DNA of 64,000 bases from Spirochaetota bacterium (GTDB lineage: Bacteria > Spirochaetota > UBA4802 > UBA5550): NCBI GenBank assembly GCA_017999915.1, contig JAGNKX010000005.1, forward strand, positions 62,001 to 126,000, given 5' to 3'. The notes below the pieces were generated by a model, which worked only from the letters and a program-made list of their open reading frames with translations, ran no database searches and was not told the DNA's origin. Within the stretch, counting starts at the first letter, position 1; every line of letters starts with the position of its first letter. The position numbers and the translations under genes are program-made. Positions 1 through 64,000 of this stretch are shown here, piece after piece.

Positions 1-1159
1 GGAGGGCCTGCTGAGCCTCGACGCGCTGGGTGACGTCATGGCACATCACCAGGAGCCCCCGGATGCCCGGGTCATCGGTCATATTCGTGGCGAGGGCCTC
101 CAGGTGAATCCACGTATTATCCAGCTTCCGCACCCTGAACAGCGTCGGCAGATGGGGATTCGTTCTCGTTATAACATCCTTGAAGTCCTTGAGCACCCGC
201 TCCCTGTCATCGGGATGAATGAACTCAAAGGCATTCTTACCCATGATCGAAAAGCCGAGACTGGCTGCGGTAATGGGATTCTCGAAGGTAACAACGCCCG
301 CCTGGTCCATGATGAGAACGAAATCCTCGAGATTGTCCACCAGGGCGCGGAATCGACACTCGCTGTTTCGCAGGGCCTCCTCGGCCCGGCGCCTCTCGGA
401 AATATCCCTGGACACGCCATGGATGCCGATGATGCGTCCCTCGCGGTCGCGGATCGCCCGCATCTTGTTTTCAACCCATACGGTCGATCCATTTTTATGG
501 TAGTATTCCACTTCCATGGTTATGGTCCGCTCCGGATCTATACCCATCTCCGAGTCCCGCTTCAGCTCCACGGCGAACCTCTTCATGATCATCGTCAGCG
601 ACTCCGGCGTGAGCTGCTCCTCCACCTTCTGGGCGTACCGCTCCTCGGGGGTAAAGCCGAGGGTGTTGACGATGGACGGGCCGGCGAAGGTCGTCCGCAT
701 GTTCAGGTCCATGGTCCAGACCATGTCGCTCATCTTGTCCGTGATAAAGCGGTACTTCTCCTCGCTTTCCACGAGGCGCCTCTCCAGCTTGTGACGGTGG
801 AGGGCCGTGTCGATCATGGAATAGAGGTGCAGGATATTGACCGGCTTCAGGATATACCCGTGGGGGTCCGTGTCGCGGGCGCGGGAAATCGTCGCGACAT
901 CGGCGTTGCCGGTCATGTAGACCACGGGGATGGAGAGGGTTTGCTTGATTACCTTCGCGGCCTCGATACCGTCCATGGAGCCCGCGAGAACGATATCCAT
1001 GAGAATCAGGTCGGGATGGAGCTCGGCCGCCATACTCACGGCGTCTTCCCCCGTCTTGGCGCTGCCGCATACCTCGTACCCCAGCTTCAGCAGGGTACTC
1101 TGTATGTGCATCCCGACGATTGCCTCGTCTTCAACGATCAGTATCCTTGTCTGTGTCAT
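1..1159 (-). CDS. REC-PAS-PAS sensor/response regulator, 3' part cut by window edge
   Basis: Signal-transduction protein, read from my own translation of the minus strand; about 386 residues are visible and it runs off the left edge. A receiver domain (residues about 5-120) has the acidic pair E10/D11, phospho-acceptor D55 (LILMDIV) and the conserved lysine in GYILKPVN. It is followed by two PAS domains with PAC ends (GIHGVSRDISERRRAEEAL; then a second PAS ending at a DVTQR motif). A kinase domain may follow outside the window. ATG at 1159 has no Shine-Dalgarno; an in-frame TTG at 1183 has GGGAGG 4 nt upstream and is a real alternative, adding 8 residues. The family usually works as a cytoplasmic hybrid sensor. 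The partner is not visible. Confidence 0.85.
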   Translation of the reverse strand, partial: MTQTRILIVEDEAIVGMHIQSTLLKLGYEVCGSAKTGEDAVSMAAELHPDLILMDIVLAGSMDGIEAAKVIKQTLSIPVVYMTGNADVATISRARDTDPHGYILKPVNILHLYSMIDTALHRHKLERRLVESEEKYRFITDKMSDMVWTMDLNMRTTFAGPSIVNTLGFTPEERYAQKVEEQLTPESLTMIMKRFAVELKRDSEMGIDPERTITMEVEYYHKNGSTVWVENKMRAIRDREGRIIGIHGVSRDISERRRAEEALRNSECRFRALVDNLEDFVLIMDQAGVVTFENPITAASLGFSIMGKNAFEFIHPDDRERVLKDFKDVITRTNPHLPTLFRVRKLDNTWIHLEALATNMTDDPGIRGLLVMCHDVTQRVEAQQAL

Positions 1160-1353
1160 AGGGCCATGATTGGCGAATTGCAATAGTCCTCCCGGTATAG
1201 TGAAACAGAAAAAGGCATTAATAATTCAGCACCGGATCGGAACATCAGTCAATAACAATTTTCACGCTCTCCCGATCCTGGGATTCCTCTATATAATATA
1301 ACAAGAGACATGACGGTTTTTCAAAAAATTGAACGACACATTGCAAAAATGAT

Positions 1354-1381
1354 TTGAAAATTGAGGTTATCCGGCTATGGT
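1354..1381 (+). promoter_or_regulatory. Candidate sigma70-type promoter for the coiled-coil gene
   Basis: TTGAAA (1354-1359), 16-nt spacer, TATGGT (1376-1381), placed 36 nt before the ATG at 1417. Match is moderate; called by eye only. Confidence 0.3.
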
Positions 1382-1416
1382 AAAATCGATCATAGACATT
1401 TACCGGCAGGATGTTC

Positions 1417-2607
1417 ATGGACGAAAGCATATTCATAGATCTGCACAACAAGGCCGAGGATTTCGGATCGATCGAGAGGCTCGTCAGCGAGTCGTCGAAG
1501 CTCCGGAAAAAGCATTCCGAGGAGTCGATCTCCCTGATCAAACAGTCCCTCGAGATCGGCGATATCCTGAACCACGAATTCGAGATCATATCGCGGGCGA
1601 ATAAAACCATGCGGGACCAGCACAGCGCCATACTGAACTACTGCAACGTCCTCGATTCCAACACGGCCCGCCAGAAGGAGATCTTCGGCGCCCTTAAGGA
1701 CAATGCCTTCGTCAGCCATGATACGCTGGGCCAGGTGGAAGAGATGGTCCGGAGCCTCTCCGATTCGCTGCACAAGGCGATCATCCTCCTCCACATGATC
1801 ATCGAGAACGATAACGAGATCATCCTGATGGACAATCTCATCATTAGCCGGAAGAAGTTCCAGAGGGACTCCATAGACCGGCTCAAGAAGCTGGCCTTCC
1901 GGACCCTGGAAGACGCCGAGAGCGCCATCCGCGGTTCCTCGTCGAACCTCAAGCGCGGCCTTCAGCTGGCGGAGGGCCTTGCCGGGGTGGAGCGACACCT
2001 GTCCGATAAAAACCGGGAAGAGCTGAGCAGGCTCATCGGCGAGGCCAACACTGGATGGAACATCGCGGCCGCGGTGAACCGGAGCTCCGCCACCCAGGTG
2101 CTCTTCGCCGAACAGGTGGGCGAGTTCACGGCCAGGCTCCATGAAGACTCGGAGGCGATCCGCGACCTGGTGGTGGACAAGCACGGTCTCTTTTCCCGCA
2201 ACCGTGAACTGGCCAGGGAGCTGACGGTCATACTCTCCCTCGAGATCAAGGATTACCTCCCCGCCGGGGAGCTGGCGAACAAGGTGTGCTCGGAAACGGA
2301 CCTCCCGGCCGGCATCCGCCGCCTCGCCGACAACCTCGTTTCCTACGCCGCCATCGCCTGCAGGGACATTCTCTTCGTGTCGAATCTCAACTTCGACATG
2401 ACCGACAGCATCAGCCTGAACGCCGATATCGAGAAAAAATCCGTAGACCTCACCAGGACAGAACTGGAATACTTCGAGCGGATCAGGCAGGAAGTGCAGA
2501 GCATGACCGAAGCGACCAAGTACCCCATCGAAGGATCGGAGCGGAACATCGAGAACGGGAAGATAATAGAGGGCTACCTGAAGAAGATAATGGAAGGGAT
2601 GGGATGA
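1417..2607 (+). CDS. Coiled-coil protein of unknown function
   Basis: A 396-residue, highly charged, helix-rich protein with no signal peptide or membrane segment. I do not recognise the family. Heptad-like leucine/isoleucine spacing runs through most of the length, so a cytoplasmic coiled-coil bundle is likely. The C-terminal third (TDSISLNADIEKKSVDL onward) recalls helical parts of chemoreceptor-like proteins, but there is no hairpin-tip signature. An ATG at 1411 is also in frame; the ATG at 1417 is preferred because GGCAGGA lies 5 nt before it. The gene stands alone: it is divergent from the REC-PAS gene on its left and convergent with pyrR, separated from pyrR by a perfect palindrome. Confidence 0.75.
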   Translation: MDESIFIDLHNKAEDFGSIERLVSESSKLRKKHSEESISLIKQSLEIGDILNHEFEIISRANKTMRDQHSAILNYCNVLDSNTARQKEIFGALKDNAFVSHDTLGQVEEMVRSLSDSLHKAIILLHMIIENDNEIILMDNLIISRKKFQRDSIDRLKKLAFRTLEDAESAIRGSSSNLKRGLQLAEGLAGVERHLSDKNREELSRLIGEANTGWNIAAAVNRSSATQVLFAEQVGEFTARLHEDSEAIRDLVVDKHGLFSRNRELARELTVILSLEIKDYLPAGELANKVCSETDLPAGIRRLADNLVSYAAIACRDILFVSNLNFDMTDSISLNADIEKKSVDLTRTELEYFERIRQEVQSMTEATKYPIEGSERNIENGKIIEGYLKKIMEGMG

Positions 2608-2608
2608 G

Positions 2609-2638
2609 TGAAGGCGCGGTTGCGCAACCGCGCCTTCA
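2609..2638. terminator. 30-nt perfect palindrome between convergent genes
   Basis: Arms of 15 nt (TGAAGGCGCGGTTGC and its exact complement) with no loop. It starts 2 nt after the coiled-coil gene stop and ends 8 nt from the pyrR stop. There is no clear T-run on either side, so it is a bidirectional stem structure that may stop or protect both transcripts rather than a textbook intrinsic terminator. Confidence 0.6.
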
Positions 2639-2646
2639 GGATATAT

Positions 2647-3186
2647 TCACTCATCCTTATGGATCACCACGCTGTCCCCGGAAGGCGTCTCGCCGGAAAG
2701 AATGACTTCAATCGCATCCTTGATGCCGGTCTTGATGCGGTAACCGCAATAGTCGGGCTGTATCGGCAGCTCGCGGTTCCCCCGGTCGACCATGACGAAA
2801 AGCCGTATGGCCTTGGGCCTTCCGAACGACGTCAGCGTCTCCAGGGCCGCCTTGGTGGTGCGGCCGGTGAAGATCACGTCATCCACCAGGAGTATGGTCA
2901 TGGCGGAAATGTCAAATGCTATGGAAGTCTCCTTGATGGACGGGAGAACGCCCCTGGTGGCGAGGTCGTCGCGGTAGAAGGTTATGTCAAGGGTGCCGCT
3001 CTTCACCGGCTTGCCGGAGAGCTCCTCGATGCGGCTCCGGATGCGGCGGGCGAGCTCCACCCCGCCGGTCTGCAGTCCCACCACGGCGAACTTCTCATTA
3101 TCATCGAGATCGTTAAAAATCTGACCGGATAGGCGGTCGATGATTTCAGCGATATCCTTGCTCTGGAGCAGCACTGTCGTTCCCAT
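2647..3186 (-). CDS. pyrR: PyrR-type uracil phosphoribosyltransferase / pyr regulator
   Basis: 179 residues, normal length for PyrR. The type I phosphoribosyltransferase PRPP loop is clear (ILLVDDVIFTGRTTKAAL, about residues 96-113), as is the early PPi-loop region VVGLQTGGVELARRI. PyrR makes UMP from uracil and PRPP, and in many bacteria binds pyr mRNA to cause attenuation. It starts 3 nt after the carB stop, so the two are almost certainly co-transcribed. No attenuator-like leader is seen in front of carB, so any RNA target must be elsewhere, or only the enzymatic activity is used here. Confidence 0.93.
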   Translation of the reverse strand: MGTTVLLQSKDIAEIIDRLSGQIFNDLDDNEKFAVVGLQTGGVELARRIRSRIEELSGKPVKSGTLDITFYRDDLATRGVLPSIKETSIAFDISAMTILLVDDVIFTGRTTKAALETLTSFGRPKAIRLFVMVDRGNRELPIQPDYCGYRIKTGIKDAIEVILSGETPSGDSVVIHKDE

Positions 3187-3189
3187 AGC

Positions 3190-6100
3190 TCACACAACCT
3201 CTTTGTGATATTCCTGGATAGGCCTGACGAAATAGTTCTTGTTCTTTTTGATTTCCAGGAGGCCCCGGATGGCGGCCCGCGCCGACTGCACGGTGGTCAT
3301 ATAGGGGATATGGTACCGCACACCGGCCTGCCGGATCAGGTAGGAGTCGTCCTTCGAGACCTTCCCGGAGGGCGTGTTTATGATCATGTCGATCTCCTTG
3401 TTCTTCATCAGGTCGATGATGTTGGGGCGGCCCTCGCTCACCTTGTGCACCTGGCCGCAGGGAATGCCCAGGTCGTTGTAATACTGCGCCGTCCCCTCCG
3501 TGGCGATGAAGCGGAAGCCGTTCTCGTGGAGGCTGCGCACCTCCGGGAGAAGCTCGTCGCGGTAGCGGCTGCTGACAGAAAGGAGCACCGTACCGGACAG
3601 GGGCAGGGAATCACCGGCCGCCAGGGTCGCCTTGTAGAAGGACTCGCCGAAATTGTCCGAGATGCCCATCACCTCGCCCGTCGATTTCATCTCCGGCGAC
3701 AGGAGCGTGTCCACGCCGGGAAACTTGTTAAAGGGAAGCACCGCCTCCTTGACGCTGACGAAGGGGATCTTCTTCATCCTGGTGAGGCCGTACTCCGAGA
3801 GCTTTTTGCCCAGCATCACGCGCACCGCCATCTTCGCCAGGGGCACGCCGGTGGTCTTTGACACGAAGGGCACGGTTCGCGACGCCCGCGGGTTCACCTC
3901 GATGACGTAGAGCTTCTCGTCCTTGATGGCGAACTGTATGTTCAGCAGGCCCACCACCGCGAGCTCCCGCGCCAGGGCCTCCGTGGTCTCGGATATGGTC
4001 CGGATCATCGTCTCGGAAAGGGAAAGGGGCGGTATAATGCAGGCCGAATCCCCCGAGTGGATCCCCGCCTCCTCCACGTGCTCCATGATGGCGCCGATGT
4101 ACACGGCAGTTCCGTCGGAGAGGGCATCGACGTCGATCTCTATGGCATCCTCCAGGAAGTCGTCCACCAGGATCGGGTGCTCCGGCGAGAGCTCCACAGC
4201 CGTGGCGATGTAATCCCGAAGGCTGTCCTCGTCGTAAATGATGGCCATGGCGCGGCCGCCCAGCACGTAGCTGGGCCGCGCCAGCACCGGGTAGCCGATC
4301 GACCCGGCGATGCGGATCGCCTCCTCCTCGGCGAAGGCGATGCCGTTCTCCGGCTGCAGCAGGCCAAGCTTGCGCACGACCTCGGCGAAGCGCTCACGGT
4401 CCTCGGCGCGGTCGATCGAATCGGGGGACGTGCCGATGATTTTCACGCCGTTCTCCTCGAGGGCGCGGGCCAGGCGCAGCGGCGTCTGGCCGCCGAACTG
4501 GACGATGACGCCGTCCGGTTTTTCCTTGTTGTATATGTGGAGGACGTCCTCCAGGGTCAGCGGCTCGAAGTAGAGCCGGTCCGATGTGTCATAGTCGGTG
4601 GATACCGTTTCCGGGTTGGAGTTCACCATGATCGACTCGATCCCCTCCTCGCGAAGCGCGAAAGAGGCGTGGCAGCAGCAGTAATCGAACTCTATCCCCT
4701 GGCCGATCCGGTTGGGACCGCCGCCGAGGATCATGATCTTCTTCCTGTCGGAGACGGCCGTCTCGTCGGCGTCGTCATAGGAAGAATAATAATAGGGCGT
4801 GAAGGCCGCGAACTCCCCGCCGCAGGTGTCCACCAGGCGGAAGCCGGGGACGATGCCCTTCTCCAGGCGGAACTTCCGCACCTCGTCCTCCCGGGCCTTG
4901 ATGGCCTTCGCGTAGTCCTTCTGGAAATCGGGGCCGCGCTCGTACAGGCGGACCAGCTCGTCGCGGTGCGACAGGTAGCCGAGCTGGCGGTCGGAAAAGC
5001 CGAGGCGCTTCATGCGCCGGACGGTCTCCTCGTCCAGGTCCTTTGTCTTGCGATCCTCGGCGAAATCCTGCGCCGCGTCGGTTATCTCCTTCAACTGGCC
5101 CAGGAACCAGCGGTCGATCTTCGTGAGGGTGTGGACCCGTTCCACCGTCCATCCCATCTTGAAGGCGACGTTGAGGAAGAACATCCGGTCCTCCCGGGTG
5201 TTGACGAGCTCCTTCTCAATGATGTCGCGCTTGTGGCGCTCGGGAAGGCGCTTCAGCATCTCGACTATCTTGACGACGCCGTCTGAGCCGAAGCCGTAGC
5301 GGTTGATCTCAAGGGAGCGAAGGGCCTTCTGGAAGGCCTCCTTGAAGGTGCGGCCGATGGCCATTGCCTCGCCGACGGACTTCATCTGCGTGCCCAGGCG
5401 CGAATCGGCGCCTTCGAATTTCTCGAAGGCCCACCGCGGGGCCTTGACCACGACATAGTCGATGGTCGGCTCGAAGGAGGCCGGCGTTTCCCTGGTGATG
5501 TCGTTCGGTATCTCGTCCAGGGTGAGGCCCACGGCGAGCTTGGCCGCGATCTTCGCGATGGGGAACCCCGTTGCCTTGGACGCGAGGGCGCTGGAGCGGC
5601 TCACGCGGGGGTTCATCTCGATGATCATCACCCGCCCGTCCTCGGGATTTATCGCGAACTGTATATTGGAGCCGCCGGTATCGACGCCGATCTCGCGGAT
5701 GATCTTGATCGCCATGTTCCGCAGATTCTGGTATTCCCGGTCGGAGAGGGTCTGCTGCGGCGCCACGGTGATGGAGTCGCCGGTATGGATCCCCATGGGG
5801 TCTATATTTTCGATGGAGCAGATGATGACCACGTTGTCCATCCGGTCGCGCATCACCTCGAGCTCGAATTCCTTCCACCCGATCACCGACTCCTCCAGGA
5901 GCACCTGGTTGATGGGGGACTCGTCGAGACCCCGGGCCACCAGGTCGATGAAGTCCTCGCGGTTGTACACGATGTTTCCGCCGGTGCCGCCCAATGTGAA
6001 GGCGGGGCGGATGATGATGGGAAGGCTTATCCGCTCCAAAACCGTCAGGGCCTCCTCGATCGACGAGGCCAGTCCCGACTTCGGCACCGACAGGCCGATG

Positions 6101-6513
6101 TCGACCATGGCCTGCTTGAAAAGGTCGCGGTCCTCGGCCTTCTTGATCGACTCTATGTTCGCGCCGATGAGCTCGATGCGGTGGCGCTTGAACACGCCCC
6201 GCTCTCCCAGGGCCAGGGTCACGTTCAGCGCTGTCTGGCCGCCGACGGTGGGCAGCACCGCGTCGGGCTTTTCAATGGCGATGATCTTCTCCACGACGTC
6301 CGGGGTGATCGGCTCGATATAGGTGCGGTCGGCCAGGTCCGGGTCGGTCATGATGGTGGCCGGGTTGGAATTGATGAGCACGACCTCATAGCCTTCCTCT
6401 TTGAGGGCCTTGCAGGCCTGGGAACCGGAATAATCGAACTCGCAGGCCTGGCCGATAACAATCGGGCCGGAGCCGATGATTAGTATTTTTCTGATATCTA
6501 TTCGTTTGGGCAT
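3190..6513 (-). CDS. carB: Carbamoyl-phosphate synthase large subunit
   Basis: 1107 residues, slightly longer than the usual about 1070. It makes carbamoyl phosphate from glutamine-derived ammonia, bicarbonate and two ATP, for pyrimidine and arginine synthesis. Two homologous halves each carry a pre-ATP-grasp motif ([21 protein letters not shown] near residue 10; [21 protein letters not shown] near 565) and an ATP-grasp fold ([19 protein letters not shown]). A C-terminal MGS-like allosteric domain (about 960-1107, [17 protein letters not shown]) follows. The start ATG has GGAGAG upstream. carA is not adjacent: the gene upstream is divergent, so the small subunit is encoded elsewhere. Only pyrR follows in the operon. 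Confidence 0.97.
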
Positions 6514-6537
6514 AACTCTCCATGGATCAACCTACGA

Positions 6538-6567
6538 ATTACAATTTTTGTATAGAATATTTGTCAA
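6538..6567 (-). promoter_or_regulatory. Candidate sigma70 promoter of carB-pyrR
   Basis: On the minus strand: TTGACA (6567-6562), 18-nt spacer, TGTAAT (6543-6538), about 25 nt before the carB start. This leaves a leader too short for an attenuator. Confidence 0.5.
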
Positions 6568-6627
6568 TTAAAATAGTATCAAATTATCACTAAATTTACA
6601 TGGAAGATATAGTGCGGCTTAACCTTC

Positions 6628-6669
6628 ATGGCGGCCCCGGAAATGGCTGAACATTCCGGGAATGCCATG
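6628..6669. repeat. Interrupted inverted repeat in the carB / regulator divergent region
   Basis: CATGGC and CCCGGAA arms pair with TTCCGGG and GCCATG, separated by symmetrical 3-nt internal mismatches and an 11-nt loop. It sits mid-way in the 331-nt divergent region and could be an operator or an RNA hairpin. The rest of that region holds only the two candidate promoters. Confidence 0.45.
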
Positions 6670-6687
6670 GGCCGAAAAAAATAATAT

Positions 6688-6716
6688 TTGACTTTCATGG
6701 CCCGGCGGGCTCATAT
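6688..6716 (+). promoter_or_regulatory. Candidate promoter for the NarL-type regulator
   Basis: TTGACT (6688-6693), 17-nt spacer, TCATAT (6711-6716) inside the AT-rich run TCATATATAGTCTATATATA; about 130 nt before the regulator start. Confidence 0.35.
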
Positions 6717-6844
6717 ATAGTCTATATATAAAGAATGTCATCGGGCAGAGGAAATACTGCCTGCAATCAGACACGATGATGGCACACCATAGTTTTCGGC
6801 CCAATTCCCGCGCGGCCGCCGCGTCAGCGTGACTGATAAATGAT

Positions 6845-7528
6845 ATGACTATGGACGACAGCAAACGTATTTTCATTGTCGATGATCATCCGATGATCTG
6901 CCAGGGGCTGGCCCTGATGATCACGAAAAGGGCGCCCGACCTGGAGGTATGTGGAGACGCCGACGATATAGGCTCGGCCCTCGACAAAATCTCCGCCCTG
7001 CAGCCGCACCTCGTGGTGATCGACATCGAGCTGAAAAACTCGAACGGCCTCGACCTTGTCAAGGCGATGCGGTCGCGCCATCCCGATACCCCTTCCCTCG
7101 TGTTCTCCATGCACGACGAATCCGTGTACGCCGAGCGCGCCCTTCGGGCCGGCGCCAAGGGATATGTCATGAAGGACCTTCCCGTGGAGGCGCTGGTTGA
7201 CGCAATCCGCAAGATCCTGGACGGCAAGCTCTATTTCAGCGAAGACGTCACCATGAAGATACTGGGGAAATTCGTCAATATCGGGCTTGACGAATACGAG
7301 CTCCCTCTTAACAAGCTTTCCAACCGTGAGCTTGAAATATTCCAGCTCATCGGCCAGGAAATGAAGAGCGGCATCATCGCGAAAAAGCTCAACATCAGCA
7401 TCAAGACCGTGGAGGCGCACCGCGACAACATCCGGAAAAAGCTTATGCTGACCACCAACGACGACCTGAACCGCTTCGCGCGGGAATGGTCCATGCACGG
7501 CCGCAGCGCCTCGCAGCCGACGCACTGA
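6845..7528 (+). CDS. NarL/FixJ-type response regulator
   Basis: 227 residues. N-terminal receiver domain with acidic pair D13/D14, phospho-acceptor D60 (LVVIDIEL) and the lysine of GYVMKDLP; C-terminal LuxR-type helix-turn-helix (LSNRELEIFQLIGQEMKSGIIAKKL, then ISIKTVEAHRDNIRKKL). It is a DNA-binding transcription factor activated by phosphorylation. The starts at 6845 and 6851 are both possible; neither has a strong ribosome-binding site. It is followed by a HisKA_2 kinase and a chemoreceptor on the same strand and is probably the kinase's output partner, although the 393-nt gap suggests separate transcription. Confidence 0.92.
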   Translation: MTMDDSKRIFIVDDHPMICQGLALMITKRAPDLEVCGDADDIGSALDKISALQPHLVVIDIELKNSNGLDLVKAMRSRHPDTPSLVFSMHDESVYAERALRAGAKGYVMKDLPVEALVDAIRKILDGKLYFSEDVTMKILGKFVNIGLDEYELPLNKLSNRELEIFQLIGQEMKSGIIAKKLNISIKTVEAHRDNIRKKLMLTTNDDLNRFAREWSMHGRSASQPTH

Positions 7529-7574
7529 CATCACCCCCGGCTTTTTGTTGTAGGACAAACTGCTCACACATCAC

Positions 7575-7711
7575 TAGGAATATTCCTATTAAAAAATAGG
7601 CAACCCTCCTAATTGACGACATCCTTCTTATAATAGTACTTTTCATGTATAGTGATCGTTTCAGGATAACACATTCATTGTCATGCGTAGTGATATTGCA
7701 AGATAACATTA
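7575..7711. repeat. Palindrome plus two 38-nt-spaced direct repeats upstream of a kinase gene
   Basis: The 393-nt region 7529-7921 has no gene. It holds a 14-nt perfect palindrome TAGGAATATTCCTA (7575-7588) and two similar boxes of form AGTGAT..(T)..CA.GATAACA beginning at 7651 and 7689, exactly 38 nt apart (about 3.6 helical turns). A TATAAT hexamer lies at 7629-7634 just before the first box. These are plausible binding sites for a dimeric regulator, perhaps the adjacent NarL-type protein. Confidence 0.4.
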
Positions 7712-7921
7712 TCAAGATCATCCCTCCACATGATGCGCAGGGATGCTGTCAGGGATAAAAAAAAGGGGATGCGGCGTTCAGCACATGGCAACGACACAAT
7801 ACACACATAGAAGGGAGACATCTTCATAACACTTCGGGAAAACACCAGAGGCTGTTTCCATTCTCGAACAGTTCCATGATACCGCCATTCCTATTCATGA
7901 CGTCACCGGAGAACGGGGAAG

Positions 7922-8863
7922 ATGATATTTCGATACGACAACGAAAGGGACAAGATATTCTTCAGCGAAACCGATGACAGGAAAAACCGTATCGAGTTCG
8001 AGCGGCATGTTCACGCAATCCAGGAGGAATACGGCATATCCGGCCATTACGAGCGTTGGGAATCGGTTTTCCGCGAGCTGACAAGCGTCGATGGCCGCCT
8101 CGAAAGCCCCATCATGTTCTACGACGAGACGGGGGCGAAAATATACAAGTGCCACCTCTTCCCCGAGCACGACTCCGCCGGCAACATAATCTCCATCATA
8201 TGCATATCCCAGGACATCACCGAGATTATGAAGATCATAGACACGATCTGCACGCTCCAGAAAGAGAAGGAAACGATGCTCCAGGAGCTGCACGACCGGG
8301 TGAAGAACAACCTCCAGATCGTCGAAAGCCTTCTCCGCCTGCAGGCCGACCGGATCAACGATTTCAATTACTACTCCCTGTATGAAAATTACATCAACCG
8401 GATCCACGCCATCGCCCTGATCCAGAACAAGTTCTACCAGGAGAACAACCTGGAGGTCGTCAATCTCGGCGAATACATCGGGGACTTTATTGAATCATTG
8501 CAGAAAAACAGGACCCTTGATTCAAAGGAGGTCCGGATCAACCACACCGTGGAGAACGACAAGCTCGAATTAAAGGTCGCCGTACCATGCGCCTTGATAA
8601 TCAACGAGCTCGTCATCAACTCATTGCAGCACGCGTTCCCGCCCGGCACGAAGGGCTCCATAACCATCAGCTTCTCGTGGGATTTTCTCGAGATGGCCCA
8701 CGCCCTCGAAGTATCGGATGACGGCATAGGGATTCCGGAACACGTGGACTGCTACAATCCGGCAACGATGGGTCTTGAGCTGGTGAACGCCCTGGTCCGC
8801 CAGTTGAAGGGAACCATCTCCATATCACGCAACAACGGGACTCACTACAGCATACGGTTCTAG
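7922..8863 (+). CDS. HisKA_2-type sensor histidine kinase with short PAS-like input
   Basis: 313 residues, soluble. Residues 1-105 form a degenerate PAS-like domain with a PAC-type end (IICISQDITEIMKIIDTI). The HisKA_2 dimerisation/phosphotransfer motif ELHDRVKNNLQIVESLLRLQ follows (about 119-138). A HATPase_c domain has the N box IINELVINSLQHAF and the G1 box VSDDGIGIP. GGGGA precedes the ATG. It autophosphorylates on the His of LHDRVKNN and should pass phosphate to a receiver, most simply the regulator at 6845. A close paralogue lies at 17941-18894; both sit beside a chemoreceptor. The chemoreceptor begins 65 nt downstream. Confidence 0.9.
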   Translation: MIFRYDNERDKIFFSETDDRKNRIEFERHVHAIQEEYGISGHYERWESVFRELTSVDGRLESPIMFYDETGAKIYKCHLFPEHDSAGNIISIICISQDITEIMKIIDTICTLQKEKETMLQELHDRVKNNLQIVESLLRLQADRINDFNYYSLYENYINRIHAIALIQNKFYQENNLEVVNLGEYIGDFIESLQKNRTLDSKEVRINHTVENDKLELKVAVPCALIINELVINSLQHAFPPGTKGSITISFSWDFLEMAHALEVSDDGIGIPEHVDCYNPATMGLELVNALVRQLKGTISISRNNGTHYSIRF

Positions 8864-8928
8864 GGAGACACCCGTTTATACATACATTCTCCGCTCAGAC
8901 ACAGTAAATCAAAAAGGGGGCATCAGAC

Positions 8929-10797
8929 ATGAAAACCAAAATAGCCTTTCTCGGAAATCTCAAAATAAAAACAAGGCTCTTCCTATCAAGCGCAATTATC
9001 ATTGTACTGTTCATCAGCGCCTTCGGGCTGTTCCTGATTCCAAAGATGAGAACAAGCATCATCGACCAGAAAAAGCTGAAGCTCAAAGAAATTACGGAGA
9101 TCGGCATAAGCGTCGTCCAGGACCTCTACAACAAGTCCAAAAACGGCGAGATAACCGAAGAGGAAGCCCAGGCACAGGCGATGGCCACGATCAACACCCT
9201 GAGATACGGTCCCGAAGGAAAGGACTATCTCTGGATCAACGACTTCAGCCCCACCATGATCGTGCACCCCTTCGCCAAGAACCTCGAAGGGAAAGACCTT
9301 ACGGATTACAAGGACCCCCACGGCAAGGCCATCTTCGTCGAATTCGCGAAGATTTGCAAGGAAAAGGGGAAGGGATATGTAGACTACATGTGGCAGTGGA
9401 AGGACCAGAAGGACAAGATCGTGCCGAAGATCTCCTATGTGCAATCCTTTAACCAGTGGGGATGGATCATCGGCACCGGCATGTACATCAATGACGTCAA
9501 TGACGAGATCTGGTCCATACTCTTCGTTGTTATCGGGGTGTTCGCGGGCGTAATCGTGCTGATGTTCTCCATATTCTACGGGATCTCAAGGACCATCACG
9601 ACGCCCATAAACGGCATCACCGATATGATGAGGGACATCGCCGAGAAGAACGGCGACCTGACCAAGCGCATCCAGGTGGCTTCCACGGACGAGATCGGCG
9701 AGCTGGGTACGTGGATCAACACATTCATCAACGACATACACGACATCGTCGCCCAGGTGTCAATCAACGCGACGCACCTGGCCCAGACGGTCGAGCAGAT
9801 CTCGAGCGGCAACCAGAACCTCTCGCAGCGCACCTCGGAGCAGGCATCGGCTCTGGAAGAGATCGCCACCATCATAGAGGAAGCGGTCGCCACCATCAAG
9901 CAGAACTCGGAGAACTCCGAGGAGGCGAACCGGAAGGCCGAGGAAACCGCCCAGGTCGTGCAGGAAGCCAAGGACCTTTCGATCAAATCGATCCAGCTCG
10001 CGGAATCCGGCGGCGTCGTGGTGTCAAAAGCCGTCGACTCCATCAACGAGGCGAACAAATCGAGCAAGAGGATCGCCGAGATACTGAAGGTCATCAACGA
10101 TATCGCCTTCCAGACCAACCTGCTTGCCCTGAACGCGGCCGTCGAGGCGGCCCGGGCCGGCGACCAGGGTCGGGGCTTCGCGGTGGTCGCCGGCGAGGTG
10201 CGAAACCTGGCGCAGCGGTCCGCCGGCGCCGCCAACGAGATCAACGAAATGATCACCGATTCCATCAACAAGGTGGAGATGGGGACCGAGCTGGTTTCAC
10301 AGAGCGGCGATTCACTGGTCGGGATCATTGAATCGGCGAAAAAGAACGGCGAGGCGCTGGAGCGCATCATCGTGTCGGTGGGCATGGTGGGACAGCTTAT
10401 CTCGGAGATCGCGGCGGCCGGCGTGGAGCAGCGGCAGGGGATCGAGCAGATCAACACGGCCATAAACGAGATCGACACCACGACGCAGAAGAACGCCTCG
10501 CTGGTCGAGGAGACCGCGTCGGCCAGCGAAATGCTGGTGAACCAGGCCAAGGATCTGATGAACCTGGTCCAGAAATTCGTAATCAACGAGGAGGATGTTT
10601 ATCGCTCGGAAGAGGAAAAGAAGCATGCGCTCCACATGGAAGAGCTGAAGCGCATCGAGGACCGGAGCTCATCCGCGCACCATAGCGGGAACGGGAACGG
10701 CAGGAACCGCGCAAAGGTGGACCTGGGGGCGATCAAAGGGACTGAAAAAAAGCCGATCAGCGAGATCATGAGAAAAGAAGGTTTCAGCGAATTTTAG
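8929..10797 (+). CDS. Methyl-accepting chemotaxis protein with single Cache domain
   Basis: 622 residues. TM1 (about 14-35), periplasmic sCache_2-type sensor (about 40-190, with YLWINDF and a [10 protein letters not shown] end), TM2 (about 193-217), HAMP, then the signalling hairpin with tip [20 protein letters not shown]. Both helices around the tip are 14 residues longer than in the second chemoreceptor of this window, which fits the 40H heptad class. A charged, glycine/asparagine-rich tail of about 70 residues ends in GFSEF, matching the CheR/CheB-tethering pattern x-aromatic-x-x-aromatic. It senses a small periplasmic ligand and controls CheA and flagellar rotation. No che genes are nearby. 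Confidence 0.95.
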
Positions 10798-10840
10798 GTG
10801 AAATGCAGGGGCATGGCATGCCGTGTCCCTGCATTTCACC
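10797..10840 (+). terminator. Stem-loop at the end of the Cache chemoreceptor gene
   Basis: A 14-bp perfect stem (GGTGAAATGCAGGG / CCCTGCATTTCACC) with a 16-nt loop that itself contains GGCATGCC. It begins at the last base of the stop codon. No T-tract follows, so termination may need Rho, or the stem may protect the 3' end. Confidence 0.6.
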
Positions 10841-10872
10841 ATGCTTTGAGGGTGAGGCCACAGTCGTAAATT

Positions 10873-10978
10873 GGGGGTATGGAGCCATCCCGCTCGTCCG
10901 CCTCGTATAACATCCTGTTGACTCGGCGGAATCGGCGACGTCCGTGTCGCCTACTCGCCGGGATGACTCCATACCCCT
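10873..10978. repeat. 106-nt intergenic foldback element
   Basis: Outer arms GGGGTATGGAG and CTCCATACCCC, then a 2x2 mismatch, then ATCCCG / CGGGAT. Inside are a GGCGAC-GTCGCC hairpin (10934-10951) and the 11-mer AACATCCTGTT (10909-10919). It occupies much of the 402-nt gap before the TetR gene; no ORF is convincing here. It looks like a MITE/REP-type element or a structured RNA. Confidence 0.55.
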
Positions 10979-11199
10979 AAAAACATACTGCCACACACGG
11001 TAGGGCATAATAAAACAAAAATTTTTATTTACAAAAAATCCTCAAGATATATAATTTCCATCCAGTCGGGCTGTATTCAGTCCAATTACTATCATCACTT
11101 AATTTAATAGGATAGAAAACGGCAGTCCGATGCTGAAAAGAATCATAGTACGTCTGATTATCAGCGACAATCAGAACGAGGGAACAATAGTTATCCAGC

Positions 11200-11787
11200 A
11201 TGAAAAAAGAACTCAAGGTCATAAAGAAAAAGAAGCACATCATTGAAGCGCTCAAGCGGTGTCTCGAGCAGGACGTATACTCGCAGGTATCCCTCGAAGA
11301 CGTCGCGAAGGAAGCGGGCTTTTCCAAGGGAGGACTCCGCCACTATTTCCCCACGAGGGAAGAGCTCTACGTGGCCCTCATCGAGAACTTCTTCAACCAG
11401 ATCCAGAGGGACCAGATCGGCGTCGTCCAGGGCCTCGACCTGGACAAGAACGACAAGGCCCTGATCACGACCCTCTTCGGAATCGAGAAATTTCTCCTCG
11501 ACAAGAAGAACATGCGGATCCTGATCAACATCATCCTCTACGGCTTTGAAGACGAAAAGATACGCGAGATCATAAAGAAGTTCATCAGGAACCACCTGAA
11601 CCTCTACTCCACCACCATCAGGGAGCTGAAAAGCGGTGTCGAGGTCGCCGAACCGGAGGCGCAGTTCATCGGCAGGATCACCCAGGTCATTCTCCTCTTC
11701 GCAGGCATCCTGGAATACATCGATCCCATCAACGTGGACACCCCGAAGCTGATCGAATTCATCCTCACATTGTATAAACACGACTAG
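11200..11787 (+). CDS. TetR-family transcriptional regulator
   Basis: 195 residues. N-terminal TetR helix-turn-helix (about 10-58): VSLEDVAKEAGFSKGGLRHYFPTREELYVALI, with the typical YF pair. The C-terminal ligand-binding and dimerisation region is all helical and not assignable. It normally represses by binding a palindromic operator and releases DNA on binding a small molecule. Neighbours give no target: a chemoreceptor upstream and a PilZ gene convergent downstream. No strong Shine-Dalgarno precedes the ATG (GAGGGA lies about 18 nt away). Confidence 0.9.
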   Translation: MKKELKVIKKKKHIIEALKRCLEQDVYSQVSLEDVAKEAGFSKGGLRHYFPTREELYVALIENFFNQIQRDQIGVVQGLDLDKNDKALITTLFGIEKFLLDKKNMRILINIILYGFEDEKIREIIKKFIRNHLNLYSTTIRELKSGVEVAEPEAQFIGRITQVILLFAGILEYIDPINVDTPKLIEFILTLYKHD

Positions 11788-11802
11788 GGAGGGAGATTAA
11801 GG

Positions 11803-11857
11803 CCGGCTTTACAGAAACATCCTGTTTCATGCCGGCAGGGGGACATCCTGACCCCCC
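11803..11857. repeat. Tandem short hairpins with ACATCCTG loops
   Basis: GCCGGC (11803-11808) pairs with GCCGGC (11831-11836) around an inner hairpin GAAACA-TCC-TGTTTC (11815-11829). Directly after, GGGGG-ACATCCTGA-CCCCC (11838-11856) forms another. Both expose the same ACATCCTG sequence, also found in the elements at 10873 and 16162. Confidence 0.5.
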
Positions 11858-11882
11858 GGGCACGCCCCTTAAAGGACAAAAT

Positions 11883-11918
11883 ACCCCCTCCCGATACATC
11901 GGGAGTGCGGGGTCTTTT
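11883..11918. terminator. Intrinsic terminator between tetR-type and PilZ genes
   Basis: Stem ACCCCCTCCCGAT / ATCGGGAGTGCGGGGT followed by CTTTT on the plus strand; the minus strand reads into TATTTTG. Suitable to end both convergent transcripts. Confidence 0.6.
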
Positions 11919-11944
11919 ACCGCATGATGTTCAGCGCGCGTCGT

Positions 11945-12328
11945 CTATCGGTTGGACCTGATCTTTTCAATGATATTCGACAGTGTCAGCCTGTCTTCCG
12001 GCGAGATCACGTCGATCTCGACGCCGCACCGGTAGATCATCTCACTATCTTCGAATCGGACCGTATTCCACTTGTTTTTCACCGAGACCATGATCTTTTC
12101 ATCGCCGAAATCCACGGTTATCATATAATTATCCATGGATTTTATTTTTTCAACCTGGGATCCGGAAATGTAAGGGATCTCGATGCCGAAGCCCTTGGGA
12201 CTCAGATCGACAAGCATGCCCATGAGAGTATTGTCAAAATCAAAACAGCATCGTGCCATGCCGGTCGCGGCTTGCCGGCCGGTTTCTTCCCTGATGGGAC
12301 ACCTGTCAACCCGTCGTGCGTTATCCAT
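11945..12328 (-). CDS. PilZ-domain protein, likely c-di-GMP receptor
   Basis: 127 residues from the ATG at 12328; the frame stays open to a TTG at 12409, but that has no ribosome-binding site. The c-di-GMP signature is present: RRVDR near the N-terminus (RxxxR) and VDLSPKGFG (DxSxxG) about 30 residues later. The rest is a beta-barrel-like pattern ending in a helix. PilZ proteins bind c-di-GMP and change motility, secretion or polysaccharide synthesis. It is divergent from the flaA-like gene, with 231 nt between the starts. An HD-GYP phosphodiesterase is encoded about 41 kb away in this window. Confidence 0.8.
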   Translation of the reverse strand: MDNARRVDRCPIREETGRQAATGMARCCFDFDNTLMGMLVDLSPKGFGIEIPYISGSQVEKIKSMDNYMITVDFGDEKIMVSVKNKWNTVRFEDSEMIYRCGVEIDVISPEDRLTLSNIIEKIRSNR

Positions 12329-12473
12329 TGAATTGGCCCCGTGGTTTGATGTCTTTTTAAACCGGTAGTATGCCTGCCTCGTACTATAACAGCGCTGATA
12401 ATTTTTCAAGTAAATTACTTGGAGCTCCCCCCTTTTTTGACGGCAACTTTTTAACAGGCATCAAAAGAATTTA

Positions 12474-12502
12474 TTGACACTCCCCGCGAATCCTGTTATC
12501 AT
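12474..12502 (+). promoter_or_regulatory. Near-consensus sigma70 promoter of the flaA-like gene
   Basis: TTGACA (12474-12479), 17-nt spacer, TATCAT (12497-12502), 58 nt before the ATG at 12560. One of the best promoter matches in the window; it is not of the flagellar sigma28 type. Confidence 0.75.
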
Positions 12503-12559
12503 ATCATTCATAATCTGACACATTGCTTTGGTGGCAAATCAACTTTGGAGGATCCCGGA

Positions 12560-13276
12560 ATGTTTAAAAAAATGACAATAGCCCTCATGGCTCTGGCGTT
12601 TATCATGCCATTGTACGCGCAGGATAAAAACAAGGCGGCGGAAGAAAAGGCCGCGGAGGACAAGAAAACCGCCGACGATAAAGGGGCCGACGCGAAAAAA
12701 GCGACCGCCGACAAGCAGAAAGTGACGGTATGGCAGGAAATAACCCTGGAAGATTTTGAAACGACCCCGTACACGAATAAAAATCTCACCTTCAACGTGA
12801 CCTCGGACCAGGACGCGAAGCTCTCCATCCGCGACCAGCAGCCGTCAAACGCCAAATCCAAAAAATACCTGGGCCTCAAGGTGAAGACGCGGGGCGGCGA
12901 CATCATCACCATCAAGCCCGCCAAGGATATCATCATCGATAAATACTGCAAGTCCATATCGTTATGGGTTTACGGCAAGAAAACCTACGGCGAGCTTTCC
13001 TTCATGATCCAGGACACGAAAAAGAACAATCACAAGATCGTTATCGTGCCCGTGGTCAATTTCCTCGGATGGAAGCAGTTCACGGTGCTCCTGACCGGCA
13101 AGATCCAGCAGGAAGACGATTTCCTGAACCAGAAAAAGTTCATGAAGATCATCAACTTTCAATACAAGACGGTCGGCAACAAGACAAAACCCTCGGAATG
13201 GGAATTCATATATCTCGATGACTTCACCGCGACGGTGCGGGAGCGCTACGACGACAAGCAGAGCGACGAATGGTAA
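12560..13276 (+). CDS. flaA: FlaA-like periplasmic flagellar filament outer-layer protein
   Basis: 238 residues from the ATG at 12560, which has GGAGG 8 nt upstream. A signal peptide (FKKMTIALMALAFIMPLYAQ) is followed by a Lys/Ala/Asp-rich linker (about 22-58) and then a beta-rich domain typical of spirochaetal FlaA: a W/L-E-D-F-E opening, SISLWVYGKKTYGELSFMIQ, VVNFLGWKQFTVLL, and an aspartate-rich end (FIYLDDFTA). FlaA sheaths the FlaB core of periplasmic flagella. The match is by pattern recall; divergent members of the family vary greatly. It is monocistronic, with its own promoter and terminator, and no other flagellar gene is in the window. Confidence 0.72.
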   Translation: MFKKMTIALMALAFIMPLYAQDKNKAAEEKAAEDKKTADDKGADAKKATADKQKVTVWQEITLEDFETTPYTNKNLTFNVTSDQDAKLSIRDQQPSNAKSKKYLGLKVKTRGGDIITIKPAKDIIIDKYCKSISLWVYGKKTYGELSFMIQDTKKNNHKIVIVPVVNFLGWKQFTVLLTGKIQQEDDFLNQKKFMKIINFQYKTVGNKTKPSEWEFIYLDDFTATVRERYDDKQSDEW

Positions 13277-13302
13277 AAACGGCGCACCCAGGGCGCTGTG
13301 GG

Positions 13303-13336
13303 AAAAAAGCGGCGGTTTTGATCGCCGCTTTTTTTA
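13303..13336 (+). terminator. Intrinsic terminator of the flaA-like gene
   Basis: GCGGCG (13309-13314), 8-nt loop, CGCCGC (13323-13328), then eight T; the A-run before the stem also pairs with the T-run. Confidence 0.92.
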
Positions 13337-13391
13337 TTGTTATGCAACATATCCCGGCGCCGCTGATGCGCGGCCCGGTGCGGGATGCTAT

Positions 13392-13523
13392 TCATATGAG
13401 AGTGACAATATGCTCTTCGCGCGCGCAGGCGATACAGTACCTCAATCCTTCCCTGCGGTTTTTCCGCGGTATGTAGAAATGGTTCAAGTTATTGATTTCT
13501 TTGCCGCACCGTGAACATTTCAT
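13392..13523 (-). CDS. 43-residue CxxC/CxxC zinc-ribbon microprotein
   Basis: A short ORF found by reading the minus strand. It begins MKCSRCGKEINN and contains GLRYCIACAREE, giving C3-x2-C6 and C30-x2-C33 separated by 23 residues: a treble-clef or zinc-ribbon arrangement. The middle is very basic (PRKNRR). The ATG at 13523 is preceded by GAGGGA at good spacing (about 7 nt). Cys spacing and ribosome-binding site together support a real gene. It could bind nucleic acid or another protein; the function is unknown. It converges on the flaA-like gene and lies 56 nt from that gene's terminator. Confidence 0.65.
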   Translation of the reverse strand: MKCSRCGKEINNLNHFYIPRKNRREGLRYCIACAREEHIVTLI

Positions 13524-13840
13524 AATGCTTCCCTCGCATTAATGAGAATCAGCAACCGGCCCGCACCACGCCGCTCCCCTCTCCACGGTTCATCGGCCGG
13601 AGCTAAAACCGACGGGGCATGTGACCGGAAACAAGTCTGTTAGAATTATCGGCACCGGTCGGCCGATCTATTAATGAAATATCTTATTGCTGGTTATCGT
13701 CCAAGCCGAATAATTCCTTTACATTCGGCGTAGTTCTTACAGAAATTTTTTAAAATTTGTGTTTACAGTAATAAGTGATATTCTAACATCGCCGTTGATA
13801 TAATTTTAACACTTGTTTTTATTTTTTCCAGAGGGAATCT
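13524..13840. other. Intergenic region with one hairpin and a -10-like box
   Basis: 317 nt with no convincing ORF. GCCGAAT / ATTCGGC (13705-13729) makes a 7-bp stem with an 11-nt loop. TATAAT at 13799-13804, 37 nt before the next ATG, may be a -10 element, but no good -35 box is 16-18 nt upstream. Confidence 0.4.
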
Positions 13841-14179
13841 ATGCCATCAAAACCCAAAAGCGGAGCTGCATCCAAGAATAAAACCGAGCACCGCAAAACC
13901 GAAATCAGGCCTTCCAGGGTTAAAACAAAAAAAGTTAACCTTCTCAAGCTTTACTCGGAAATGAACAAGCTGTCCAACGACGCCGTGGACAAGGAAGTCA
14001 TAAAACGCTTCAAGATCATCATTGACACCATAGAAGATGATATTACGAAAAAAAGCCTGCTCCTTATTCTCAAGGAGCCGAAGAACGTGACCGTTTCCGA
14101 TTTTGGCGACAGCCTGCAGCCGTATATCAAGCATTATCTTTTTCTGTTAAAGAGAAACAAGAGAGCCAAAAAAGTATAG
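13841..14179 (+). CDS. Small basic protein of unknown function
   Basis: 112 residues, not recognised. A Lys/Arg-rich disordered N-terminal tail (about 1-35) is followed by a predicted all-helical region (LLKLYSEMNKLSNDAVDKEV onward) and another basic tail (LLKRNKRAKKV). The charge pattern would suit binding to nucleic acid or acidic lipid, but that is inference. The ATG has AGAGGGA 4-5 nt upstream. Next on the same strand are moaD and moaE, after an 83-nt gap with a GTCGTT / AACGAC hairpin, so co-transcription is uncertain. Confidence 0.7.
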   Translation: MPSKPKSGAASKNKTEHRKTEIRPSRVKTKKVNLLKLYSEMNKLSNDAVDKEVIKRFKIIIDTIEDDITKKSLLLILKEPKNVTVSDFGDSLQPYIKHYLFLLKRNKRAKKV

Positions 14180-14262
14180 GCTGACAAAGGCGCGGGGTCG
14201 TTTTCATTTCCTCAACGACATGGCCCCGGGCCGCCGACAATAAAACAACCGACGATTTTAAT

Positions 14263-14508
14263 ATGAAGATAAAAATCAAGGCATTCGCCAGCGTCAAAGA
14301 GATGTTCGGCTTCGAGGAAAAGGAGCTTACCGTTTCCGAGGGCATTACCGTGAAGGACATCATCCAGCAGTTGAAAAAAAGCTATCCCCCCCTTAACGAT
14401 TTCAACGGATCCCTGCTCTTCGCCATAAACGAGGAATACTGCCGGGAAACCGCTTCGCTTTCGGAAGAGGACACGCTGGCCATCTTTCCGCCGGTGAGCG
14501 GAGGATAA
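14263..14508 (+). CDS. moaD: MoaD-type molybdopterin synthase small subunit
   Basis: 81 residues with a ubiquitin-like fold and the essential C-terminal Gly-Gly (FPPVSGG). The terminal glycine is thiocarboxylated and donates sulfur to precursor Z in the MoaE complex to form molybdopterin. Two residues could suggest ThiS instead, but length, the PPVSGG end and the moaE neighbour 9 nt downstream settle it as MoaD. No moaA, moaB or moaC is in the window. Confidence 0.9.
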   Translation: MKIKIKAFASVKEMFGFEEKELTVSEGITVKDIIQQLKKSYPPLNDFNGSLLFAINEEYCRETASLSEEDTLAIFPPVSGG

Positions 14509-14517
14509 TACACGCCC

Positions 14518-14934
14518 ATGATTTCCATCATACTCCAGCAGGAGCCGATCGACACCGACCGGATCCTGGCCGAGGCGGGAACATCCGCGGACGGCGCCGT
14601 GGTAAGCTTTATCGGCCGCGTGCGCGACAACTCCCGCGGAAAGACCGTGATCCACATCGAGTACGAGGCATACGGCGAGATGGCGCGCAAGCAGCTCCGC
14701 AAGATAGTGGACGAAGCCGTGGCGCGGTGGTCCCTGAGCTGCTGCTCGGTGGTGCACCGCTTCGGCCGGGTCGGCATCGGCGAGGCCAGCATTGTCATCG
14801 CCGCGTCGACCCCTCACCGCGACGCCGCGTTTCAGGCGGTGCGTTATATAATCGACGCCATCAAGGTCGATGTTCCCATCTGGAAAAAAGAATTCTACTC
14901 GGACGGTTCCAGCTGGATCGATGGAAAAGAATAG
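14518..14934 (+). CDS. moaE: MoaE molybdopterin synthase catalytic subunit
   Basis: 138 residues, typical length. Family motifs: GAVVSFIGRVRDNSRGKTV, IEYEAYGEMA, VVHRFGRVGIGE, and the catalytic C-terminal part DAIKVDVPIWKKEFYSDGSSWI containing the conserved Lys pair. It transfers two sulfurs from MoaD thiocarboxylate to precursor Z. It starts 9 nt after moaD, and its last 14 nt overlap the start of the phosphoglycerate mutase gene, implying translational coupling. Confidence 0.95.
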   Translation: MISIILQQEPIDTDRILAEAGTSADGAVVSFIGRVRDNSRGKTVIHIEYEAYGEMARKQLRKIVDEAVARWSLSCCSVVHRFGRVGIGEASIVIAASTPHRDAAFQAVRYIIDAIKVDVPIWKKEFYSDGSSWIDGKE

Positions 14935-16153
14935 CGAACCGAAATATATCATCCTCCTGGGAGACGGCATGGCCGACCTGCCCATCCAGTCCCTGGACGG
15001 CAGGACCCCCCTGGAATACGCAAGCACTCCCAACATGGACCGGCTGGCCGCCGGCGGCATAACCGGAATGGCCCGCACCGTGCCGGACGGGATGCAGCCC
15101 GGCAGCGACATCGCGAACCTGTCCATCCTCGGCTACGATCCCCGGAGCTTCTTCTCCGGCCGCGCCCCCCTGGAGGCGCTCAACATGGGCATCGACCTGG
15201 GCCCGCGGGACCTCGCCGTCCGCTGTAACATGGTGGACATACGTGACGGCGTCATGGAGGATTTCAGCGCCGGCCACATCTCTTCGGAATTCTCCGCCGT
15301 CATCATGAAAGAGCTTGCCGGGAGCCTTGGCCTCGCCGCCATGGAATTCCATCCCGGGGTGTCCTACCGGAACATCGTGGTATGGAGGGGCTATCCCCAC
15401 GGGGGCCTGCCGGTTACGACGCCGCCCCACGATATCCAGGGCCGGGCCGTCGGGGCGCACCTTCCCCGCGGGGACGGCGCGGACATGCTGAACCGGATCA
15501 TGAAAGAGTCGGCGGCTGTCATCGCCTCATCGAGAGCGGTCCGGGACGCGGCGTCGGCATATAAAGGCACGCCCACGTCGGTGTGGCTCTGGGGCTGCGG
15601 TAAAAAGCCTGCCATGGAGACCCTGGGCAAGCGCTTCGGCCTGCGGGGCCATACCATATCCGCGGTGGACCTGGTCCACGGCCTGGGCAGGGCGGCGGGC
15701 CTGACGCCCCTTTCCGTGCCGGGCGCCACGGGCTACATCGACACCAATTACGAGGGCAAGGCCGCGGCGCTCCTCCGGGCTCTCCCGGATGCGAACTTCA
15801 TCTTTCTCCACGTGGAATCGCCGGACGAATCAGGCCACGAAGGGAACCTGGAGCACAAACTCCGGTCCATCAAGGACTTCGACCGCAAGATCGTGGGGCC
15901 GGTGATGGACGGCATCTCGTCGTATCCCGAACATACCGTGCTCGTGATGCCGGACCACCCGACCCCCGTCAGCATCCGCACCCACAGCAGCGACCCGGTC
16001 CCCTTCGCCATCTATTCCTCCACGGGATGGAAAGGCACCCCCTACGAGGGGATGAGCGGCGCCGCCTTCAGCGAGAAAAACGCCTCCTCCACCGGCCTCT
16101 TCGTCGCCGAGGGCCACCGCCTCATAGAGCTCATGCTGTATAAGAAATTATAG
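14921..16153 (+). CDS. apgM: Archaeal-type cofactor-independent phosphoglycerate mutase
   Basis: 410 residues from the ATG at 14921. Member of the alkaline-phosphatase-like metalloenzyme superfamily: YIILLGDGMADLP with the first metal Asp, the phospho-serine motif MQPGSDIANLSILGYDP, HVESPDESGHEGN, and the late metal motif VMPDHPTPV...THSSDPVPF. It interconverts 3- and 2-phosphoglycerate in glycolysis/gluconeogenesis. The ORF can be extended upstream inside moaE, but the ATG overlapping the moaE stop gives the right length and homologous start. Pairing with moaDE is unusual and probably reflects operon convenience. A threonine-pathway homoserine kinase role (ThrH-like apgM relatives) is a less likely alternative. 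Confidence 0.9.
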   Translation: MEKNSEPKYIILLGDGMADLPIQSLDGRTPLEYASTPNMDRLAAGGITGMARTVPDGMQPGSDIANLSILGYDPRSFFSGRAPLEALNMGIDLGPRDLAVRCNMVDIRDGVMEDFSAGHISSEFSAVIMKELAGSLGLAAMEFHPGVSYRNIVVWRGYPHGGLPVTTPPHDIQGRAVGAHLPRGDGADMLNRIMKESAAVIASSRAVRDAASAYKGTPTSVWLWGCGKKPAMETLGKRFGLRGHTISAVDLVHGLGRAAGLTPLSVPGATGYIDTNYEGKAAALLRALPDANFIFLHVESPDESGHEGNLEHKLRSIKDFDRKIVGPVMDGISSYPEHTVLVMPDHPTPVSIRTHSSDPVPFAIYSSTGWKGTPYEGMSGAAFSEKNASSTGLFVAEGHRLIELMLYKKL

Positions 16154-16161
16154 TTTCTAAA

Positions 16162-16342
16162 GGCGAAATATGCCTGCTTAGTGCGTTGTGGAACTAAGCA
16201 ACAAACAATCAATCAACTCTAAAACGAGCAAAACAGGATGTTTTGCGTCAAGCGAGGATGGTTCACGATGAACCTTCCGCAGCAAAACAACAATCGGTAT
16301 TTGCCTGCAAACAAACAGAGCAATAAACAGGCATATTTCGCC
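16162..16342. repeat. 181-nt foldback element with 15-bp perfect terminal inverted repeats
   Basis: GGCGAAATATGCCTG (16162-16176) and its exact complement (16328-16342) bound the element. Inside are hairpins CTTAGT/ACTAAG (16177-16196), GCAAAACA-GGA-TGTTTTGC (16229-16247, carrying the AACAGGATGTT 11-mer) and GGTTCA-CGA-TGAACC. It fills most of the 325-nt gap after apgM and has no ORF. This is either a MITE-like element or a structured RNA; which one cannot be told from a single copy. Confidence 0.65.
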
Positions 16343-16478
16343 CGATTCAAATCAAATATATTTTAAAATCATTTTACAAAATTATTTTTTATTTGAAATT
16401 CTCAAACAGCTGCCCATCTATGCCGTATATCGCCCGCGGGGCGCCGGGCACAACAATGAAAGAATAGAGGAAGGAACC

Positions 16479-17954
16479 ATGAAGAAGGGTGCAATAATAG
16501 GAATCATCGTCACCGTGATCGCCATAGCGCTGGCCGTAACGGGGTTCTTCGTGTTCGCCAAGAACGACATAGAAAAAGCCATCGACGAGTTCGAGGACGG
16601 AGACTACAAGGAATCGATCCTGATGCTGAACCGCCTCGCCAAAACTGCCGATTACGATAGGGGCGAAAAGGTCTATTATTACCGGTGCCGCGCCATCAAC
16701 CGCCTGGCCTCGAAGCTGGAGGAGAAATTCAGCGACGAGCTCGTCGAAGCCGCCCAGGAAAAGAAAAGCACCGAGAGCTATCGCGAGTCGAAAAAGGAGA
16801 TCGAGGAATACCTGGCCGGTCTCAACAGGAAGATCGAGGGGGACCTGGCCCTGGTCCCGGCGATGAAAAAGAGCCGCATCGTCCCCCGGGGGAAATTCTA
16901 CGAGGAGTTCATGGCACGCTACCGGGGCAGCGGCCTCATCGAGGACCTCCAGTTTGAGGAGGTGCAGAACCTGGGCAAGACCGATCCGGACCGCCTCGTC
17001 CCGGCCATGATCAACTTCTACAACAAGTATCCCAACACCGATTACATAGCCAGCATCGTGAAGATACTCTTTGACGGTCTCCAGTCGGGCAGGCTCACGG
17101 CCTCCGGCAACGAGGAGATCCTCTGGGAAATGATCATCGCCTACGTGAAGCGCTACCCCACGAGCCCGGAGACCAACAAGCTCTATTCCTGCACCGGCGA
17201 CAACGTGAACCTGCGCAACTCGCCGGGCGTCGGCGGAAAGCTGGTGGGCAAGATCGCCCACGATGAGATCCTCATACAGCTTGAAAAATCGATGGACACG
17301 ACCCAGGTGGGGGACGTGCGCGACTACTGGTACCGCGTCGCCAGCCTCAAGGGCCCCAAGGGATGGATCTTCGGGAAGTTCCTCGCCCCCATCGACCTCA
17401 CGAAATACAAGGAAACGGAAACCGAGGAAACCTGGACCCTGGACGAGCGCTTCGCGGAATGGAGCGATTCCCACACGCCCGCCAACTGGACCCACGTTCC
17501 CGGCGGAGAGAGCGCGGGCATCAACTTTTCCAACAAGGGCGGCAGGAAAATCGCGGAGCTCAACTCCGCCAAGGGATCGACGTCGGGGCTCTTCAGCCGC
17601 TTCAGCGCCTCCCGGGCCTTTTCCATACAGTCGCGGGCCCGCTTCACCGGGGGCGACGGCCTCACCATCTTCGCCTATTCGCCGGGGGGAGACGCCGCGT
17701 ATTACGTGAGGCTGACGGCGGACCAGGTCGAGTTCTGCGGCAGGACGATCCCCCTACGCACCCTCGACTGGCACGATTTCCTCCTCTCCAGCGAGGACGG
17801 CCGGTTCGCAAAGCTCACCATTGACGGCGAGATGGTGTCGACCAAGATCGAGCCGGTAAAAAGCGGCAGCTTCCCCACGCGGGGAATATACTGTCTCTTT
17901 TCGGCAAAGAATGAGAACTCCCGGGGCGAGATGGAATTCATCAAGGTGAGGTAG
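16479..17954 (+). CDS. Membrane-anchored protein with SH3b and beta-sandwich domains
   Basis: 491 residues. An N-terminal membrane anchor (GAIIGIIVTVIAIALAVTGFFVF) is followed by a helical, TPR-like region (about 30-235). An SH3b domain follows (about 236-305: CTGDNVNLRNSPGVGGKLVGKI ... YWYRVASLKGPKGWIFGKFL). The C-terminal beta-sandwich (about 330-491, FARFTGGDGLTIFAYSP-like pattern) resembles LamG/DUF1080 jelly-rolls. Most of it should lie in the periplasm, perhaps binding peptidoglycan or polysaccharide. A strong GAGGAAGGA precedes the ATG. It overlaps the convergent kinase gene by 14 nt. Confidence 0.75.
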   Translation: MKKGAIIGIIVTVIAIALAVTGFFVFAKNDIEKAIDEFEDGDYKESILMLNRLAKTADYDRGEKVYYYRCRAINRLASKLEEKFSDELVEAAQEKKSTESYRESKKEIEEYLAGLNRKIEGDLALVPAMKKSRIVPRGKFYEEFMARYRGSGLIEDLQFEEVQNLGKTDPDRLVPAMINFYNKYPNTDYIASIVKILFDGLQSGRLTASGNEEILWEMIIAYVKRYPTSPETNKLYSCTGDNVNLRNSPGVGGKLVGKIAHDEILIQLEKSMDTTQVGDVRDYWYRVASLKGPKGWIFGKFLAPIDLTKYKETETEETWTLDERFAEWSDSHTPANWTHVPGGESAGINFSNKGGRKIAELNSAKGSTSGLFSRFSASRAFSIQSRARFTGGDGLTIFAYSPGGDAAYYVRLTADQVEFCGRTIPLRTLDWHDFLLSSEDGRFAKLTIDGEMVSTKIEPVKSGSFPTRGIYCLFSAKNENSRGEMEFIKVR

Positions 17955-18894
17955 CGTCGTCATCCGGGATGGGCGCCGTCCGTATCCGGAAGGCGATGGT
18001 GCAGCAGGCCCCGACGGGAGTATTGTAAACCGCCGAGCCGCGGAGCTGTCCCGTGAGGATGTTCACCAGTTCCAGGCCGAACCCCTTTTTGGCGTCAGGC
18101 GGTCTGGCGTCGAAGCCGACGCCGTTATCCAGCACTTCCAGCACGCAGTACTGGCCGTAGAGCCTGAAAATGATGTCGATGCGGCCCCGCCGGCCGTCAG
18201 GAAAGGCGTGCTTCAATGAATTATCCACCAACTCGTTCAGAATAAGGGCGCAGGGAACCGCCGTCTCGATGGTCAGGCCGATATCCGCCACCGAACGGAC
18301 AATCTCGACACGGCCGGCGACATCGGGATACTGGGAGCGGATATAGTACGTATACTCCTCCACGAATTCCCCGAAGTTCAGCGACTGCAGCCGGTTTCCC
18401 CGGTACAGGCGCTTCTGGATCAACGATATGGCGTGGATGCGGTCTATAAAGCCGCCCAGCATGTCCAGGTAATTCGGGTCCCCGAAGCGGTCCGCCTGGA
18501 GCCGGAGGAGACTCTCGATGATCTGCAAGTTGTTGTTCACACGGTGATGCACCTCTTTGAGAAGGGCCTGCTTCTCATCTTCCAGCATTTCAATGCTGCT
18601 CTTTCCGGCGCCGTTTTCATCGGCCTTTTCCCGGGCCACCCCGATGACCGACTTCACTGTGCCGTCGGGACCATACTCCGGCATGAAGCTGAATTCCACC
18701 GTGCTTGCCCCGCCGGCATTTTCCCGGATCACGGTGCGCACCGCCGGCACGCCGTCCCGGAGCACTTCCTGGAACATCAGCTCGATGGCCTCATCGCTCT
18801 TTGCGGCGCCGGATCCGACGCCATCCTCCTCCATCGATTGCATGCCGCTCACGAAGAGCCTCTTCATCTCCCGGTCGTATCTGTAGATGGTCAT
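17941..18894 (-). CDS. HisKA_2-type histidine kinase, paralogue of the 7922 kinase
   Basis: 317 residues from the ATG at 18894, chosen because GGAG lies 6 nt upstream; the earlier ATG at 18909 lacks a site. A short PAS-like input region (about 1-95) is followed by the HisKA_2 motif EVHHRVNNNLQIIESLLRLQ and a HATPase_c domain (N box ILNELVDNSLKHAF, G1 box VLDNGVGFDA, G2 GFGLELVNIL). The opening TIYRYDREMKRLFV parallels the MIFRYDNERDKIFF start of the other kinase. It sits downstream of a chemoreceptor and one of the 68-residue proteins and is likely part of that unit. Its 3' end overlaps the SH3b gene on the opposite strand. Confidence 0.9.
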   Translation of the reverse strand: MTIYRYDREMKRLFVSGMQSMEEDGVGSGAAKSDEAIELMFQEVLRDGVPAVRTVIRENAGGASTVEFSFMPEYGPDGTVKSVIGVAREKADENGAGKSSIEMLEDEKQALLKEVHHRVNNNLQIIESLLRLQADRFGDPNYLDMLGGFIDRIHAISLIQKRLYRGNRLQSLNFGEFVEEYTYYIRSQYPDVAGRVEIVRSVADIGLTIETAVPCALILNELVDNSLKHAFPDGRRGRIDIIFRLYGQYCVLEVLDNGVGFDARPPDAKKGFGLELVNILTGQLRGSAVYNTPVGACCTIAFRIRTAPIPDDDATSP

Positions 18895-18938
18895 TCGTTC
18901 TCCTTCCATGACATAACCCGGATTTATTTTTTATTATA

Positions 18939-19145
18939 TCAATGAGAAACGCTATCCCTGCTTTCCAGCAAATCGGCTATAGCATCGAACCCCTTCTCCA
19001 TGACGCCGTAGAAATCGCGGATATTCGCCAGAAGCCGTTCAATCTCCCCGGCGTTCATAGACTCAAGACCGCCCTCAACCATGGTGGTCTTTAGGTCATC
19101 GAGCTGCCTGGTCAGTTCGTTCAGATATTTCATGTTCGGTTCCAT
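18939..19145 (-). CDS. 68-residue helical protein, copy A of a paired family
   Basis: Start at the ATG 19145 (GGAGG 11 nt upstream), not the longer open frame to 19232, because it then aligns end-to-end without gaps with the 68-residue protein at 21509-21715 (22 identical positions by eye). Shared features: N4, YL at 7-8, LDxLK around 15-19, GxLxxM at 25-30, GE at 33-34, RDxY at 43-46, E50, AD at 57-58. It is helical, acidic and has no Cys or membrane segment. The function is unknown. It lies between a chemoreceptor and a HisKA_2 kinase, so a regulatory or adaptor role in that signalling unit is plausible. Confidence 0.75.
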   Translation of the reverse strand: MEPNMKYLNELTRQLDDLKTTMVEGGLESMNAGEIERLLANIRDFYGVMEKGFDAIADLLESRDSVSH

Positions 19146-19332
19146 CTTTAATTCAACCTCCGCATTACTGCATTTATGACACCGGGTAAAGGATCGACGC
19201 AAGGCCATCCCGCATAACAGCGTGTGCATCAATTATGTAAACAGCGGTATTCGTGCGCGTCGAGAGCATTTGATCCATGGTTCATACCTTTCCGGCCATA
19301 CTGCCTGCCTGCTGCTGCGGCTATCAACACAT

Positions 19333-19412
19333 CCCCCCATTAAGAGGAGGGTGAGAGGGGGCCTCATATTTCCCTGAACGGTCATACAAGGCCCCCTCCG
19401 GGGGGGGGTGAG
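19333..19412. repeat. C/G-tract foldback element after the 4HB chemoreceptor
   Basis: Inner perfect stem GAGGGGGCCT / AGGCCCCCTC (19355-19364, 19389-19398) flanked by CCCCCC and GGGGGGGGG tracts. It lies 30 nt beyond the chemoreceptor stop and could act as its transcription end. It belongs by composition to the same class as the elements at 33278, 42550 and 45415. The remaining 19146-19332 stretch holds no gene. Confidence 0.55.
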
Positions 19413-19441
19413 TGCTGTGGGAACAACAATCAATAATTATA

Positions 19442-21187
19442 TCAGAATTCCTCGAAGCCTTCCTTATGCAATAGGTCTTTCATCTGGTCGCCCGGCAAGG
19501 CCCTTGCAGCTACCGCATCAGCGCCTTTTCCGCGGCCATTGCCGTTTCCGTCGGCGAGGGCCTTCTTGGAATTTTCGGCGGCCCTCAGATGAAGCTCATG
19601 ATGCTTCTTCTTGTACGCGTCATTCTGCATCTGCTCCCTGATCTTGAACTTCCGCACCATGTCAAGCAGCTCCTGGGCCTGGTTCGCCATCTCCTCGCTG
19701 GCCGACGCCGTCTCTTCCACCAGCGACGCGTTCTGCTGCGTCATGTTGTCCATCTCCGATATGGCCGTGTTGATCTGGTTTATCCCCTGCTTCTGCTCCT
19801 GGGAGGCGGCGGCGATCTCGTTGATTATCTGCGACGTGGTCTTCGCCGCCTCGGATATCTCGTTCAGAGAGCTGCCGGTCTGGTTCACCAGCTCGGTGCT
19901 CTTATCCACCTTGCTCAGGGCATCCCGGATGAGGCTCTCGATCTCCTTGGCCGCGTTCCCGGAGCGCTGGGCCAGGTTCCGCACCTCGCCGGCCACTACC
20001 GCGAAGCCCCGCCCCTGCTCGCCGGCCCGGGCCGCCTCGACCGCCGCATTCAGCGCCAGCAGGTTCGTCTGGAAGGCGATCTCGTTTATGGTGGAGATGA
20101 TGTCCGCCACCTTCTTGCTCGACTCGTTCATCTCCACGATGGCGTTCACCGCCTCAACGGCGACCTTGTTCCCTTCAAGGGACTTCACGGAACCACCCTC
20201 GGTGAGGTCCTTCGCCCTGATGGCGTTCTCCGCGTTCTGGTTGATGGTGGCCGTGGCCTCCTCGATGGTGGAGGCGATCTCCTCCAGCGACGACGCCTGC
20301 TCGCTGGAGCGCTGTGACAGGTTCTGGTTGCCGCTGGAGATCTGCTCCACCGCCTGGGACAGGTTCTGGGACGCCACCGTCACATTGGAGATGAGCGACT
20401 CCAGGCTGTCGGCGGCCCGGTTCAGCGCCACAGCCAGCTGTCCCAGCTCGTCTTTCTGGTCAAGGTCGATACGCTGGGTCAGGTCGCCGTCGGCGATCTT
20501 CCGGGCGAAGTCAAGGCCCTTCCCCACCGGCCGCGACACGGCCCCTGAGAGTATGGCGGTTATGACCATCCCCATGGCTATGGCCACGACGAGGAACGCC
20601 ACGGCCATGATGGTCGTGTTACGGGCGCTGGCGGACTGCTCCGCAAGGAGCTTCTCAGCCTCTTTCTGCTGGACCTCGATGAGCCTGTCCGTCTGGTCCC
20701 GGAGAGCCTGGTATTCCACCTTCCATTCCTCAAGGTACTTCTTGCTGAGGGCGAGGTCCCGGGCGTCCAGGGCCCTGGCGAAGGATGCCCTGAAAGCCTT
20801 CGGCTTCTCCGCCAGTTTTTCCCATTCATCAGCCAGTTTCTTCTCCTCCGCGGTCATCGCGGTGGAGGTGAACTTCTTCCAGAGCTCCATGTATTCACCG
20901 GACAGCTTTTTGGAGTCTTCCTTGCGCTTCGCCACCTCGCCCCAATCGTTATTTTCCGCGCTGAGCATTTCCTGCACCATGTTGACGCGAATCTGCAGAA
21001 GGTTCCGCATGATGTGGTTAAGCTGGCGCACGGGGGTGAAACGGTCATTGTAAAAAATGCCGAAATCGGCATCGGCCGTTCTTATGGCGTAGATCCCCTG
21101 AATTGAGATGGCTGCTATGATGACCAGGAATACAAGGCATGACAGAAAGACCTTCAAACTCACTCGTAAATTATTAAACCATTTCAT
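19442..21187 (-). CDS. Methyl-accepting chemotaxis protein with four-helix-bundle sensor
   Basis: 581 residues. TM1 (about 10-32), a periplasmic helical 4HB_MCP domain (about 35-188), TM2 (about 193-215), HAMP ([19 protein letters not shown]), and a signalling hairpin with tip [20 protein letters not shown]. Helix lengths on both sides of the tip equal those of E. coli Tsr, so it is of the 36H class. A flexible tail of about 65 residues ends with GFEEF, a CheR/CheB-tether-like pentapeptide also seen on the other chemoreceptor. GAGGAGG precedes the ATG. It is flanked on both sides by the paralogous 68-residue proteins. Confidence 0.95.
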
Positions 21188-21508
21188 TGCCCGTTACCTC
21201 CTCATAAGTATCTTTGGATTGATCATATTTCTCCAGGAATCGTTTAAGCACGGACACATTACAGGCTGTTCTGTTCTACGCGGATTGCAATGGAGCCGTC
21301 TTATGATTAAGCTACCATGCCGAGAAGAGCTTGTAAATAATCTCAAGAGGGTAAAAATGAAGAGTTTGATGTATATTTTTTTAAAACGATTATAAATGAA
21401 GAGTTAAAAAGTATTACACAGTTTATGAAGGATTTACCCTGAAGGTGGTAGTGATTGTCTAACCAAAAGGGTTAAACCGATGGGGACGGCTCGGGGCGGC
21501 GGGTCACT
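21188..21508. other. Intergenic region, no gene seen
   Basis: 321 nt, AT-rich in the middle, between the chemoreceptor start and the second 68-residue gene. It must hold the chemoreceptor promoter on the minus strand, but I see no confident hexamer pair. The short plus-strand frame at 21108-21395 has no support. Confidence 0.4.
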
Positions 21509-21715
21509 TTATCCTTTTGTTCCCCCGTTTTTCTCGATTTCATCGGCCAGCTTTTGCAGCTCCGACTCCAGGAGGGCATAGACGTCCCGGAGCTGTTCGA
21601 GAAAGAGCTGCATCTCCCCGCCGGTCATGCCCCCGAGGTTCCCGTCGGCGATCTTCTGCTTCAGCTCATCGAGCCGGCTGGCCAGATCGGCCAGGTATTC
21701 AATATTGGCATCCAT
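21509..21715 (-). CDS. 68-residue helical protein, copy B of a paired family
   Basis: Gapless paralogue of the protein at 18939-19145 (same length, about one third identical). It begins MDANIEYLADLASRLDELKQ and has the shared GE and RDxYxxxE motifs, ending in a Lys/Gly tail. It follows the NarL-type regulator by 18 nt on the same strand and is therefore probably translated with the two-component genes. It is not a known Che or Kai adaptor by recall. Being next to response regulator and kinase genes suggests it binds one of them; this is inference from context only. Confidence 0.75.
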   Translation of the reverse strand: MDANIEYLADLASRLDELKQKIADGNLGGMTGGEMQLFLEQLRDVYALLESELQKLADEIEKNGGTKG

Positions 21716-21733
21716 ATAATTTACACGGGGATA

Positions 21734-22393
21734 TCATACCTGTATGAGCCCCTCCCGCACGGCGTAGCGCACCAGGTCGGCGGTGCTGTCGGCCTTAATC
21801 TTGCGCATGATGTTGGCCCGGTGGACCTTCACGGTCTGCTCGGAAATACGCAGCATGGCGCCGATCTCCTTTCCCGTGTAACCCTCGGCGACGAGCTTGA
21901 TGACCTCCTTTTCCCGCTCCGACAGGGACGGGAGGACGCCCTCCTTCGCTTCTGCCGGTACGGGGCGCGCCCCGGTCATGCCGTCAACAAGCATCTTGGT
22001 GATGTTCGGGTCAAGGTGAATGTTACCCCGGGACACCTCGTCGATGGCCCGCACCAGGTACTGGCTGGCGCTCTCCTTGAACAGGTAGCCCTCGACACCG
22101 AAGCCGAGGAGCTTGTTCACGTACTCCTCGTTGCCGTGCTGGGACAGGATGATGATCTTGATCCCGGGGTGATACTTCTTGAGCTGCCGGGCCACGTCGA
22201 TGCCGGTCATCACCGGGAGCGAGATGTCGAGGATGACCACGTGGGGCTTGATCCGCTCGATCTCGTCCAGGGCGGTCCTGCCGTCACCGGCCTCGCCGAC
22301 GACCCGGTAGCCGGGCACGGCCCCCAGGATGACCTTCAGGCCGTCCCTGAGCACGGCATGATCATCAACCAGATAAATGTTCACGCTATCCAT
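21734..22393 (-). CDS. NarL/FixJ-type response regulator
   Basis: 219 residues from the ATG at 22393 (GGAGG 6 nt upstream); a GTG two codons earlier is less likely. Receiver domain with D10/D11, phospho-acceptor D56 (VVILDISLP) and the lysine of GYLFKESA; then LuxR-type HTH LSEREKEVIKLVAEGYTGKEIGAML with recognition helix ISEQTVKVHRANIMRKI. It overlaps the end of the NarX-type kinase gene by 8 nt (ATGGATAG), so the two are translationally coupled and almost surely a cognate pair. Confidence 0.95.
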   Translation of the reverse strand: MDSVNIYLVDDHAVLRDGLKVILGAVPGYRVVGEAGDGRTALDEIERIKPHVVILDISLPVMTGIDVARQLKKYHPGIKIIILSQHGNEEYVNKLLGFGVEGYLFKESASQYLVRAIDEVSRGNIHLDPNITKMLVDGMTGARPVPAEAKEGVLPSLSEREKEVIKLVAEGYTGKEIGAMLRISEQTVKVHRANIMRKIKADSTADLVRYAVREGLIQV

Positions 22394-25300
22394 GTCCACC
22401 CTCCGCCGGAATTGTTATGCTGATCCTGGTGCCGGAGCGGCCCGTATCGAGCTCGAAGGAGCCGTTCAGATGCTTGACGCGCTGCTTCATGTTGATGATA
22501 CCGAAGCCGCCCTCGGCGCTTCTCGGCGCTCCGGGCTCGAACCCGCTGCCGTCATCGGCTATCTCCAGGACGAAGGCCCCGTCCCGCCGGCGCAGGTCCA
22601 CCCTGGCCCGGCCTGCGCCGGAATGCCGCGCGATGTTCGAGCAGGATTCCTGGATGATGCGGTACAGGTCCATCTGCACCTCGATGGACAATTGCAGCTC
22701 CTCGTCAATAGTAACGTCGGCATCAATGCCCCGGTTCGCCAGAAAATTTTTCGTGTAGAGGCGCACCGCCGCCGCGAGTCCCAGGTCTTCCAGGACCGCG
22801 GGGTAGAGGTTCGAATACACCTCCCGGAGCTCCCTGCTGGCCAGGTCGATGAACTCCATGGCGGTATCGAAGCGGTCCATGTTCTTCTCCGGGTCCTGGT
22901 TGAAGGCGGCGAAATTGAGCTTCGCGGCGTTCATCATCTGGCTCACGCCGTCGTGGAGGTCCTTGGCCACCCGCTGCCGCTCCTGTTCCTGGAGGGTGAT
23001 GATGTGACGGTTCAGCCGGAGGATCTCCTCTTCCGCGTTCTTACGGTCCGTGATATCGCGGTGGCTCCCGCGGCGGCCCAGGGCGCGGCCCTCCCGGCCG
23101 TACACCATCTGGCAGCGGTGCCCTATCCATCTGACAGCGCCGTCCCTGCGCACGATGCGGAAATCAAAACCCTGTGTTTCACAGGATATGTCGCCGGGAT
23201 TGGCGAAATGGTCCCGGACGCGGTCCGCGTCTTCGGGATGCACCACGGACAGCATCAGGTCCGGGTTCGCGATGAACTCAGCCGGTGCGTACCCGGTGAT
23301 CCGCTCGCAGGAGGGGGACATGTAGAGGATGCCGCCGTCCGAGCCGAACCAGAATTCCCAGTCGAAGGTGAAATCGGCCACGGTGCGATACCGCTCCTCG
23401 CTCAGCCGCACCAGGTATTCGGCCCGCTTCCGCTCAATGATGATATTGGCGTTGGTGAGAAACTCTGCAATGGTTTTTATGTCCTCGCCGGAATACTCCG
23501 ATTCCTTGTTGGCCACGGCCCCCAAGGCCACGATCCTGCCGCTCCTGAAAACCGGCACCGAAGCGAGCCTGGTCAGCGGAACATGCCCCTCCGGGAGGCC
23601 GCGCTTGCCCGCGAAATCCACCCTGTAATCGTTAATCACCACCGCCCGGCGGCCCCGCACCGCCTCCGCCCATATGCCCGATTCGGCGATGTTGAAAACC
23701 AGGGGCTTGTTCCCCATGGCGCACCGGGCCATGGCGGCACGGGACCATGAGTAGACGCTCATTTCACTCTCATCGTCGTTGATGAAACCGTAGAAAGCGA
23801 AGGCGCTGCCGGTCAATTTCATCATTTCCTCGAGAATATAATCCGCCAGGATCTGGAGGTCCCGGTCCTGCTGCTTCGACAGGCCCCAGAGGGCCTCCAG
23901 GTTGCGTATGAGCCTGCTGCGGGACTCCTCGGCGAGCTTTCGCTCGGTGATATCCTGGCCTATGCCGATGAAACTTCCGTTGGTGAGCGCCACATTGGCC
24001 CACGCGGTGTAGAGGACCGTGTCGTATTTTGTTCGGGTCATGAATTCACCCCAGGTTCCCTTTCCATTCAGCATGAATTGCATCACCCCTGACCTGTACT
24101 CATGATCTGGATAGCACAACTCGAGGAGATTATTTTTTTTCATTTCGCCATAGGACCAGCCCAGCGTCTTCGTAAAGTATTGATTCATCCATATGAATTC
24201 TCCCCTCTCATTGAAATAGGCTATCATGACCGGAATATTATCGAGGATGGTCTGGAGTATCTCCTTCTGCCGGCGCAGGTCATCGTCGGCCATGAGCTTG
24301 GCCATGCTGATGGCGATGAAATCGACCAGACGCTCCAGCCACGCTATTTTCTCGGCCGTATAGAGGCCCTTCCGCCGGTCGTTGAATTGGAAGAGACCCA
24401 GCACAGTGTCCTTCACGCGGATCGGGATCAGCGCCACCGACTCGTATCCCTCGCCGTTGCAGCGGTTCCGGGTTCGCGCCTGGCGGTCCTCCTCCGTGGT
24501 GGTGGCCAGGAGCTCAGTGGTGCAGCTTGACCAGAAGCTCCCGCCGGGAGTGAAGAAGGGCTTCGACGGGTCGAAGCGGCCGCAGATGATGTTGCCGCAC
24601 ATGCAGTCCAGGACCGGGTTTCCGGACTCATCGCGACGCGCCCGGCCGTCCAGGTCGCGGGCGCAGAGGCTGTTCTCCGCCAGGACGAACTCCTCGGCAA
24701 AGCCTTTCGTTTCATAATAGGGGAAGTCTTCGCCGTCCCGGAGACGCACGCCCACGGCCTCGCACCCGACGATATTTTTGAGGTACAGGGTGAGGCCCTG
24801 GATCAGCTCCTTGACGCTTTCGGCCCGGTTGCACCGGCGGAGGAGCTCCCGCTCGATAGTGGTCGTCTCTTCGGCGATCTTCAGGTCCGTAATGTCTCCC
24901 ACCGCCAGTATTATATTGTCCCGCCCTTCGATGGCGACCAGCTCCGCGTTGATGCTGAGCCAGCGCTTCTGAAGAGCGCCGTTTATCAGAAGGTCGGCTT
25001 CCACCTCCCTGTTGGTCACAGGCACGCCGCCGGCCAGCACGCTCTCGATGCTGTGCCGCAATGGGCACTGGGGGCATGAGGTGGAATATCCGCATCCCCG
25101 GGGGTCCTCCTGGCTGTGGATGCAGCCGATGCCGCCGCCGGCGCGCCGGCCTATGATTTCGGCGGGATCCCGCAGGACGATGGCCCCCGCCGTGGTATTG
25201 GCCTGGGTTATGACCAGGTCGGCGTCGAGAAGGAGCAGCCCCACCGGCGCCATGGAGAAGATCTTCAGGAAATTCTCATGCTCCTGCTTGAGCACGGCCT

Positions 25301-27389
25301 CGGCTCGCTTGCGCTCGGTGATATCAAGGATGAAGTTCAGGCTGCATCGTTTAGTTAAGATTTGAATTATTTCACTGGAAACGATACAATCCCGAATCTC
25401 GCCTTTTTTCATGCGGTATCGGGCTTCAAAATTCCTCACCCTGCCCCGCGTGATAAGTTCTTTTATATAACGGTCCCGTTCCCGTGTATCGATCCACACA
25501 TCGACGTCAATGGAACTGCGGCCTACGACCTCATCCCTGTCAAAGCCGCTTACCGTGAGGAATGATTCATTGACATCGATGAAGATTCCCTCGTCGATCG
25601 TCTGGATGGTTACGGCTTCCGGAGTGGCCATGAAGGCCTTGGAAAATTTTTCTTCCGACAGCTTGAGCCGGTCCTCCATCTGCTTGCGCTTGGTTATGTC
25701 GATGCATATGCCGCCCATGCGCACCGCCGCTCCATGTTCGTCGTACACGCCCCTTCCCAGGGCGATTATCCATCTGACTACCCCGCCCGGCAGGATGACG
25801 CGGTACTCGTTATAGAGATCCTTCCGCTCCTCCAGGGTCCTGCTTATCTTCGCCTCCGCGGCTTCGAGGTCCTCCGGGTGGACCGTAGAACGCCACACAT
25901 CAAAGGACGCCTCGGTCACTGATTCATCAAGGCCGAAGATTTCAAACATCTTCGACGACCAGACAAGCATCCCCGTGGGAATGTCCCAGTCCCAGGAGCC
26001 GGCGCCGGACGCGTTCATGGTAAGCTCCAGGCGCTCATTCATCTCACGGAGGTCAAGCTCGTTCTTCTTGCGCCCGGTGACGTCGCGGCTCACGATAACC
26101 ACGGCCCGGACATCGGGATTTGCCAGCATGTTCTTCGCCGTTGAATCGATCCAGCGCCACGCGCCGTCTTTATGCCGGATCTGCAGCTCCATTTTAAATA
26201 CAATTTCCGGATGTTTTATCACTTCCTTCCATGTGCGCCACACTTCATCCTGATAGTCGGGATGGACCATTTCAAAGGCGACCTGGCCGATCCGATCTTC
26301 GTCCGTATAGCCGTTGATTGCCGTATAGGAGGGGCTCCGGTATAAAACCTTCGCATGCGCGTCAGTGAAAATGATGCCATCATAGCTGTTCTCGACCACG
26401 GCCCGGAACCTGGCTTCACTTTTCCTCAATGATTTTTCAGCCTGTACGCGTTCAGCGATTTCATTCTCAAGCTTCCGGTTTGCCGCGGCGAGCTCAGCGG
26501 TCCGTTCCTCAACGCGCCGCTCCAGCTCGGCGTGGGCCAGGATGATGGCGTCCAGGGCCTGCTTCCGCTCGGTGATATCTTCCATCATGGTGTACAGGAT
26601 CACTTGATCCTTCCACACATAGGAGGTGGAATTGAGGTTCATGTCGATAAGTACACCGTTCTTGCCGACAAGAACCGTCTCGAAATCCCTGAGATATCCC
26701 GTATCATGCAGTTGGGCTAAAACTCGTTCGCGGTCTTCGGGATCGGCATATAGATCCTTCGTCTTTAAAGCCTTCATTTCGTCCAGTGAATACCCCAGGA
26801 TGGCGGTTAGGGCCGGATTACAATCCAGAATGTCACCGTCGAGCGTGGCAATGCCGATACCAACACGGGTATTTTCATAGAGAGCGCGATACCGCTCCTC
26901 GCTCTCAGCCAGCTCCTTGTTGGCCCTCCGCAGCTCCCCGGTGCGCTCCTCTACACGCTGTTCAAGCATATCGTGAGCGGCCCGCAGTTCAGCCTCGGCG
27001 CGTTTCCGTTCCCTGTCGATCCTGTGCATGTAGAGGGCCGTTTCGATTGACGCGCGCAGCTCCTGGTCCTGGACCGGCTTCACCAGATAGCCAAAGGGCA
27101 TGGCCTGCTTGGCCCTGTCTATAGTCCCTGTTTCGGAGTAGGCGCTCACGAAAATGATCGCGGTACCGTGGTTTTCCCGGAGCTGTATCGCGGTTTCGAT
27201 GCCATCCATGGGGCCCTTGAGCTTGATGTCCATGAGCGCCAGGACGGGCGGTTCCCGATCGGAGAGCATCAGGGCCTCGGCGCCGGTGCGCGCGGTCACC
27301 GTGCGGAATTCCCACCGGGAAACGATGCTCGCTATTTCAAGGGCGATGATTTCATCGTCTTCGACAACCATGATCAATTCACCGGCCAT
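22386..27389 (-). CDS. Giant NarX-type hybrid kinase: REC, 7 PAS, 2 GAF, HisKA_3, HATPase
   Basis: 1667 residues, no membrane segment. Domain order: receiver (1-120, D54 in LALMDIKLKG); coiled coil; four PAS domains; a fifth PAS with a cysteine-rich stretch (GCIHSQEDPRGCGY, then CPQCPL); a cysteine-bearing GAF (LCARD, CMCG, RNRC); PAS; a second GAF (SAFAFYGFINDDESEMSVYS); PAS; HisKA_3 phosphotransfer helix (QEQERQRVAKDLHDGVSQMM) and HATPase_c (SNIARHSGAG, IADDGSGF). HisKA_3 kinases pair with NarL-type regulators, and one is encoded with an 8-nt overlap. The cysteine clusters suggest a redox, metal or heme input. GAGGAGG precedes the ATG. Confidence 0.93.
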   Translation of the reverse strand: MAGELIMVVEDDEIIALEIASIVSRWEFRTVTARTGAEALMLSDREPPVLALMDIKLKGPMDGIETAIQLRENHGTAIIFVSAYSETGTIDRAKQAMPFGYLVKPVQDQELRASIETALYMHRIDRERKRAEAELRAAHDMLEQRVEERTGELRRANKELAESEERYRALYENTRVGIGIATLDGDILDCNPALTAILGYSLDEMKALKTKDLYADPEDRERVLAQLHDTGYLRDFETVLVGKNGVLIDMNLNSTSYVWKDQVILYTMMEDITERKQALDAIILAHAELERRVEERTAELAAANRKLENEIAERVQAEKSLRKSEARFRAVVENSYDGIIFTDAHAKVLYRSPSYTAINGYTDEDRIGQVAFEMVHPDYQDEVWRTWKEVIKHPEIVFKMELQIRHKDGAWRWIDSTAKNMLANPDVRAVVIVSRDVTGRKKNELDLREMNERLELTMNASGAGSWDWDIPTGMLVWSSKMFEIFGLDESVTEASFDVWRSTVHPEDLEAAEAKISRTLEERKDLYNEYRVILPGGVVRWIIALGRGVYDEHGAAVRMGGICIDITKRKQMEDRLKLSEEKFSKAFMATPEAVTIQTIDEGIFIDVNESFLTVSGFDRDEVVGRSSIDVDVWIDTRERDRYIKELITRGRVRNFEARYRMKKGEIRDCIVSSEIIQILTKRCSLNFILDITERKRAEAVLKQEHENFLKIFSMAPVGLLLLDADLVITQANTTAGAIVLRDPAEIIGRRAGGGIGCIHSQEDPRGCGYSTSCPQCPLRHSIESVLAGGVPVTNREVEADLLINGALQKRWLSINAELVAIEGRDNIILAVGDITDLKIAEETTTIERELLRRCNRAESVKELIQGLTLYLKNIVGCEAVGVRLRDGEDFPYYETKGFAEEFVLAENSLCARDLDGRARRDESGNPVLDCMCGNIICGRFDPSKPFFTPGGSFWSSCTTELLATTTEEDRQARTRNRCNGEGYESVALIPIRVKDTVLGLFQFNDRRKGLYTAEKIAWLERLVDFIAISMAKLMADDDLRRQKEILQTILDNIPVMIAYFNERGEFIWMNQYFTKTLGWSYGEMKKNNLLELCYPDHEYRSGVMQFMLNGKGTWGEFMTRTKYDTVLYTAWANVALTNGSFIGIGQDITERKLAEESRSRLIRNLEALWGLSKQQDRDLQILADYILEEMMKLTGSAFAFYGFINDDESEMSVYSWSRAAMARCAMGNKPLVFNIAESGIWAEAVRGRRAVVINDYRVDFAGKRGLPEGHVPLTRLASVPVFRSGRIVALGAVANKESEYSGEDIKTIAEFLTNANIIIERKRAEYLVRLSEERYRTVADFTFDWEFWFGSDGGILYMSPSCERITGYAPAEFIANPDLMLSVVHPEDADRVRDHFANPGDISCETQGFDFRIVRRDGAVRWIGHRCQMVYGREGRALGRRGSHRDITDRKNAEEEILRLNRHIITLQEQERQRVAKDLHDGVSQMMNAAKLNFAAFNQDPEKNMDRFDTAMEFIDLASRELREVYSNLYPAVLEDLGLAAAVRLYTKNFLANRGIDADVTIDEELQLSIEVQMDLYRIIQESCSNIARHSGAGRARVDLRRRDGAFVLEIADDGSGFEPGAPRSAEGGFGIINMKQRVKHLNGSFELDTGRSGTRISITIPAEGGHG

Positions 27390-27436
27390 GGGGCGCCTCC
27401 TCTGATCTCCCTCTCATCCTGCACCTGCCATCTTCA

Positions 27437-30400
27437 TCAAAAAACAATCTCGATCCTGGCCCCGCCCGCGTTGCCGGCGGCAATGGTCCCGTTGAGTTGC
27501 CGGGTCAGGGCCGTCACGATCTGCATCCCCAGCGATTTTTCCGCAGAGCTGATCAGGTCATCGGGGATGCCGGGACCATCGTCCTGGACCACAAGCCTGT
27601 GCCTTCCATCGCCTTCCGCGACAAAGCTTATTGAAAGCGTGCCGCGCCTGCCTTTGGGAAAAGCGTGCTTGAAAGAATTGGTGATGAGCTCGTTGAGGAT
27701 GATCCCGCAGGGAATGGCCTGGTCGATGCCGAGATACACATCCCGCACGTCGAATTCGAGGGCGACCTGCTGCCGCTCCAGGCTGAAGGAATAGAGAAGG
27801 CGCTCGGCAATCTCACGGACATAACGGGAAAAATCGACCCTGGCCAGGTCGTCGGAGTGATAGATCTTTTCGTGCACCATGGCCATGGCCTGGATGCGGT
27901 TGCTGCTTTCCATGAATATGCCGCGATACCTGTCGTCGTCTATCTTGCGCGCCTGGAGCGATATGAGGCTGGAAACGACCTGCATGTTGTTCTTCACCCG
28001 GTGGTGCAGCTCCTTGATGAGCACTGTCTTTTCCTCCAGCGACTTCAGGAGCATCGCGTCGTTCCTGAGGCGGACCACGGCCATTGCGTAGATGCTCCCG
28101 AGGCGGCGGGCCATCTTCAGGTCATCCTCGGTGTAATCCCTCGCCGAATCGGCGAGGGCGATCTGCCCGACGAGGTCGCCCCCGTAGACAACCGGCACCG
28201 ACAATAAGCGCGAAAACCGGGGAATGCCGCCGGCATCCTCCCCGGATGCGGGATGGCTCCCGGGATCGTTCGTGAAGAATTCGCGCCTTGTATTGAGGGA
28301 ATGTCCAATGAGCCCGGGATACCGGCCATCGGCTCCCCTTTTTACGAGGACGGGCCTCTGCACTCCATTGATAGGAGGCGGGCCGAACATCCCCGTCAGG
28401 GCAATGCCGATACCGTCGCCGGTGTCCGGATCGATCTCCGAGACAAAACCGTGGTCGCTGTCGGAAAGGAGGCGGGCGTATTCCAGGACCATGTAGGCGG
28501 TTTCCGAAATGGAGTAGGACCGTGATATGATGGAGCCTGAAATGCCTGCCAGGGCCATGTTGATGGCCAGCTGGCCGTGGAGGTCGTCCTCCGATTTTTT
28601 CTTCTCCGTGATGTCCTCCCCCGAGCTCAGGGTGCCGGTGATCGCGCCGGAGGCATCCTTGATTACGGTATTGTGCCAGGCGATCAGGCGCTCTTCTCCG
28701 GAGGCGGTCACCACGGAATTTTCATAATATTCAACCGGTGAGATATCGCCCTTGATCAATCGATTAAAAACGTCCTTCATCTCTTCCCTGATTCTTTCAT
28801 GAACGAACGTATCAAACCACTTTTTACCCATGATCTCCTCATAGGAATACCCGAGGATCTCGCATCCCTTGCGGTTGATAAGGGAGACTCTCTGATCGTC
28901 ATCGATGGCAACGAACATGACCCCGGCGATATCAAGGTACTTCTGGGCGGTTTCCTTTTCTCTACGCAGTTCCCCGGAAACACGATACTGCTCCGTGATG
29001 TCCCGGGCGGCGGCATAGATATGGATACCGTCGGGAGAAGCGGAGCGCCATTCGATCCAGCGGTAGGTTCCGTCGATTCTCCGGTACCTGTTTATGAAAT
29101 TCAGGACATCCTTTTTCCGGGACAGATCCGCTGTCGCAGCCAGGGTTCCCGCCAGGTCATCGGGATGGACGAAATCGAGGAACCGCCTGCCTTCAAGGTC
29201 CTCCAGGCGGTACCCGAGGGCATTTTCCCATTCCGGGTTGATCCGCAGGAAATACCCTTCCGTATTGGCAATGCAGAGCAGATCGAGGTTGACGTTGAAA
29301 TAGCGATTCAGCTCTTCCGTTTTTTCCAGAAGGGCCTTCTCGGCCCGCTTGCGGTCGGTTATATCGTTGAAGATAGCGACAAACATGTTGCCGCCCCGGG
29401 GATAGGCCCGTGTTTCATACCAGCGGTCCAGCTGCTCCACATAGTTCTCAAACACTTCAGCTGTTCCTGACCTGACCACCCTGCCATAGGACTCGATCCA
29501 GAATGAATCGATGCCGGGTATGACTTCCCGGACCGTTTTGCCGATGACATCCCTGAGGCCGGTGAGATTCTCGAATGCGGGGTTAACCTCGATGAACCGG
29601 TAATCCACGGGGTTGCCCCGGTCATCTAATATCATTTCGTGGAGGGCAAAGCCGCTGGATATCTCCGTGAAGAGCCGGCGGTACTTATCCTCGCTATCCC
29701 GAAGGTCCTTCTCGGCTTTTTTCCAGTCGGTAATGTCCACGGCGATCGAAAGGAGCCGCTTTTTACCGCCGATAGTGATATGATCGCCGCAAAAGATGAC
29801 CTGCCGGGGGCCTCCCTCCCTGGGATAGACCGTAAGGTCCACACCGCTGGCTATGCCGTATTTTCTGACGATTTCCGTGTAATGCTCCCGGTCCTCGAGA
29901 CGCACATACCCCGTGTCCAGGGTTTTTCTCCCTATCAGCTCCTCACGGGTGAAACCCGACTGTTCAACAAACTGGCTGTTCACATCGATGATGGTGCCGT
30001 CCTCGACGCTGGTTATGCTCATCAGAACGGGGGCGTTCATGAAGGCCTTGGCGAACTTTTCCTCGCTCTCCCGCAGGGCCTCCACGGCTTCCCTGCGTTC
30101 CGTGATATCCACGATAATTCCGTCATAGGCATAGAGCCTGCCGGCGGCGTCATGATAGGGCACCGGGGTGTTCCTCACCCAACGGACGGCGCCGTCCTTC
30201 CGGTAAATTCGATGTTCAATGGGCCACGGGCGGTTCTCCTTCAACAGATCCTCAACCTGTTCCCGCACGGCCTGACGGTCATCGGCATGGACCATGTTGA
30301 TCCATAGATAGGGATCATCGTTGAGCTCGCGGGCGGTGTAGCCTGTCACGGCCAGACAGGCGCTCCCGTGGACAGTCCCGACCGGCCTGCCTCCCTCGAT

Positions 30401-31984
30401 GGCTACCGTGAAAATATAATCCGTTATGGATTCCGTTATGCGCCTATATCGCTCCTCGCTCTCCCGCAAGGCTTCCTCGGCACGCCTGCGGTCCGTTATG
30501 TCAATGGCTGATTTGATAATGCACGGCATACCGCGGATGGTAACGGGCACGGCGGAATAGAGAACCGTGAGGATAGCGCCGCCCTTATTGCGGATCTCGA
30601 TCTGGCAATCATGCACCGTGGCCCCGCGGTTGATCTCTTCGTGGATCCTGCGCTCCTGCCCGGATTCAATCCACAGGCCGAGGTCATCGGAGGAGCGTCC
30701 TATCACCTCCTCCCGGGCATATCCCGTCAGGGCAAGAAACTCATCATTTACATCGATATACCTGCCGTCATGGGCCCCGGACAACGCGATCGACATGGGC
30801 GAAAGATGAAAGATCTTGGAAAACCGTTCCTCGCTCTCCCGGAGAGCCTCTTCACCGCGCTTGCGCTCGGTGACGTCGATGAATTGACCCAGGAGGCATT
30901 TGAGGTCGTCGATGATGATCGGCATCGCGGCTATATCGGCATAGAAGACAGAGCCGTCCTTCCTGCGGCAGGGCAATTCCCTTGAGATCTGGTATTTTTT
31001 TTCCATAAGGGCGCTGAACTCGCCATGGATTCTTTCCAGATCTTCGGCCGGGTGGATGTCATCAACACCCCGGGCAAGCATTTCTTCGCATTCGTATCCG
31101 AACATGGCGCAGGCGGACGGATTGGCGAAGACGAAGCGCCGGTTTTCAAGATCGGCGGCGATAACACCAACGGACGAATTCTCAATAAGGGTCCTGAACC
31201 TGGCTTCGCTCATGGCCAGCTCGAACTGGGACCGGTACAGGTCATTGTTCGTTCTCTCCATTTCCTCCATGGAGGCCTGGAGCTCCTCGTTCACGGCGTC
31301 GAGCTCTTCATTTGAGGCCGCAAGAGCCTCCACCTGATTCTCCAGGTTGTTCATAATGGGATTGCTGATCCGTCCGATGGCAATGACGCCGGCAAGGATT
31401 ATCAGCAGGGAAACGGCGACTATGATGATGCCGCTCCTGATGTAGGGGGCGCGGAATTCGGCCATGTCGATCTTTGCCACCACCCCCATGTTCCGCCCTG
31501 TTATATGCTCATAGGCTGCCAGCACGGTCCTGCCATGGTAATCCTTTCCCGTCATGGTTCCGGACTTCCCCTCCAGGGCCCGGCGCATCGGCTCCGCCAG
31601 GCCGGAATATATTCCTATTGTTTTTGGATGCTCGGCACGGCCATAATGCCTGAGCGCCGCAATAAAGCGGATCTTATCCTTATCCAGAAACGCGATAGTG
31701 AGCTCCATTTTTCTTTTATGGCGCTCATAGTTCCGGATGGCGTCCACGATTCCTTCCGTGGAAGGAATGACCTGGCCGGCCGGCCACGCTTCAGCGCCCC
31801 CATCACGCCCCGGATACGGCCTTGGCTCAAGAAGATGGGCCAGAAGCTTGGCGGCATCCGCAAGGTGGATCCTTGTTTCTTCAATGGATGTTTTATACAG
31901 GAGGATATTGGAAAAGATGCTGCCGCACAACACAAGGGCGGACATGATCAGGATGATATAGATGATTCGTTTGCGCTCTTCCAT
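27437..31984 (-). CDS. Membrane multi-PAS/GAF HisKA_2 histidine kinase
   Basis: About 1515 residues from the ATG at 31984; a GTG at 32014 is in frame and neither has a clear ribosome-binding site. TM1 (RIIYIILIMSALVLCGSIFSN), a periplasmic region of about 160 residues, TM2 (SGIIIVAVSLLIILAGVIAI), a coiled coil, seven PAS domains, a GAF domain (SGSIISRSYSISETAYMVLE), HisKA_2 (ELHHRVKNNMQVVSSLISLQ) and HATPase_c (ILNELITNSFKHAF, VQDDGPGIP). It senses both periplasmic and internal cues. It is the first gene of a run through the NarX-type kinase (47-nt gap) and NarL-type regulator. It has no receiver of its own. Confidence 0.92.
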   Translation of the reverse strand: MEERKRIIYIILIMSALVLCGSIFSNILLYKTSIEETRIHLADAAKLLAHLLEPRPYPGRDGGAEAWPAGQVIPSTEGIVDAIRNYERHKRKMELTIAFLDKDKIRFIAALRHYGRAEHPKTIGIYSGLAEPMRRALEGKSGTMTGKDYHGRTVLAAYEHITGRNMGVVAKIDMAEFRAPYIRSGIIIVAVSLLIILAGVIAIGRISNPIMNNLENQVEALAASNEELDAVNEELQASMEEMERTNNDLYRSQFELAMSEARFRTLIENSSVGVIAADLENRRFVFANPSACAMFGYECEEMLARGVDDIHPAEDLERIHGEFSALMEKKYQISRELPCRRKDGSVFYADIAAMPIIIDDLKCLLGQFIDVTERKRGEEALRESEERFSKIFHLSPMSIALSGAHDGRYIDVNDEFLALTGYAREEVIGRSSDDLGLWIESGQERRIHEEINRGATVHDCQIEIRNKGGAILTVLYSAVPVTIRGMPCIIKSAIDITDRRRAEEALRESEERYRRITESITDYIFTVAIEGGRPVGTVHGSACLAVTGYTARELNDDPYLWINMVHADDRQAVREQVEDLLKENRPWPIEHRIYRKDGAVRWVRNTPVPYHDAAGRLYAYDGIIVDITERREAVEALRESEEKFAKAFMNAPVLMSITSVEDGTIIDVNSQFVEQSGFTREELIGRKTLDTGYVRLEDREHYTEIVRKYGIASGVDLTVYPREGGPRQVIFCGDHITIGGKKRLLSIAVDITDWKKAEKDLRDSEDKYRRLFTEISSGFALHEMILDDRGNPVDYRFIEVNPAFENLTGLRDVIGKTVREVIPGIDSFWIESYGRVVRSGTAEVFENYVEQLDRWYETRAYPRGGNMFVAIFNDITDRKRAEKALLEKTEELNRYFNVNLDLLCIANTEGYFLRINPEWENALGYRLEDLEGRRFLDFVHPDDLAGTLAATADLSRKKDVLNFINRYRRIDGTYRWIEWRSASPDGIHIYAAARDITEQYRVSGELRREKETAQKYLDIAGVMFVAIDDDQRVSLINRKGCEILGYSYEEIMGKKWFDTFVHERIREEMKDVFNRLIKGDISPVEYYENSVVTASGEERLIAWHNTVIKDASGAITGTLSSGEDITEKKKSEDDLHGQLAINMALAGISGSIISRSYSISETAYMVLEYARLLSDSDHGFVSEIDPDTGDGIGIALTGMFGPPPINGVQRPVLVKRGADGRYPGLIGHSLNTRREFFTNDPGSHPASGEDAGGIPRFSRLLSVPVVYGGDLVGQIALADSARDYTEDDLKMARRLGSIYAMAVVRLRNDAMLLKSLEEKTVLIKELHHRVKNNMQVVSSLISLQARKIDDDRYRGIFMESSNRIQAMAMVHEKIYHSDDLARVDFSRYVREIAERLLYSFSLERQQVALEFDVRDVYLGIDQAIPCGIILNELITNSFKHAFPKGRRGTLSISFVAEGDGRHRLVVQDDGPGIPDDLISSAEKSLGMQIVTALTRQLNGTIAAGNAGGARIEIVF

Positions 31985-32187
31985 GGTTTTACATTTTTTT
32001 TGATAAATAAACACACCCGGAACGATACCACTTTAGTACATTATACTTTTTATGTAGAGCTTATCAGAATCAATCCCCCGAACTATACTTTTATATTATC
32101 ATTTTCCGGAAAAAACGGCATTTTTTCTCTGACACAAAAGAAGAATAATAAAATACATGACGACTGTCAATGTAAAAAACCGAAGAT

Positions 32188-33228
32188 TCACATGCCGATG
32201 TCTTTGAAGGTGCCCATTTCGTTGATGATCTTCACCGCCGCCTCGATGACATGGAAGGCCAGGGCCGCCCCGGTCCCCTCGCCCAGTCGCATGTCCAGGG
32301 CCAGCATGGGCGGCAGCTCAAGGATACGGCTGATGGCGGCCACGCCCGGCTCCGCACTGGCGTGGGAGGTGATCATGAAGTCACGGGCGCCGGGATGCAT
32401 CTTCACCGCGGCCACTGCCGCCGCACCGGCGATGAAGCCGTCGATGACGATGGGCCTGCGGCGGGCCGCGGCGGCGAGATAACACCCGCAAAGGCCCGCC
32501 ATATCGAAACCGCCCACCTTGGAGAGCACGTCAACCGGGTCGGCCGGATCGGGCCGGTTCAGCTCCACGGCCCTGCGGATAATCTCCTTTTTTCGGCTGA
32601 GGCCCTCGTCGGTAAGGCCGGCGCCGCGGCCCACGATCTCGTCAAGGCCCCCGGCGCCGAAGGCGTAGAGCACCGCGCTGGCCGTGGTGGTGTTGCCGAT
32701 GCCGATCTCGCCGGTGCCCAGTATGTCCGCCCCTTCGTCCACGGCGGCGTTCGCGATCTCGATGCCGGTCTCGATGGCGCGCAGTGCCTCGTCATGGCCC
32801 ATGGCCGCTCCCCTGGCCATGTTCGACGTCATCCTGCGGATCTTCCTGTTTATAACGCGGCTGTCCTTAACATCGCCTTCCAGGCCGAGGTCGACGACCT
32901 TCAGGTCCGCGCCGGCGTGGCGGGCAAGAACTGACACGCCGGAAATCCCCTTTACCATGGTTTCCGCCACGAGGGTGCTGATCTCCCTCGGGAAGGAGCT
33001 GACCTTCTCCTCGGTTATGCCGTTATCTCCGGCCATGACCAGTATGGTCTTTTTTCCTATGGGAGCACCGACGGTCCCGGTGATTCCGGCGAGCTTTATT
33101 GCGATATCCTCAAGACAGCCCAGGCTCCCGGGAGGCTTGAGCAGGCTGTCAAGGCGCTCCCTGGCCATCCGCATCGCGTCGATGTCAGGGGGACTGATCT
33201 TTTTAAGGGTCGATTCTAGTAATGACAT
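32188..33228 (-). CDS. cobT: Nicotinate-nucleotide:dimethylbenzimidazole phosphoribosyltransferase
   Basis: 346 residues, full length. Activates the lower ligand base of cobalamin by making alpha-ribazole phosphate. Motifs: LLKPPGSLGCLEDIA near the N-terminus, VMAGDNGITEE, GEIGIGNTTTASA, and the catalytic glutamate E317 in RLGEGTGAA, at the same number as in the Salmonella enzyme. It is the last gene of the riboswitch-led cobU-cobS-cobT set, but a 127-nt foldback element separates it from cobS. Confidence 0.96.
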   Translation of the reverse strand: MSLLESTLKKISPPDIDAMRMARERLDSLLKPPGSLGCLEDIAIKLAGITGTVGAPIGKKTILVMAGDNGITEEKVSSFPREISTLVAETMVKGISGVSVLARHAGADLKVVDLGLEGDVKDSRVINRKIRRMTSNMARGAAMGHDEALRAIETGIEIANAAVDEGADILGTGEIGIGNTTTASAVLYAFGAGGLDEIVGRGAGLTDEGLSRKKEIIRRAVELNRPDPADPVDVLSKVGGFDMAGLCGCYLAAAARRRPIVIDGFIAGAAAVAAVKMHPGARDFMITSHASAEPGVAAISRILELPPMLALDMRLGEGTGAALAFHVIEAAVKIINEMGTFKDIGM

Positions 33229-33277
33229 TGTTATTCCTTGGATTTAGTTTAACGGATCCCAGCAACTATAGATTATA

Positions 33278-33404
33278 CCCCCCCTGTCCCCCGTAGGGGG
33301 CACGAGGGAAATGCCTTGCCTTTGATATTCGATATATTTCGATTGAAAGTAATGCTATTATCCATTGATTTTCTGATTCATGCCCCCCCTGGGGGACAGG
33401 GGGC
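33278..33404. repeat. 127-nt C/G-tract foldback element inside the cob operon
   Basis: Left arm at 33278-33302 (CCCCCCCCTGTCCCCC, then GTAGGGGGCA) is nearly complementary to the right arm at 33381-33404 (TGCCCCCCCTGGGGGACAGG). The AT-rich middle has no ORF. Length matches the element at 45415-45540. It lies in the 204-nt cobS-cobT gap and would form a long stem in the cob mRNA. Confidence 0.7.
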
Positions 33405-33432
33405 TTGAAGTAATTTGTGATAATTTTAATGA

Positions 33433-34221
33433 TTACAATAATTTCATATGCTGGAGGGAATATAATTTATCCAGGATGATTACCGAAAAAAGAAACATCA
33501 ATTCAGAAAGCTCGATGACGGCGCCGATAACATCGCCGGTGACGCCGCCGATCCGGAACTTCATATACAGGACCAGTATCAACGTGAAAGCTATGACTAT
33601 CAGCGCCAGGGGCACAATGGCCAGCTTCAGCAGCAGGACCCCGATGACAACGGCCAGGGTCGTTGAAATTATGATCTCGATGAGACCGGTGTTCCGAACC
33701 AAGCCCGCGGCCATGGTTTTATCATCCTTGCGCGCGTACGGTGAGAGGCCGGCGCTCCACGCGATGGTCATCCGCGACAGGACAGGCATGGCCGCAAGGC
33801 ATGGTACGATGTATCGATCCGGGAGCGATGCCAGCATGACATATTTCAGCATCAGCGCCAGGACCAGGCCGATGGCGCCGCCGGTGCCCAGTCGGGAATC
33901 CTTCATGATTTCCAGCACCCGGCTCCTGTCGCGGTAGCTGAAAATGCCATCGAAGGTATCGGCAAGGCCGTCAAGGTGAAGGCCGCCGGTTACGGTAATT
34001 TCCGCCGCCATGGCGAGAAGCAGGGCCAGCGGCCGCTTGTCCATGAACCCGAAAAGGAGATAGACGCAGACCGATACCAGGCCGATAAGAAGGCCTATCG
34101 CGGGAGCGAAAACCGAGCCGGCGGCAAAGGCCCGATCGGAATATTCGATCTTCACCGGCACCGGTATCCGGGTCAGGAACTGCAGGTTAAGAACAAAACC
34201 GTTCACATAATCCTTAATCAT
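33433..34221 (-). CDS. cobS: Adenosylcobinamide-GDP ribazoletransferase
   Basis: 262 residues, polytopic membrane protein. Joins adenosylcobinamide-GDP with alpha-ribazole (phosphate) to finish cobalamin. Family marks: NLQFLTRIPVP at the N-terminus; the metal-binding GGLHLDGLADTFDGIFS motif (about 78-94); DSRLGTGGAIGLVL; and several hydrophobic helices (for example LALLLAMAAEITV and the C-terminal LALIVIAFTLILVLYM). It follows cobU by 29 nt. Confidence 0.95.
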   Translation of the reverse strand: MIKDYVNGFVLNLQFLTRIPVPVKIEYSDRAFAAGSVFAPAIGLLIGLVSVCVYLLFGFMDKRPLALLLAMAAEITVTGGLHLDGLADTFDGIFSYRDRSRVLEIMKDSRLGTGGAIGLVLALMLKYVMLASLPDRYIVPCLAAMPVLSRMTIAWSAGLSPYARKDDKTMAAGLVRNTGLIEIIISTTLAVVIGVLLLKLAIVPLALIVIAFTLILVLYMKFRIGGVTGDVIGAVIELSELMFLFSVIILDKLYSLQHMKLL

Positions 34222-34250
34222 ACATCGTTACCATATAATCGGGCTGCGAT

Positions 34251-34808
34251 TTATTTTATCTTCATCGGAATGCCTGACACCAGGAAATACGCCTCGTCGG
34301 CGAACCTGGCTATCATCTGGTTCATCTTGCCCGCGATATCGCGGTAATATCTGCCCAGCGGTGCCGGCGGCACCAGACCCAGGCCTACTTCGTTGGATAC
34401 CAAGAGGGCATCTCCCCGTAAGCCCTTCGCCATTTCGAGAAATGCCGTTATTTCCTTTCGAATAACATCCTCGATGGCGTCCGCCGCTTCAATGCCGGCT
34501 CTGTCCCAATCCACGCCGGCGTCGAGGACCATGAAATTGGACACCATGATGGTGACGCAGTCAAGAAGGATATGGTCCCGGGCCGGCAGTTCCTTGCCCA
34601 GGGTCCGGACCAGGTCGCGGTAGCATTCCACGGTCTTCCACGCCGGATTGCGCCGGGACCGGTGACGGGCGATGCGGTCCTTCATTTCGTCGTCAAAGCC
34701 GATGCCCGTGGCGACATACAGGACATTGTCCTTTCCGGCCAGCAGGGACTCGGCAAAGCTGCTCTTGCCGCTGCGGGCGCCCCCGGTTATGAATATGATT
34801 CTTCCCAT
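34251..34808 (-). CDS. cobU: Adenosylcobinamide kinase / guanylyltransferase
   Basis: 185 residues from the ATG at 34808; the longer open frame runs back into the riboswitch and is not used. P-loop GGARSGKS (residues 9-16), the guanylylated-histidine region RIARHRSRRN (H49), Walker B-like HILLDCVTIMVSN, and the C-terminal VSNEVGLGLVPPAPLGRYYRDIAG typical of CobU/CobP. It phosphorylates adenosylcobinamide and transfers GMP. It is the first gene after the cobalamin riboswitch and terminator, so it should be switched off when B12 is plentiful. Confidence 0.96.
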   Translation of the reverse strand: MGRIIFITGGARSGKSSFAESLLAGKDNVLYVATGIGFDDEMKDRIARHRSRRNPAWKTVECYRDLVRTLGKELPARDHILLDCVTIMVSNFMVLDAGVDWDRAGIEAADAIEDVIRKEITAFLEMAKGLRGDALLVSNEVGLGLVPPAPLGRYYRDIAGKMNQMIARFADEAYFLVSGIPMKIK

Positions 34809-34825
34809 GTTATTGTCTCTGTTTA

Positions 34826-34857
34826 ACAAAAATCCCCGGACCAGCGGCCCGGGGATT
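34826..34857 (-). terminator. Intrinsic terminator of the cob riboswitch
   Basis: On the minus strand AATCCCCGG, 9-nt loop, CCGGGGATT, then a U-run (TTTTTG), ending 17 nt before cobU. Its position after the aptamer is that of the expression platform. Confidence 0.85.
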
Positions 34858-34907
34858 CCCTTGTTTCCTCGAGGAGTCGCGCTGCCCCGGTAACACGCGA
34901 GCGGGGC

Positions 34908-35097
34908 GGCGATTCGCACAGGCAGGTCTTCTGGCTCCCGGATCATCCTACAACCGCGCCTTCCCGCCTTTCGGCAGTGGCTCAATGCGGTCTTCGTCCC
35001 CGGATACAGCGGCGGGCCCGCACCCGATTCACACGGGTTTCCCTATTATCCCCGGAACGGATCGATTTTCCGGCCGGGGTACCGGTGCATTCAAATA
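34908..35097 (-). ncRNA. Cobalamin riboswitch of cobU-cobS-cobT
   Basis: Read on the minus strand, the conserved blocks occur in order: AGGGAAACCCGTGTGAATCGG (core start), GGGCCCGCCGCTGTA, GCCACTGCC, GGGAAGGCG, and the closing B12-box-like part GGGAGCCAGAAGACCTGCC. Together with the downstream terminator this is a transcription-attenuating, cobalamin-sensing leader. Boundaries are approximate. Confidence 0.93.
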
Positions 35098-35182
35098 TGA
35101 TACTCCAGAGGAATATAGTAGCGGTGTTTTGACAAGAAGAAAAGGTGAAAAATATTCAGAGTATTCAGCTCTTAAATTAACA

Positions 35183-35332
35183 TCAAACAGGCTCCCTGCG
35201 CGCCTGTTCCAGCAAACCCAGCACTCTCCGGTGTTCCGGGCCATTTTCGCGCCACACATAGCAGGTATTGACCAGGGTTCCCATCAGGGCTTTCACAATA
35301 TGTGGATTATCGATGATAAGATGGAGGTCCAT
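35183..35332 (-). CDS. Possible 49-residue ORF, doubtful
   Basis: Opens MDLHLIIDNPHIVKALMG and ends in LEQARREPV; not recognised. There is no good ribosome-binding site before the ATG. It lies between the metallo-beta-lactamase gene and the cob riboswitch on the same strand. Residue usage is protein-like, but nothing else supports it. Confidence 0.25.
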   Translation of the reverse strand: MDLHLIIDNPHIVKALMGTLVNTCYVWRENGPEHRRVLGLLEQARREPV

Positions 35333-35398
35333 AGGCTTTTGCGCTCTTATTGAAAAGACACCCTGGATTGCGGCTGAAGTCGGCTGAGACCACACTGG

Positions 35399-36232
35399 TC
35401 AATCATACCACTGGGGAGCGAGATTATATCTCCCCGGGATCCGGTGGTCATGGCACCCGATCATTTCAATTGACGGTTCCTGCGTCATGAGATCATGGAG
35501 CTTGCCGATCGTTATGTCAGCCTGGTCTTTTTCATGGACGAGCTTTTTCATCAATTTCGATTTCGGCGCCCTGTTTTCCAGGTTCTCGGGAAAATAGAAA
35601 GAGTCACCACCCAGCAGAAATTTTCTCCCGGAAGGCATGGTAAGAATCAAACCCATAAGACCATTGGTATGGCCCGGAAGGTCAACCAGCGTGAAATTGC
35701 CGTCACCGAATACATCATAGGACGCCGGGAATCCGAGGAACGGCTTGCCGGGATCCGCGGATACCAGCCGTTTACGCAATTCAGGCCTGTCATACTGCTC
35801 CCGAATATAGGCATGGCGATGAGAGTCCGGGGCAGTGGCGGACTCCCATTCCCTTTTTCCGATAATGAATTCCGCGTGAGGGAAATCGAGCATTCCACCG
35901 GCATGGTCCCAGTGTAGGTGGGACAGGATTACATGCTTCACGGATTGCGGATCAAATCCGAGCCCGGGAAGCTGACGCGCGATCGGATCGCTTGCCGGGT
36001 CGAATTTTGTTTTCATGATAAATTTACTGAAAATCCAGTTTTGACGATACTTCATGGGCTTCATTTCATCATGAATCCTCTCGCCCAAACCGGTATCGAA
36101 TAGCACCAGCTCTCCCTTTCTCTCAATCAGGAAACCGAGAATGGGGAAACGGACCGATTTCCAGGGCGCCCCCGAGACAAAGAGACCCCTGGGAACCGAA
36201 CCATAAGCGGTTGAGAGAAGATACAGTTTCAT
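35399..36232 (-). CDS. Metallo-beta-lactamase-fold hydrolase (lactonase-like)
   Basis: 277 residues, cytoplasmic. The metal motif SHLHWDHAGG has H105, H107, D109 and H110; later ligands are in DLPGHTNG, LGGDSFYF and IGCHDHR. The layout is that of the N-acyl homoserine lactonase / AttM branch, which opens lactones, but many relatives hydrolyse other esters or thioesters. It is the last gene of the 12-gene catabolic run, so hydrolysing a pathway lactone or CoA thioester is the simplest guess. The gap to the preceding SDR is 55 nt. Confidence 0.85.
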   Translation of the reverse strand: MKLYLLSTAYGSVPRGLFVSGAPWKSVRFPILGFLIERKGELVLFDTGLGERIHDEMKPMKYRQNWIFSKFIMKTKFDPASDPIARQLPGLGFDPQSVKHVILSHLHWDHAGGMLDFPHAEFIIGKREWESATAPDSHRHAYIREQYDRPELRKRLVSADPGKPFLGFPASYDVFGDGNFTLVDLPGHTNGLMGLILTMPSGRKFLLGGDSFYFPENLENRAPKSKLMKKLVHEKDQADITIGKLHDLMTQEPSIEMIGCHDHRIPGRYNLAPQWYD

Positions 36233-36287
36233 ATATTACTCCTTAAGATTTAGCAAATAAACATTCCATGCTATTTATTCGATACAC

Positions 36288-37115
36288 CTACATTTTTTTC
36301 ATGATGATACTATCCAGCGCTGAATCGGAGAATAGTTTAAGCAGTTGAATAAACCTGTATTGCAGCTGATTTTCAGTAACAAGATACCGGGTCCTGGGTT
36401 TTTCAGAGGTGATCGCTTCAAATACTTTTACCGCCACCTCTTCAGGCCCTATCCCCTTCTCTTTCGCTGCAATGATCTCGTGCTCGATCTTTTTCTTGTT
36501 CGCATCATAGAAGACCGATCCCTCGAACTGTTTGATTCTTTCATCGGTGTCTTTCTGCCAGAGGGGTGTTTTTATCAATCCCGGTTCAATAACAATTACC
36601 TTCACCCCATGGGGTATCAACTCCCTGCGCAGGGAATCGGACCACCCTTCAATGGCATGCTTGCTCGCCGCGTAAGGTCCTGAAAACTGCATAGCCAGGA
36701 AGCCGGCCGCGCTTGAGATATTGATAATTCTTCCTTTTGACTCCAGCAATAAGGGAAAAAAGTGCCGTGTCATCCTCTGTGTCCCGAACAAGTTTATCCC
36801 GAATTGCTGTTCAAATCGCACCTGGGGGAAATCCATCAGGGGTCCGGGAAAGAAAACGCCTGCATTGTTAATGAGCGCATACAAGCCGGTTTGCTGTTTT
36901 TGTATGAACGCAACCGCCATAATAACATCAGCGTCATTGGTAGTATCGATTTTAATCGTTCTAACATTATCGTTTTTCCCGAATTGCGACAATCCCTTTT
37001 CATCGACATCCGTCGCGTAAACGCCCCACCCGTTCCCGGAAAGATGTTCAGTGATCGCTTTGCCGATTCCTGAAGCCGCCCCGGTCACGAGGACCCATTT
37101 TCTTGCAGTTGTCAT
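36288..37115 (-). CDS. Short-chain dehydrogenase/reductase
   Basis: 275 residues from the ATG at 37115, which has GGAGGAG 4 nt upstream; the 11-residue extension is dropped. Classical SDR: cofactor motif VTGAASGIGKA, NNAG (LINNAGVFFPG), catalytic Ser in NISSAAGF and YAASKHA with the Tyr/Lys pair. The Asp after beta-2 (TDVDEKG) suggests NAD(H). The long C-terminal tail (about 215-275) resembles SDRs acting on bulky hydrophobic or steroid-like substrates. It probably oxidises a hydroxyl intermediate of the cluster's pathway. Confidence 0.9.
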   Translation of the reverse strand: MTTARKWVLVTGAASGIGKAITEHLSGNGWGVYATDVDEKGLSQFGKNDNVRTIKIDTTNDADVIMAVAFIQKQQTGLYALINNAGVFFPGPLMDFPQVRFEQQFGINLFGTQRMTRHFFPLLLESKGRIINISSAAGFLAMQFSGPYAASKHAIEGWSDSLRRELIPHGVKVIVIEPGLIKTPLWQKDTDERIKQFEGSVFYDANKKKIEHEIIAAKEKGIGPEEVAVKVFEAITSEKPRTRYLVTENQLQYRFIQLLKLFSDSALDSIIMKKM

Positions 37116-37211
37116 TACTCCTCCTACCTTGATGCTTATATCTGACAATCAATATGATCGTTCATTGTTATCCTGACCCGTAGCAAGCCTCCACCAGCGA
37201 TGCACCTGGTT

Positions 37212-38060
37212 TCAAAACTTCAACAGATCCAGTCCGCCCGTGACCGGCAGTGCCGCCCCGGTAATGAATGATGAAGCCTCTGAGGCGAGAAAAACAACCA
37301 TCTGCCCTATCTCTTCCGGCTGCCCGAGACGGTTCAACGGCGTTCCTTTTTTGATTCTTTCAGTTGTTTCAGGAGGCTGCAGTTTAACGGCTTCAGTCTC
37401 GATAAAGCCGGGACAGACGGCGTTGACCGTAATGCCGAATTTGCCGCCCTCGATGGCCAGCGATTTAGCCAGACCGATAAGGCCCGCCTTGGTGGCACCG
37501 TAGGATGGCTGGAGCCAGGCGCCCATGAGGCCGGCTATTGAAGAAATATATATGATCCTGCCCCAGCCTTTTTCCTTCATCGCGGGCCATACCGCTTTGG
37601 TGCAGTTAAAGGCTCCGGTGAGGTTGACGCGCAGGTCCCGCTCCCATTTCTCGATCGTCTGGTCTTCAAGCTTTCCAAAATTGTCCATCACCGCCGCGTT
37701 GCTCACAAAGATGTCTATCCCTCCGTATTCCCGTTCCGCTTTTTCGACAACACTTTGTATATTGTCCGTAGCAGTAACATCAAGTTTCATGGCAATCGCA
37801 TGGCCATACATTTCGCAGATTTCACGAGCAGTCTGCTTTGTTTTGACGGCGTTGGTCCTGGCAAAATGACCCGCGAGGGGGCTGTACTCGGCAAGTTTAT
37901 CCGGATCATTATTATGATCCTCGATCAGCAGGTCCGTTACGACCACGGTTGCGCCGGCCCTGCCCAGGCAAAGTGATATTTCGCGGCCAAGGCCTCTTGA
38001 AGCGCCGGTGACAAGGGCTATTTTGCCATTAAGGATTCTCGATCCATTTTGTCCTTGCAT
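37212..38060 (-). CDS. Short-chain dehydrogenase/reductase (FabG-like)
   Basis: 282 residues; GAGGAG precedes the ATG. Motifs: VTGASRGLGRE, SNAAV in place of NNAG, YISSIAG, YGATKAG with catalytic Tyr and Lys, and a PG motif (VCPGFIET). About 25 residues are inserted after beta-2 (IEDHNNDPDKLAEYSPLAGH), longer than in FabG, and TDLL suggests NAD(H). The closing ITGAALPVTGGLDLL is typical of 3-hydroxyacyl-CoA or cyclic alcohol dehydrogenases. It is likely the beta-oxidation-type 3-hydroxyacyl step of the cluster, since no Had-type enzyme is present. Confidence 0.9.
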   Translation of the reverse strand: MQGQNGSRILNGKIALVTGASRGLGREISLCLGRAGATVVVTDLLIEDHNNDPDKLAEYSPLAGHFARTNAVKTKQTAREICEMYGHAIAMKLDVTATDNIQSVVEKAEREYGGIDIFVSNAAVMDNFGKLEDQTIEKWERDLRVNLTGAFNCTKAVWPAMKEKGWGRIIYISSIAGLMGAWLQPSYGATKAGLIGLAKSLAIEGGKFGITVNAVCPGFIETEAVKLQPPETTERIKKGTPLNRLGQPEEIGQMVVFLASEASSFITGAALPVTGGLDLLKF

Positions 38061-38192
38061 GATAATAACTCCTCGTTTGTGTTATCCAGCCATCTTTCCG
38101 AGTGCATTCCTCCGCATGTTTGCAATGAGATTCAAATCTGCATAAACAGGCATCACCAATCCCAGATCTTTCGGAAATATCATATTCCCTCC

Positions 38193-38963
38193 TCATCTAC
38201 CAATGATATAACGATTCGGATCCACCTCTTCCCTCAAAATCCGCAGCTCTTCATCTTGCGGCGGTTCCGTATCGGCAATCGTCTCCGCCCAGAGGAGCTC
38301 GAATCCGCAATTATCCCGGATATCTTTCCTGCCATACCCCGGGTTAACGGACAAAACCTTCATTCGCCTGGTCTCATCATCGAAACCCATGATTGCCATG
38401 TTGGTGATGATCCTGTAGGGACCGGTCCCCCGGGGAAGGCCGGCATCGTATCGGGATGTGCCGCCGGTGAGGTATCCCGGCGAAGTAATGAAATCCAGCT
38501 TCCCGGTAAAACGCTTGTTGTCCTGCGGCGTCATCATCATGGTACGCCAGCAGAGGGATGCCAGGTCATTGGCGCCCCCGGACCCCGGAAAACGCACCTT
38601 CGGCTTCGAGTGGTTATCCCCGATCATGGTGGAATTGATATTTCCGTACATGTCGATTTGCGCTCCGCCCAGGAAGGTATAGTCCACCATTCCCCGCTGG
38701 CATGTCTCCATGACGTCAGGCATGGAGCTGGCCAGGATAGCCTTATGAAATGTCCGGGAGTCGCCCACCGATATCGGCATCGCCGGTAGTATCGGCGCCA
38801 CGCCGCCGGCCTCAAACATAATGGTAAGGTTCGGGGAATGGGTCTTCTGCGCCACCATGGCCGCCGCGCAGGGAGCGCCGGTGCCCACAACGACGGTCGC
38901 GCCGTCTTCAAGGTTCCGGGCCGCAATGCATATCATGAGTTCCATCGGATTGTAATCTGCCAT
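38193..38963 (-). CDS. CoA-transferase family subunit B (IpdB-like)
   Basis: 256 residues. Family I CoA-transferase beta-type fold: TVVVGTGAPCAAAMVAQ, IMFEAGGVAPILPAMP (the place of the catalytic ENG loop), FLGGAQIDMYGNINSTMIGD and GSGGANDLAS. The EAGG form, rather than SENG, is like IpdB, whose complex with IpdA opens a ring during steroid C/D-ring breakdown instead of moving CoA. It starts 10 nt after its partner gene. By position it should form a heteromer with the 38974 product. Confidence 0.88.
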   Translation of the reverse strand: MADYNPMELMICIAARNLEDGATVVVGTGAPCAAAMVAQKTHSPNLTIMFEAGGVAPILPAMPISVGDSRTFHKAILASSMPDVMETCQRGMVDYTFLGGAQIDMYGNINSTMIGDNHSKPKVRFPGSGGANDLASLCWRTMMMTPQDNKRFTGKLDFITSPGYLTGGTSRYDAGLPRGTGPYRIITNMAIMGFDDETRRMKVLSVNPGYGRKDIRDNCGFELLWAETIADTEPPQDEELRILREEVDPNRYIIGR

Positions 38964-38973
38964 GATTATTTTC

Positions 38974-39987
38974 CTATTTACTATCGATCAGATTTTCAAC
39001 TGCCCGCAGCTTCATCATTTTCTCAATGCCTCCGTTCAGACTGAGATATTCATAGAAGTCGCATGTTTCCATAATCTGTTTCTTAAAGAAATCCTTGAAT
39101 GCGACAGGGTCCTTTTCGATGGCAAGCCATTGTTTAAGATATTCTTCGTCAGAAAAATACTCGTAGGGCATGTTGCCCGGGTAGCTTCCATAGGGCACCT
39201 CGATGACCGCGTCCACGCTCCAGAAGGGGATGAAAGTTGCGTGCGGCTGGCGCCTGATCTCCTCGTTGGGAACAATACGCTCGGTGGTAATGACCACTCG
39301 CTTCGCAGCTTTTGCAAGGTCCTGGTCTGAGACCGAAGCGCCATAGACCCGGGCATTGCCGTACACGTCGCATTCGTGCACATGGATCGCGGCAAAGTCC
39401 GGATACAGGGCCGGGTGCGCCGCATATTTTTTCCCGGTAAAGGGGCACAGGATTTCCTTTGAGGCGCTGAACGTGAAGGTATCCGTGCCCATGATATTCC
39501 TGGCCGGAATAAATGAAAGACCCATGGCTGCGGCCTTGATCCGCCATGACAGGGTGGCATTGGTCCATTCGGTAAGCTTGATGGCACCGCTTTCGACGGC
39601 GCGCCGCGAGCTTGGCGAAAGGCCCCGCGCCTCGAGGCCGATGATATAGGCGATATCGAGCCGGTCTATGCAGCCGCCGCCCACCAGTATCTGCATGTCG
39701 TGCGTCGCCGTATGGCCGGCGAAGGCCAGGTTCTTCTTTTCCTGGCGGCATATCTCATGTAAAATTGCCGTGGGTATCCTATTGGCTCCGAATCCGCCTA
39801 TGACAAGATAGTCGCCGTCGTTCAGAAGGGTCTTTACCGCCTCCCGTGCCGTAGTTACTTTATTCACCATGGCGCGGGTTTTCCCCCTGAAAAACTCTCT
39901 TGCCGTATCCGGATCAGGATCGGAAAACAATTCATTGGATCCCGATTTGAGAATTACATCATTTTCTTGCGCTAATTTTTGATTCAT
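38974..39987 (-). CDS. CoA-transferase family subunit A (IpdA-like)
   Basis: 337 residues. Alpha-type fold with TAREAVKTLLNDGDYLVIGGFGANRIPTAIL, FAGHTATHDMQILVGGGCIDRLDIAYI and HVHECDVYGNARVYG. There is an extra N-terminal segment of about 40 residues before the usual start. The sequence is closer to IpdA-type and glutaconate/oxoadipate transferase relatives than to succinyl-CoA transferases. Reaction: either CoA transfer to an acid of the pathway or hydrolytic opening of a cyclic 1,3-diketo-type CoA ester. This second possibility is an inference from the IpdB-like partner. Confidence 0.88.
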   Translation of the reverse strand: MNQKLAQENDVILKSGSNELFSDPDPDTAREFFRGKTRAMVNKVTTAREAVKTLLNDGDYLVIGGFGANRIPTAILHEICRQEKKNLAFAGHTATHDMQILVGGGCIDRLDIAYIIGLEARGLSPSSRRAVESGAIKLTEWTNATLSWRIKAAAMGLSFIPARNIMGTDTFTFSASKEILCPFTGKKYAAHPALYPDFAAIHVHECDVYGNARVYGASVSDQDLAKAAKRVVITTERIVPNEEIRRQPHATFIPFWSVDAVIEVPYGSYPGNMPYEYFSDEEYLKQWLAIEKDPVAFKDFFKKQIMETCDFYEYLSLNGGIEKMMKLRAVENLIDSK

Positions 39988-40073
39988 TTATATACTCACT
40001 TCCAGACCTTTATCAAGAAATACCTGCTATGCCGGCATTGTTTATCCGGCATCGCCGGCATGGCAGGCGTCAT

Positions 40074-41084
40074 CTATGACTTGATCCGCCGCTTCGTCGT
40101 ATCGATCCCCATGAGCCGCCCCAGGTTACCGCCGAAAATTTTGGCGCGATCTTCATCCGTGATGGGCTGATACCCGTAATCGTCCTGCATATCCTCCGGT
40201 ATCTGGAACTCCTGGAGGCCCTTGACCGCTCCCATTACCTGCGCGCCGAAGCCGGCGTAATCGGTACCCCAGGTAATCTTATCCGGGCCGACGAAACGGA
40301 TCGCCTCTCCCAGGAGACGAGCAAATTTGCGTGGCGCGGTTATTGCCCAGGGCACCAGGAGGCTCAGGCAGATATAGACATTGGGATGTCCCAGGGCCAC
40401 CATGTTGAGCACGTCAGCATAGGGATATCCCATGTGAAAGGCGTTGATCTTCAGATCCGGGAAGTCCCGTGCCACATCATCGAGCTGCTCAGGGTGGCAG
40501 TACTTGCTCTTTCCGGGCGGCACCCACACCATGCCGGTGTGAAAGTCGAGGACAATTCCCAACTCCTGCGCCTTCTCGTAGAACGGCCAGAGGTCCGGGT
40601 CGTTCATGTACGTGTCTTCAGGCGAATAGTACTTGAATATCTTCGCGCCCCGCTCCTTCACCCAGTACTCAAGCTCCCAGATGGCGTTTTTCACGCCACG
40701 CTGTTTGATCGGGGATATGTTGGGCTGGTACATGAACCGGTCGGGGTTCGTTTCAACGATCTTCGCCATGTCGCCGTTGGTGCACCACCGGCTGGTGAAC
40801 CCGGTGGTGTCCATCATGGACTCGGGCAGCAAACAGGCAATATCAACCCCGTACTTATCCATTGCTTTGAGTATGTTCTCCGGCGTGGCATTTTTCTCCA
40901 TCTCCCATGCTTCTATACCGCCTGCAAATTTGCCGAGAAGCTTCGGCGGCGCCCCTGTCATCAAGGGCCTCTTTATATTGTCTATGGCCCGCCACCACAT
41001 CTGCACGCCGGGAAAATGGTTCACCGGGCCGATATCGCCGATGAGATGACATTCAGGATCAATTTTGAAATAGTTATCTTTCAT
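40074..41084 (-). CDS. Amidohydrolase-2 family metal-dependent hydrolase/decarboxylase
   Basis: 336 residues. TIM-barrel amidohydrolase of the ACMSD-like group: metal-site candidates are in DPECHLIGD (E-C-H in place of H-x-H), LDFHTGMVW, NAFHMGYPY and the late Asp in TWGTDYAGFG. Members decarboxylate or hydrate/hydrolyse cyclic or unsaturated acids. The single-His opening motif is found in a subgroup of this family. In the cluster it could act on a ring-cleavage product. It is co-directional with the reductase upstream (38-nt gap) and CoA-transferase downstream. Confidence 0.85.
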   Translation of the reverse strand: MKDNYFKIDPECHLIGDIGPVNHFPGVQMWWRAIDNIKRPLMTGAPPKLLGKFAGGIEAWEMEKNATPENILKAMDKYGVDIACLLPESMMDTTGFTSRWCTNGDMAKIVETNPDRFMYQPNISPIKQRGVKNAIWELEYWVKERGAKIFKYYSPEDTYMNDPDLWPFYEKAQELGIVLDFHTGMVWVPPGKSKYCHPEQLDDVARDFPDLKINAFHMGYPYADVLNMVALGHPNVYICLSLLVPWAITAPRKFARLLGEAIRFVGPDKITWGTDYAGFGAQVMGAVKGLQEFQIPEDMQDDYGYQPITDEDRAKIFGGNLGRLMGIDTTKRRIKS

Positions 41085-41122
41085 CTATAGTATCCTCCTG
41101 GTCTGGATTTTAAGGGGCCCCT

Positions 41123-42523
41123 TTATATCTGCGGAAGGCCTGCCGCTTTTTTCTTAAACTTTTCGACCCTTGATTCAAGCTTCGATCCGTTCAGCCACAA
41201 CTCGGGGAACTGACGCTCCCTGCCCGCGGTCGGGTTCACCGAACAGGTGATCCATTTATTGAGCATGAAGTGCATATAGCATTGCTGGCAGCGGCTGCAT
41301 TTCACGATATCCTCGACCCTTCCTTCCTTGACTTTCACCGGCCAGAAGGGGTCCGCTATGGACTGGCGGCCGAGGGACACGATGTCCACTGACTGTTCCG
41401 TAATGGCCTTAATACATTCATGGGGTGTAACGAAATTGGGAACGATGGTCGGCAAACCTGTCGCGTCCTTGAACCCCTTTGCCCAGCGGGTGAAATCGCC
41501 TTCCCCGTAGTACGCGAAGGTGCTTCCGGAAGTCTGATAACTACCCTGGGAAACGTCGATGGCATCGACCCCCGCCTCCTTGCACAGAGCCGCAACCTTG
41601 CACTGGTCTTCATGGGAAACCCCTCCCGGCTGGAGATCGTCGCCGCTTAGCCTGCACCAGACCGGTCTGTCATTGCCGACCTTTGCGCGGATCTTCCGTA
41701 TGATATTGGTGAGGAAACGGGCCCTGTTTTCCACGGTGCCGCCATATTCATCAACCCGCTTGTTCATCATTGGAGATAAAAACTGATGTATCAGATAACC
41801 GTGGGGGCTGTGAATTTCCACTGCGTCAAATCCAATGCTGAATGCGGCCTCGGCCTGGGCGGCCATTCGGCCTTCCAGCTCCTTGATCTCTTCAACGGTA
41901 ATTTCACGCGGAGCCTCGCGCCAGATGTTGTGATAGAGAAAATCGGATGTTCCCATGACCATTTTTTTGATATTGTTCTGGAATTCCTCGGAGAAATAAA
42001 CTTCATCGGGGATCTTTAATAACTCGTCAAAATTCGCATCCGCGCCTGTCGTTTCCTTTATATTTTTCTTTATCTGGCTCATCCATCCCTTGTTCCCCAG
42101 TACGTTTCTCAAATCGATATGGAGCGGTACCGCCGAAGGGGCGGCCGGGTATACGCTCGGATTGCTGACCGGCGGATGTCCCTGCCTTCCCCAGCCCGGG
42201 CTGAGCTGGATGCATATTTTACATTTATCATAGGAATGAACTGTCTCAACTACCTTGCTCCAGAACCGGTAATAACGATAATCGGTCAGGTGCGAAACGT
42301 TCATGGTGTCTCCGCCATACCATTCATGGGGATTGATCATGACCGCCTCGGTGATGAGCAAGCCGAACCCGCCCCGCGCGCGCGTTGCGTAATGTGCAAG
42401 CACCTGGTCTCCCGGGTACCCCAGCGGATCGGTATACCCCATGTTCATGGGCGCCATGGCGATACGGTTTTTTAATTCCAGGGATCCGATTTTAATAGGC
42501 TCAAAAAGCTTGTCGAAATTCAT
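41123..42523 (-). CDS. Old-yellow-enzyme-like FMN/4Fe-4S reductase lacking the FAD domain
   Basis: 466 residues against about 670 for 2,4-dienoyl-CoA reductase. The FMN-binding TIM barrel is present (FEPIKIGSLELKNRIAMAPM; EIHSPHGYLIHQFLSP; VENRARF). A cysteine cluster C-x2-C-x2-C-x11-C (CSRCQQC ... TCSVNP) fits a 4Fe-4S site. The protein ends soon after, so the C-terminal FAD/NAD(P)H domain is absent and electrons must come from another protein. An insert near residues 140-205 is not in the standard enzyme. It likely reduces an enone or dienoyl-CoA intermediate. Confidence 0.88.
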   Translation of the reverse strand: MNFDKLFEPIKIGSLELKNRIAMAPMNMGYTDPLGYPGDQVLAHYATRARGGFGLLITEAVMINPHEWYGGDTMNVSHLTDYRYYRFWSKVVETVHSYDKCKICIQLSPGWGRQGHPPVSNPSVYPAAPSAVPLHIDLRNVLGNKGWMSQIKKNIKETTGADANFDELLKIPDEVYFSEEFQNNIKKMVMGTSDFLYHNIWREAPREITVEEIKELEGRMAAQAEAAFSIGFDAVEIHSPHGYLIHQFLSPMMNKRVDEYGGTVENRARFLTNIIRKIRAKVGNDRPVWCRLSGDDLQPGGVSHEDQCKVAALCKEAGVDAIDVSQGSYQTSGSTFAYYGEGDFTRWAKGFKDATGLPTIVPNFVTPHECIKAITEQSVDIVSLGRQSIADPFWPVKVKEGRVEDIVKCSRCQQCYMHFMLNKWITCSVNPTAGRERQFPELWLNGSKLESRVEKFKKKAAGLPQI

Positions 42524-42549
42524 AATGTCTATCCTCCCTTATATTTTTT

Positions 42550-42640
42550 ACCCCCTACCTTTCGACGGGGGAGGGCCGGGTTGGGGTGATCAAATACTGG
42601 AACACCCTCCCCTTACCTCTCCCATCAAGGGAGGGGAATG
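42550..42640. repeat. C/G-tract foldback element in the catabolic operon
   Basis: CCCCCTACC...GGGGGAGGG (42551-42575) and, further on, CCTCCCC...GGGAGGGGAATG (42606-42640) form nested G/C stems. It sits between the reductase and CoA-ligase genes and ends 3 nt from the ligase stop. Same class as the elements at 19333, 33278 and 45415. Confidence 0.6.
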
Positions 42641-42642
42641 TT

Positions 42643-44205
42643 TCAGCCGATCATTTTTTCTTTTCCTTCCCAAAACTTCGCTTTGATGTCCTTCTTAATT
42701 ATCTTGCCGACAATGGTCTTCGGGATCGAATCCCAGAAGGCCACGGCCTTGGGGCACTTATACCCCGCGAGGCTCTTTTTGCAATGCTCGATAATCTCTT
42801 CCTCCGTGGCTTTTTCTCCGGGCCTCAGCACCACCACGGCCTGCACGATCTCGCCCCATTTCTCATCGGGAGCGGATACAACCGAGCATTCGAACACTGC
42901 CGGGTGCTGATAGATCACGTTCTCCACCTCCGCCGGATACACGTTCTCTCCGCCGGAGATGATCATGTCAGCCTTCCGGTCCGTCATGTAGATGAATCCG
43001 TCCTCATCCATGTACCCGATATCCCCCGTGTGGTACCAGCCGTCGATCAGGGCGGCCTTGTTCGCCTCGGGGTTCTTCCAGTACCCCATCATGATATGCT
43101 TTCCCTTTGCGCAGATCTCCCCCATCTCACCCGGCTTCAGCGTATTGTCCTTATCGTCCACGATTTTCACCCGTGAGCAGGGGGAAGGATTGCCCGCGCT
43201 TGTCAGATATTTTGATTTTGGCCCTTCCAGATAATGGTCTTTATCATCAAGCATACTGATGGCTGCGCCGGCAGTTTCCGTGGCGCCGTATCCCTGGCAG
43301 AACTTATTTCCGAATTTCTTAATGCATTTTTTGAGGACCTCCGTCGGGAAGGGACTCCCCGCGTAGGAGCAGACCCTGAGGCTGGAAAGATCGTATTTCG
43401 ACACATCGGGGTTATCAACCATCCACCCGTAAATGGTTGGGACCAGGTTTATATGTGTGCATTTCTCATTCTGTATGAGCTCAAAAATTCTGGCCAGGTT
43501 AGGCTTCCTGTTGATGCACACCTTCCCATAAACCAGGAATATCGCGAGGATCGGCCACCAGGATACATGGAATATGGGAAGCACGTAGCAGGTTGAATCA
43601 TGTCTGGTTAATGCCATGGCAATGGCCGCGGTTAAACCCGACAATACACAACTTCTGTGATTCAACATGACACCCTTGGGAAGGCCTGTCGTACCGCCGG
43701 TGTACATGAGAACCGCCAGGTCATCTTCCTGCACGTTAAAGAGGTCTTGGTCCGGCTCCGCATCTGAAGATTTTTCAAGAAGCTCTTCATAATTAAGAAA
43801 TCCTCCGACGGGATTATCCAGAGTTATCCACTGTTTGATGCCCTTCAGCTCGCCTTTCATCCCGCCAACGCGATCCTCGAAACTGTCGCCCACCACGAAG
43901 AGTGTCGCCTCGCAGTGATTGATGATATATACCAGCTCATGGTCTCCCAGCCTGAGATTGATGGGCGTCACGCACATCCCTATCTTGGCCGCGCCAAAAT
44001 ACACCTCCAGATACTTCGAGCAGTTATCCGCCATAACGCAGAGTCGATCGCCCTTTCCGTATCCCAATTTTATCAACGCATTAGAAAACCGGCTGACCCG
44101 ATTGTTGAATTCGCGATACGTCAGCCTCGTATCTTCATATACAACGGCAATTCTATCAGGGAAAAATATGGCCCCATTCCTGGGAAGATCTCCTAGTGTA
44201 TACAT
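42643..44205 (-). CDS. Acyl-CoA synthetase (AMP-forming CoA ligase)
   Basis: 520 residues, ANL superfamily. P-loop-like A3 motif LMYTGGTTGLPKGVML, A5 motif YGATETAGA, A7 YHTGDIGYMDEDGFIYMTDR and A8 hinge, and the C-terminal catalytic lysine region PKTIVGKIIKKDIK. Activates a carboxylic acid with ATP and CoA; this is the presumed entry step for the pathway. The size suits FadD3-like or medium/long-chain ligases; substrate is not readable. It follows the acyl-CoA dehydrogenase by 17 nt. Confidence 0.93.
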   Translation of the reverse strand: MYTLGDLPRNGAIFFPDRIAVVYEDTRLTYREFNNRVSRFSNALIKLGYGKGDRLCVMADNCSKYLEVYFGAAKIGMCVTPINLRLGDHELVYIINHCEATLFVVGDSFEDRVGGMKGELKGIKQWITLDNPVGGFLNYEELLEKSSDAEPDQDLFNVQEDDLAVLMYTGGTTGLPKGVMLNHRSCVLSGLTAAIAMALTRHDSTCYVLPIFHVSWWPILAIFLVYGKVCINRKPNLARIFELIQNEKCTHINLVPTIYGWMVDNPDVSKYDLSSLRVCSYAGSPFPTEVLKKCIKKFGNKFCQGYGATETAGAAISMLDDKDHYLEGPKSKYLTSAGNPSPCSRVKIVDDKDNTLKPGEMGEICAKGKHIMMGYWKNPEANKAALIDGWYHTGDIGYMDEDGFIYMTDRKADMIISGGENVYPAEVENVIYQHPAVFECSVVSAPDEKWGEIVQAVVVLRPGEKATEEEIIEHCKKSLAGYKCPKAVAFWDSIPKTIVGKIIKKDIKAKFWEGKEKMIG

Positions 44206-44222
44206 ACATTGCCTCCTTGTTA

Positions 44223-45386
44223 TTATGCCCAGGACTTGGGCAGTCCCTGGAACTGCATCAGCATATTGCGGCTCATCTCGTTTGATATGGGTGAGAACTG
44301 GATCTGGTATGCGTCCCGCAAAAACATGGATACCGGGTATTCGCTGCAGATGCCGTATCCGCCGAATATCTCGGAACCGAATGTGCCCGCGTGCCTCGCC
44401 CCCTCGGCGGCGACAAGCTTCGCCATGGTTGCTTCAAGGTGATACGGCTTCTTGTTGTCGCAAAGCCAGGCGGATTTGTATGTGAGGTTCCGGGAATTCT
44501 CCAGGTTGATGTACATGTCCGCCATATAGTTCTGCAGGATCTGGAACCGGCCTATGGGCCCGCCGAAGGCGGCGCGCTCCTGAACGTATCTCATGCACGC
44601 CTCGTAGATGGCCGCTATGATTCCCACGCCCATCATGGCTACGCCGATGCGCTCCGGGTTGAGCACCGTCATGATCTCGTAGAAAGCATTTCCCCGGGTG
44701 CCCAGCATGTTCTCCTTGGGCACCTCGACGTTATCGAAGAATATCTCCACCGATTCGCAGTGATGGCAGCTTATCTTGCCGATTTTATTGATGGTTATTC
44801 CCTTTGACTTTCCCGGCACGATAAAGGTGGTCCAGGACTTAGCTTTCTTCGCGTCCTTCTCGGTCTTGCAGATGGTCATGAGACCGTCCGCCACATGGGC
44901 GCCGGTGATGAACACTTTCTGGCCGTTGATCACGAAACGGTCGCTCTTCTCTTCCGCCGTTGTTGACAGGGCGCCGAGGATGTCCGTGCCCCCCGCCGGT
45001 TCGGTCAATGCCATGCAGGTCTTGTACTTGCCCTCTGCTATGAGGGGCAGGTACTTCTCCTTCTGCTCCTTTGTTCCGAGCTCGGCGATAAACCGCACGC
45101 CGAAGCCGCTGGTGACGCCGGTCGCCAACGCTATCGACATCGACTTTTTACAAATCTGCTCGAAGGCGAGCATTATATCAACCTGGCCGAGCCCCTGCCC
45201 GCCATACTCTTCGGGTATCGCGGCGCTGAAGAGACCCATCTCAACAAATTTTTGCCAGAGTTCATCAGGGGGGAAATCAACATTCTCGTCCATCCAGCGC
45301 ACGTACTCCCAGTTCAGCTCCTTTTCGCAAAAGGCCTTGAATGTATCCTGAATGATCCGTTGTTCTTCAGTTAATCCGAAATCCAT
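44223..45386 (-). CDS. Acyl-CoA dehydrogenase with atypically placed catalytic base
   Basis: 387 residues, full FAD-dependent acyl-CoA dehydrogenase fold (CMALTEPAGGTDI; KVFITGAHVADG; QERAAFGGPIGRFQ; IFGGYGI). The usual catalytic Glu in the YEG motif near the C-terminus is missing: the matching stretch is RDAYQIQFSPISNE, with Pro at the Glu position (about 366). E245 in LNPERIGV sits where isovaleryl-CoA dehydrogenase has its base, so the base has probably moved as in branched-chain and long-chain enzymes. This hints at a branched or cyclic substrate. A foldback element separates it from the hydratase gene. Confidence 0.93.
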   Translation of the reverse strand: MDFGLTEEQRIIQDTFKAFCEKELNWEYVRWMDENVDFPPDELWQKFVEMGLFSAAIPEEYGGQGLGQVDIMLAFEQICKKSMSIALATGVTSGFGVRFIAELGTKEQKEKYLPLIAEGKYKTCMALTEPAGGTDILGALSTTAEEKSDRFVINGQKVFITGAHVADGLMTICKTEKDAKKAKSWTTFIVPGKSKGITINKIGKISCHHCESVEIFFDNVEVPKENMLGTRGNAFYEIMTVLNPERIGVAMMGVGIIAAIYEACMRYVQERAAFGGPIGRFQILQNYMADMYINLENSRNLTYKSAWLCDNKKPYHLEATMAKLVAAEGARHAGTFGSEIFGGYGICSEYPVSMFLRDAYQIQFSPISNEMSRNMLMQFQGLPKSWA

Positions 45387-45414
45387 GATAGTTCTCCTAT
45401 ATTTACCTTATAAA

Positions 45415-45540
45415 CCCCTCACCCCCGGCCCCTCTCCCATTAAACTCTGGAAAAAGGAGAGGGGAGTTCGGACCTCACTCTACTCCCCCTCTCCTTTCAT
45501 CATTTCTAAATGGGAGAGGGGGCTGGGGGGGGGTGAGGGC
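45415..45540. repeat. 126-nt C/G-tract foldback element with about 26-bp terminal inverted repeats
   Basis: Left arm CCCCTCACCCCCGGCCCCTC and TCCCATT (45415-45441); right arm AATGGGAGAGGGGG and CTGGGGGGGGTGAGGG (45509-45539), nearly complementary throughout. A second inner stem is AGGAGAGGGGAG / CTCCCCCTCTCC. It fills the acyl-CoA dehydrogenase-hydratase gap and ends 1 nt before the hydratase stop. No ORF. Confidence 0.75.
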
Positions 45541-45541
45541 A

Positions 45542-46369
45542 TTACTTCTTAACATCCGACGCCACGTTCGCCGCCTTCTGGGCGTTGACCAGGTCCTCGG
45601 GCTTTTTCCTGAAGTTGTCCATGACCGCCTGGATGTCAGGGGCATACACCAGCCACTGGATCGCATTCCGCTCCAGGGCAAGGGCCGCATCGATGCTCCC
45701 GCATTCGAGGGACTTCGCCATGACCTCCTTGCCCATCCTGATGGCGATCGGTTTTTTTGCAGCCAGGTTCGCCACCACCGCCTCAAAATCCTTTTCAAAG
45801 GTCTCATCGGGAAACACGCGGGTGAGGAAGCCCATCTCGTACATCTCCCTGGCCGGATAGTCCTTCCTGCCGCTGTAGATGATCTCCCGCGCCCTGAATA
45901 TCGGCATGGAGCGGGCGATGCGCACGGTGCCGCCCCAGCCCGGGAGTATTCCCATATTTATCTCGGTAGTGCCAAGCTTCGCGGACTCGCACGCGTAGAT
46001 CAGATCACACATGAGGGCGAGCTCCAGGCCGCCGGCGAGGCAGTAACCTTTGATCTTGGCGACTACGACTTTCTCGCACTGCTCGATGGCCTTGTTGATG
46101 TCGTACCCGTCATGGGCCAGCCAGTTGATAGAGCTCTGGTGCTCGCAGAGCGATGGGAACACTGAAAGGTCCCCGCCGGTGCAGAAGGATTTTCCCTCGC
46201 CCGACAGGACCACGACGGCGACTCCGCTCTCTTCCCTCACGCGCCTGAACGCATGGAGGAGCTCAGCAGCCATTTCCCGGTTGATGGCGTTCTTCTTATC
46301 CACCCGGTTCAGGGTGATGTGACAAACGGTACCCTTGATTTCATAGGTGATCGTTGTGTACGATTCCAT
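45542..46369 (-). CDS. Enoyl-CoA hydratase/isomerase family protein
   Basis: 275 residues, crotonase fold. The oxyanion-hole parts are SFCTGGDLS and GYCLAGGLELALMCD. Both acid/base glutamates of classical hydratases are present by alignment: E116 (GGLELA) and E136 (TTEINMGILPGWGG). So a true hydratase (trans-2-enoyl-CoA to 3-hydroxyacyl-CoA) is likely, though ring-opening hydrolases of the family can look the same. It is 10 nt after the DUF35 gene. Confidence 0.9.
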   Translation of the reverse strand: MESYTTITYEIKGTVCHITLNRVDKKNAINREMAAELLHAFRRVREESGVAVVVLSGEGKSFCTGGDLSVFPSLCEHQSSINWLAHDGYDINKAIEQCEKVVVAKIKGYCLAGGLELALMCDLIYACESAKLGTTEINMGILPGWGGTVRIARSMPIFRAREIIYSGRKDYPAREMYEMGFLTRVFPDETFEKDFEAVVANLAAKKPIAIRMGKEVMAKSLECGSIDAALALERNAIQWLVYAPDIQAVMDNFRKKPEDLVNAQKAANVASDVKK

Positions 46370-46379
46370 GACCGCCTCC

Positions 46380-46793
46380 TTATTTCTTCACCGGTTTGAA
46401 GTAAGGCATGTAGAAGTTCTCCCGCTGGGAAAAGGTGACTTCCACATCCATACCGATCTTTATATCCTTCGGATCGCAATCGACGATCCTGGTCATCATC
46501 CTGATCCCCTCCTCCAGGTCTACATAGGCGACCGTGTAGGGAAGCTCGTCCATGAACCGGGGCTCCACCATGCTGTAGGCGGTGGAAAATGTAAAAATCT
46601 TCCCCTTGCCGCTTGCCTCGATCCAGTCCAGCTTATCCGACCAGCACTCGGGGCAGTATTTGCGCGGATAAAAGATCTTCGAACTGCAATCCTTGCAGAC
46701 CTGTATGAGAAGCTTTCCCTGTTTGGTCCCTTCCCAGAATTTTTGAGACCAGGGCTGTACTTCCGGTAATGGTTTTGTCATGTCAAAGCTCAT
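46380..46793 (-). CDS. DUF35 Zn-ribbon/OB-fold acyl-CoA partner protein
   Basis: 137 residues. N-terminal helix (WSQKFWEGTKQGKLLIQ), rubredoxin-like zinc ribbon C33-x2-C36 ... C47-x2-C50 (CKDC, CPEC), then an OB fold with KIFTFSTAY and PYTVAYVDLEEG. Proteins of this kind (ChsH2 C-terminal domain, MaoC-less) bind thiolase-superfamily partners and shape their acyl-CoA site. It lies 2 nt after the thiolase-like gene, so the two should form a complex. Confidence 0.92.
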   Translation of the reverse strand: MSFDMTKPLPEVQPWSQKFWEGTKQGKLLIQVCKDCSSKIFYPRKYCPECWSDKLDWIEASGKGKIFTFSTAYSMVEPRFMDELPYTVAYVDLEEGIRMMTRIVDCDPKDIKIGMDVEVTFSQRENFYMPYFKPVKK

Positions 46794-46795
46794 GG

Positions 46796-47974
46796 TTATT
46801 CCCTCCCCCAGATGGTGGCTATGTTGTTGAACCCGGACCCGCCGGCCGTGTTCTGATATACGTATTTGCAGTTCTTTACCTGGCGCTCGCCGGCCTTGCC
46901 CATGAGCTGCCGCGCGGTTTCGACATAGGTAGCCGCGCTCACACCGGACCCGGTATGGCCCCTTCCCGGCGCGTCGCCGATCGTAGACCAGGGAATGTCG
47001 CCGCCGAAGGACATGCGTCCCTGTAAAAAGTATTTACCCGCCTGGCCCTTGGGAGCCACTTCCAGCGCTTCCGCCATGATGGGATGGCCGAGGGGATAGG
47101 CCAGGTAGCAGTTCCAGATGCTGACATCTTCTTTCCTGATGCCGGCCTGCGCCATGGCTTCCTTTGCGGTAACCTTGAAGCCTTCGGCAACCCCGTTGAA
47201 ATCGCGGAGAATGGGACTGCCGCTGAAGTATCGTACCGATTCGCCCAGCTTGTACGCCGCGGGCCTCTTCATTTTTTTCGCGTCCTCGGCGGAGACGACC
47301 ACCATGGCGCATCCGCCGTCAGCGGTGATGTTGCTTTCCCGTTTGTGAAGAGGAGTGTTGAGAAGATCCGATTCCAGCACCTTCTTGACTGACGGAACTT
47401 CTTTACCGTAAAATATCGAATTCGGGTCTTTTGACGCCCAGCTGCGGAGGGCGGTCACGACCGAGGCCATTTCCTCTTCAGTGCATCCTGTTTCATGCAT
47501 AAAATGGTTCGCCATCATTCCCATGATGATGTTGTACGTGGATCCGTAGGGATATTCCCACTGGAGGTCGACGCCGGCCCGGGCGAAGAAATTCACCACA
47601 TCGGGGAGCGGTATGGTCGAATGGACCGTAACGTGTGGAATCAGCACGGCTTTTGCAATACCGCTCTCTATCCACTGTTCCGCCATCCTGATGCAATTGG
47701 AAGTGGACGCGCCGCCGGCGTTTATTACCACGCTGTCCTTGACCCCCTTGAGGCCCAGTTCCTCCGGCAGCTTCCCGAAAGAGAGCTCCCCGGTGAGCCG
47801 CTCCTGCGCCTGGGGCGATACGATCACGGTGCCTTCGATATCATTCTTATGAAGACCCGAATCCTTTACCGCTTGCATACAGACTTCATAGAGGATGTCC
47901 CATCGTGTGCGCTCCGGCATGGTGCGCGTGGGAACTTCCCCAATGCCGATAATCGCTATCTTTCCTTTACTCAT
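46796..47974 (-). CDS. Thiolase-superfamily protein lacking the nucleophilic Cys (SCP2/Ltp2-like)
   Basis: 392 residues from the ATG at 47974 (GGAGGA upstream); the 20-residue extension is rejected. Fold marks: IAIIGIGEVPTRT, GELSFGKLPEELGL, SNITADGGCAMVVVSAEDA, and the late GRGHTGSGVSAATYVETARQL. Where thiolases carry the nucleophilic Cys, this protein has NAGGASTSN. That, and the DUF35 partner gene, match the retro-aldolase Ltp2-type branch more than true thiolases. Expected role: C-C bond cleavage of a beta-hydroxyacyl-CoA. First gene of the catabolic run, facing the two fused regulators. Confidence 0.88.
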   Translation of the reverse strand: MSKGKIAIIGIGEVPTRTMPERTRWDILYEVCMQAVKDSGLHKNDIEGTVIVSPQAQERLTGELSFGKLPEELGLKGVKDSVVINAGGASTSNCIRMAEQWIESGIAKAVLIPHVTVHSTIPLPDVVNFFARAGVDLQWEYPYGSTYNIIMGMMANHFMHETGCTEEEMASVVTALRSWASKDPNSIFYGKEVPSVKKVLESDLLNTPLHKRESNITADGGCAMVVVSAEDAKKMKRPAAYKLGESVRYFSGSPILRDFNGVAEGFKVTAKEAMAQAGIRKEDVSIWNCYLAYPLGHPIMAEALEVAPKGQAGKYFLQGRMSFGGDIPWSTIGDAPGRGHTGSGVSAATYVETARQLMGKAGERQVKNCKYVYQNTAGGSGFNNIATIWGRE

Positions 47975-48016
47975 TTTTATTTCCTCCTCCACGGCACTTA
48001 TCGAATTATTATTGAC

Positions 48017-48032
48017 GATACCGTACCGTATC
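48017..48032. promoter_or_regulatory. Candidate operator upstream of the catabolic run
   Basis: 16-nt near-palindrome GATACCGTACCGTATC (half-sites GATAC / GTATC, centre GTAC). It lies 43 nt before the first catabolic gene and overlaps a minus-strand TATGAT that could be its -10 box, so binding there would repress. The rest of the 387-nt gap 47975-48361 holds a short GGGGC-GCCCC hairpin (48171-48183) and no ORF. Confidence 0.45.
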
Positions 48033-48314
48033 ATATTATTGCTTTACAATACAATACTAATAAGTACTGGTTGATATCGTCAAGTGAATTAATTAAATTT
48101 TTTTGTTTTAGGGAAAAATCAGAAAAGAAGTGAAGAGGTCTATTATAGAATTCGTTGTTTTCGGGTTTATGGGGCGGAGCCCCTTAAAAAGACCCCACAG
48201 TGCCATATTTAAGTTGCATTCTTATCATAATGACATAATTTTGCTTAAAATAACTAAAAAGACATGGAAATGAACCTACTCTGACACCATTATTGCAAAG
48301 ATAGGAAAATCTAC

Positions 48315-48349
48315 ATTAACAAACTATACAATAATTTATTTTTGTTAAT
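48315..48349. promoter_or_regulatory. Inverted repeat before the first fused regulator
   Basis: ATTAACAAA (48315-48323) and TTTGTTAAT (48341-48349), perfect 9-nt arms with a 17-nt AT-rich spacer, 12 nt before the ATG at 48362. A likely autoregulatory site. Confidence 0.5.
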
Positions 48350-48361
48350 ATAAAAATACAA

Positions 48362-49216
48362 ATGAGTATCAAAGAAAATATAACCATATCAGAGCTTTCC
48401 CGTTTATGTGGGATCCCGACATCAACAATCCGGTTTTACCTGCGGGAAGGTCTTATCTCACCACCTCAAAAAAAAGGAAAGACCAGGGCTTATTATAACA
48501 ATGGCCATATTAAACAGTTAAAAACGCTCAAACAGCTGCGCAGTAAAGATAAGCTATCAATTGAAGAAATTAAAAGAAATCACTCTATCTCATTGAACAC
48601 GGCAGATAGTGTTATCGGACAATCCCAATCATTAGACAGAAAGGACGATATTATCACGGCCGCAATAGAGTTGTTCAGAAGCAAGGGATACGACGATATA
48701 AGCATCAACGACATCGCCGAGAAATCAAGCATAAGCAAAGCCACCTTTTATAAACATTTTTCAGATAAGGAAGAGCTTTTTTATGAATGCGCCGACAGAG
48801 TGTTCTATGATATTGACAGGGAATTCAATGAGCTCCTCAACGAAAAAGACGTTATCAAGCGATTGAGCTTGCGGGGTTCCCTATTTATTAAAACCCACCG
48901 GCACATGATAGATATGCTTCAACTCGTGCGGGGGACTTCTTCGGGGTTAGAGGCTAAAAACAGGCTGAAGCTCAACCGGATTATCGCAAACCTTGCCGGC
49001 CCTATCGCCACCGATCTGAACGATGGCATACGGCAGGGCTTTTTCAAGGAAATGAACACGCATATAGTGGCCCACCTGCTCATGGGAGTTGCCGAATACG
49101 GGATTTATTTTTGCGATGGGAAAAGCAGTGATGAGATTGATCAATTTATAAATAGGGGAATAAGGGTAGTACTCAATGGCATCATGCAGAATCAAGAAAT
49201 TAACCGGAATGAGTAA
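48362..49216 (+). CDS. Fused MerR-type / TetR-type transcription regulator, copy 1
   Basis: 284 residues with two different DNA-binding domains. Residues about 8-80 are a MerR-type winged HTH (ITISELSRLCGIPTSTIRFY, then LREGLISPP and AYYNNGHIKQLKTLKQLR). Residues about 95-145 are a TetR HTH (DIITAAIELFRSKGYDDISI, then AEKSSISKATFYKHFSDKEE), followed by an all-helical ligand-binding region. It is divergent from the catabolic run and is its probable ligand-responsive regulator. The next gene is a paralogue of the same build whose ATG overlaps this stop (TAATG). Confidence 0.93.
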   Translation: MSIKENITISELSRLCGIPTSTIRFYLREGLISPPQKKGKTRAYYNNGHIKQLKTLKQLRSKDKLSIEEIKRNHSISLNTADSVIGQSQSLDRKDDIITAAIELFRSKGYDDISINDIAEKSSISKATFYKHFSDKEELFYECADRVFYDIDREFNELLNEKDVIKRLSLRGSLFIKTHRHMIDMLQLVRGTSSGLEAKNRLKLNRIIANLAGPIATDLNDGIRQGFFKEMNTHIVAHLLMGVAEYGIYFCDGKSSDEIDQFINRGIRVVLNGIMQNQEINRNE

Positions 49217-50073
49217 TGGCTGCAACAGCGATGAATTCGATCAATTATTATAAGATGTCAGAGCTTTCACGGATCTCATCAACACCGATACCCACGATCC
49301 GGTTTTATATAAAGGAGGGGCTTCTTCCCCCCGCCATCAAAACAAGCAAAACGGCGGGGTATTATACAGACGACCACCTGGAACGTTTAAAGATTATTAA
49401 AAAAATGCAGACGGATGAACAAAAACCCCTTGCATTGATAAAAGAGGAGCTCGACCGAAGGCCTTACGCGTCCGCCCCCGACGGCGATACGGTTATCGCG
49501 TCCAGCGAAAAAAGAAACGCCATCGTCGCGGCTGCCGTGGATCTTTTTCTCAATAATGGGCTGGGAGAAACCAGCATTGATGATATTGTAAATAAAGCAA
49601 GCATTGGAAAAGGCACTTTCTACAAGTACTTCAAGGACAAGGATGACCTGTTCTTCCAGTGCGCCGATTCCATATTTTATAAAATGTACAGTCATGTCTG
49701 GCAGGAAATCAAAGACGAACGCGATATGACCAGGCACCTGTTCAAGCGAGGCGACGCGTTTTTCGAGTCATATCCGAAATGGATAGATATGATGAACCAG
49801 GTCCGGCGCGCATCGATCGGCAGCAACCCTTTTTATAAAGATAAATTTAAAGCTATCCTTGACCAGATAATCAAGCCAATCGCGCGGGATATCGAAGCTT
49901 TAAAGGTGGAAGGAAAAATAGAAAAAGATCTGGACTGCCTCGGCGCCGCGTACATGCTCATGGGCATGACGGAATATGCCGCCTGGCTCGCGTATAACGG
50001 TGATTGCAATACAGAAGAGATATCCATGACATTGCGGGACTTAATTAACAATGGTATAGGGAAAAAACAGTAA
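49216..50073 (+). CDS. Fused MerR-type / TetR-type transcription regulator, copy 2
   Basis: 285 residues, same two-HTH build: MerR-type part MSELSRISSTPIPTIRFYIK and EGLLPPAIKTSKTAGYYTDD; TetR part AIVAAAVDLFLNNGLGETSI and NKASIGKGTFYKYFKDKDDL; then a helical region ending TEEISMTLRDLINNG. It overlaps the upstream paralogue by 1 nt, so the pair is co-translated and may form heterodimers. The C-terminal ligand regions differ more than the HTH parts, suggesting two inducers or a shared operator with different effectors. Confidence 0.93.
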   Translation: MAATAMNSINYYKMSELSRISSTPIPTIRFYIKEGLLPPAIKTSKTAGYYTDDHLERLKIIKKMQTDEQKPLALIKEELDRRPYASAPDGDTVIASSEKRNAIVAAAVDLFLNNGLGETSIDDIVNKASIGKGTFYKYFKDKDDLFFQCADSIFYKMYSHVWQEIKDERDMTRHLFKRGDAFFESYPKWIDMMNQVRRASIGSNPFYKDKFKAILDQIIKPIARDIEALKVEGKIEKDLDCLGAAYMLMGMTEYAAWLAYNGDCNTEEISMTLRDLINNGIGKKQ

Positions 50074-50181
50074 ATCGAACCTATAGTAACCGCCGGTCCC
50101 ACCCGACAAGGAAAAACATCTTCCGCCAGCAATACCATAATTCTTATTGACAGATTATTCCTTGCAATTCTAATGTCACCT

Positions 50182-50312
50182 GTTGTTCTTTAACAACCTG
50201 GAGGAAGTCGGGTGCAAATCCCGCGCTGTCCCGCAACTGTAATTCCGCCACGGCGGATAAGTCAGAACTTCCATAACTGTGATATCCTCGAGGAACGGGA
50301 GCCAGTTGGTCA
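50182..50312 (+). ncRNA. Cobalamin riboswitch of the btuB-like gene
   Basis: Conserved blocks in order: GGAGGAAGTCGGGTGCAAAT, CCCGCGCTGTCCCGCAACTG, the GCGGATAAGTCAGAACTTCC segment, and GGAACGGGAGCCAGTTGG. The region starts with a GTTGTT/AACAAC stem. An ACTTCTTTCAAGAAGT hairpin and an intrinsic terminator follow. Expected to turn off the receptor gene when cobalamin is high. Confidence 0.93.
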
Positions 50313-50342
50313 TACTTCTTTCAAGAAGTTCATGTCTGACAC

Positions 50343-50370
50343 AAAAAACGCGCCCTCGGGCGCGTTTTTT
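50343..50370 (+). terminator. Intrinsic terminator of the btuB riboswitch
   Basis: AAAAAA CGCGCCC-TC-GGGCGCG TTTTTT; placed after the aptamer and 87 nt before the receptor ATG, as an expression platform. Confidence 0.92.
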
Positions 50371-50456
50371 GTTCGCACAAATCATTATTGCTCTTCAGAC
50401 TTTCGGATATCCAGCAGTAAAGAATTAAATATTCTATAACTACTGGAGGCCGTTTC

Positions 50457-52541
50457 ATGCAACATACCTGGAAAAATCTTTTTACTACCCTGTTGGCTGT
50501 TCTTTTCCTTTACAATCAGGCGTCAAGTCAGCCTGCCGGAAAAGACCCGGACATCACAAAGAAAGATACCGCAAAAGAATCGGAACAAGCCCCGCCCGAC
50601 GACAAGGAGAAAGAAGAAAAACACGGTAAAACCAGCGGGGAAATCGTTATCACCGCGACAAAGACCGGTATCAACAAAAAAGAAACCGGATCATCCATCA
50701 CCGTTATTACAGCTGAGGAGATCGACCGGACGAAAAAAATGAAAGTCGTGGACATCCTCAAGAACACGCCGGGCATATCCGTCTCACAGAGCTCGCCCAT
50801 GGGAGGGTTGGCGGACCTGTACATGCGCGGCACCGCGTCAAATCATACGACGGTCCTTATAGATGGAGTTAAAGTCAATGAACCATCCTCTCCTGGTCAT
50901 GGCTTCGATTTCGCCCATCTCACCACGGACAATATCGAGCGGATTGAGATCGTTCGCGGGTCCCAGAGCGTCATGTACGGCTCCGACGCCATCGGCGGCG
51001 TCATCAACATCATCACAAAAAAGGGCGCGGGAAAACCGAAGGTGAACATCCAGGCCGAGGGCGGGTCCTTTAAAACCTTCAAGGAATCCGCCGGCATCAG
51101 CGGGGGCACCGATTGGGCCTACTATTCCTTCGGCGTGTCCCGGACCGATTCGGAGGGGTTCTCGCGGACTTCCACATGGCGGGGCCTGCGCAAATCCCTT
51201 CTGAAGAACCGTCGCGACGGCTACGAGACCACGGCGGTATCCACGCAGCTGGGCCTGAAGACCATCCATGACAGCTGGCTTTCAATGGCGCTCCGGTTTA
51301 CCGACTCAAAAATGAAAATCGCCAATGGAGCCTTCGAGGAAGACATCAACCATACGTTCGAAAACCAGAACCTGGCCATGAACATCAAGTACAGCATTCC
51401 CCTGTTCGAGTGGTGGGAATCCACCCTCCTCTATTCATACATGTTCCAGAATCAGCGGGACAAGAACAGGCCCGACGCCTATGAATACGCGACCTCCTAT
51501 GCGACAAGCGGCGGTTATCCATCGTTCAACTACTCCAACATGTCCTTCAAAGGCAAGATGATGTCCGGAGAATTCAAAAACAGGTTCTCCATCCTGGAAT
51601 ATGACGAGATCGTCTGCGGCGTGACCTATGAAAAAGAATGGGCCTCCACCATGCCCTACTGGTTTTCCTATAGCGAATTCTACACCGGCGCCATGGATCA
51701 CACCGACCCCATTGATAAAAAAGCCGGAACCTGGGCTGTCTACGGGCAGAACCACCTGAAGCTGCTGAAGCGGATATTCGTCATTGCCGGGGTCCGCTAC
51801 ACCAGGCCCGATCATTTTCAAGACAGCGTTGATTACGGATTGTCCGGGTCATTCATCATCCCGGTTACCGAAACCAGGCTTAAAGGCAGCATGGGCACCG
51901 GCTACAAGATCCCGTCCCTGTACCAGCTTTATAATAAATTCGACCGGTATTACCAGTTCACCTGGGCCTACCTGAAGCCGGAGCGTACCGTCAGCTATGA
52001 CGCCGGCATCGAGCAGCCACTGTGGAAGGACAGGATCGTGCTGGAGATCAACTACTTCAGCATCGATTACAAGAACCTGGTCGTCTATGACACCTTCATC
52101 GACAACAGCGGCAGGTACTGGAACAGCGACGCCCTTGCCCGGGGCGTGGAATGCATCGGATCGTTGAAGCCCATCGACGACCTGGCTATCAAGGGATATT
52201 ACACCTATACCCGCTCCTATGACAGGTTTCTGCGCACCGGCGACATGATCCGCCGTCCGCGCCACCAGGGAGGCGTCTCCGTGAATTACACCTTCCTGAA
52301 AAAGGGAAACATAAATATCGGATTCACCTACGTGGGAAAGCGCAGGGATTATTACAGATTCCCTCATTTCAGTTATATGAATCCCTATTACAAGGTCGAT
52401 GCCGCCGCGTCCTGGTGGATTATCGACCAACTCCAGGCCTTTGTCCGTGTCGAGAACGCCCTCAACAAAAAATACGACGAGGTCCGGGGATACAGGGCGG
52501 CTCCCTGCTCGGTCTACGGCGGTTTGAAAGCTGAATTCTGA
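50457..52541 (+). CDS. btuB: TonB-dependent outer-membrane receptor, BtuB-like
   Basis: 694 residues. Signal peptide (about 1-25, ending ASSQP), a charged linker rich in Lys/Glu/Asp, TonB box-like EIVITATKTG (about 62-71), plug domain (SITVITAEEIDRTKK; RIEIVRGSQSVMYGSDAIGG) and a beta-barrel ending in phenylalanine (GGLKAEF) with the NALNKKYDEVRGY signature near the end. The cobalamin riboswitch upstream gives the substrate: cobalamin or another corrinoid. GGAGG precedes the ATG. No btuCDF is adjacent. A strong terminator follows. Confidence 0.92.
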   Translation: MQHTWKNLFTTLLAVLFLYNQASSQPAGKDPDITKKDTAKESEQAPPDDKEKEEKHGKTSGEIVITATKTGINKKETGSSITVITAEEIDRTKKMKVVDILKNTPGISVSQSSPMGGLADLYMRGTASNHTTVLIDGVKVNEPSSPGHGFDFAHLTTDNIERIEIVRGSQSVMYGSDAIGGVINIITKKGAGKPKVNIQAEGGSFKTFKESAGISGGTDWAYYSFGVSRTDSEGFSRTSTWRGLRKSLLKNRRDGYETTAVSTQLGLKTIHDSWLSMALRFTDSKMKIANGAFEEDINHTFENQNLAMNIKYSIPLFEWWESTLLYSYMFQNQRDKNRPDAYEYATSYATSGGYPSFNYSNMSFKGKMMSGEFKNRFSILEYDEIVCGVTYEKEWASTMPYWFSYSEFYTGAMDHTDPIDKKAGTWAVYGQNHLKLLKRIFVIAGVRYTRPDHFQDSVDYGLSGSFIIPVTETRLKGSMGTGYKIPSLYQLYNKFDRYYQFTWAYLKPERTVSYDAGIEQPLWKDRIVLEINYFSIDYKNLVVYDTFIDNSGRYWNSDALARGVECIGSLKPIDDLAIKGYYTYTRSYDRFLRTGDMIRRPRHQGGVSVNYTFLKKGNINIGFTYVGKRRDYYRFPHFSYMNPYYKVDAAASWWIIDQLQAFVRVENALNKKYDEVRGYRAAPCSVYGGLKAEF

Positions 52542-52549
52542 GAAACACC

Positions 52550-52583
52550 ATGTTCGCGTTGCCTGCCGCGGCAACGCGAACAT
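52550..52583 (+). terminator. Stem-loop after the btuB-like gene
   Basis: 14-bp perfect stem ATGTTCGCGTTGCC / GGCAACGCGAACAT with a 6-nt loop, 9 nt after the stop. Only a weak T-rich tail (ATCTTG) follows. Confidence 0.75.
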
Positions 52584-52622
52584 ATCTTGACAAAAATCAT
52601 ATACCCCGGAATATGCTGTCCC

Positions 52623-53111
52623 ATGGGCATTTTCAGCAGGAACAAAGACGACTCAAAGGACTACACGAAAATCGCCAGGGAATTCGCCAGGATTCCCGAT
52701 GGTGAAACCATCCCCAACGAGGGGGCATGCGCATTTTTCTACGACCATTTCACCTACGCCGGCGAAACAATACCGCTGAAAACCAGAGACGGCCATGTTT
52801 TTTTTCATATTGAAAACGACGATGTCATCCAGGAGATACTGGCCGGTGTTCCCACTGTCCACGTAGCCGAAGAAGACGGGAGGACCCTCATATCCGTGCT
52901 GTTCAAGACCGGAGGAACCATCAACTGGATACGGCTGGTCATTGACGCGGCCATCTCCCAAAGCCGCGAGATACTGCAATCGCTCATGAAAAGAAAAACC
53001 GTTACGGTGGGCCTGATCAATCTCGTCTACGGCGCCAGGGCCAAGGAGCGGATGCTGACGATCCCCATCCCCCCGGGCATCCTCGAGCAAATAAAAAAGG
53101 CCGCCGGATGA
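52623..53111 (+). CDS. Conserved-looking hypothetical protein
   Basis: 162 residues from the ATG at 52623 (MGIFSRNKDDS); the open frame reaches a TTG at 52587 that is part of a TTGACA promoter-like box and is not used. Not recognised. It has alternating beta/alpha character (FFYDHFTYAGETIPLKTRDG; TLISVLFKTGGTINWIRLVI) with no signal peptide or membrane segment. No clear Shine-Dalgarno; a TATGCT at about 52612 would make the mRNA almost leaderless. It follows the receptor terminator, so it is likely a separate unit. Confidence 0.65.
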   Translation: MGIFSRNKDDSKDYTKIAREFARIPDGETIPNEGACAFFYDHFTYAGETIPLKTRDGHVFFHIENDDVIQEILAGVPTVHVAEEDGRTLISVLFKTGGTINWIRLVIDAAISQSREILQSLMKRKTVTVGLINLVYGARAKERMLTIPIPPGILEQIKKAAG

Positions 53112-53370
53112 TCTGCAATAATTTTGTCGTTTAGCCGTGTTCATTCACGCCGATCAGCATGGATTGGCGAAAAGTCGCATTTATCATCTTAAAACAAATT
53201 AATATCGGGGCCCATTGCCCTATCACCGTTGTTTGATTTGTCATCATGGTTCATTCAAACAAGTGCGGGGCCTGCATGATAGCTTATCGTAATGATTCCA
53301 CGATGAGTATCTTTTTTTCCGGCATTCTACATTCCTCGGCACATGTTATTCTGCAGTAATAAACATCCTT

Positions 53371-54384
53371 CTATGAAACCTTCGGGAATGTGAACCCCCC
53401 GGCGAAAACCGTAATGCACGCGTCCACCGCTCCGGGATCATACAGCGTCCCCTTGTTTTTCTTCAGCTCATCGATGGCGACATCCGGCCCCAGCGCGGCC
53501 CTGTAGGGCCTGTGCGAGACGATGGCCTCGACCACGTCGGCGATGGTAATGATCCTGGCCTCCACGAGAATGTCGTCTCCGGCCAACCCCTGGGGATAGC
53601 CGGTACCGTTCATCTTTTCGTGATGCTGGTGCACCATGTCGGCAATGTGCCATGGAAAATCGATGTTCTTGAGGATAGTGTACCCGGTTTCCGGATGCAG
53701 CTTAATCAACTTGAATTCAATTTCGCTCAGGCGCGACGGCTTCGACAGGATCTCCGCGGGAACACCCAGTTTGCCGATATCATGGATCGACGCAGCCACG
53801 GCGATCCCCTCGACCGTGTCCTGCGCGAATCCCATCTCGCGGGCTATGGACGTGGCCAGGTCCGCCACGCGCCGCTGATGGCCGGCGGTGTAGGGATCCC
53901 TTGTCTCAACGGCCATGGCCATAGCCTCCGCGATACCCATGATGGTGTTCCGCAGCTTTTTATTCATGTCCTTCAGCTGCAACTCGCTTTCCCGCACCCT
54001 CCGGTCCGCATCGTGCTTGTGGATCGCGATCTCTATATTGCTGGTCAGCTCGCGGTCCTCGAAGGGCTTGATCAGGTACCCGTACGACATCGTGTCCCTG
54101 GCGCGATCGAGGATGCTTTCATCCGAAAAAGCCGTAAGGAAAATGACGGGGACGTCGTATTGTTCGCCGATGCGCCGCGCCAGCTCGACACCGTCCATGC
54201 CGCCCCTCAGCTTGATGTCAAGAAGTGCCAGCCCGGGCGGCTCATTCGCTATCATGCCGAGGGCTTCATCAGCTGTGCCGGCGATCCCGGCAACGCGGTA
54301 GCCCCCCCGCACAAGGCATTCCTTGATGTTTTCAGCCGTGATGAGTTCGTCCTCGACGATAAGTATTTTCTTATCAAATCTCAT
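53371..54384 (-). CDS. REC-HD-GYP response regulator (c-di-GMP phosphodiesterase)
   Basis: 337 residues. Receiver domain 5-120 with E11/D12, phospho-acceptor D56 (LALLDIKLRG) and the Lys of GYLIKPFE. A short coiled coil (125-150) leads to the HD-GYP domain: H169 (YTAGHQRRV), the HD pair H201/D202 (ASIHDIGKLG), HQHHEKMNGTGYPQGL with the GYP motif at 262-264. All metal ligands expected for an active enzyme are present. It hydrolyses c-di-GMP when phosphorylated. Its ATG overlaps the stop of the REC-PAS-GAF kinase gene (ATGA), so that kinase is the likely partner. The 259 nt downstream (53112-53370) hold no gene. Confidence 0.95.
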   Translation of the reverse strand: MRFDKKILIVEDELITAENIKECLVRGGYRVAGIAGTADEALGMIANEPPGLALLDIKLRGGMDGVELARRIGEQYDVPVIFLTAFSDESILDRARDTMSYGYLIKPFEDRELTSNIEIAIHKHDADRRVRESELQLKDMNKKLRNTIMGIAEAMAMAVETRDPYTAGHQRRVADLATSIAREMGFAQDTVEGIAVAASIHDIGKLGVPAEILSKPSRLSEIEFKLIKLHPETGYTILKNIDFPWHIADMVHQHHEKMNGTGYPQGLAGDDILVEARIITIADVVEAIVSHRPYRAALGPDVAIDELKKNKGTLYDPGAVDACITVFAGGFTFPKVS

Positions 54385-56771
54385 TGCGCAGCCTCCAGCT
54401 TGTGAGGAATGGTGATGATGAATTCGACGCCGTTATTTCTTATGATATCAAGGGTGCCCTCGATCTGGTTGGTCAATATCCGGACAAGACGCATACCCAG
54501 GGAACCGGACGTCTCCATGACAAAATCATCGGGAAGGCCCACGCCGTCATCCCTGACGGACAGCCGGTACGAGTGTTCGTCTTTGGCGGCCAGGGCGACG
54601 ACAACGGAACCGCGGCGGCCGCCAGGAAAGGCGTATTTGAACGCATTGGTAAGGAGCTCGTTCAGGATGAGGCCGCAGGGCACGGCGATATCGATGCCGA
54701 GTGAAAGCGGCGCCACGTCGTATACGATGGCTATCCGCTCAGGATCGACACGAATGGATTGAATGACCGTTGCAACCAGGCTGGTTACGTACCCCTTAAA
54801 ATCGATTTTGCTTAAATCCTCCGATTGATACAGCTTTTCGTGGACGATGGCCATTGATTTTATGCGGTTTTGCATTTCATAGAATACGTCCCCGATGTTC
54901 CTGTACTTGTCCAGGTATGTCAGCTGTAGGCCCATGAGGCTCGATATGACCTGCATGTTGTTCTTGACACGGTGATGGATTTCCCGGAGAAGGATTTCCT
55001 TTTCGCGCAGGGAAGCTATTATTTTTTCCTCGGCGCGCTTCCGTTCCGTGGTATCAATGAGAACGCCGTTTAACGCCGTAACGCGGCCATCGACGGTCAC
55101 CGGATTGACCGATGTCCGCACGTAATGGATATCATTGTTCTTGTCAATGACCCTGTACTCGAGGGCGGTATTGGCGCCCTCCATCGTCTTGACAAACTGG
55201 CTGTAGACGGCCTCATAGTCATCGGGATATATAAAATCCCGGAAGTTCCTGCCGATGATCTCTTCAGCGGCATAGCTGAACAATCGAGTGCACCCTGAAC
55301 TTATATAGGTAACATCACCCCTGGCGTTGAGGGTGTATATCACGTCATTGAGATTTTCCACCAGGGTGCGGTACTTTTCCTCGCTCTCACGGAGGGCCTC
55401 CTCGATGCGCCGGCGCTTCAGGGCGATGCCGACGGTGAGCCCGATGCTTTCATAGAATTCGATCAGGTCCGGGGTGAACAGGTTTTTTTTGAAGGAATTG
55501 AGCTGGAGGAGGCCTGTTATCTCCTCGCCGGACCGAAGCGGGATAAGCGCCACGGACCGATACCCATAGATGGCGCATCTGTTCCTGTTCCTTATCATTG
55601 AACCCGGCGTGTCAGTCATTACCGGCAGCATCGAAATATCATTGGTCCAGAAGCTCCCGCCGCCGGTGAAGGACTCTGCGGTGAAATCGGTTTTTCCTTT
55701 CAGGACCTGGCCGCAGAGACATTCAAGGGCCGCCATGCCGTCATCGCCGGTGATTATCGCACCCTCTTTATTTTTTGCGCAAAGGTCATTCTCCGACATG
55801 ACGAAGTTGTCGTCAAACCCTTCATAATAATAGTACGGGTAATCGCTTCCCTGCTGGAGCCTCAGGCCCACCGCGTCAAACCCGTAATGGTGCTTCAGCA
55901 GGTTGATAGCATCCTGGATTATCGAGTGGGTGTCGTTTTCCCGGTTTATCGTTTCGAGGATGTAGCCCATCAGTGCCTGGCGCTCCGCCGCTGTTTTTCT
56001 CGTCGTGATGTCCCTGACAACCGTGGCCACGTGGCCCTCGCGGGGACGGTACGCGCTGATCTCGAAATGGCGGCGCGCCGACACGGAATGGTACTCGAAA
56101 TGATCGGGCGCGCCGGTCCGGACGACATTCACGAAACGCTCGAACAGCTCATCGCCGACCTGCGGGTACGCCTCCCGGAGGGTTTTCCCGATTATCTCCT
56201 CGCGCGTGCGCCCCAGTGATGCCGCGTAGGAATCATTGAGATCTATATAAAGAAAATCCCCCGGCTTATCGTCTTCCGCGCCGAGATGCTCCAGCAACGC
56301 AAAGGAGTCCATCATCATCTCAAAAAGCTGCCGGTAGCGGACCTCGCTCTTGTACAAACGTTTTTCCGTTTTTCTTTTATTGCGCCGCATTTCGGCCTCG
56401 ACCAGTTCCCGCTCGAGGACCGGCGCCAGGCGCTTCAGGTTTCCCTTCATGATATAGTCATGGGCCCCGGCCTTCATGACTGCGACGGCCGTTTCCTCTC
56501 CTATTGAACCGGAAACGATGATGAAAGGAATATCCCTGCCGCTCTCTTTCAGCACGACAAGGGCGCCGAAGGAGCTGAAGCGAGGCATGGAGTGATCGGA
56601 GATAACCGCGTCCCATTCCGCTCTCCCGAGGGCGTCACGCATCTTCTCGGCCGTTTGCACCCTCTCGAAATTGAGGTCATATCCGGCCTTCGACAATTCC
56701 CTGGTCAGAAGAATGGCGTCCTCTTCAGAGTCCTCTACGATAAGGATGCTAATGCGCTTCTTTTCGTCCAT
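54381..56771 (-). CDS. REC-PAS-GAF-PAS-HisKA_2 hybrid histidine kinase
   Basis: 796 residues, soluble. Receiver (1-125; D59 in AVISDHSMP), PAS (about 150-260), a cysteine-bearing GAF domain (about 275-445; LCAKN, CLCG, RNRC at positions matching the giant NarX-type kinase), PAS (about 460-585), HisKA_2 (EIHHRVKNNMQVISSLMGLQ) and HATPase_c (ILNELLTNAFKYAF, VRDDGVGLPD). It is coupled by a 4-nt overlap to the REC-HD-GYP gene and starts 13 nt after a CheY-like regulator gene, giving a local phosphorelay towards c-di-GMP turnover. Confidence 0.93.
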   Translation of the reverse strand: MDEKKRISILIVEDSEEDAILLTRELSKAGYDLNFERVQTAEKMRDALGRAEWDAVISDHSMPRFSSFGALVVLKESGRDIPFIIVSGSIGEETAVAVMKAGAHDYIMKGNLKRLAPVLERELVEAEMRRNKRKTEKRLYKSEVRYRQLFEMMMDSFALLEHLGAEDDKPGDFLYIDLNDSYAASLGRTREEIIGKTLREAYPQVGDELFERFVNVVRTGAPDHFEYHSVSARRHFEISAYRPREGHVATVVRDITTRKTAAERQALMGYILETINRENDTHSIIQDAINLLKHHYGFDAVGLRLQQGSDYPYYYYEGFDDNFVMSENDLCAKNKEGAIITGDDGMAALECLCGQVLKGKTDFTAESFTGGGSFWTNDISMLPVMTDTPGSMIRNRNRCAIYGYRSVALIPLRSGEEITGLLQLNSFKKNLFTPDLIEFYESIGLTVGIALKRRRIEEALRESEEKYRTLVENLNDVIYTLNARGDVTYISSGCTRLFSYAAEEIIGRNFRDFIYPDDYEAVYSQFVKTMEGANTALEYRVIDKNNDIHYVRTSVNPVTVDGRVTALNGVLIDTTERKRAEEKIIASLREKEILLREIHHRVKNNMQVISSLMGLQLTYLDKYRNIGDVFYEMQNRIKSMAIVHEKLYQSEDLSKIDFKGYVTSLVATVIQSIRVDPERIAIVYDVAPLSLGIDIAVPCGLILNELLTNAFKYAFPGGRRGSVVVALAAKDEHSYRLSVRDDGVGLPDDFVMETSGSLGMRLVRILTNQIEGTLDIIRNNGVEFIITIPHKLEAAQ

Positions 56772-56784
56772 GGATCGCGGCCTC

Positions 56785-57201
56785 CTATTGCGCCGTAGGC
56801 AGTTCGTTCAGCACCAGCCAATACAGGCCCAGGCTCTGGATCGCCTCTATGAATTTATCGAAATCGACCGGTTTCCGTATATAACTGTTCGCGCCGTTGG
56901 AATATCCCTTGATCAGGTCGCTTTCCTCCCGGGACGACGTGAGAATGACCACCGGCAGGAGCCTCGTCCGTTCGTCGGCCCGTATGCGCCTGAGGACTTC
57001 CAGGCCGTCGATTTTGGGTAGATTCAGGTCAAGGAGAACCACGGCCGGGACTATCCTGTCGCTGCCATGAAGCATTTCAAGGGCCTCCTCTCCATCCCGG
57101 GCCACCATGAGCTCATTGGCGACATTGCTTTTTTTAAAGGCACGCTTCGTCAGCTCCACGTCATCGGGATTATCCTCGACAAGCAGTATCATTTTCATCA
57201 T
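56785..57201 (-). CDS. CheY-like single-domain response regulator (Rcp1-type)
   Basis: 138 residues, receiver only. E9/D10, phospho-acceptor D58 (VVLLDLNLPKIDG), Thr/Ser in VVILTSSREESD, Lys in SYIRKPVDFDKF. The NPDDVELTKRAF start and the long, ordered alpha-4 region with SNGANSYIRKP are typical of regulators paired with phytochrome-like or PAS-rich HisKA kinases (Rcp1 family). GGAGG precedes the ATG. It lies 22 nt downstream of such a kinase and just before the REC-PAS-GAF kinase. Confidence 0.95.
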   Translation of the reverse strand: MMKMILLVEDNPDDVELTKRAFKKSNVANELMVARDGEEALEMLHGSDRIVPAVVLLDLNLPKIDGLEVLRRIRADERTRLLPVVILTSSREESDLIKGYSNGANSYIRKPVDFDKFIEAIQSLGLYWLVLNELPTAQ

Positions 57202-57223
57202 AAGGCGCCTCCATGCAAGCTAT

Positions 57224-60200
57224 CTATTTGAGAGTAAACAATATCGTCGCCCCTTTCCCCTCTTCGCCTTCGGCCCATATCGTTCCCCCGTGTCGGGTAA
57301 TGATCCGCTTGACAAGGGCAAGGCCTATGCCGGTGCCTTCGAATTCGTCATCGCCGTGGAGGCGCTGGAAGGGCGCAAAGAGCTTGTCCGAGTATTTCAT
57401 GTCAAATCCGGCGCCGTTGTCCCGCACGAAAAAGGCCGGTCCATCACCCTGCTCAATGACGCCGAATTCTATGCGCGCGCTGTCCCGCTTCGATGTGAAT
57501 TTCCACGCGTTGCCGATAAGATTCTCCAGAACGATGCGGAGAAGCGCCGGGTCGCACCTCGCCGAAAGGCCCGGCCGGATAACGAACTCGGCCTTCCGCC
57601 CGGGATCACGCTCCTCCAGGGCCCGGGCCACGGAAAGGGCAAGGCCGCTCAGGTCCACGTCACTCGCCGATAAACCGGCGCGGCTGACGCGCGAAAGCCG
57701 CAGTATGTCATCGATGAGGTTCCCCATCCGCTGGCTGGCATTCCGCAGGCGCTTCAGGTAATCCTTCCCCCGCTCATCCAGTTTATCCCCATAATCCTCG
57801 ATGACCGCCTGGCTGAAGCCGTCGATGCCGCGGAGCGGGGCGCGCAGGTCATGGGACACCGAGTAGGAGAAGGATTCGAGCTCGCTGTTGGCCTCTTCAA
57901 GGCGGCGGGCATAACGGATCAACTCCTCCCGGGCGCGCTTCACTTCCCTGAAATCCATGACCGTGGACCTGCTCCTGACAAATGTTCCGGCCGTGTCCCT
58001 GATGGCGGTGGCGCTTATGATCACCGGAAACACCGTCCCGTCCTTTCGCACCATGTCTACTTCAAGATCATTGACGAAGCCGCGCTCCTTCAGCGTGGGA
58101 AAATTATCCTGAAAAACATGAAGGCTCTCCCGCGTGATAACGTCCGTGAACGACATCTTTCCAAGCACTTCGTCCCTCCGGTATCCGAGCCATTCAAGCT
58201 CGGTATCATTGATTTCCACGAACAGGCCGCTGCTGTCAATGGAGTGATACCCGCAGGGCGCATGGTTGTACAGGTCCTCCACGCGGAGCGCGTTGGCAAC
58301 GATGGCGGCATTGGCTTCCTCAAGCTGCGCCGTCCGTTCAGAGACCCGCTTTTCCAGGCCGTGGTACAGATCAATGTTGTCAAGGGCCGTGCCCGCGGCT
58401 TCGGCCAGCGCCTCGATAAGGCGCACCTCGTCGGGCTGGGGAGTATACGCGCCGGCCCAGTAGCATCCGATCGCGCCCAGCGGATCGGAGATTCTCATGG
58501 GAGCTATGACCATGCTTTTCACGAATGTGTTCCGGTACGCGTCCGCCGGCACCCTGGGATCGTTATACACATCCTCCACAACCGCCGTTCTTTTATTCAT
58601 CATGACCCATCCGCTGGCGCAGGCCTCCAGGGGAAACCGCCGGCCCTTCCAGAGGGGCCCGATGGCGTCCTCGTCCGCGTAAAAGCACCGGTCCCCCTCC
58701 CGCAGGATGAACGTAACGCCGTCCGAGCCGGAAATACCCTGCGCCGTTTTCCGCACGACCGCCATGACGTCCTCCAGGCTCCGGGCTGCCGCCAGTTTCA
58801 GCACGGCCCCGCTCAGGAGTTTCAGGCGGTCATTGAGCTGCTTGATTTTCTCCTCGGCGCGCTTTATTTCGGTGATATCCATGACCGTCCCGACAATGGA
58901 AACAAGAGCGCCGCCTTCGTCGTACTGGCCCTGAAATGACGAATAATAGTATCCGATGCTGTTGTCCGGACGGAGAAAACGCTGTTCATAAGAGCCCTCC
59001 TGGCGCGATTCAATGGCTTTCCGGATCAGCTCCCGGTCCCGTTCATGGTCTTCCGGCCACGGCGACAGCGCGAGGACCGAATCGATCTGCGGCTTGAACT
59101 TTTTCGGGTCGAGCCTGAATATGTTATAGATCTCCTCGGACCATTCGACATCGCCGGTCTTGATGTCCCAGAACCAGTACCCCAGGTGGGCGATTTCCTT
59201 GGCCTCTTTCAATCTCCGCTCGCTCGCCCGCAGCGCCTCTTCCGTGCGCCTCCATTCGGTAATATCGCGGGCTATGCCAAGGATGCCGAGAAGCTTTCCG
59301 TCCCTGTCGCGCATGGGCGTTTTGATGGTTTCCAGTAAAGCGCGTCGGCCGTCGTCGGCGAAGGTGACCCATTCCTCGTTGACGGTGGGCCGGCCGGCGT
59401 CCAGGGCCTCGCGGTCCTTCTGCCGGAAAAAATCGGCCAGCTCCCTGTCCACGAAATCGTAATCCGTCCTGCCCAGGATGTCCGATTCCTTGGCGCCGAA
59501 AAAGCGCTCGAAGGGCGGATTGCACAGCAGGTAGGCCCCGTCGGGATCCTTCAGCCATACCAGGTCCGGTATCGTACTCACCAGGGTCCGCAGGCGGGCC
59601 TCGTTCTCCGCCAGGGTCATCAGCGTGCGCTTGCGTTCCGTAACGTCCCACACGACCGATATCATCAACCCGCTCCCGGAAAGGGGTATATTCCGCGCGG
59701 TTATATACGTGGTCTCTTCACCCCCGCGGGCTAACGGTATGTCGGTCCAGTTCATCCTTTCGGGGTCTCCGCTCGCGCAGTCTTCCAGCACCCTCCTCCT
59801 GATGTCCTCCCGTAATTCCGCATTCTCGTAGACGGCGTCCCAGAAGTTGTCGGGATCGGCCAGCTTTTCCCTTGTCGTTCGGTACAGGGCGGGAAACCTG
59901 TCGTTCATATACTTGAATTCAACGGACGGTTCGATCGAATTTACGGCAATGCCGATGGGAAGATTATCCAGGACCACCCGTATGAATTGCTCGTTTTTCC
60001 GCAGGGCCTCCTCGGCGCGCTTCCGGTCGCTGATGTCATTGATGCTGGACAGGATGACTTGCTCGTTTCGAAGCGGCATGAATTCGGCCGAGAACAGCCC
60101 GATCATGATCTCGCCGTTCTTTATTCTGAATTGTATCTCCCGCCCGATCACCGGGACGCCGTTCATCAGGTCCCGGACCACCCGATCGCGGTCCCCGCTA

Positions 60201-62116
60201 TTGGCCCAGAGATTCAGCCCGATCGAGGAATCAGACATCACTTCCTCCCGGGAATAGCCGGTAATCCGGTTGAAGGCTTCATTCACGTCGACGAATTTTC
60301 CATCGTCGGGCCTGGTGATGGTTATGGCATAGGGCGAGGTCCGGAACGCCAGAGAGAATTTCTCCTCGCTTTCCCGCAGCGCTTCCGCGGCCTCAATCTG
60401 CTCCCGAACGTATCGTTCGTCCCGCCTGCGCCAGACTATCCATAATCCGGCGCCGACGCCGGTGACAAGCCCCGCCGTCACGACCAACATCGACCAGAAT
60501 CGCCCCCGCACCGGCTCATACACCTCCTCCGCGTCCATGCGGGCCACAAGAAACCAGGGAGAATCCGGTACGGCGCGCAGCGCCGCGACGACCGGGACGC
60601 CCCGGTAATCGATCCCATCGAAGATACCTTTCACGCCCCTGACGGCGGCGGCGGCGGGAAGCAGCTTATTGGATAAAGGGAATTTCAGCCTGAGCGCCGC
60701 ATTTTTTTCGAATTTGAGATCGTTTAAATACAATACATGGTCATTCTCCCTGCGAACCAGGAGAGTTTCCGCGGTTCGGCTTTCCGCCGGCCATCGCGTT
60801 ACCATCGGATACAGAAACCTGCCGGGATCAATGAACATTACGACAAAACCAAAGGGCGGCGATCCGCCCGGGGCATCCACGAGGGGAACGATAACGGACA
60901 GATAAATGGACGTATCCGGAGTGTCACGATGGAAATCGGAAATGATCACCCTGCCCGCCCTCCGGGCATCGGCAAGAAGGCCCGGCAGATGTCCGCAGCG
61001 ATTCACTACTCTGCCCTTGACGGTAACATAAACGACACCGCCGGCGTCCATCAAAAAGATCGTGTCATATTTATACGCGGCCTGAATCTTTCCCAGCCAG
61101 GAATCGATCTGAAGCCGAAGGGCGGCGTCGCCAGGATTAGCAAAATAACCCCTCGCCAGGCCATTAAATGTAATATTATTGAATAAAGTGCTTCCATCAC
61201 CCACCCGCTCCTTCCGCCATCTATGGAGCTCTTCAACTTTCAATTCGGCGATGGATGACAGCTTGCGTATCGTCTGTTCGCGGTATTGATCGAGAAACTG
61301 GCGATAATTAATGAACCCCGCGACGATTATCCCCGCCGTCAAAGCCATGAAAAGCGCGATGATCGCGACCGGTATGGGCTTACTCCGGTCGAACTGGGGA
61401 GCCGCCTCCAGAAACTTGTACCGGTACATGCCCCAGGCGATCATCATCGACCCCAGGGCGAAGCTTTGAGGCAGGGGATTCAGCTTGACGCCGGGGACCA
61501 CGTTGAACGTGGCCAGAAGCGCGCCGGCGATCATCACCAGGGTGCCGGCGCCCAGTATGACCGCCTGACCGCGCTGGCCCCGCCTCAGGCGGATAGCCGA
61601 GGCCAGGAGAAGAACCAGGCCGGCCAGCGTCATCCCGTAGGTATAGAGATTATGCACGGCAAACCAGGGGCCCAGGATGCGCACGGAGGTTTCCGGGATA
61701 AAAAAAGCCCCTGCCCGGCTGAAAAGAACATCTCGTTTCACCCAGAGGCCATGGTGGTCATTCGTCCAGATCATCACCTGCGTAACCAGGGGTATTACAC
61801 AAAGCGCGGCGATTCGGAGGTTTGTAAGGACACGATCCATGCCGGTATACTGGATTACGAAAACCAGCCAGAGCACGGGGATCGTCGCGAAGCAAAAAAT
61901 GCGCAGGTTGAACCAGAATAGCGCCCATTCTTCAGTCGGGCCTATCATGGAAACGCCCTGGAAAACCGATAAAAGGCTCACCAGGAGAGCGATAAGGGCA
62001 TATATGGCGGCGCCTCTGGAGGTGTTACGTTTACGCCATGAGTAACGGGCTATGCAGGCCATGATGGCGGCTGTTATGGCGATGGAGGCAAAGTATACAA
62101 TGTGATGCCAGGTCAT
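57224..62116 (-). CDS. 7TM-Cache-PAS-GAF HisKA histidine kinase
   Basis: 1630 residues from the ATG at 62116 (GGAGCG upstream); the frame also allows an ATG at 62197, but that has no ribosome-binding site. An N-terminal HisK_7TM region (about 1-235), another TM (about 248-268), a large periplasmic Cache-like sensor (about 290-535), a further TM (about 540-563), then PAS domains (about five), a GAF domain (KLAAARSLEDVMAVVRKTAQ), and a phytochrome-style HisKA (SYSVSHDLRAPLRGIDGFSQ) with HATPase_c (ENLIGNAWKFTS, VRDNGAGFD). Two separate membrane sensor modules on one chain are uncommon. Its likely target is the Rcp1-type regulator 22 nt downstream. Confidence 0.93.
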   Translation of the reverse strand: MTWHHIVYFASIAITAAIMACIARYSWRKRNTSRGAAIYALIALLVSLLSVFQGVSMIGPTEEWALFWFNLRIFCFATIPVLWLVFVIQYTGMDRVLTNLRIAALCVIPLVTQVMIWTNDHHGLWVKRDVLFSRAGAFFIPETSVRILGPWFAVHNLYTYGMTLAGLVLLLASAIRLRRGQRGQAVILGAGTLVMIAGALLATFNVVPGVKLNPLPQSFALGSMMIAWGMYRYKFLEAAPQFDRSKPIPVAIIALFMALTAGIIVAGFINYRQFLDQYREQTIRKLSSIAELKVEELHRWRKERVGDGSTLFNNITFNGLARGYFANPGDAALRLQIDSWLGKIQAAYKYDTIFLMDAGGVVYVTVKGRVVNRCGHLPGLLADARRAGRVIISDFHRDTPDTSIYLSVIVPLVDAPGGSPPFGFVVMFIDPGRFLYPMVTRWPAESRTAETLLVRRENDHVLYLNDLKFEKNAALRLKFPLSNKLLPAAAAVRGVKGIFDGIDYRGVPVVAALRAVPDSPWFLVARMDAEEVYEPVRGRFWSMLVVTAGLVTGVGAGLWIVWRRRDERYVREQIEAAEALRESEEKFSLAFRTSPYAITITRPDDGKFVDVNEAFNRITGYSREEVMSDSSIGLNLWANSGDRDRVVRDLMNGVPVIGREIQFRIKNGEIMIGLFSAEFMPLRNEQVILSSINDISDRKRAEEALRKNEQFIRVVLDNLPIGIAVNSIEPSVEFKYMNDRFPALYRTTREKLADPDNFWDAVYENAELREDIRRRVLEDCASGDPERMNWTDIPLARGGEETTYITARNIPLSGSGLMISVVWDVTERKRTLMTLAENEARLRTLVSTIPDLVWLKDPDGAYLLCNPPFERFFGAKESDILGRTDYDFVDRELADFFRQKDREALDAGRPTVNEEWVTFADDGRRALLETIKTPMRDRDGKLLGILGIARDITEWRRTEEALRASERRLKEAKEIAHLGYWFWDIKTGDVEWSEEIYNIFRLDPKKFKPQIDSVLALSPWPEDHERDRELIRKAIESRQEGSYEQRFLRPDNSIGYYYSSFQGQYDEGGALVSIVGTVMDITEIKRAEEKIKQLNDRLKLLSGAVLKLAAARSLEDVMAVVRKTAQGISGSDGVTFILREGDRCFYADEDAIGPLWKGRRFPLEACASGWVMMNKRTAVVEDVYNDPRVPADAYRNTFVKSMVIAPMRISDPLGAIGCYWAGAYTPQPDEVRLIEALAEAAGTALDNIDLYHGLEKRVSERTAQLEEANAAIVANALRVEDLYNHAPCGYHSIDSSGLFVEINDTELEWLGYRRDEVLGKMSFTDVITRESLHVFQDNFPTLKERGFVNDLEVDMVRKDGTVFPVIISATAIRDTAGTFVRSRSTVMDFREVKRAREELIRYARRLEEANSELESFSYSVSHDLRAPLRGIDGFSQAVIEDYGDKLDERGKDYLKRLRNASQRMGNLIDDILRLSRVSRAGLSASDVDLSGLALSVARALEERDPGRKAEFVIRPGLSARCDPALLRIVLENLIGNAWKFTSKRDSARIEFGVIEQGDGPAFFVRDNGAGFDMKYSDKLFAPFQRLHGDDEFEGTGIGLALVKRIITRHGGTIWAEGEEGKGATILFTLK

Positions 62117-62338
62117 AAGGCGATTTCGCTCCGTTAATATAGAGATTAACAAGAAATCGATACTTGAGGTAAGCCCTGGCGGTATTCCATTGAACATGAG
62201 TCTTATTCCAATGAAACACCTTCAGCTAGATACCCGCATTACGGCGGTTTTATGCTTAACTTACTACATATCTATCCATACAACATACAACATATTTCTC
62301 CCGGCGGTCAGGTAATAGTAATGTATATAACATTTCGA

Positions 62339-62401
62339 TTAAAGTCAATAGTTCCAAAGTTTAGCATCACTAAACCTTGGTGCTAAACAATCGACTTTTA
62401 A
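62339..62401. repeat. Nested inverted repeat in the kinase / dehydrogenase gap
   Basis: TTAAAGTC pairs with GACTTTTAA (one extra T), and inside it GTTTAGCA (62359-62366) pairs with TGCTAAAC (62381-62388); the hexamer GTTTAG/CTAAAC occurs three times in 30 nt. It is the only structure in the 62117-62556 stretch, which otherwise holds no gene. Probably a binding site for a dimeric regulator, upstream of the 7TM kinase. Confidence 0.45.
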
Positions 62402-62556
62402 GCCTAATGGATACAGGCAATAGACAGATATGTGCAGGTTCTTTTAAATCGACAATGTGATGATGCTTTAACAGGAAGGCTATTAATGCCCAGGGCAAGA
62501 ATTGGGCAATGTCGGATGATCAAGATCGGAGTTCCTGGAAATACCAGGCATAAATA

Positions 62557-62590
62557 TAAAAAAGGCCGCCGGATTACCCGGCGGCCTTTC
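62557..62590 (-). terminator. Intrinsic terminator of the right-edge acyl-CoA dehydrogenase
   Basis: Minus strand: AAAGGCCGCCGG, 5-nt loop, CCGGCGGCCTTT, then a U-run; 23 nt after the stop. Confidence 0.93.
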
Positions 62591-62612
62591 AGTTTCTTCT
62601 TTAACGTATCGC

Positions 62613-64000
62613 TTACTGCTCCGGCGCCCCGGAGAATATCGCCGATGTCGTTTTGACGACCGCGGCCTCTCCCTGAAGGATGTACTCGCACTTGCCGAAG
62701 AACTTCTGGAATTCCGCGCCGATATAGAACTGGGCGGAAAGCATACGGCCGTAGTAGTAGGCGGCTTCCGCGTTGTCCGCGAGAAGCTTTTCGAGGTCCG
62801 CGCCCTTCTTGTCGCCGACAAGCTCTTTCGCCTTCGGGTTTACCAGCGTCAGCGCCCAGAGGTGTATGAAGGCGTAGGACAGCATCGCGAAGGCCTGCTG
62901 CATCGGCGTCGCGTTGGCGAAAATGTGCAGGTACTTGCCGCCGTCCATGAGGCCCTTCATGTACTTGACGACCTCGTCAATCTTGGCAAGGCCCTTTTCC
63001 ATAATGGAGAGGTACTTGTCGTCGACGGCGCCCTTGGCCTTCTTGATGGTCTCGTTGATTATTTTCACATAGGCCTTGTAGTTGTAGAAATCCTTGTCCA
63101 TAAGAAGCTTCCGCATCGCCAGGTCCATCGATTGGATGCCATTGGTCCCTTCATAGAGCGTGAGGATCTTGGCGTCGCGGGCGTACTGCTCGACCGGGTA
63201 GTCGGAGCAGAAACCATAGCCGCCGTAGCACTGGATGGCGTCAGCGGTGACTTCCCACGCGGTGTCGGTGTTGCCGGCCTTGTTGATAGGAATCAGGAAA
63301 TCAAGCATCGCCTGCGCTTCCTTCTTGGCCTCGTCCTTATGCACATGGGTAAGGTCCGTCAGGTAGCCGCAGTACAGGGTCAGGGTCCTCATGGCCTCGA
63401 CCCGGGCTTTCATGGAAAGGAGCATCCGCTTGACATCCGGGTGGTTCATGATGGTGGCGCTCTTCGCGTCGGGCTTCATCATGTCTTCGGGCCGCTTGCC
63501 CTGCACCCGGTTCCGGGCGTAAGTGACGGCGTGCATGTAGGCCGCGCTGGATACCGACGCGCCCTGGCCGCCGACATAGAGACGGGCCTCGTTCATCATC
63601 TGGAACATGATCTTCATTCCCTGACGGGCCTCGCCCATCAGGAATCCCTGGCACTTGCCTTCGTCGCCGAAGACCATGGTGCAGGTCGGGTTTCCGTGGA
63701 TCCCCATCTTGTGCTCGATGCCGGCGCACTGGACGTCATTGGGCTCGCCCATGGAGCCGTCATCCTTGATGCGGTACTTCGGCACAAGGAAGATCGATAT
63801 GCCCTTGGTCCCCTCGGGATCGCCTTCGATCCGGGCGAGGACGGGGTGAATGATGTTCTTTGAAAAATCGTTTTCGCCGGCGGATATGAATATCTTCTGG
63901 CCCTTGATCGAATAGGTGCCGTCGGCATTCTTGGTCGCCTTGGTCTTGAGGGCGCCCACATCGGATCCGGCGTCGGGCTCGGTGAGGCACATGGTGCCGC
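62613..64000 (-). CDS. Large acyl-CoA dehydrogenase (about 600-residue type), N-terminus cut
   Basis: 462 C-terminal residues visible; the N-terminal part lies beyond the right edge. FAD and substrate motifs: GTMCLTEPDAGSDVGALKTK, KIFISAGEND, GIHGNPTCTM, QCYGGYGFCSDYPVEQYARD, and the canonical catalytic base in TLYEGTNGIQ. The extra C-terminal helical domain (about the last 140 residues, up to FFGKCEYILQGEAAVV) marks the long family used for saturated fatty or dicarboxylic acyl-CoA esters in many anaerobes and spirochaetes. It is not contiguous with the 44223 enzyme and is clearly a different subfamily. Confidence 0.95.
   Translation of the reverse strand, partial: GTMCLTEPDAGSDVGALKTKATKNADGTYSIKGQKIFISAGENDFSKNIIHPVLARIEGDPEGTKGISIFLVPKYRIKDDGSMGEPNDVQCAGIEHKMGIHGNPTCTMVFGDEGKCQGFLMGEARQGMKIMFQMMNEARLYVGGQGASVSSAAYMHAVTYARNRVQGKRPEDMMKPDAKSATIMNHPDVKRMLLSMKARVEAMRTLTLYCGYLTDLTHVHKDEAKKEAQAMLDFLIPINKAGNTDTAWEVTADAIQCYGGYGFCSDYPVEQYARDAKILTLYEGTNGIQSMDLAMRKLLMDKDFYNYKAYVKIINETIKKAKGAVDDKYLSIMEKGLAKIDEVVKYMKGLMDGGKYLHIFANATPMQQAFAMLSYAFIHLWALTLVNPKAKELVGDKKGADLEKLLADNAEAAYYYGRMLSAQFYIGAEFQKFFGKCEYILQGEAAVVKTTSAIFSGAPEQ

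Follow-up and report, generated by a model that had tools for sequence, protein, structure and literature searches.

A narrowly distributed pair of paralogous 68-residue proteins in a two-component and chemoreceptor gene cluster of a Spirochaetota bacterium

Two small genes of equal length stand on either side of a chemoreceptor gene within a group of two-component genes in the window, which is the whole stretch of 64,000 nucleotides analysed here. Are they real and related genes, and which part of the signalling machinery do they serve? The analysis describes a new family of small proteins, narrow in its distribution and bearing traces of a duplication; as to function, we infer that its members are probably helical accessory proteins that modulate a two-component system.

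The small genes and their neighbours

The features of the cluster are as follows, from the upstream to the downstream end.

27437-32014, minus strand: HisKA_2 kinase of 1525 aa with PAS/GAF, HisKA_2 and HATPase domains
22386-27389, minus strand: hybrid kinase of 1667 aa with a receiver, PAS/GAF repeats, HisKA_3 and HATPase
21734-22399, minus strand: NarL-type response regulator with Response_reg and GerE
21509-21715, minus strand: small gene 1 (product P0003), 68 codons and a stop
21188-21508, minus strand: gap of 321 bp from small gene 1 to the chemoreceptor (MCP) gene; the MCP gene may be transcribed on its own
19442-21187, minus strand: chemoreceptor of 581 aa with 4HB_MCP_1, HAMP and MCPsignal, C-terminus GFEEF
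19174-19278, minus strand: 34-codon ORF, probable degenerate N-terminal end of a NarL-type receiver (VYIIDAHAVMRDGLASIL), ending 28 bp before small gene 2
18939-19145, minus strand: small gene 2 (product P0002), 68 codons and a stop, paralogue of small gene 1 and syntenic with P0004 of the related genome G097
17941-18909, minus strand: soluble kinase of 322 aa with HisKA_2 and HATPase

The order of transcription is HisKA_2 kinase, hybrid HisKA_3 kinase, NarL-type regulator, small gene 1, 4HB MCP, small gene 2 and HisKA_2 kinase. This confirms the arrangement given in the initial annotation, with one small gene after the NarL regulator, the other before a HisKA_2 kinase and the 4HB chemoreceptor between them. 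That annotation also spoke of one two-component operon, which is not established because of two long gaps, the 321 bp before the MCP gene and 296 bp between the MCP gene and small gene 2. The hybrid kinase and regulator genes share 14 bp, a gap of 18 bp lies between the regulator and the downstream small gene 1, and small gene 2 is followed after 29 bp by the gene for the 322-aa HisKA_2 kinase. Tight linkage is thus confined to the regulator in the case of small gene 1 and to the last kinase in that of small gene 2.

P0002 and P0003 align without gaps from end to end, with 22 identities and 37 positives in 62 positions (BLASTP, E 3e-14). Both are exactly 68 residues long, and both are encoded on the minus strand, which the initial annotation had not given; its length, its gapless alignment with 22 identities and its claim of paralogy all hold. 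The ungapped BLOSUM62 score of the pair is 116, against 21 for the best of 5000 shuffles, and the next-best score among all pairs that can be formed from the window's 13 ORFs of 68 aa with an ATG start is -5, which excludes chance as the source of the likeness. When the whole genome was searched with small gene 1, the sole other match was small gene 2 (E 1.2e-8). The two genes differ mostly at the third position of their 68 codons (25, 23 and 41 differences at first, second and third positions), supporting two expressed and selected genes. Across the three pairs formed by P0002, P0003 and P0004, dN is 0.5-0.7 and dS about 0.9-1.8, and the ratio is not leaned on because dS is near saturation. 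The pairing of the small genes is real, and their two products are paralogous.

A soluble HisKA_2 kinase and an MCP are paired twice in the window. The second, paralogous cassette consists of a 313-aa HisKA_2 kinase (7922-8863) followed by a 622-aa single-Cache MCP (8929-10797).

A putative regulator remnant ahead of small gene 2

The 296-bp gap ahead of small gene 2 holds the 34-codon ORF (19278-19174), which reads ...TAVYIIDAHAVMRDGLASILYPVS-stop. In local alignment it matches the N-terminal end of the regulator of the cluster (VYIIDAHAVMRDGLASIL with IYLVDDHAVLRDGLKVIL) at z 11.9 against shuffles, and tblastn gives E 7e-6 over this short stretch. In a search against six genomes of the genus, its best match was the orthologue in G097 of the regulator of the cluster (48%, E 0.006), followed by the window's own regulator (52%, E 0.015), both ranking above the other regulators of these genomes; a separate search for regulators had given 61-134 first-look candidates per genome of the genus. 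Pfam called no domain in the ORF, the receiver match being 18 residues long. Such a remnant could not work as a receiver, because it has no phospho-acceptor region.

The receiver remnant suggests that small gene 2 probably once stood behind the same kind of regulator, so that the constant neighbour of the small genes would be a response regulator and not a receptor. Judging from these alignments, an ancestral unit of response regulator and small gene was probably duplicated, after which the second regulator would have been lost, with ~24 codons of its start left over, and the small gene behind it would have survived; we hold this with moderate confidence and not as certain.

Distribution of the family and of the cluster

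The initial annotation had tied its proposal to the presence of homologues in related genomes, and one was found. A third member, P0004, also 68 aa long and about 35-38% identical to P0002 and P0003, is encoded in G097, a congeneric MAG (contig CALMRZ010000078.1, 'uncultured Spirochaetes bacterium'), at the syntenic place between MCP and HisKA_2 kinase. Its gene is preceded by a good ribosome-binding site and by no regulator remnant. Identity between G097 and the window is 89% for the regulator, 80% for the MCP (assembled C-terminal half), 67% for the HisKA_2 kinase and 35% for the syntenic small gene. An orthologue of small gene 1 is not observable in G097, because of two breaks in the assembly: contig C90 stops within the regulator, at residue 206 of 221, and contig C78 starts within the MCP. 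The hybrid kinase has 1667 aa in the window and 670 aa in G097 (L101 11956-13968), with the C-terminal kinase part 70% identical; the difference in length reflects rapid gain or loss of PAS/GAF modules.

The family is present in two of the 46 genomes of the order, which is far narrower than expected for a general signalling adaptor. A three-row profile found no further member in these 46 genomes or in 393 genomes sampled from the phylum, and none was found in the plasmids, viral contigs or phages searched. A scan of 84,980 species genomes was made with a single strict N-terminal pattern, so distant members may exist elsewhere. The family is previously undescribed and apparently restricted to one genus.

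The cluster itself has a similar distribution. In G122 the gene of an SH3 protein, which in the window stands to the left of the cluster (16479-17954), directly abuts cobT (window 32188-33228), and in G107 only two genes lie between them, neither with a counterpart in the window; these junctions mean that the 14-kb cluster (17941-32014) is absent from the same site in congeners. In G135 the neighbour at the corresponding site differs. The 14-kb signalling cluster is present in two related genomes and missing at this site in congeners, a lineage-specific gain or loss.

Other genera and families of the order have orthologues of the regulator, at 48-54% identity. Those of other families work without a small gene, so the small gene is not essential for such a regulator. 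In one family (L102 1905-17413, L103), orthologues of the hybrid kinase and the NarL-type regulator, without a small gene, head a chemotaxis set of 4HB MCP, CheA, CheD, CheB and CheW, which suggests an old link between the NarL-type regulator and chemosensory genes. In another genome (G139, L105 7691-11439), a regulator orthologue and a PAS kinase precede genes that, judged by eye, resemble those of ectoine biosynthesis.

Predicted structure and possible function

AlphaFold2 models from the three-row alignment show two helices in each protein, at residues 2-23 and 32-64 in P0003 and 2-26 and 32-66 in P0002, with moderate confidence (pLDDT 76-77, pTM 0.43-0.45); both are thus predicted to be two-helix hairpins. 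In the models helix 2 exceeds helix 1 by about 12 residues, and its amphipathic end may be free for dimerisation or for a partner. Across the three members, columns 5, 8, 11, 15, 18 and 22 and columns 35, 38/39, 42, 45/46, 49, 53, 56 and 60 are hydrophobic throughout; this a/d (3-4) spacing on both helices would suit dimerisation of the hairpin or its docking to a bundle of helices. Hydrophobic moments computed from single sequences are weakly above those of shuffles. Fifteen columns are invariant, among them the polar N4, E34, R43, D44, E50 and E61. The proteins carry a net charge of -5 to -7, lack Cys and membrane segments, and share no conserved His. Fold searches of the models with Foldseek and VIA-align gave nothing significant, and the geometric neighbours of the second model were mostly designed helical-hairpin proteins.

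According to the initial annotation the two proteins match no familiar adaptor, which agrees with the searches of Pfam, NCBIfam, PHROGs and PDB sequences, where no significant relative was found; profile searches likewise placed them in no well-described family. Several weak matches were set aside. The HAAS signalling domain (PF22564) resembles P0002 alone, over 16 N-terminal residues of the 55-residue domain, and scores 12.9 bits (E 0.15) where 27 are required. Carbonic anhydrase 4o1k of the PDB gave a 27-residue match taken as chance. Among weak genome matches (E 0.0007-0.1), those inspected lay inside a large AAA-type ORF, MCPs and other unrelated frames and were likewise regarded as chance, as was a repeated match in a 971-aa ORF of one family (probably coiled coil), judged by its length and spread. 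In a related genus, a stretch of an HD-type protein of 455 aa (L034 / L106 144-1511) resembles the C-terminal half of P0002 at E 0.04, probably by chance, and a Pseudomonas plasmid match (E 0.02) covers 50 residues inside a 378-codon gene annotated as a hypothetical protein. A Hpt domain is ruled out since the family has no invariant His and no Hpt match, and a CheW-type adaptor since there is no CheW match and the prediction is all-helical.

The small size, the lack of a known domain or catalytic motif and the genetic tie to the HisKA_3 kinase and NarL-type regulator make an accessory protein that alters phosphoryl flow the best-supported reading. We therefore favour, tentatively and at somewhat less than an even chance, a young lineage-specific family of helical hairpins that act as accessory regulators of the hybrid kinase and NarL-type regulator pair, and whose ancestral unit of regulator and small gene was duplicated. 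As for partner, sign and chemistry, we infer that these small, acidic, cytosolic hairpins would dock on the receiver or on the four-helix bundle of the kinase, in either case at a helical surface, and that docking would change the phosphorylation level of the regulator by blocking, dephosphorylating or promoting transfer. The second small protein would have been kept beside the HisKA_2 kinase, where it would probably provide this same regulator with a further input. Against this reading, the counterpart of small gene 2 in G097, the only assembled relative, stands without a regulator remnant, and there is neither homology to a family of known function nor a direct sign of interaction. A bolder version, in which a new connector family was born in one spirochaete genus as escort of the regulator and one twin, having lost its regulator after the duplication, was re-assigned to the HisKA_2 kinase, so that two kinases, and perhaps a chemoreceptor as well, are wired to one regulator, seems to us rather unlikely.

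The position of the small genes could also be read from the side of the chemoreceptor. They flank the MCP gene, in both genomes the MCP and HisKA_2 kinase genes have small gene 2 between them, and a helical hairpin could pack on the MCP coiled coil; as receptor accessories, the proteins would bind the helical hairpin or linker of the MCP and either connect the receptor with the neighbouring HisKA_2 kinase or adjust the receptor's signal to CheA. However, the second cassette of HisKA_2 kinase and single-Cache MCP (7922-10797), which is kept in G097 (L045 16384-19292), has no small gene in either genome, small gene 1 and the MCP gene are 321 bp apart, and the CheA genes of the genome are on another contig. 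Gene pairing, including the decayed second regulator, points to the response regulator in preference to the receptor, and we regard the receptor role as unlikely and as weaker than an action on phosphoryl flow between kinase and regulator.

Also unlikely, in our estimate, is a conserved gene outside signalling, such as one that helps assembly or stability, or a young orphan gene of no dedicated role that hitch-hikes in a horizontally gained cluster. Confinement to two genomes of one genus would fit it, as would the fast evolution of the small gene, which is 35% identical where the kinase is 67%, the C-terminal half of the MCP 80% and the regulator 89% identical. However, the third-position bias, the length of 68 aa in three diverged copies and the 15 invariant columns point to selection, dN/dS itself being near saturation.

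The least probable reading is a special case of the accessory regulators, in which the invariant D44 on helix 2 would be inserted into the receiver and dephosphorylate or block it in the manner of Spo0E. Spo0E has two helices and is predicted to bind the Spo0A receiver, the Asp of its SxxxD motif being critical (PMC11115286). The small proteins resemble the Spo0E-like aspartyl-phosphate phosphatases (PF09388) as small cytosolic proteins with two predicted helices and a loop, within its 40-100 aa range at 68 aa (pLDDT 76), as well as in the invariant R43-D44 on helix 2 and in the pairing with a response regulator, on which their action here is a proposal. They differ from it in their phylum and in their link to a NarL-type regulator instead of Spo0A. 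The SxxxD signature (PMC11115286) is absent from P0002, P0003 and P0004, hmmscan gave no match to PF09388 up to E 10, and a genome-wide search with this model hit only unrelated places at E about 1.

Pfam holds a DegQ family and a Sda family, and neither is among the Pfam-A matches of the three members. DegS and DegU are a HisKA_3 kinase and a NarL/FixJ-type regulator, the same classes as in the cluster. DegQ of Bacillus subtilis, a small soluble modulator of this pair, raises DegS-to-DegU transfer (PMC5118428); unlike the small genes, degQ is not duplicated around a chemoreceptor, and the Pfam scan gave no sequence match. Sda of Bacillus/Geobacillus is likewise a small helical protein, which acts on the DHp four-helix bundle of KinA/KinB and binds the base of the KinB DHp (PMC8534201), but it has 46 aa, acts on HisKA-type kinases and has no sequence match to the small proteins. 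Spo0E, DegQ and Sda are published precedents for small helical proteins with such an action, and the small proteins may work by analogy with one of them, while belonging to none of these families.

Small modulators of two-component systems are under-annotated, and a paralogous pair with a duplication trail, in which the regulator was probably lost and the small protein kept, offers a tractable case of how a kinase or regulator acquires a dedicated modulator. Generality is limited by the narrow distribution, and if the function is confirmed, the family would be a new example of a known principle and not a new principle.

The two MCPs of the window (19442-21187 and 8929-10797) both end in an aromatic-xx-aromatic tail, GFEEF and GFSEF respectively, which is kept in both G097 relatives. 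These tails resemble the pentapeptide that tethers CheR/CheB to enterobacterial receptors.
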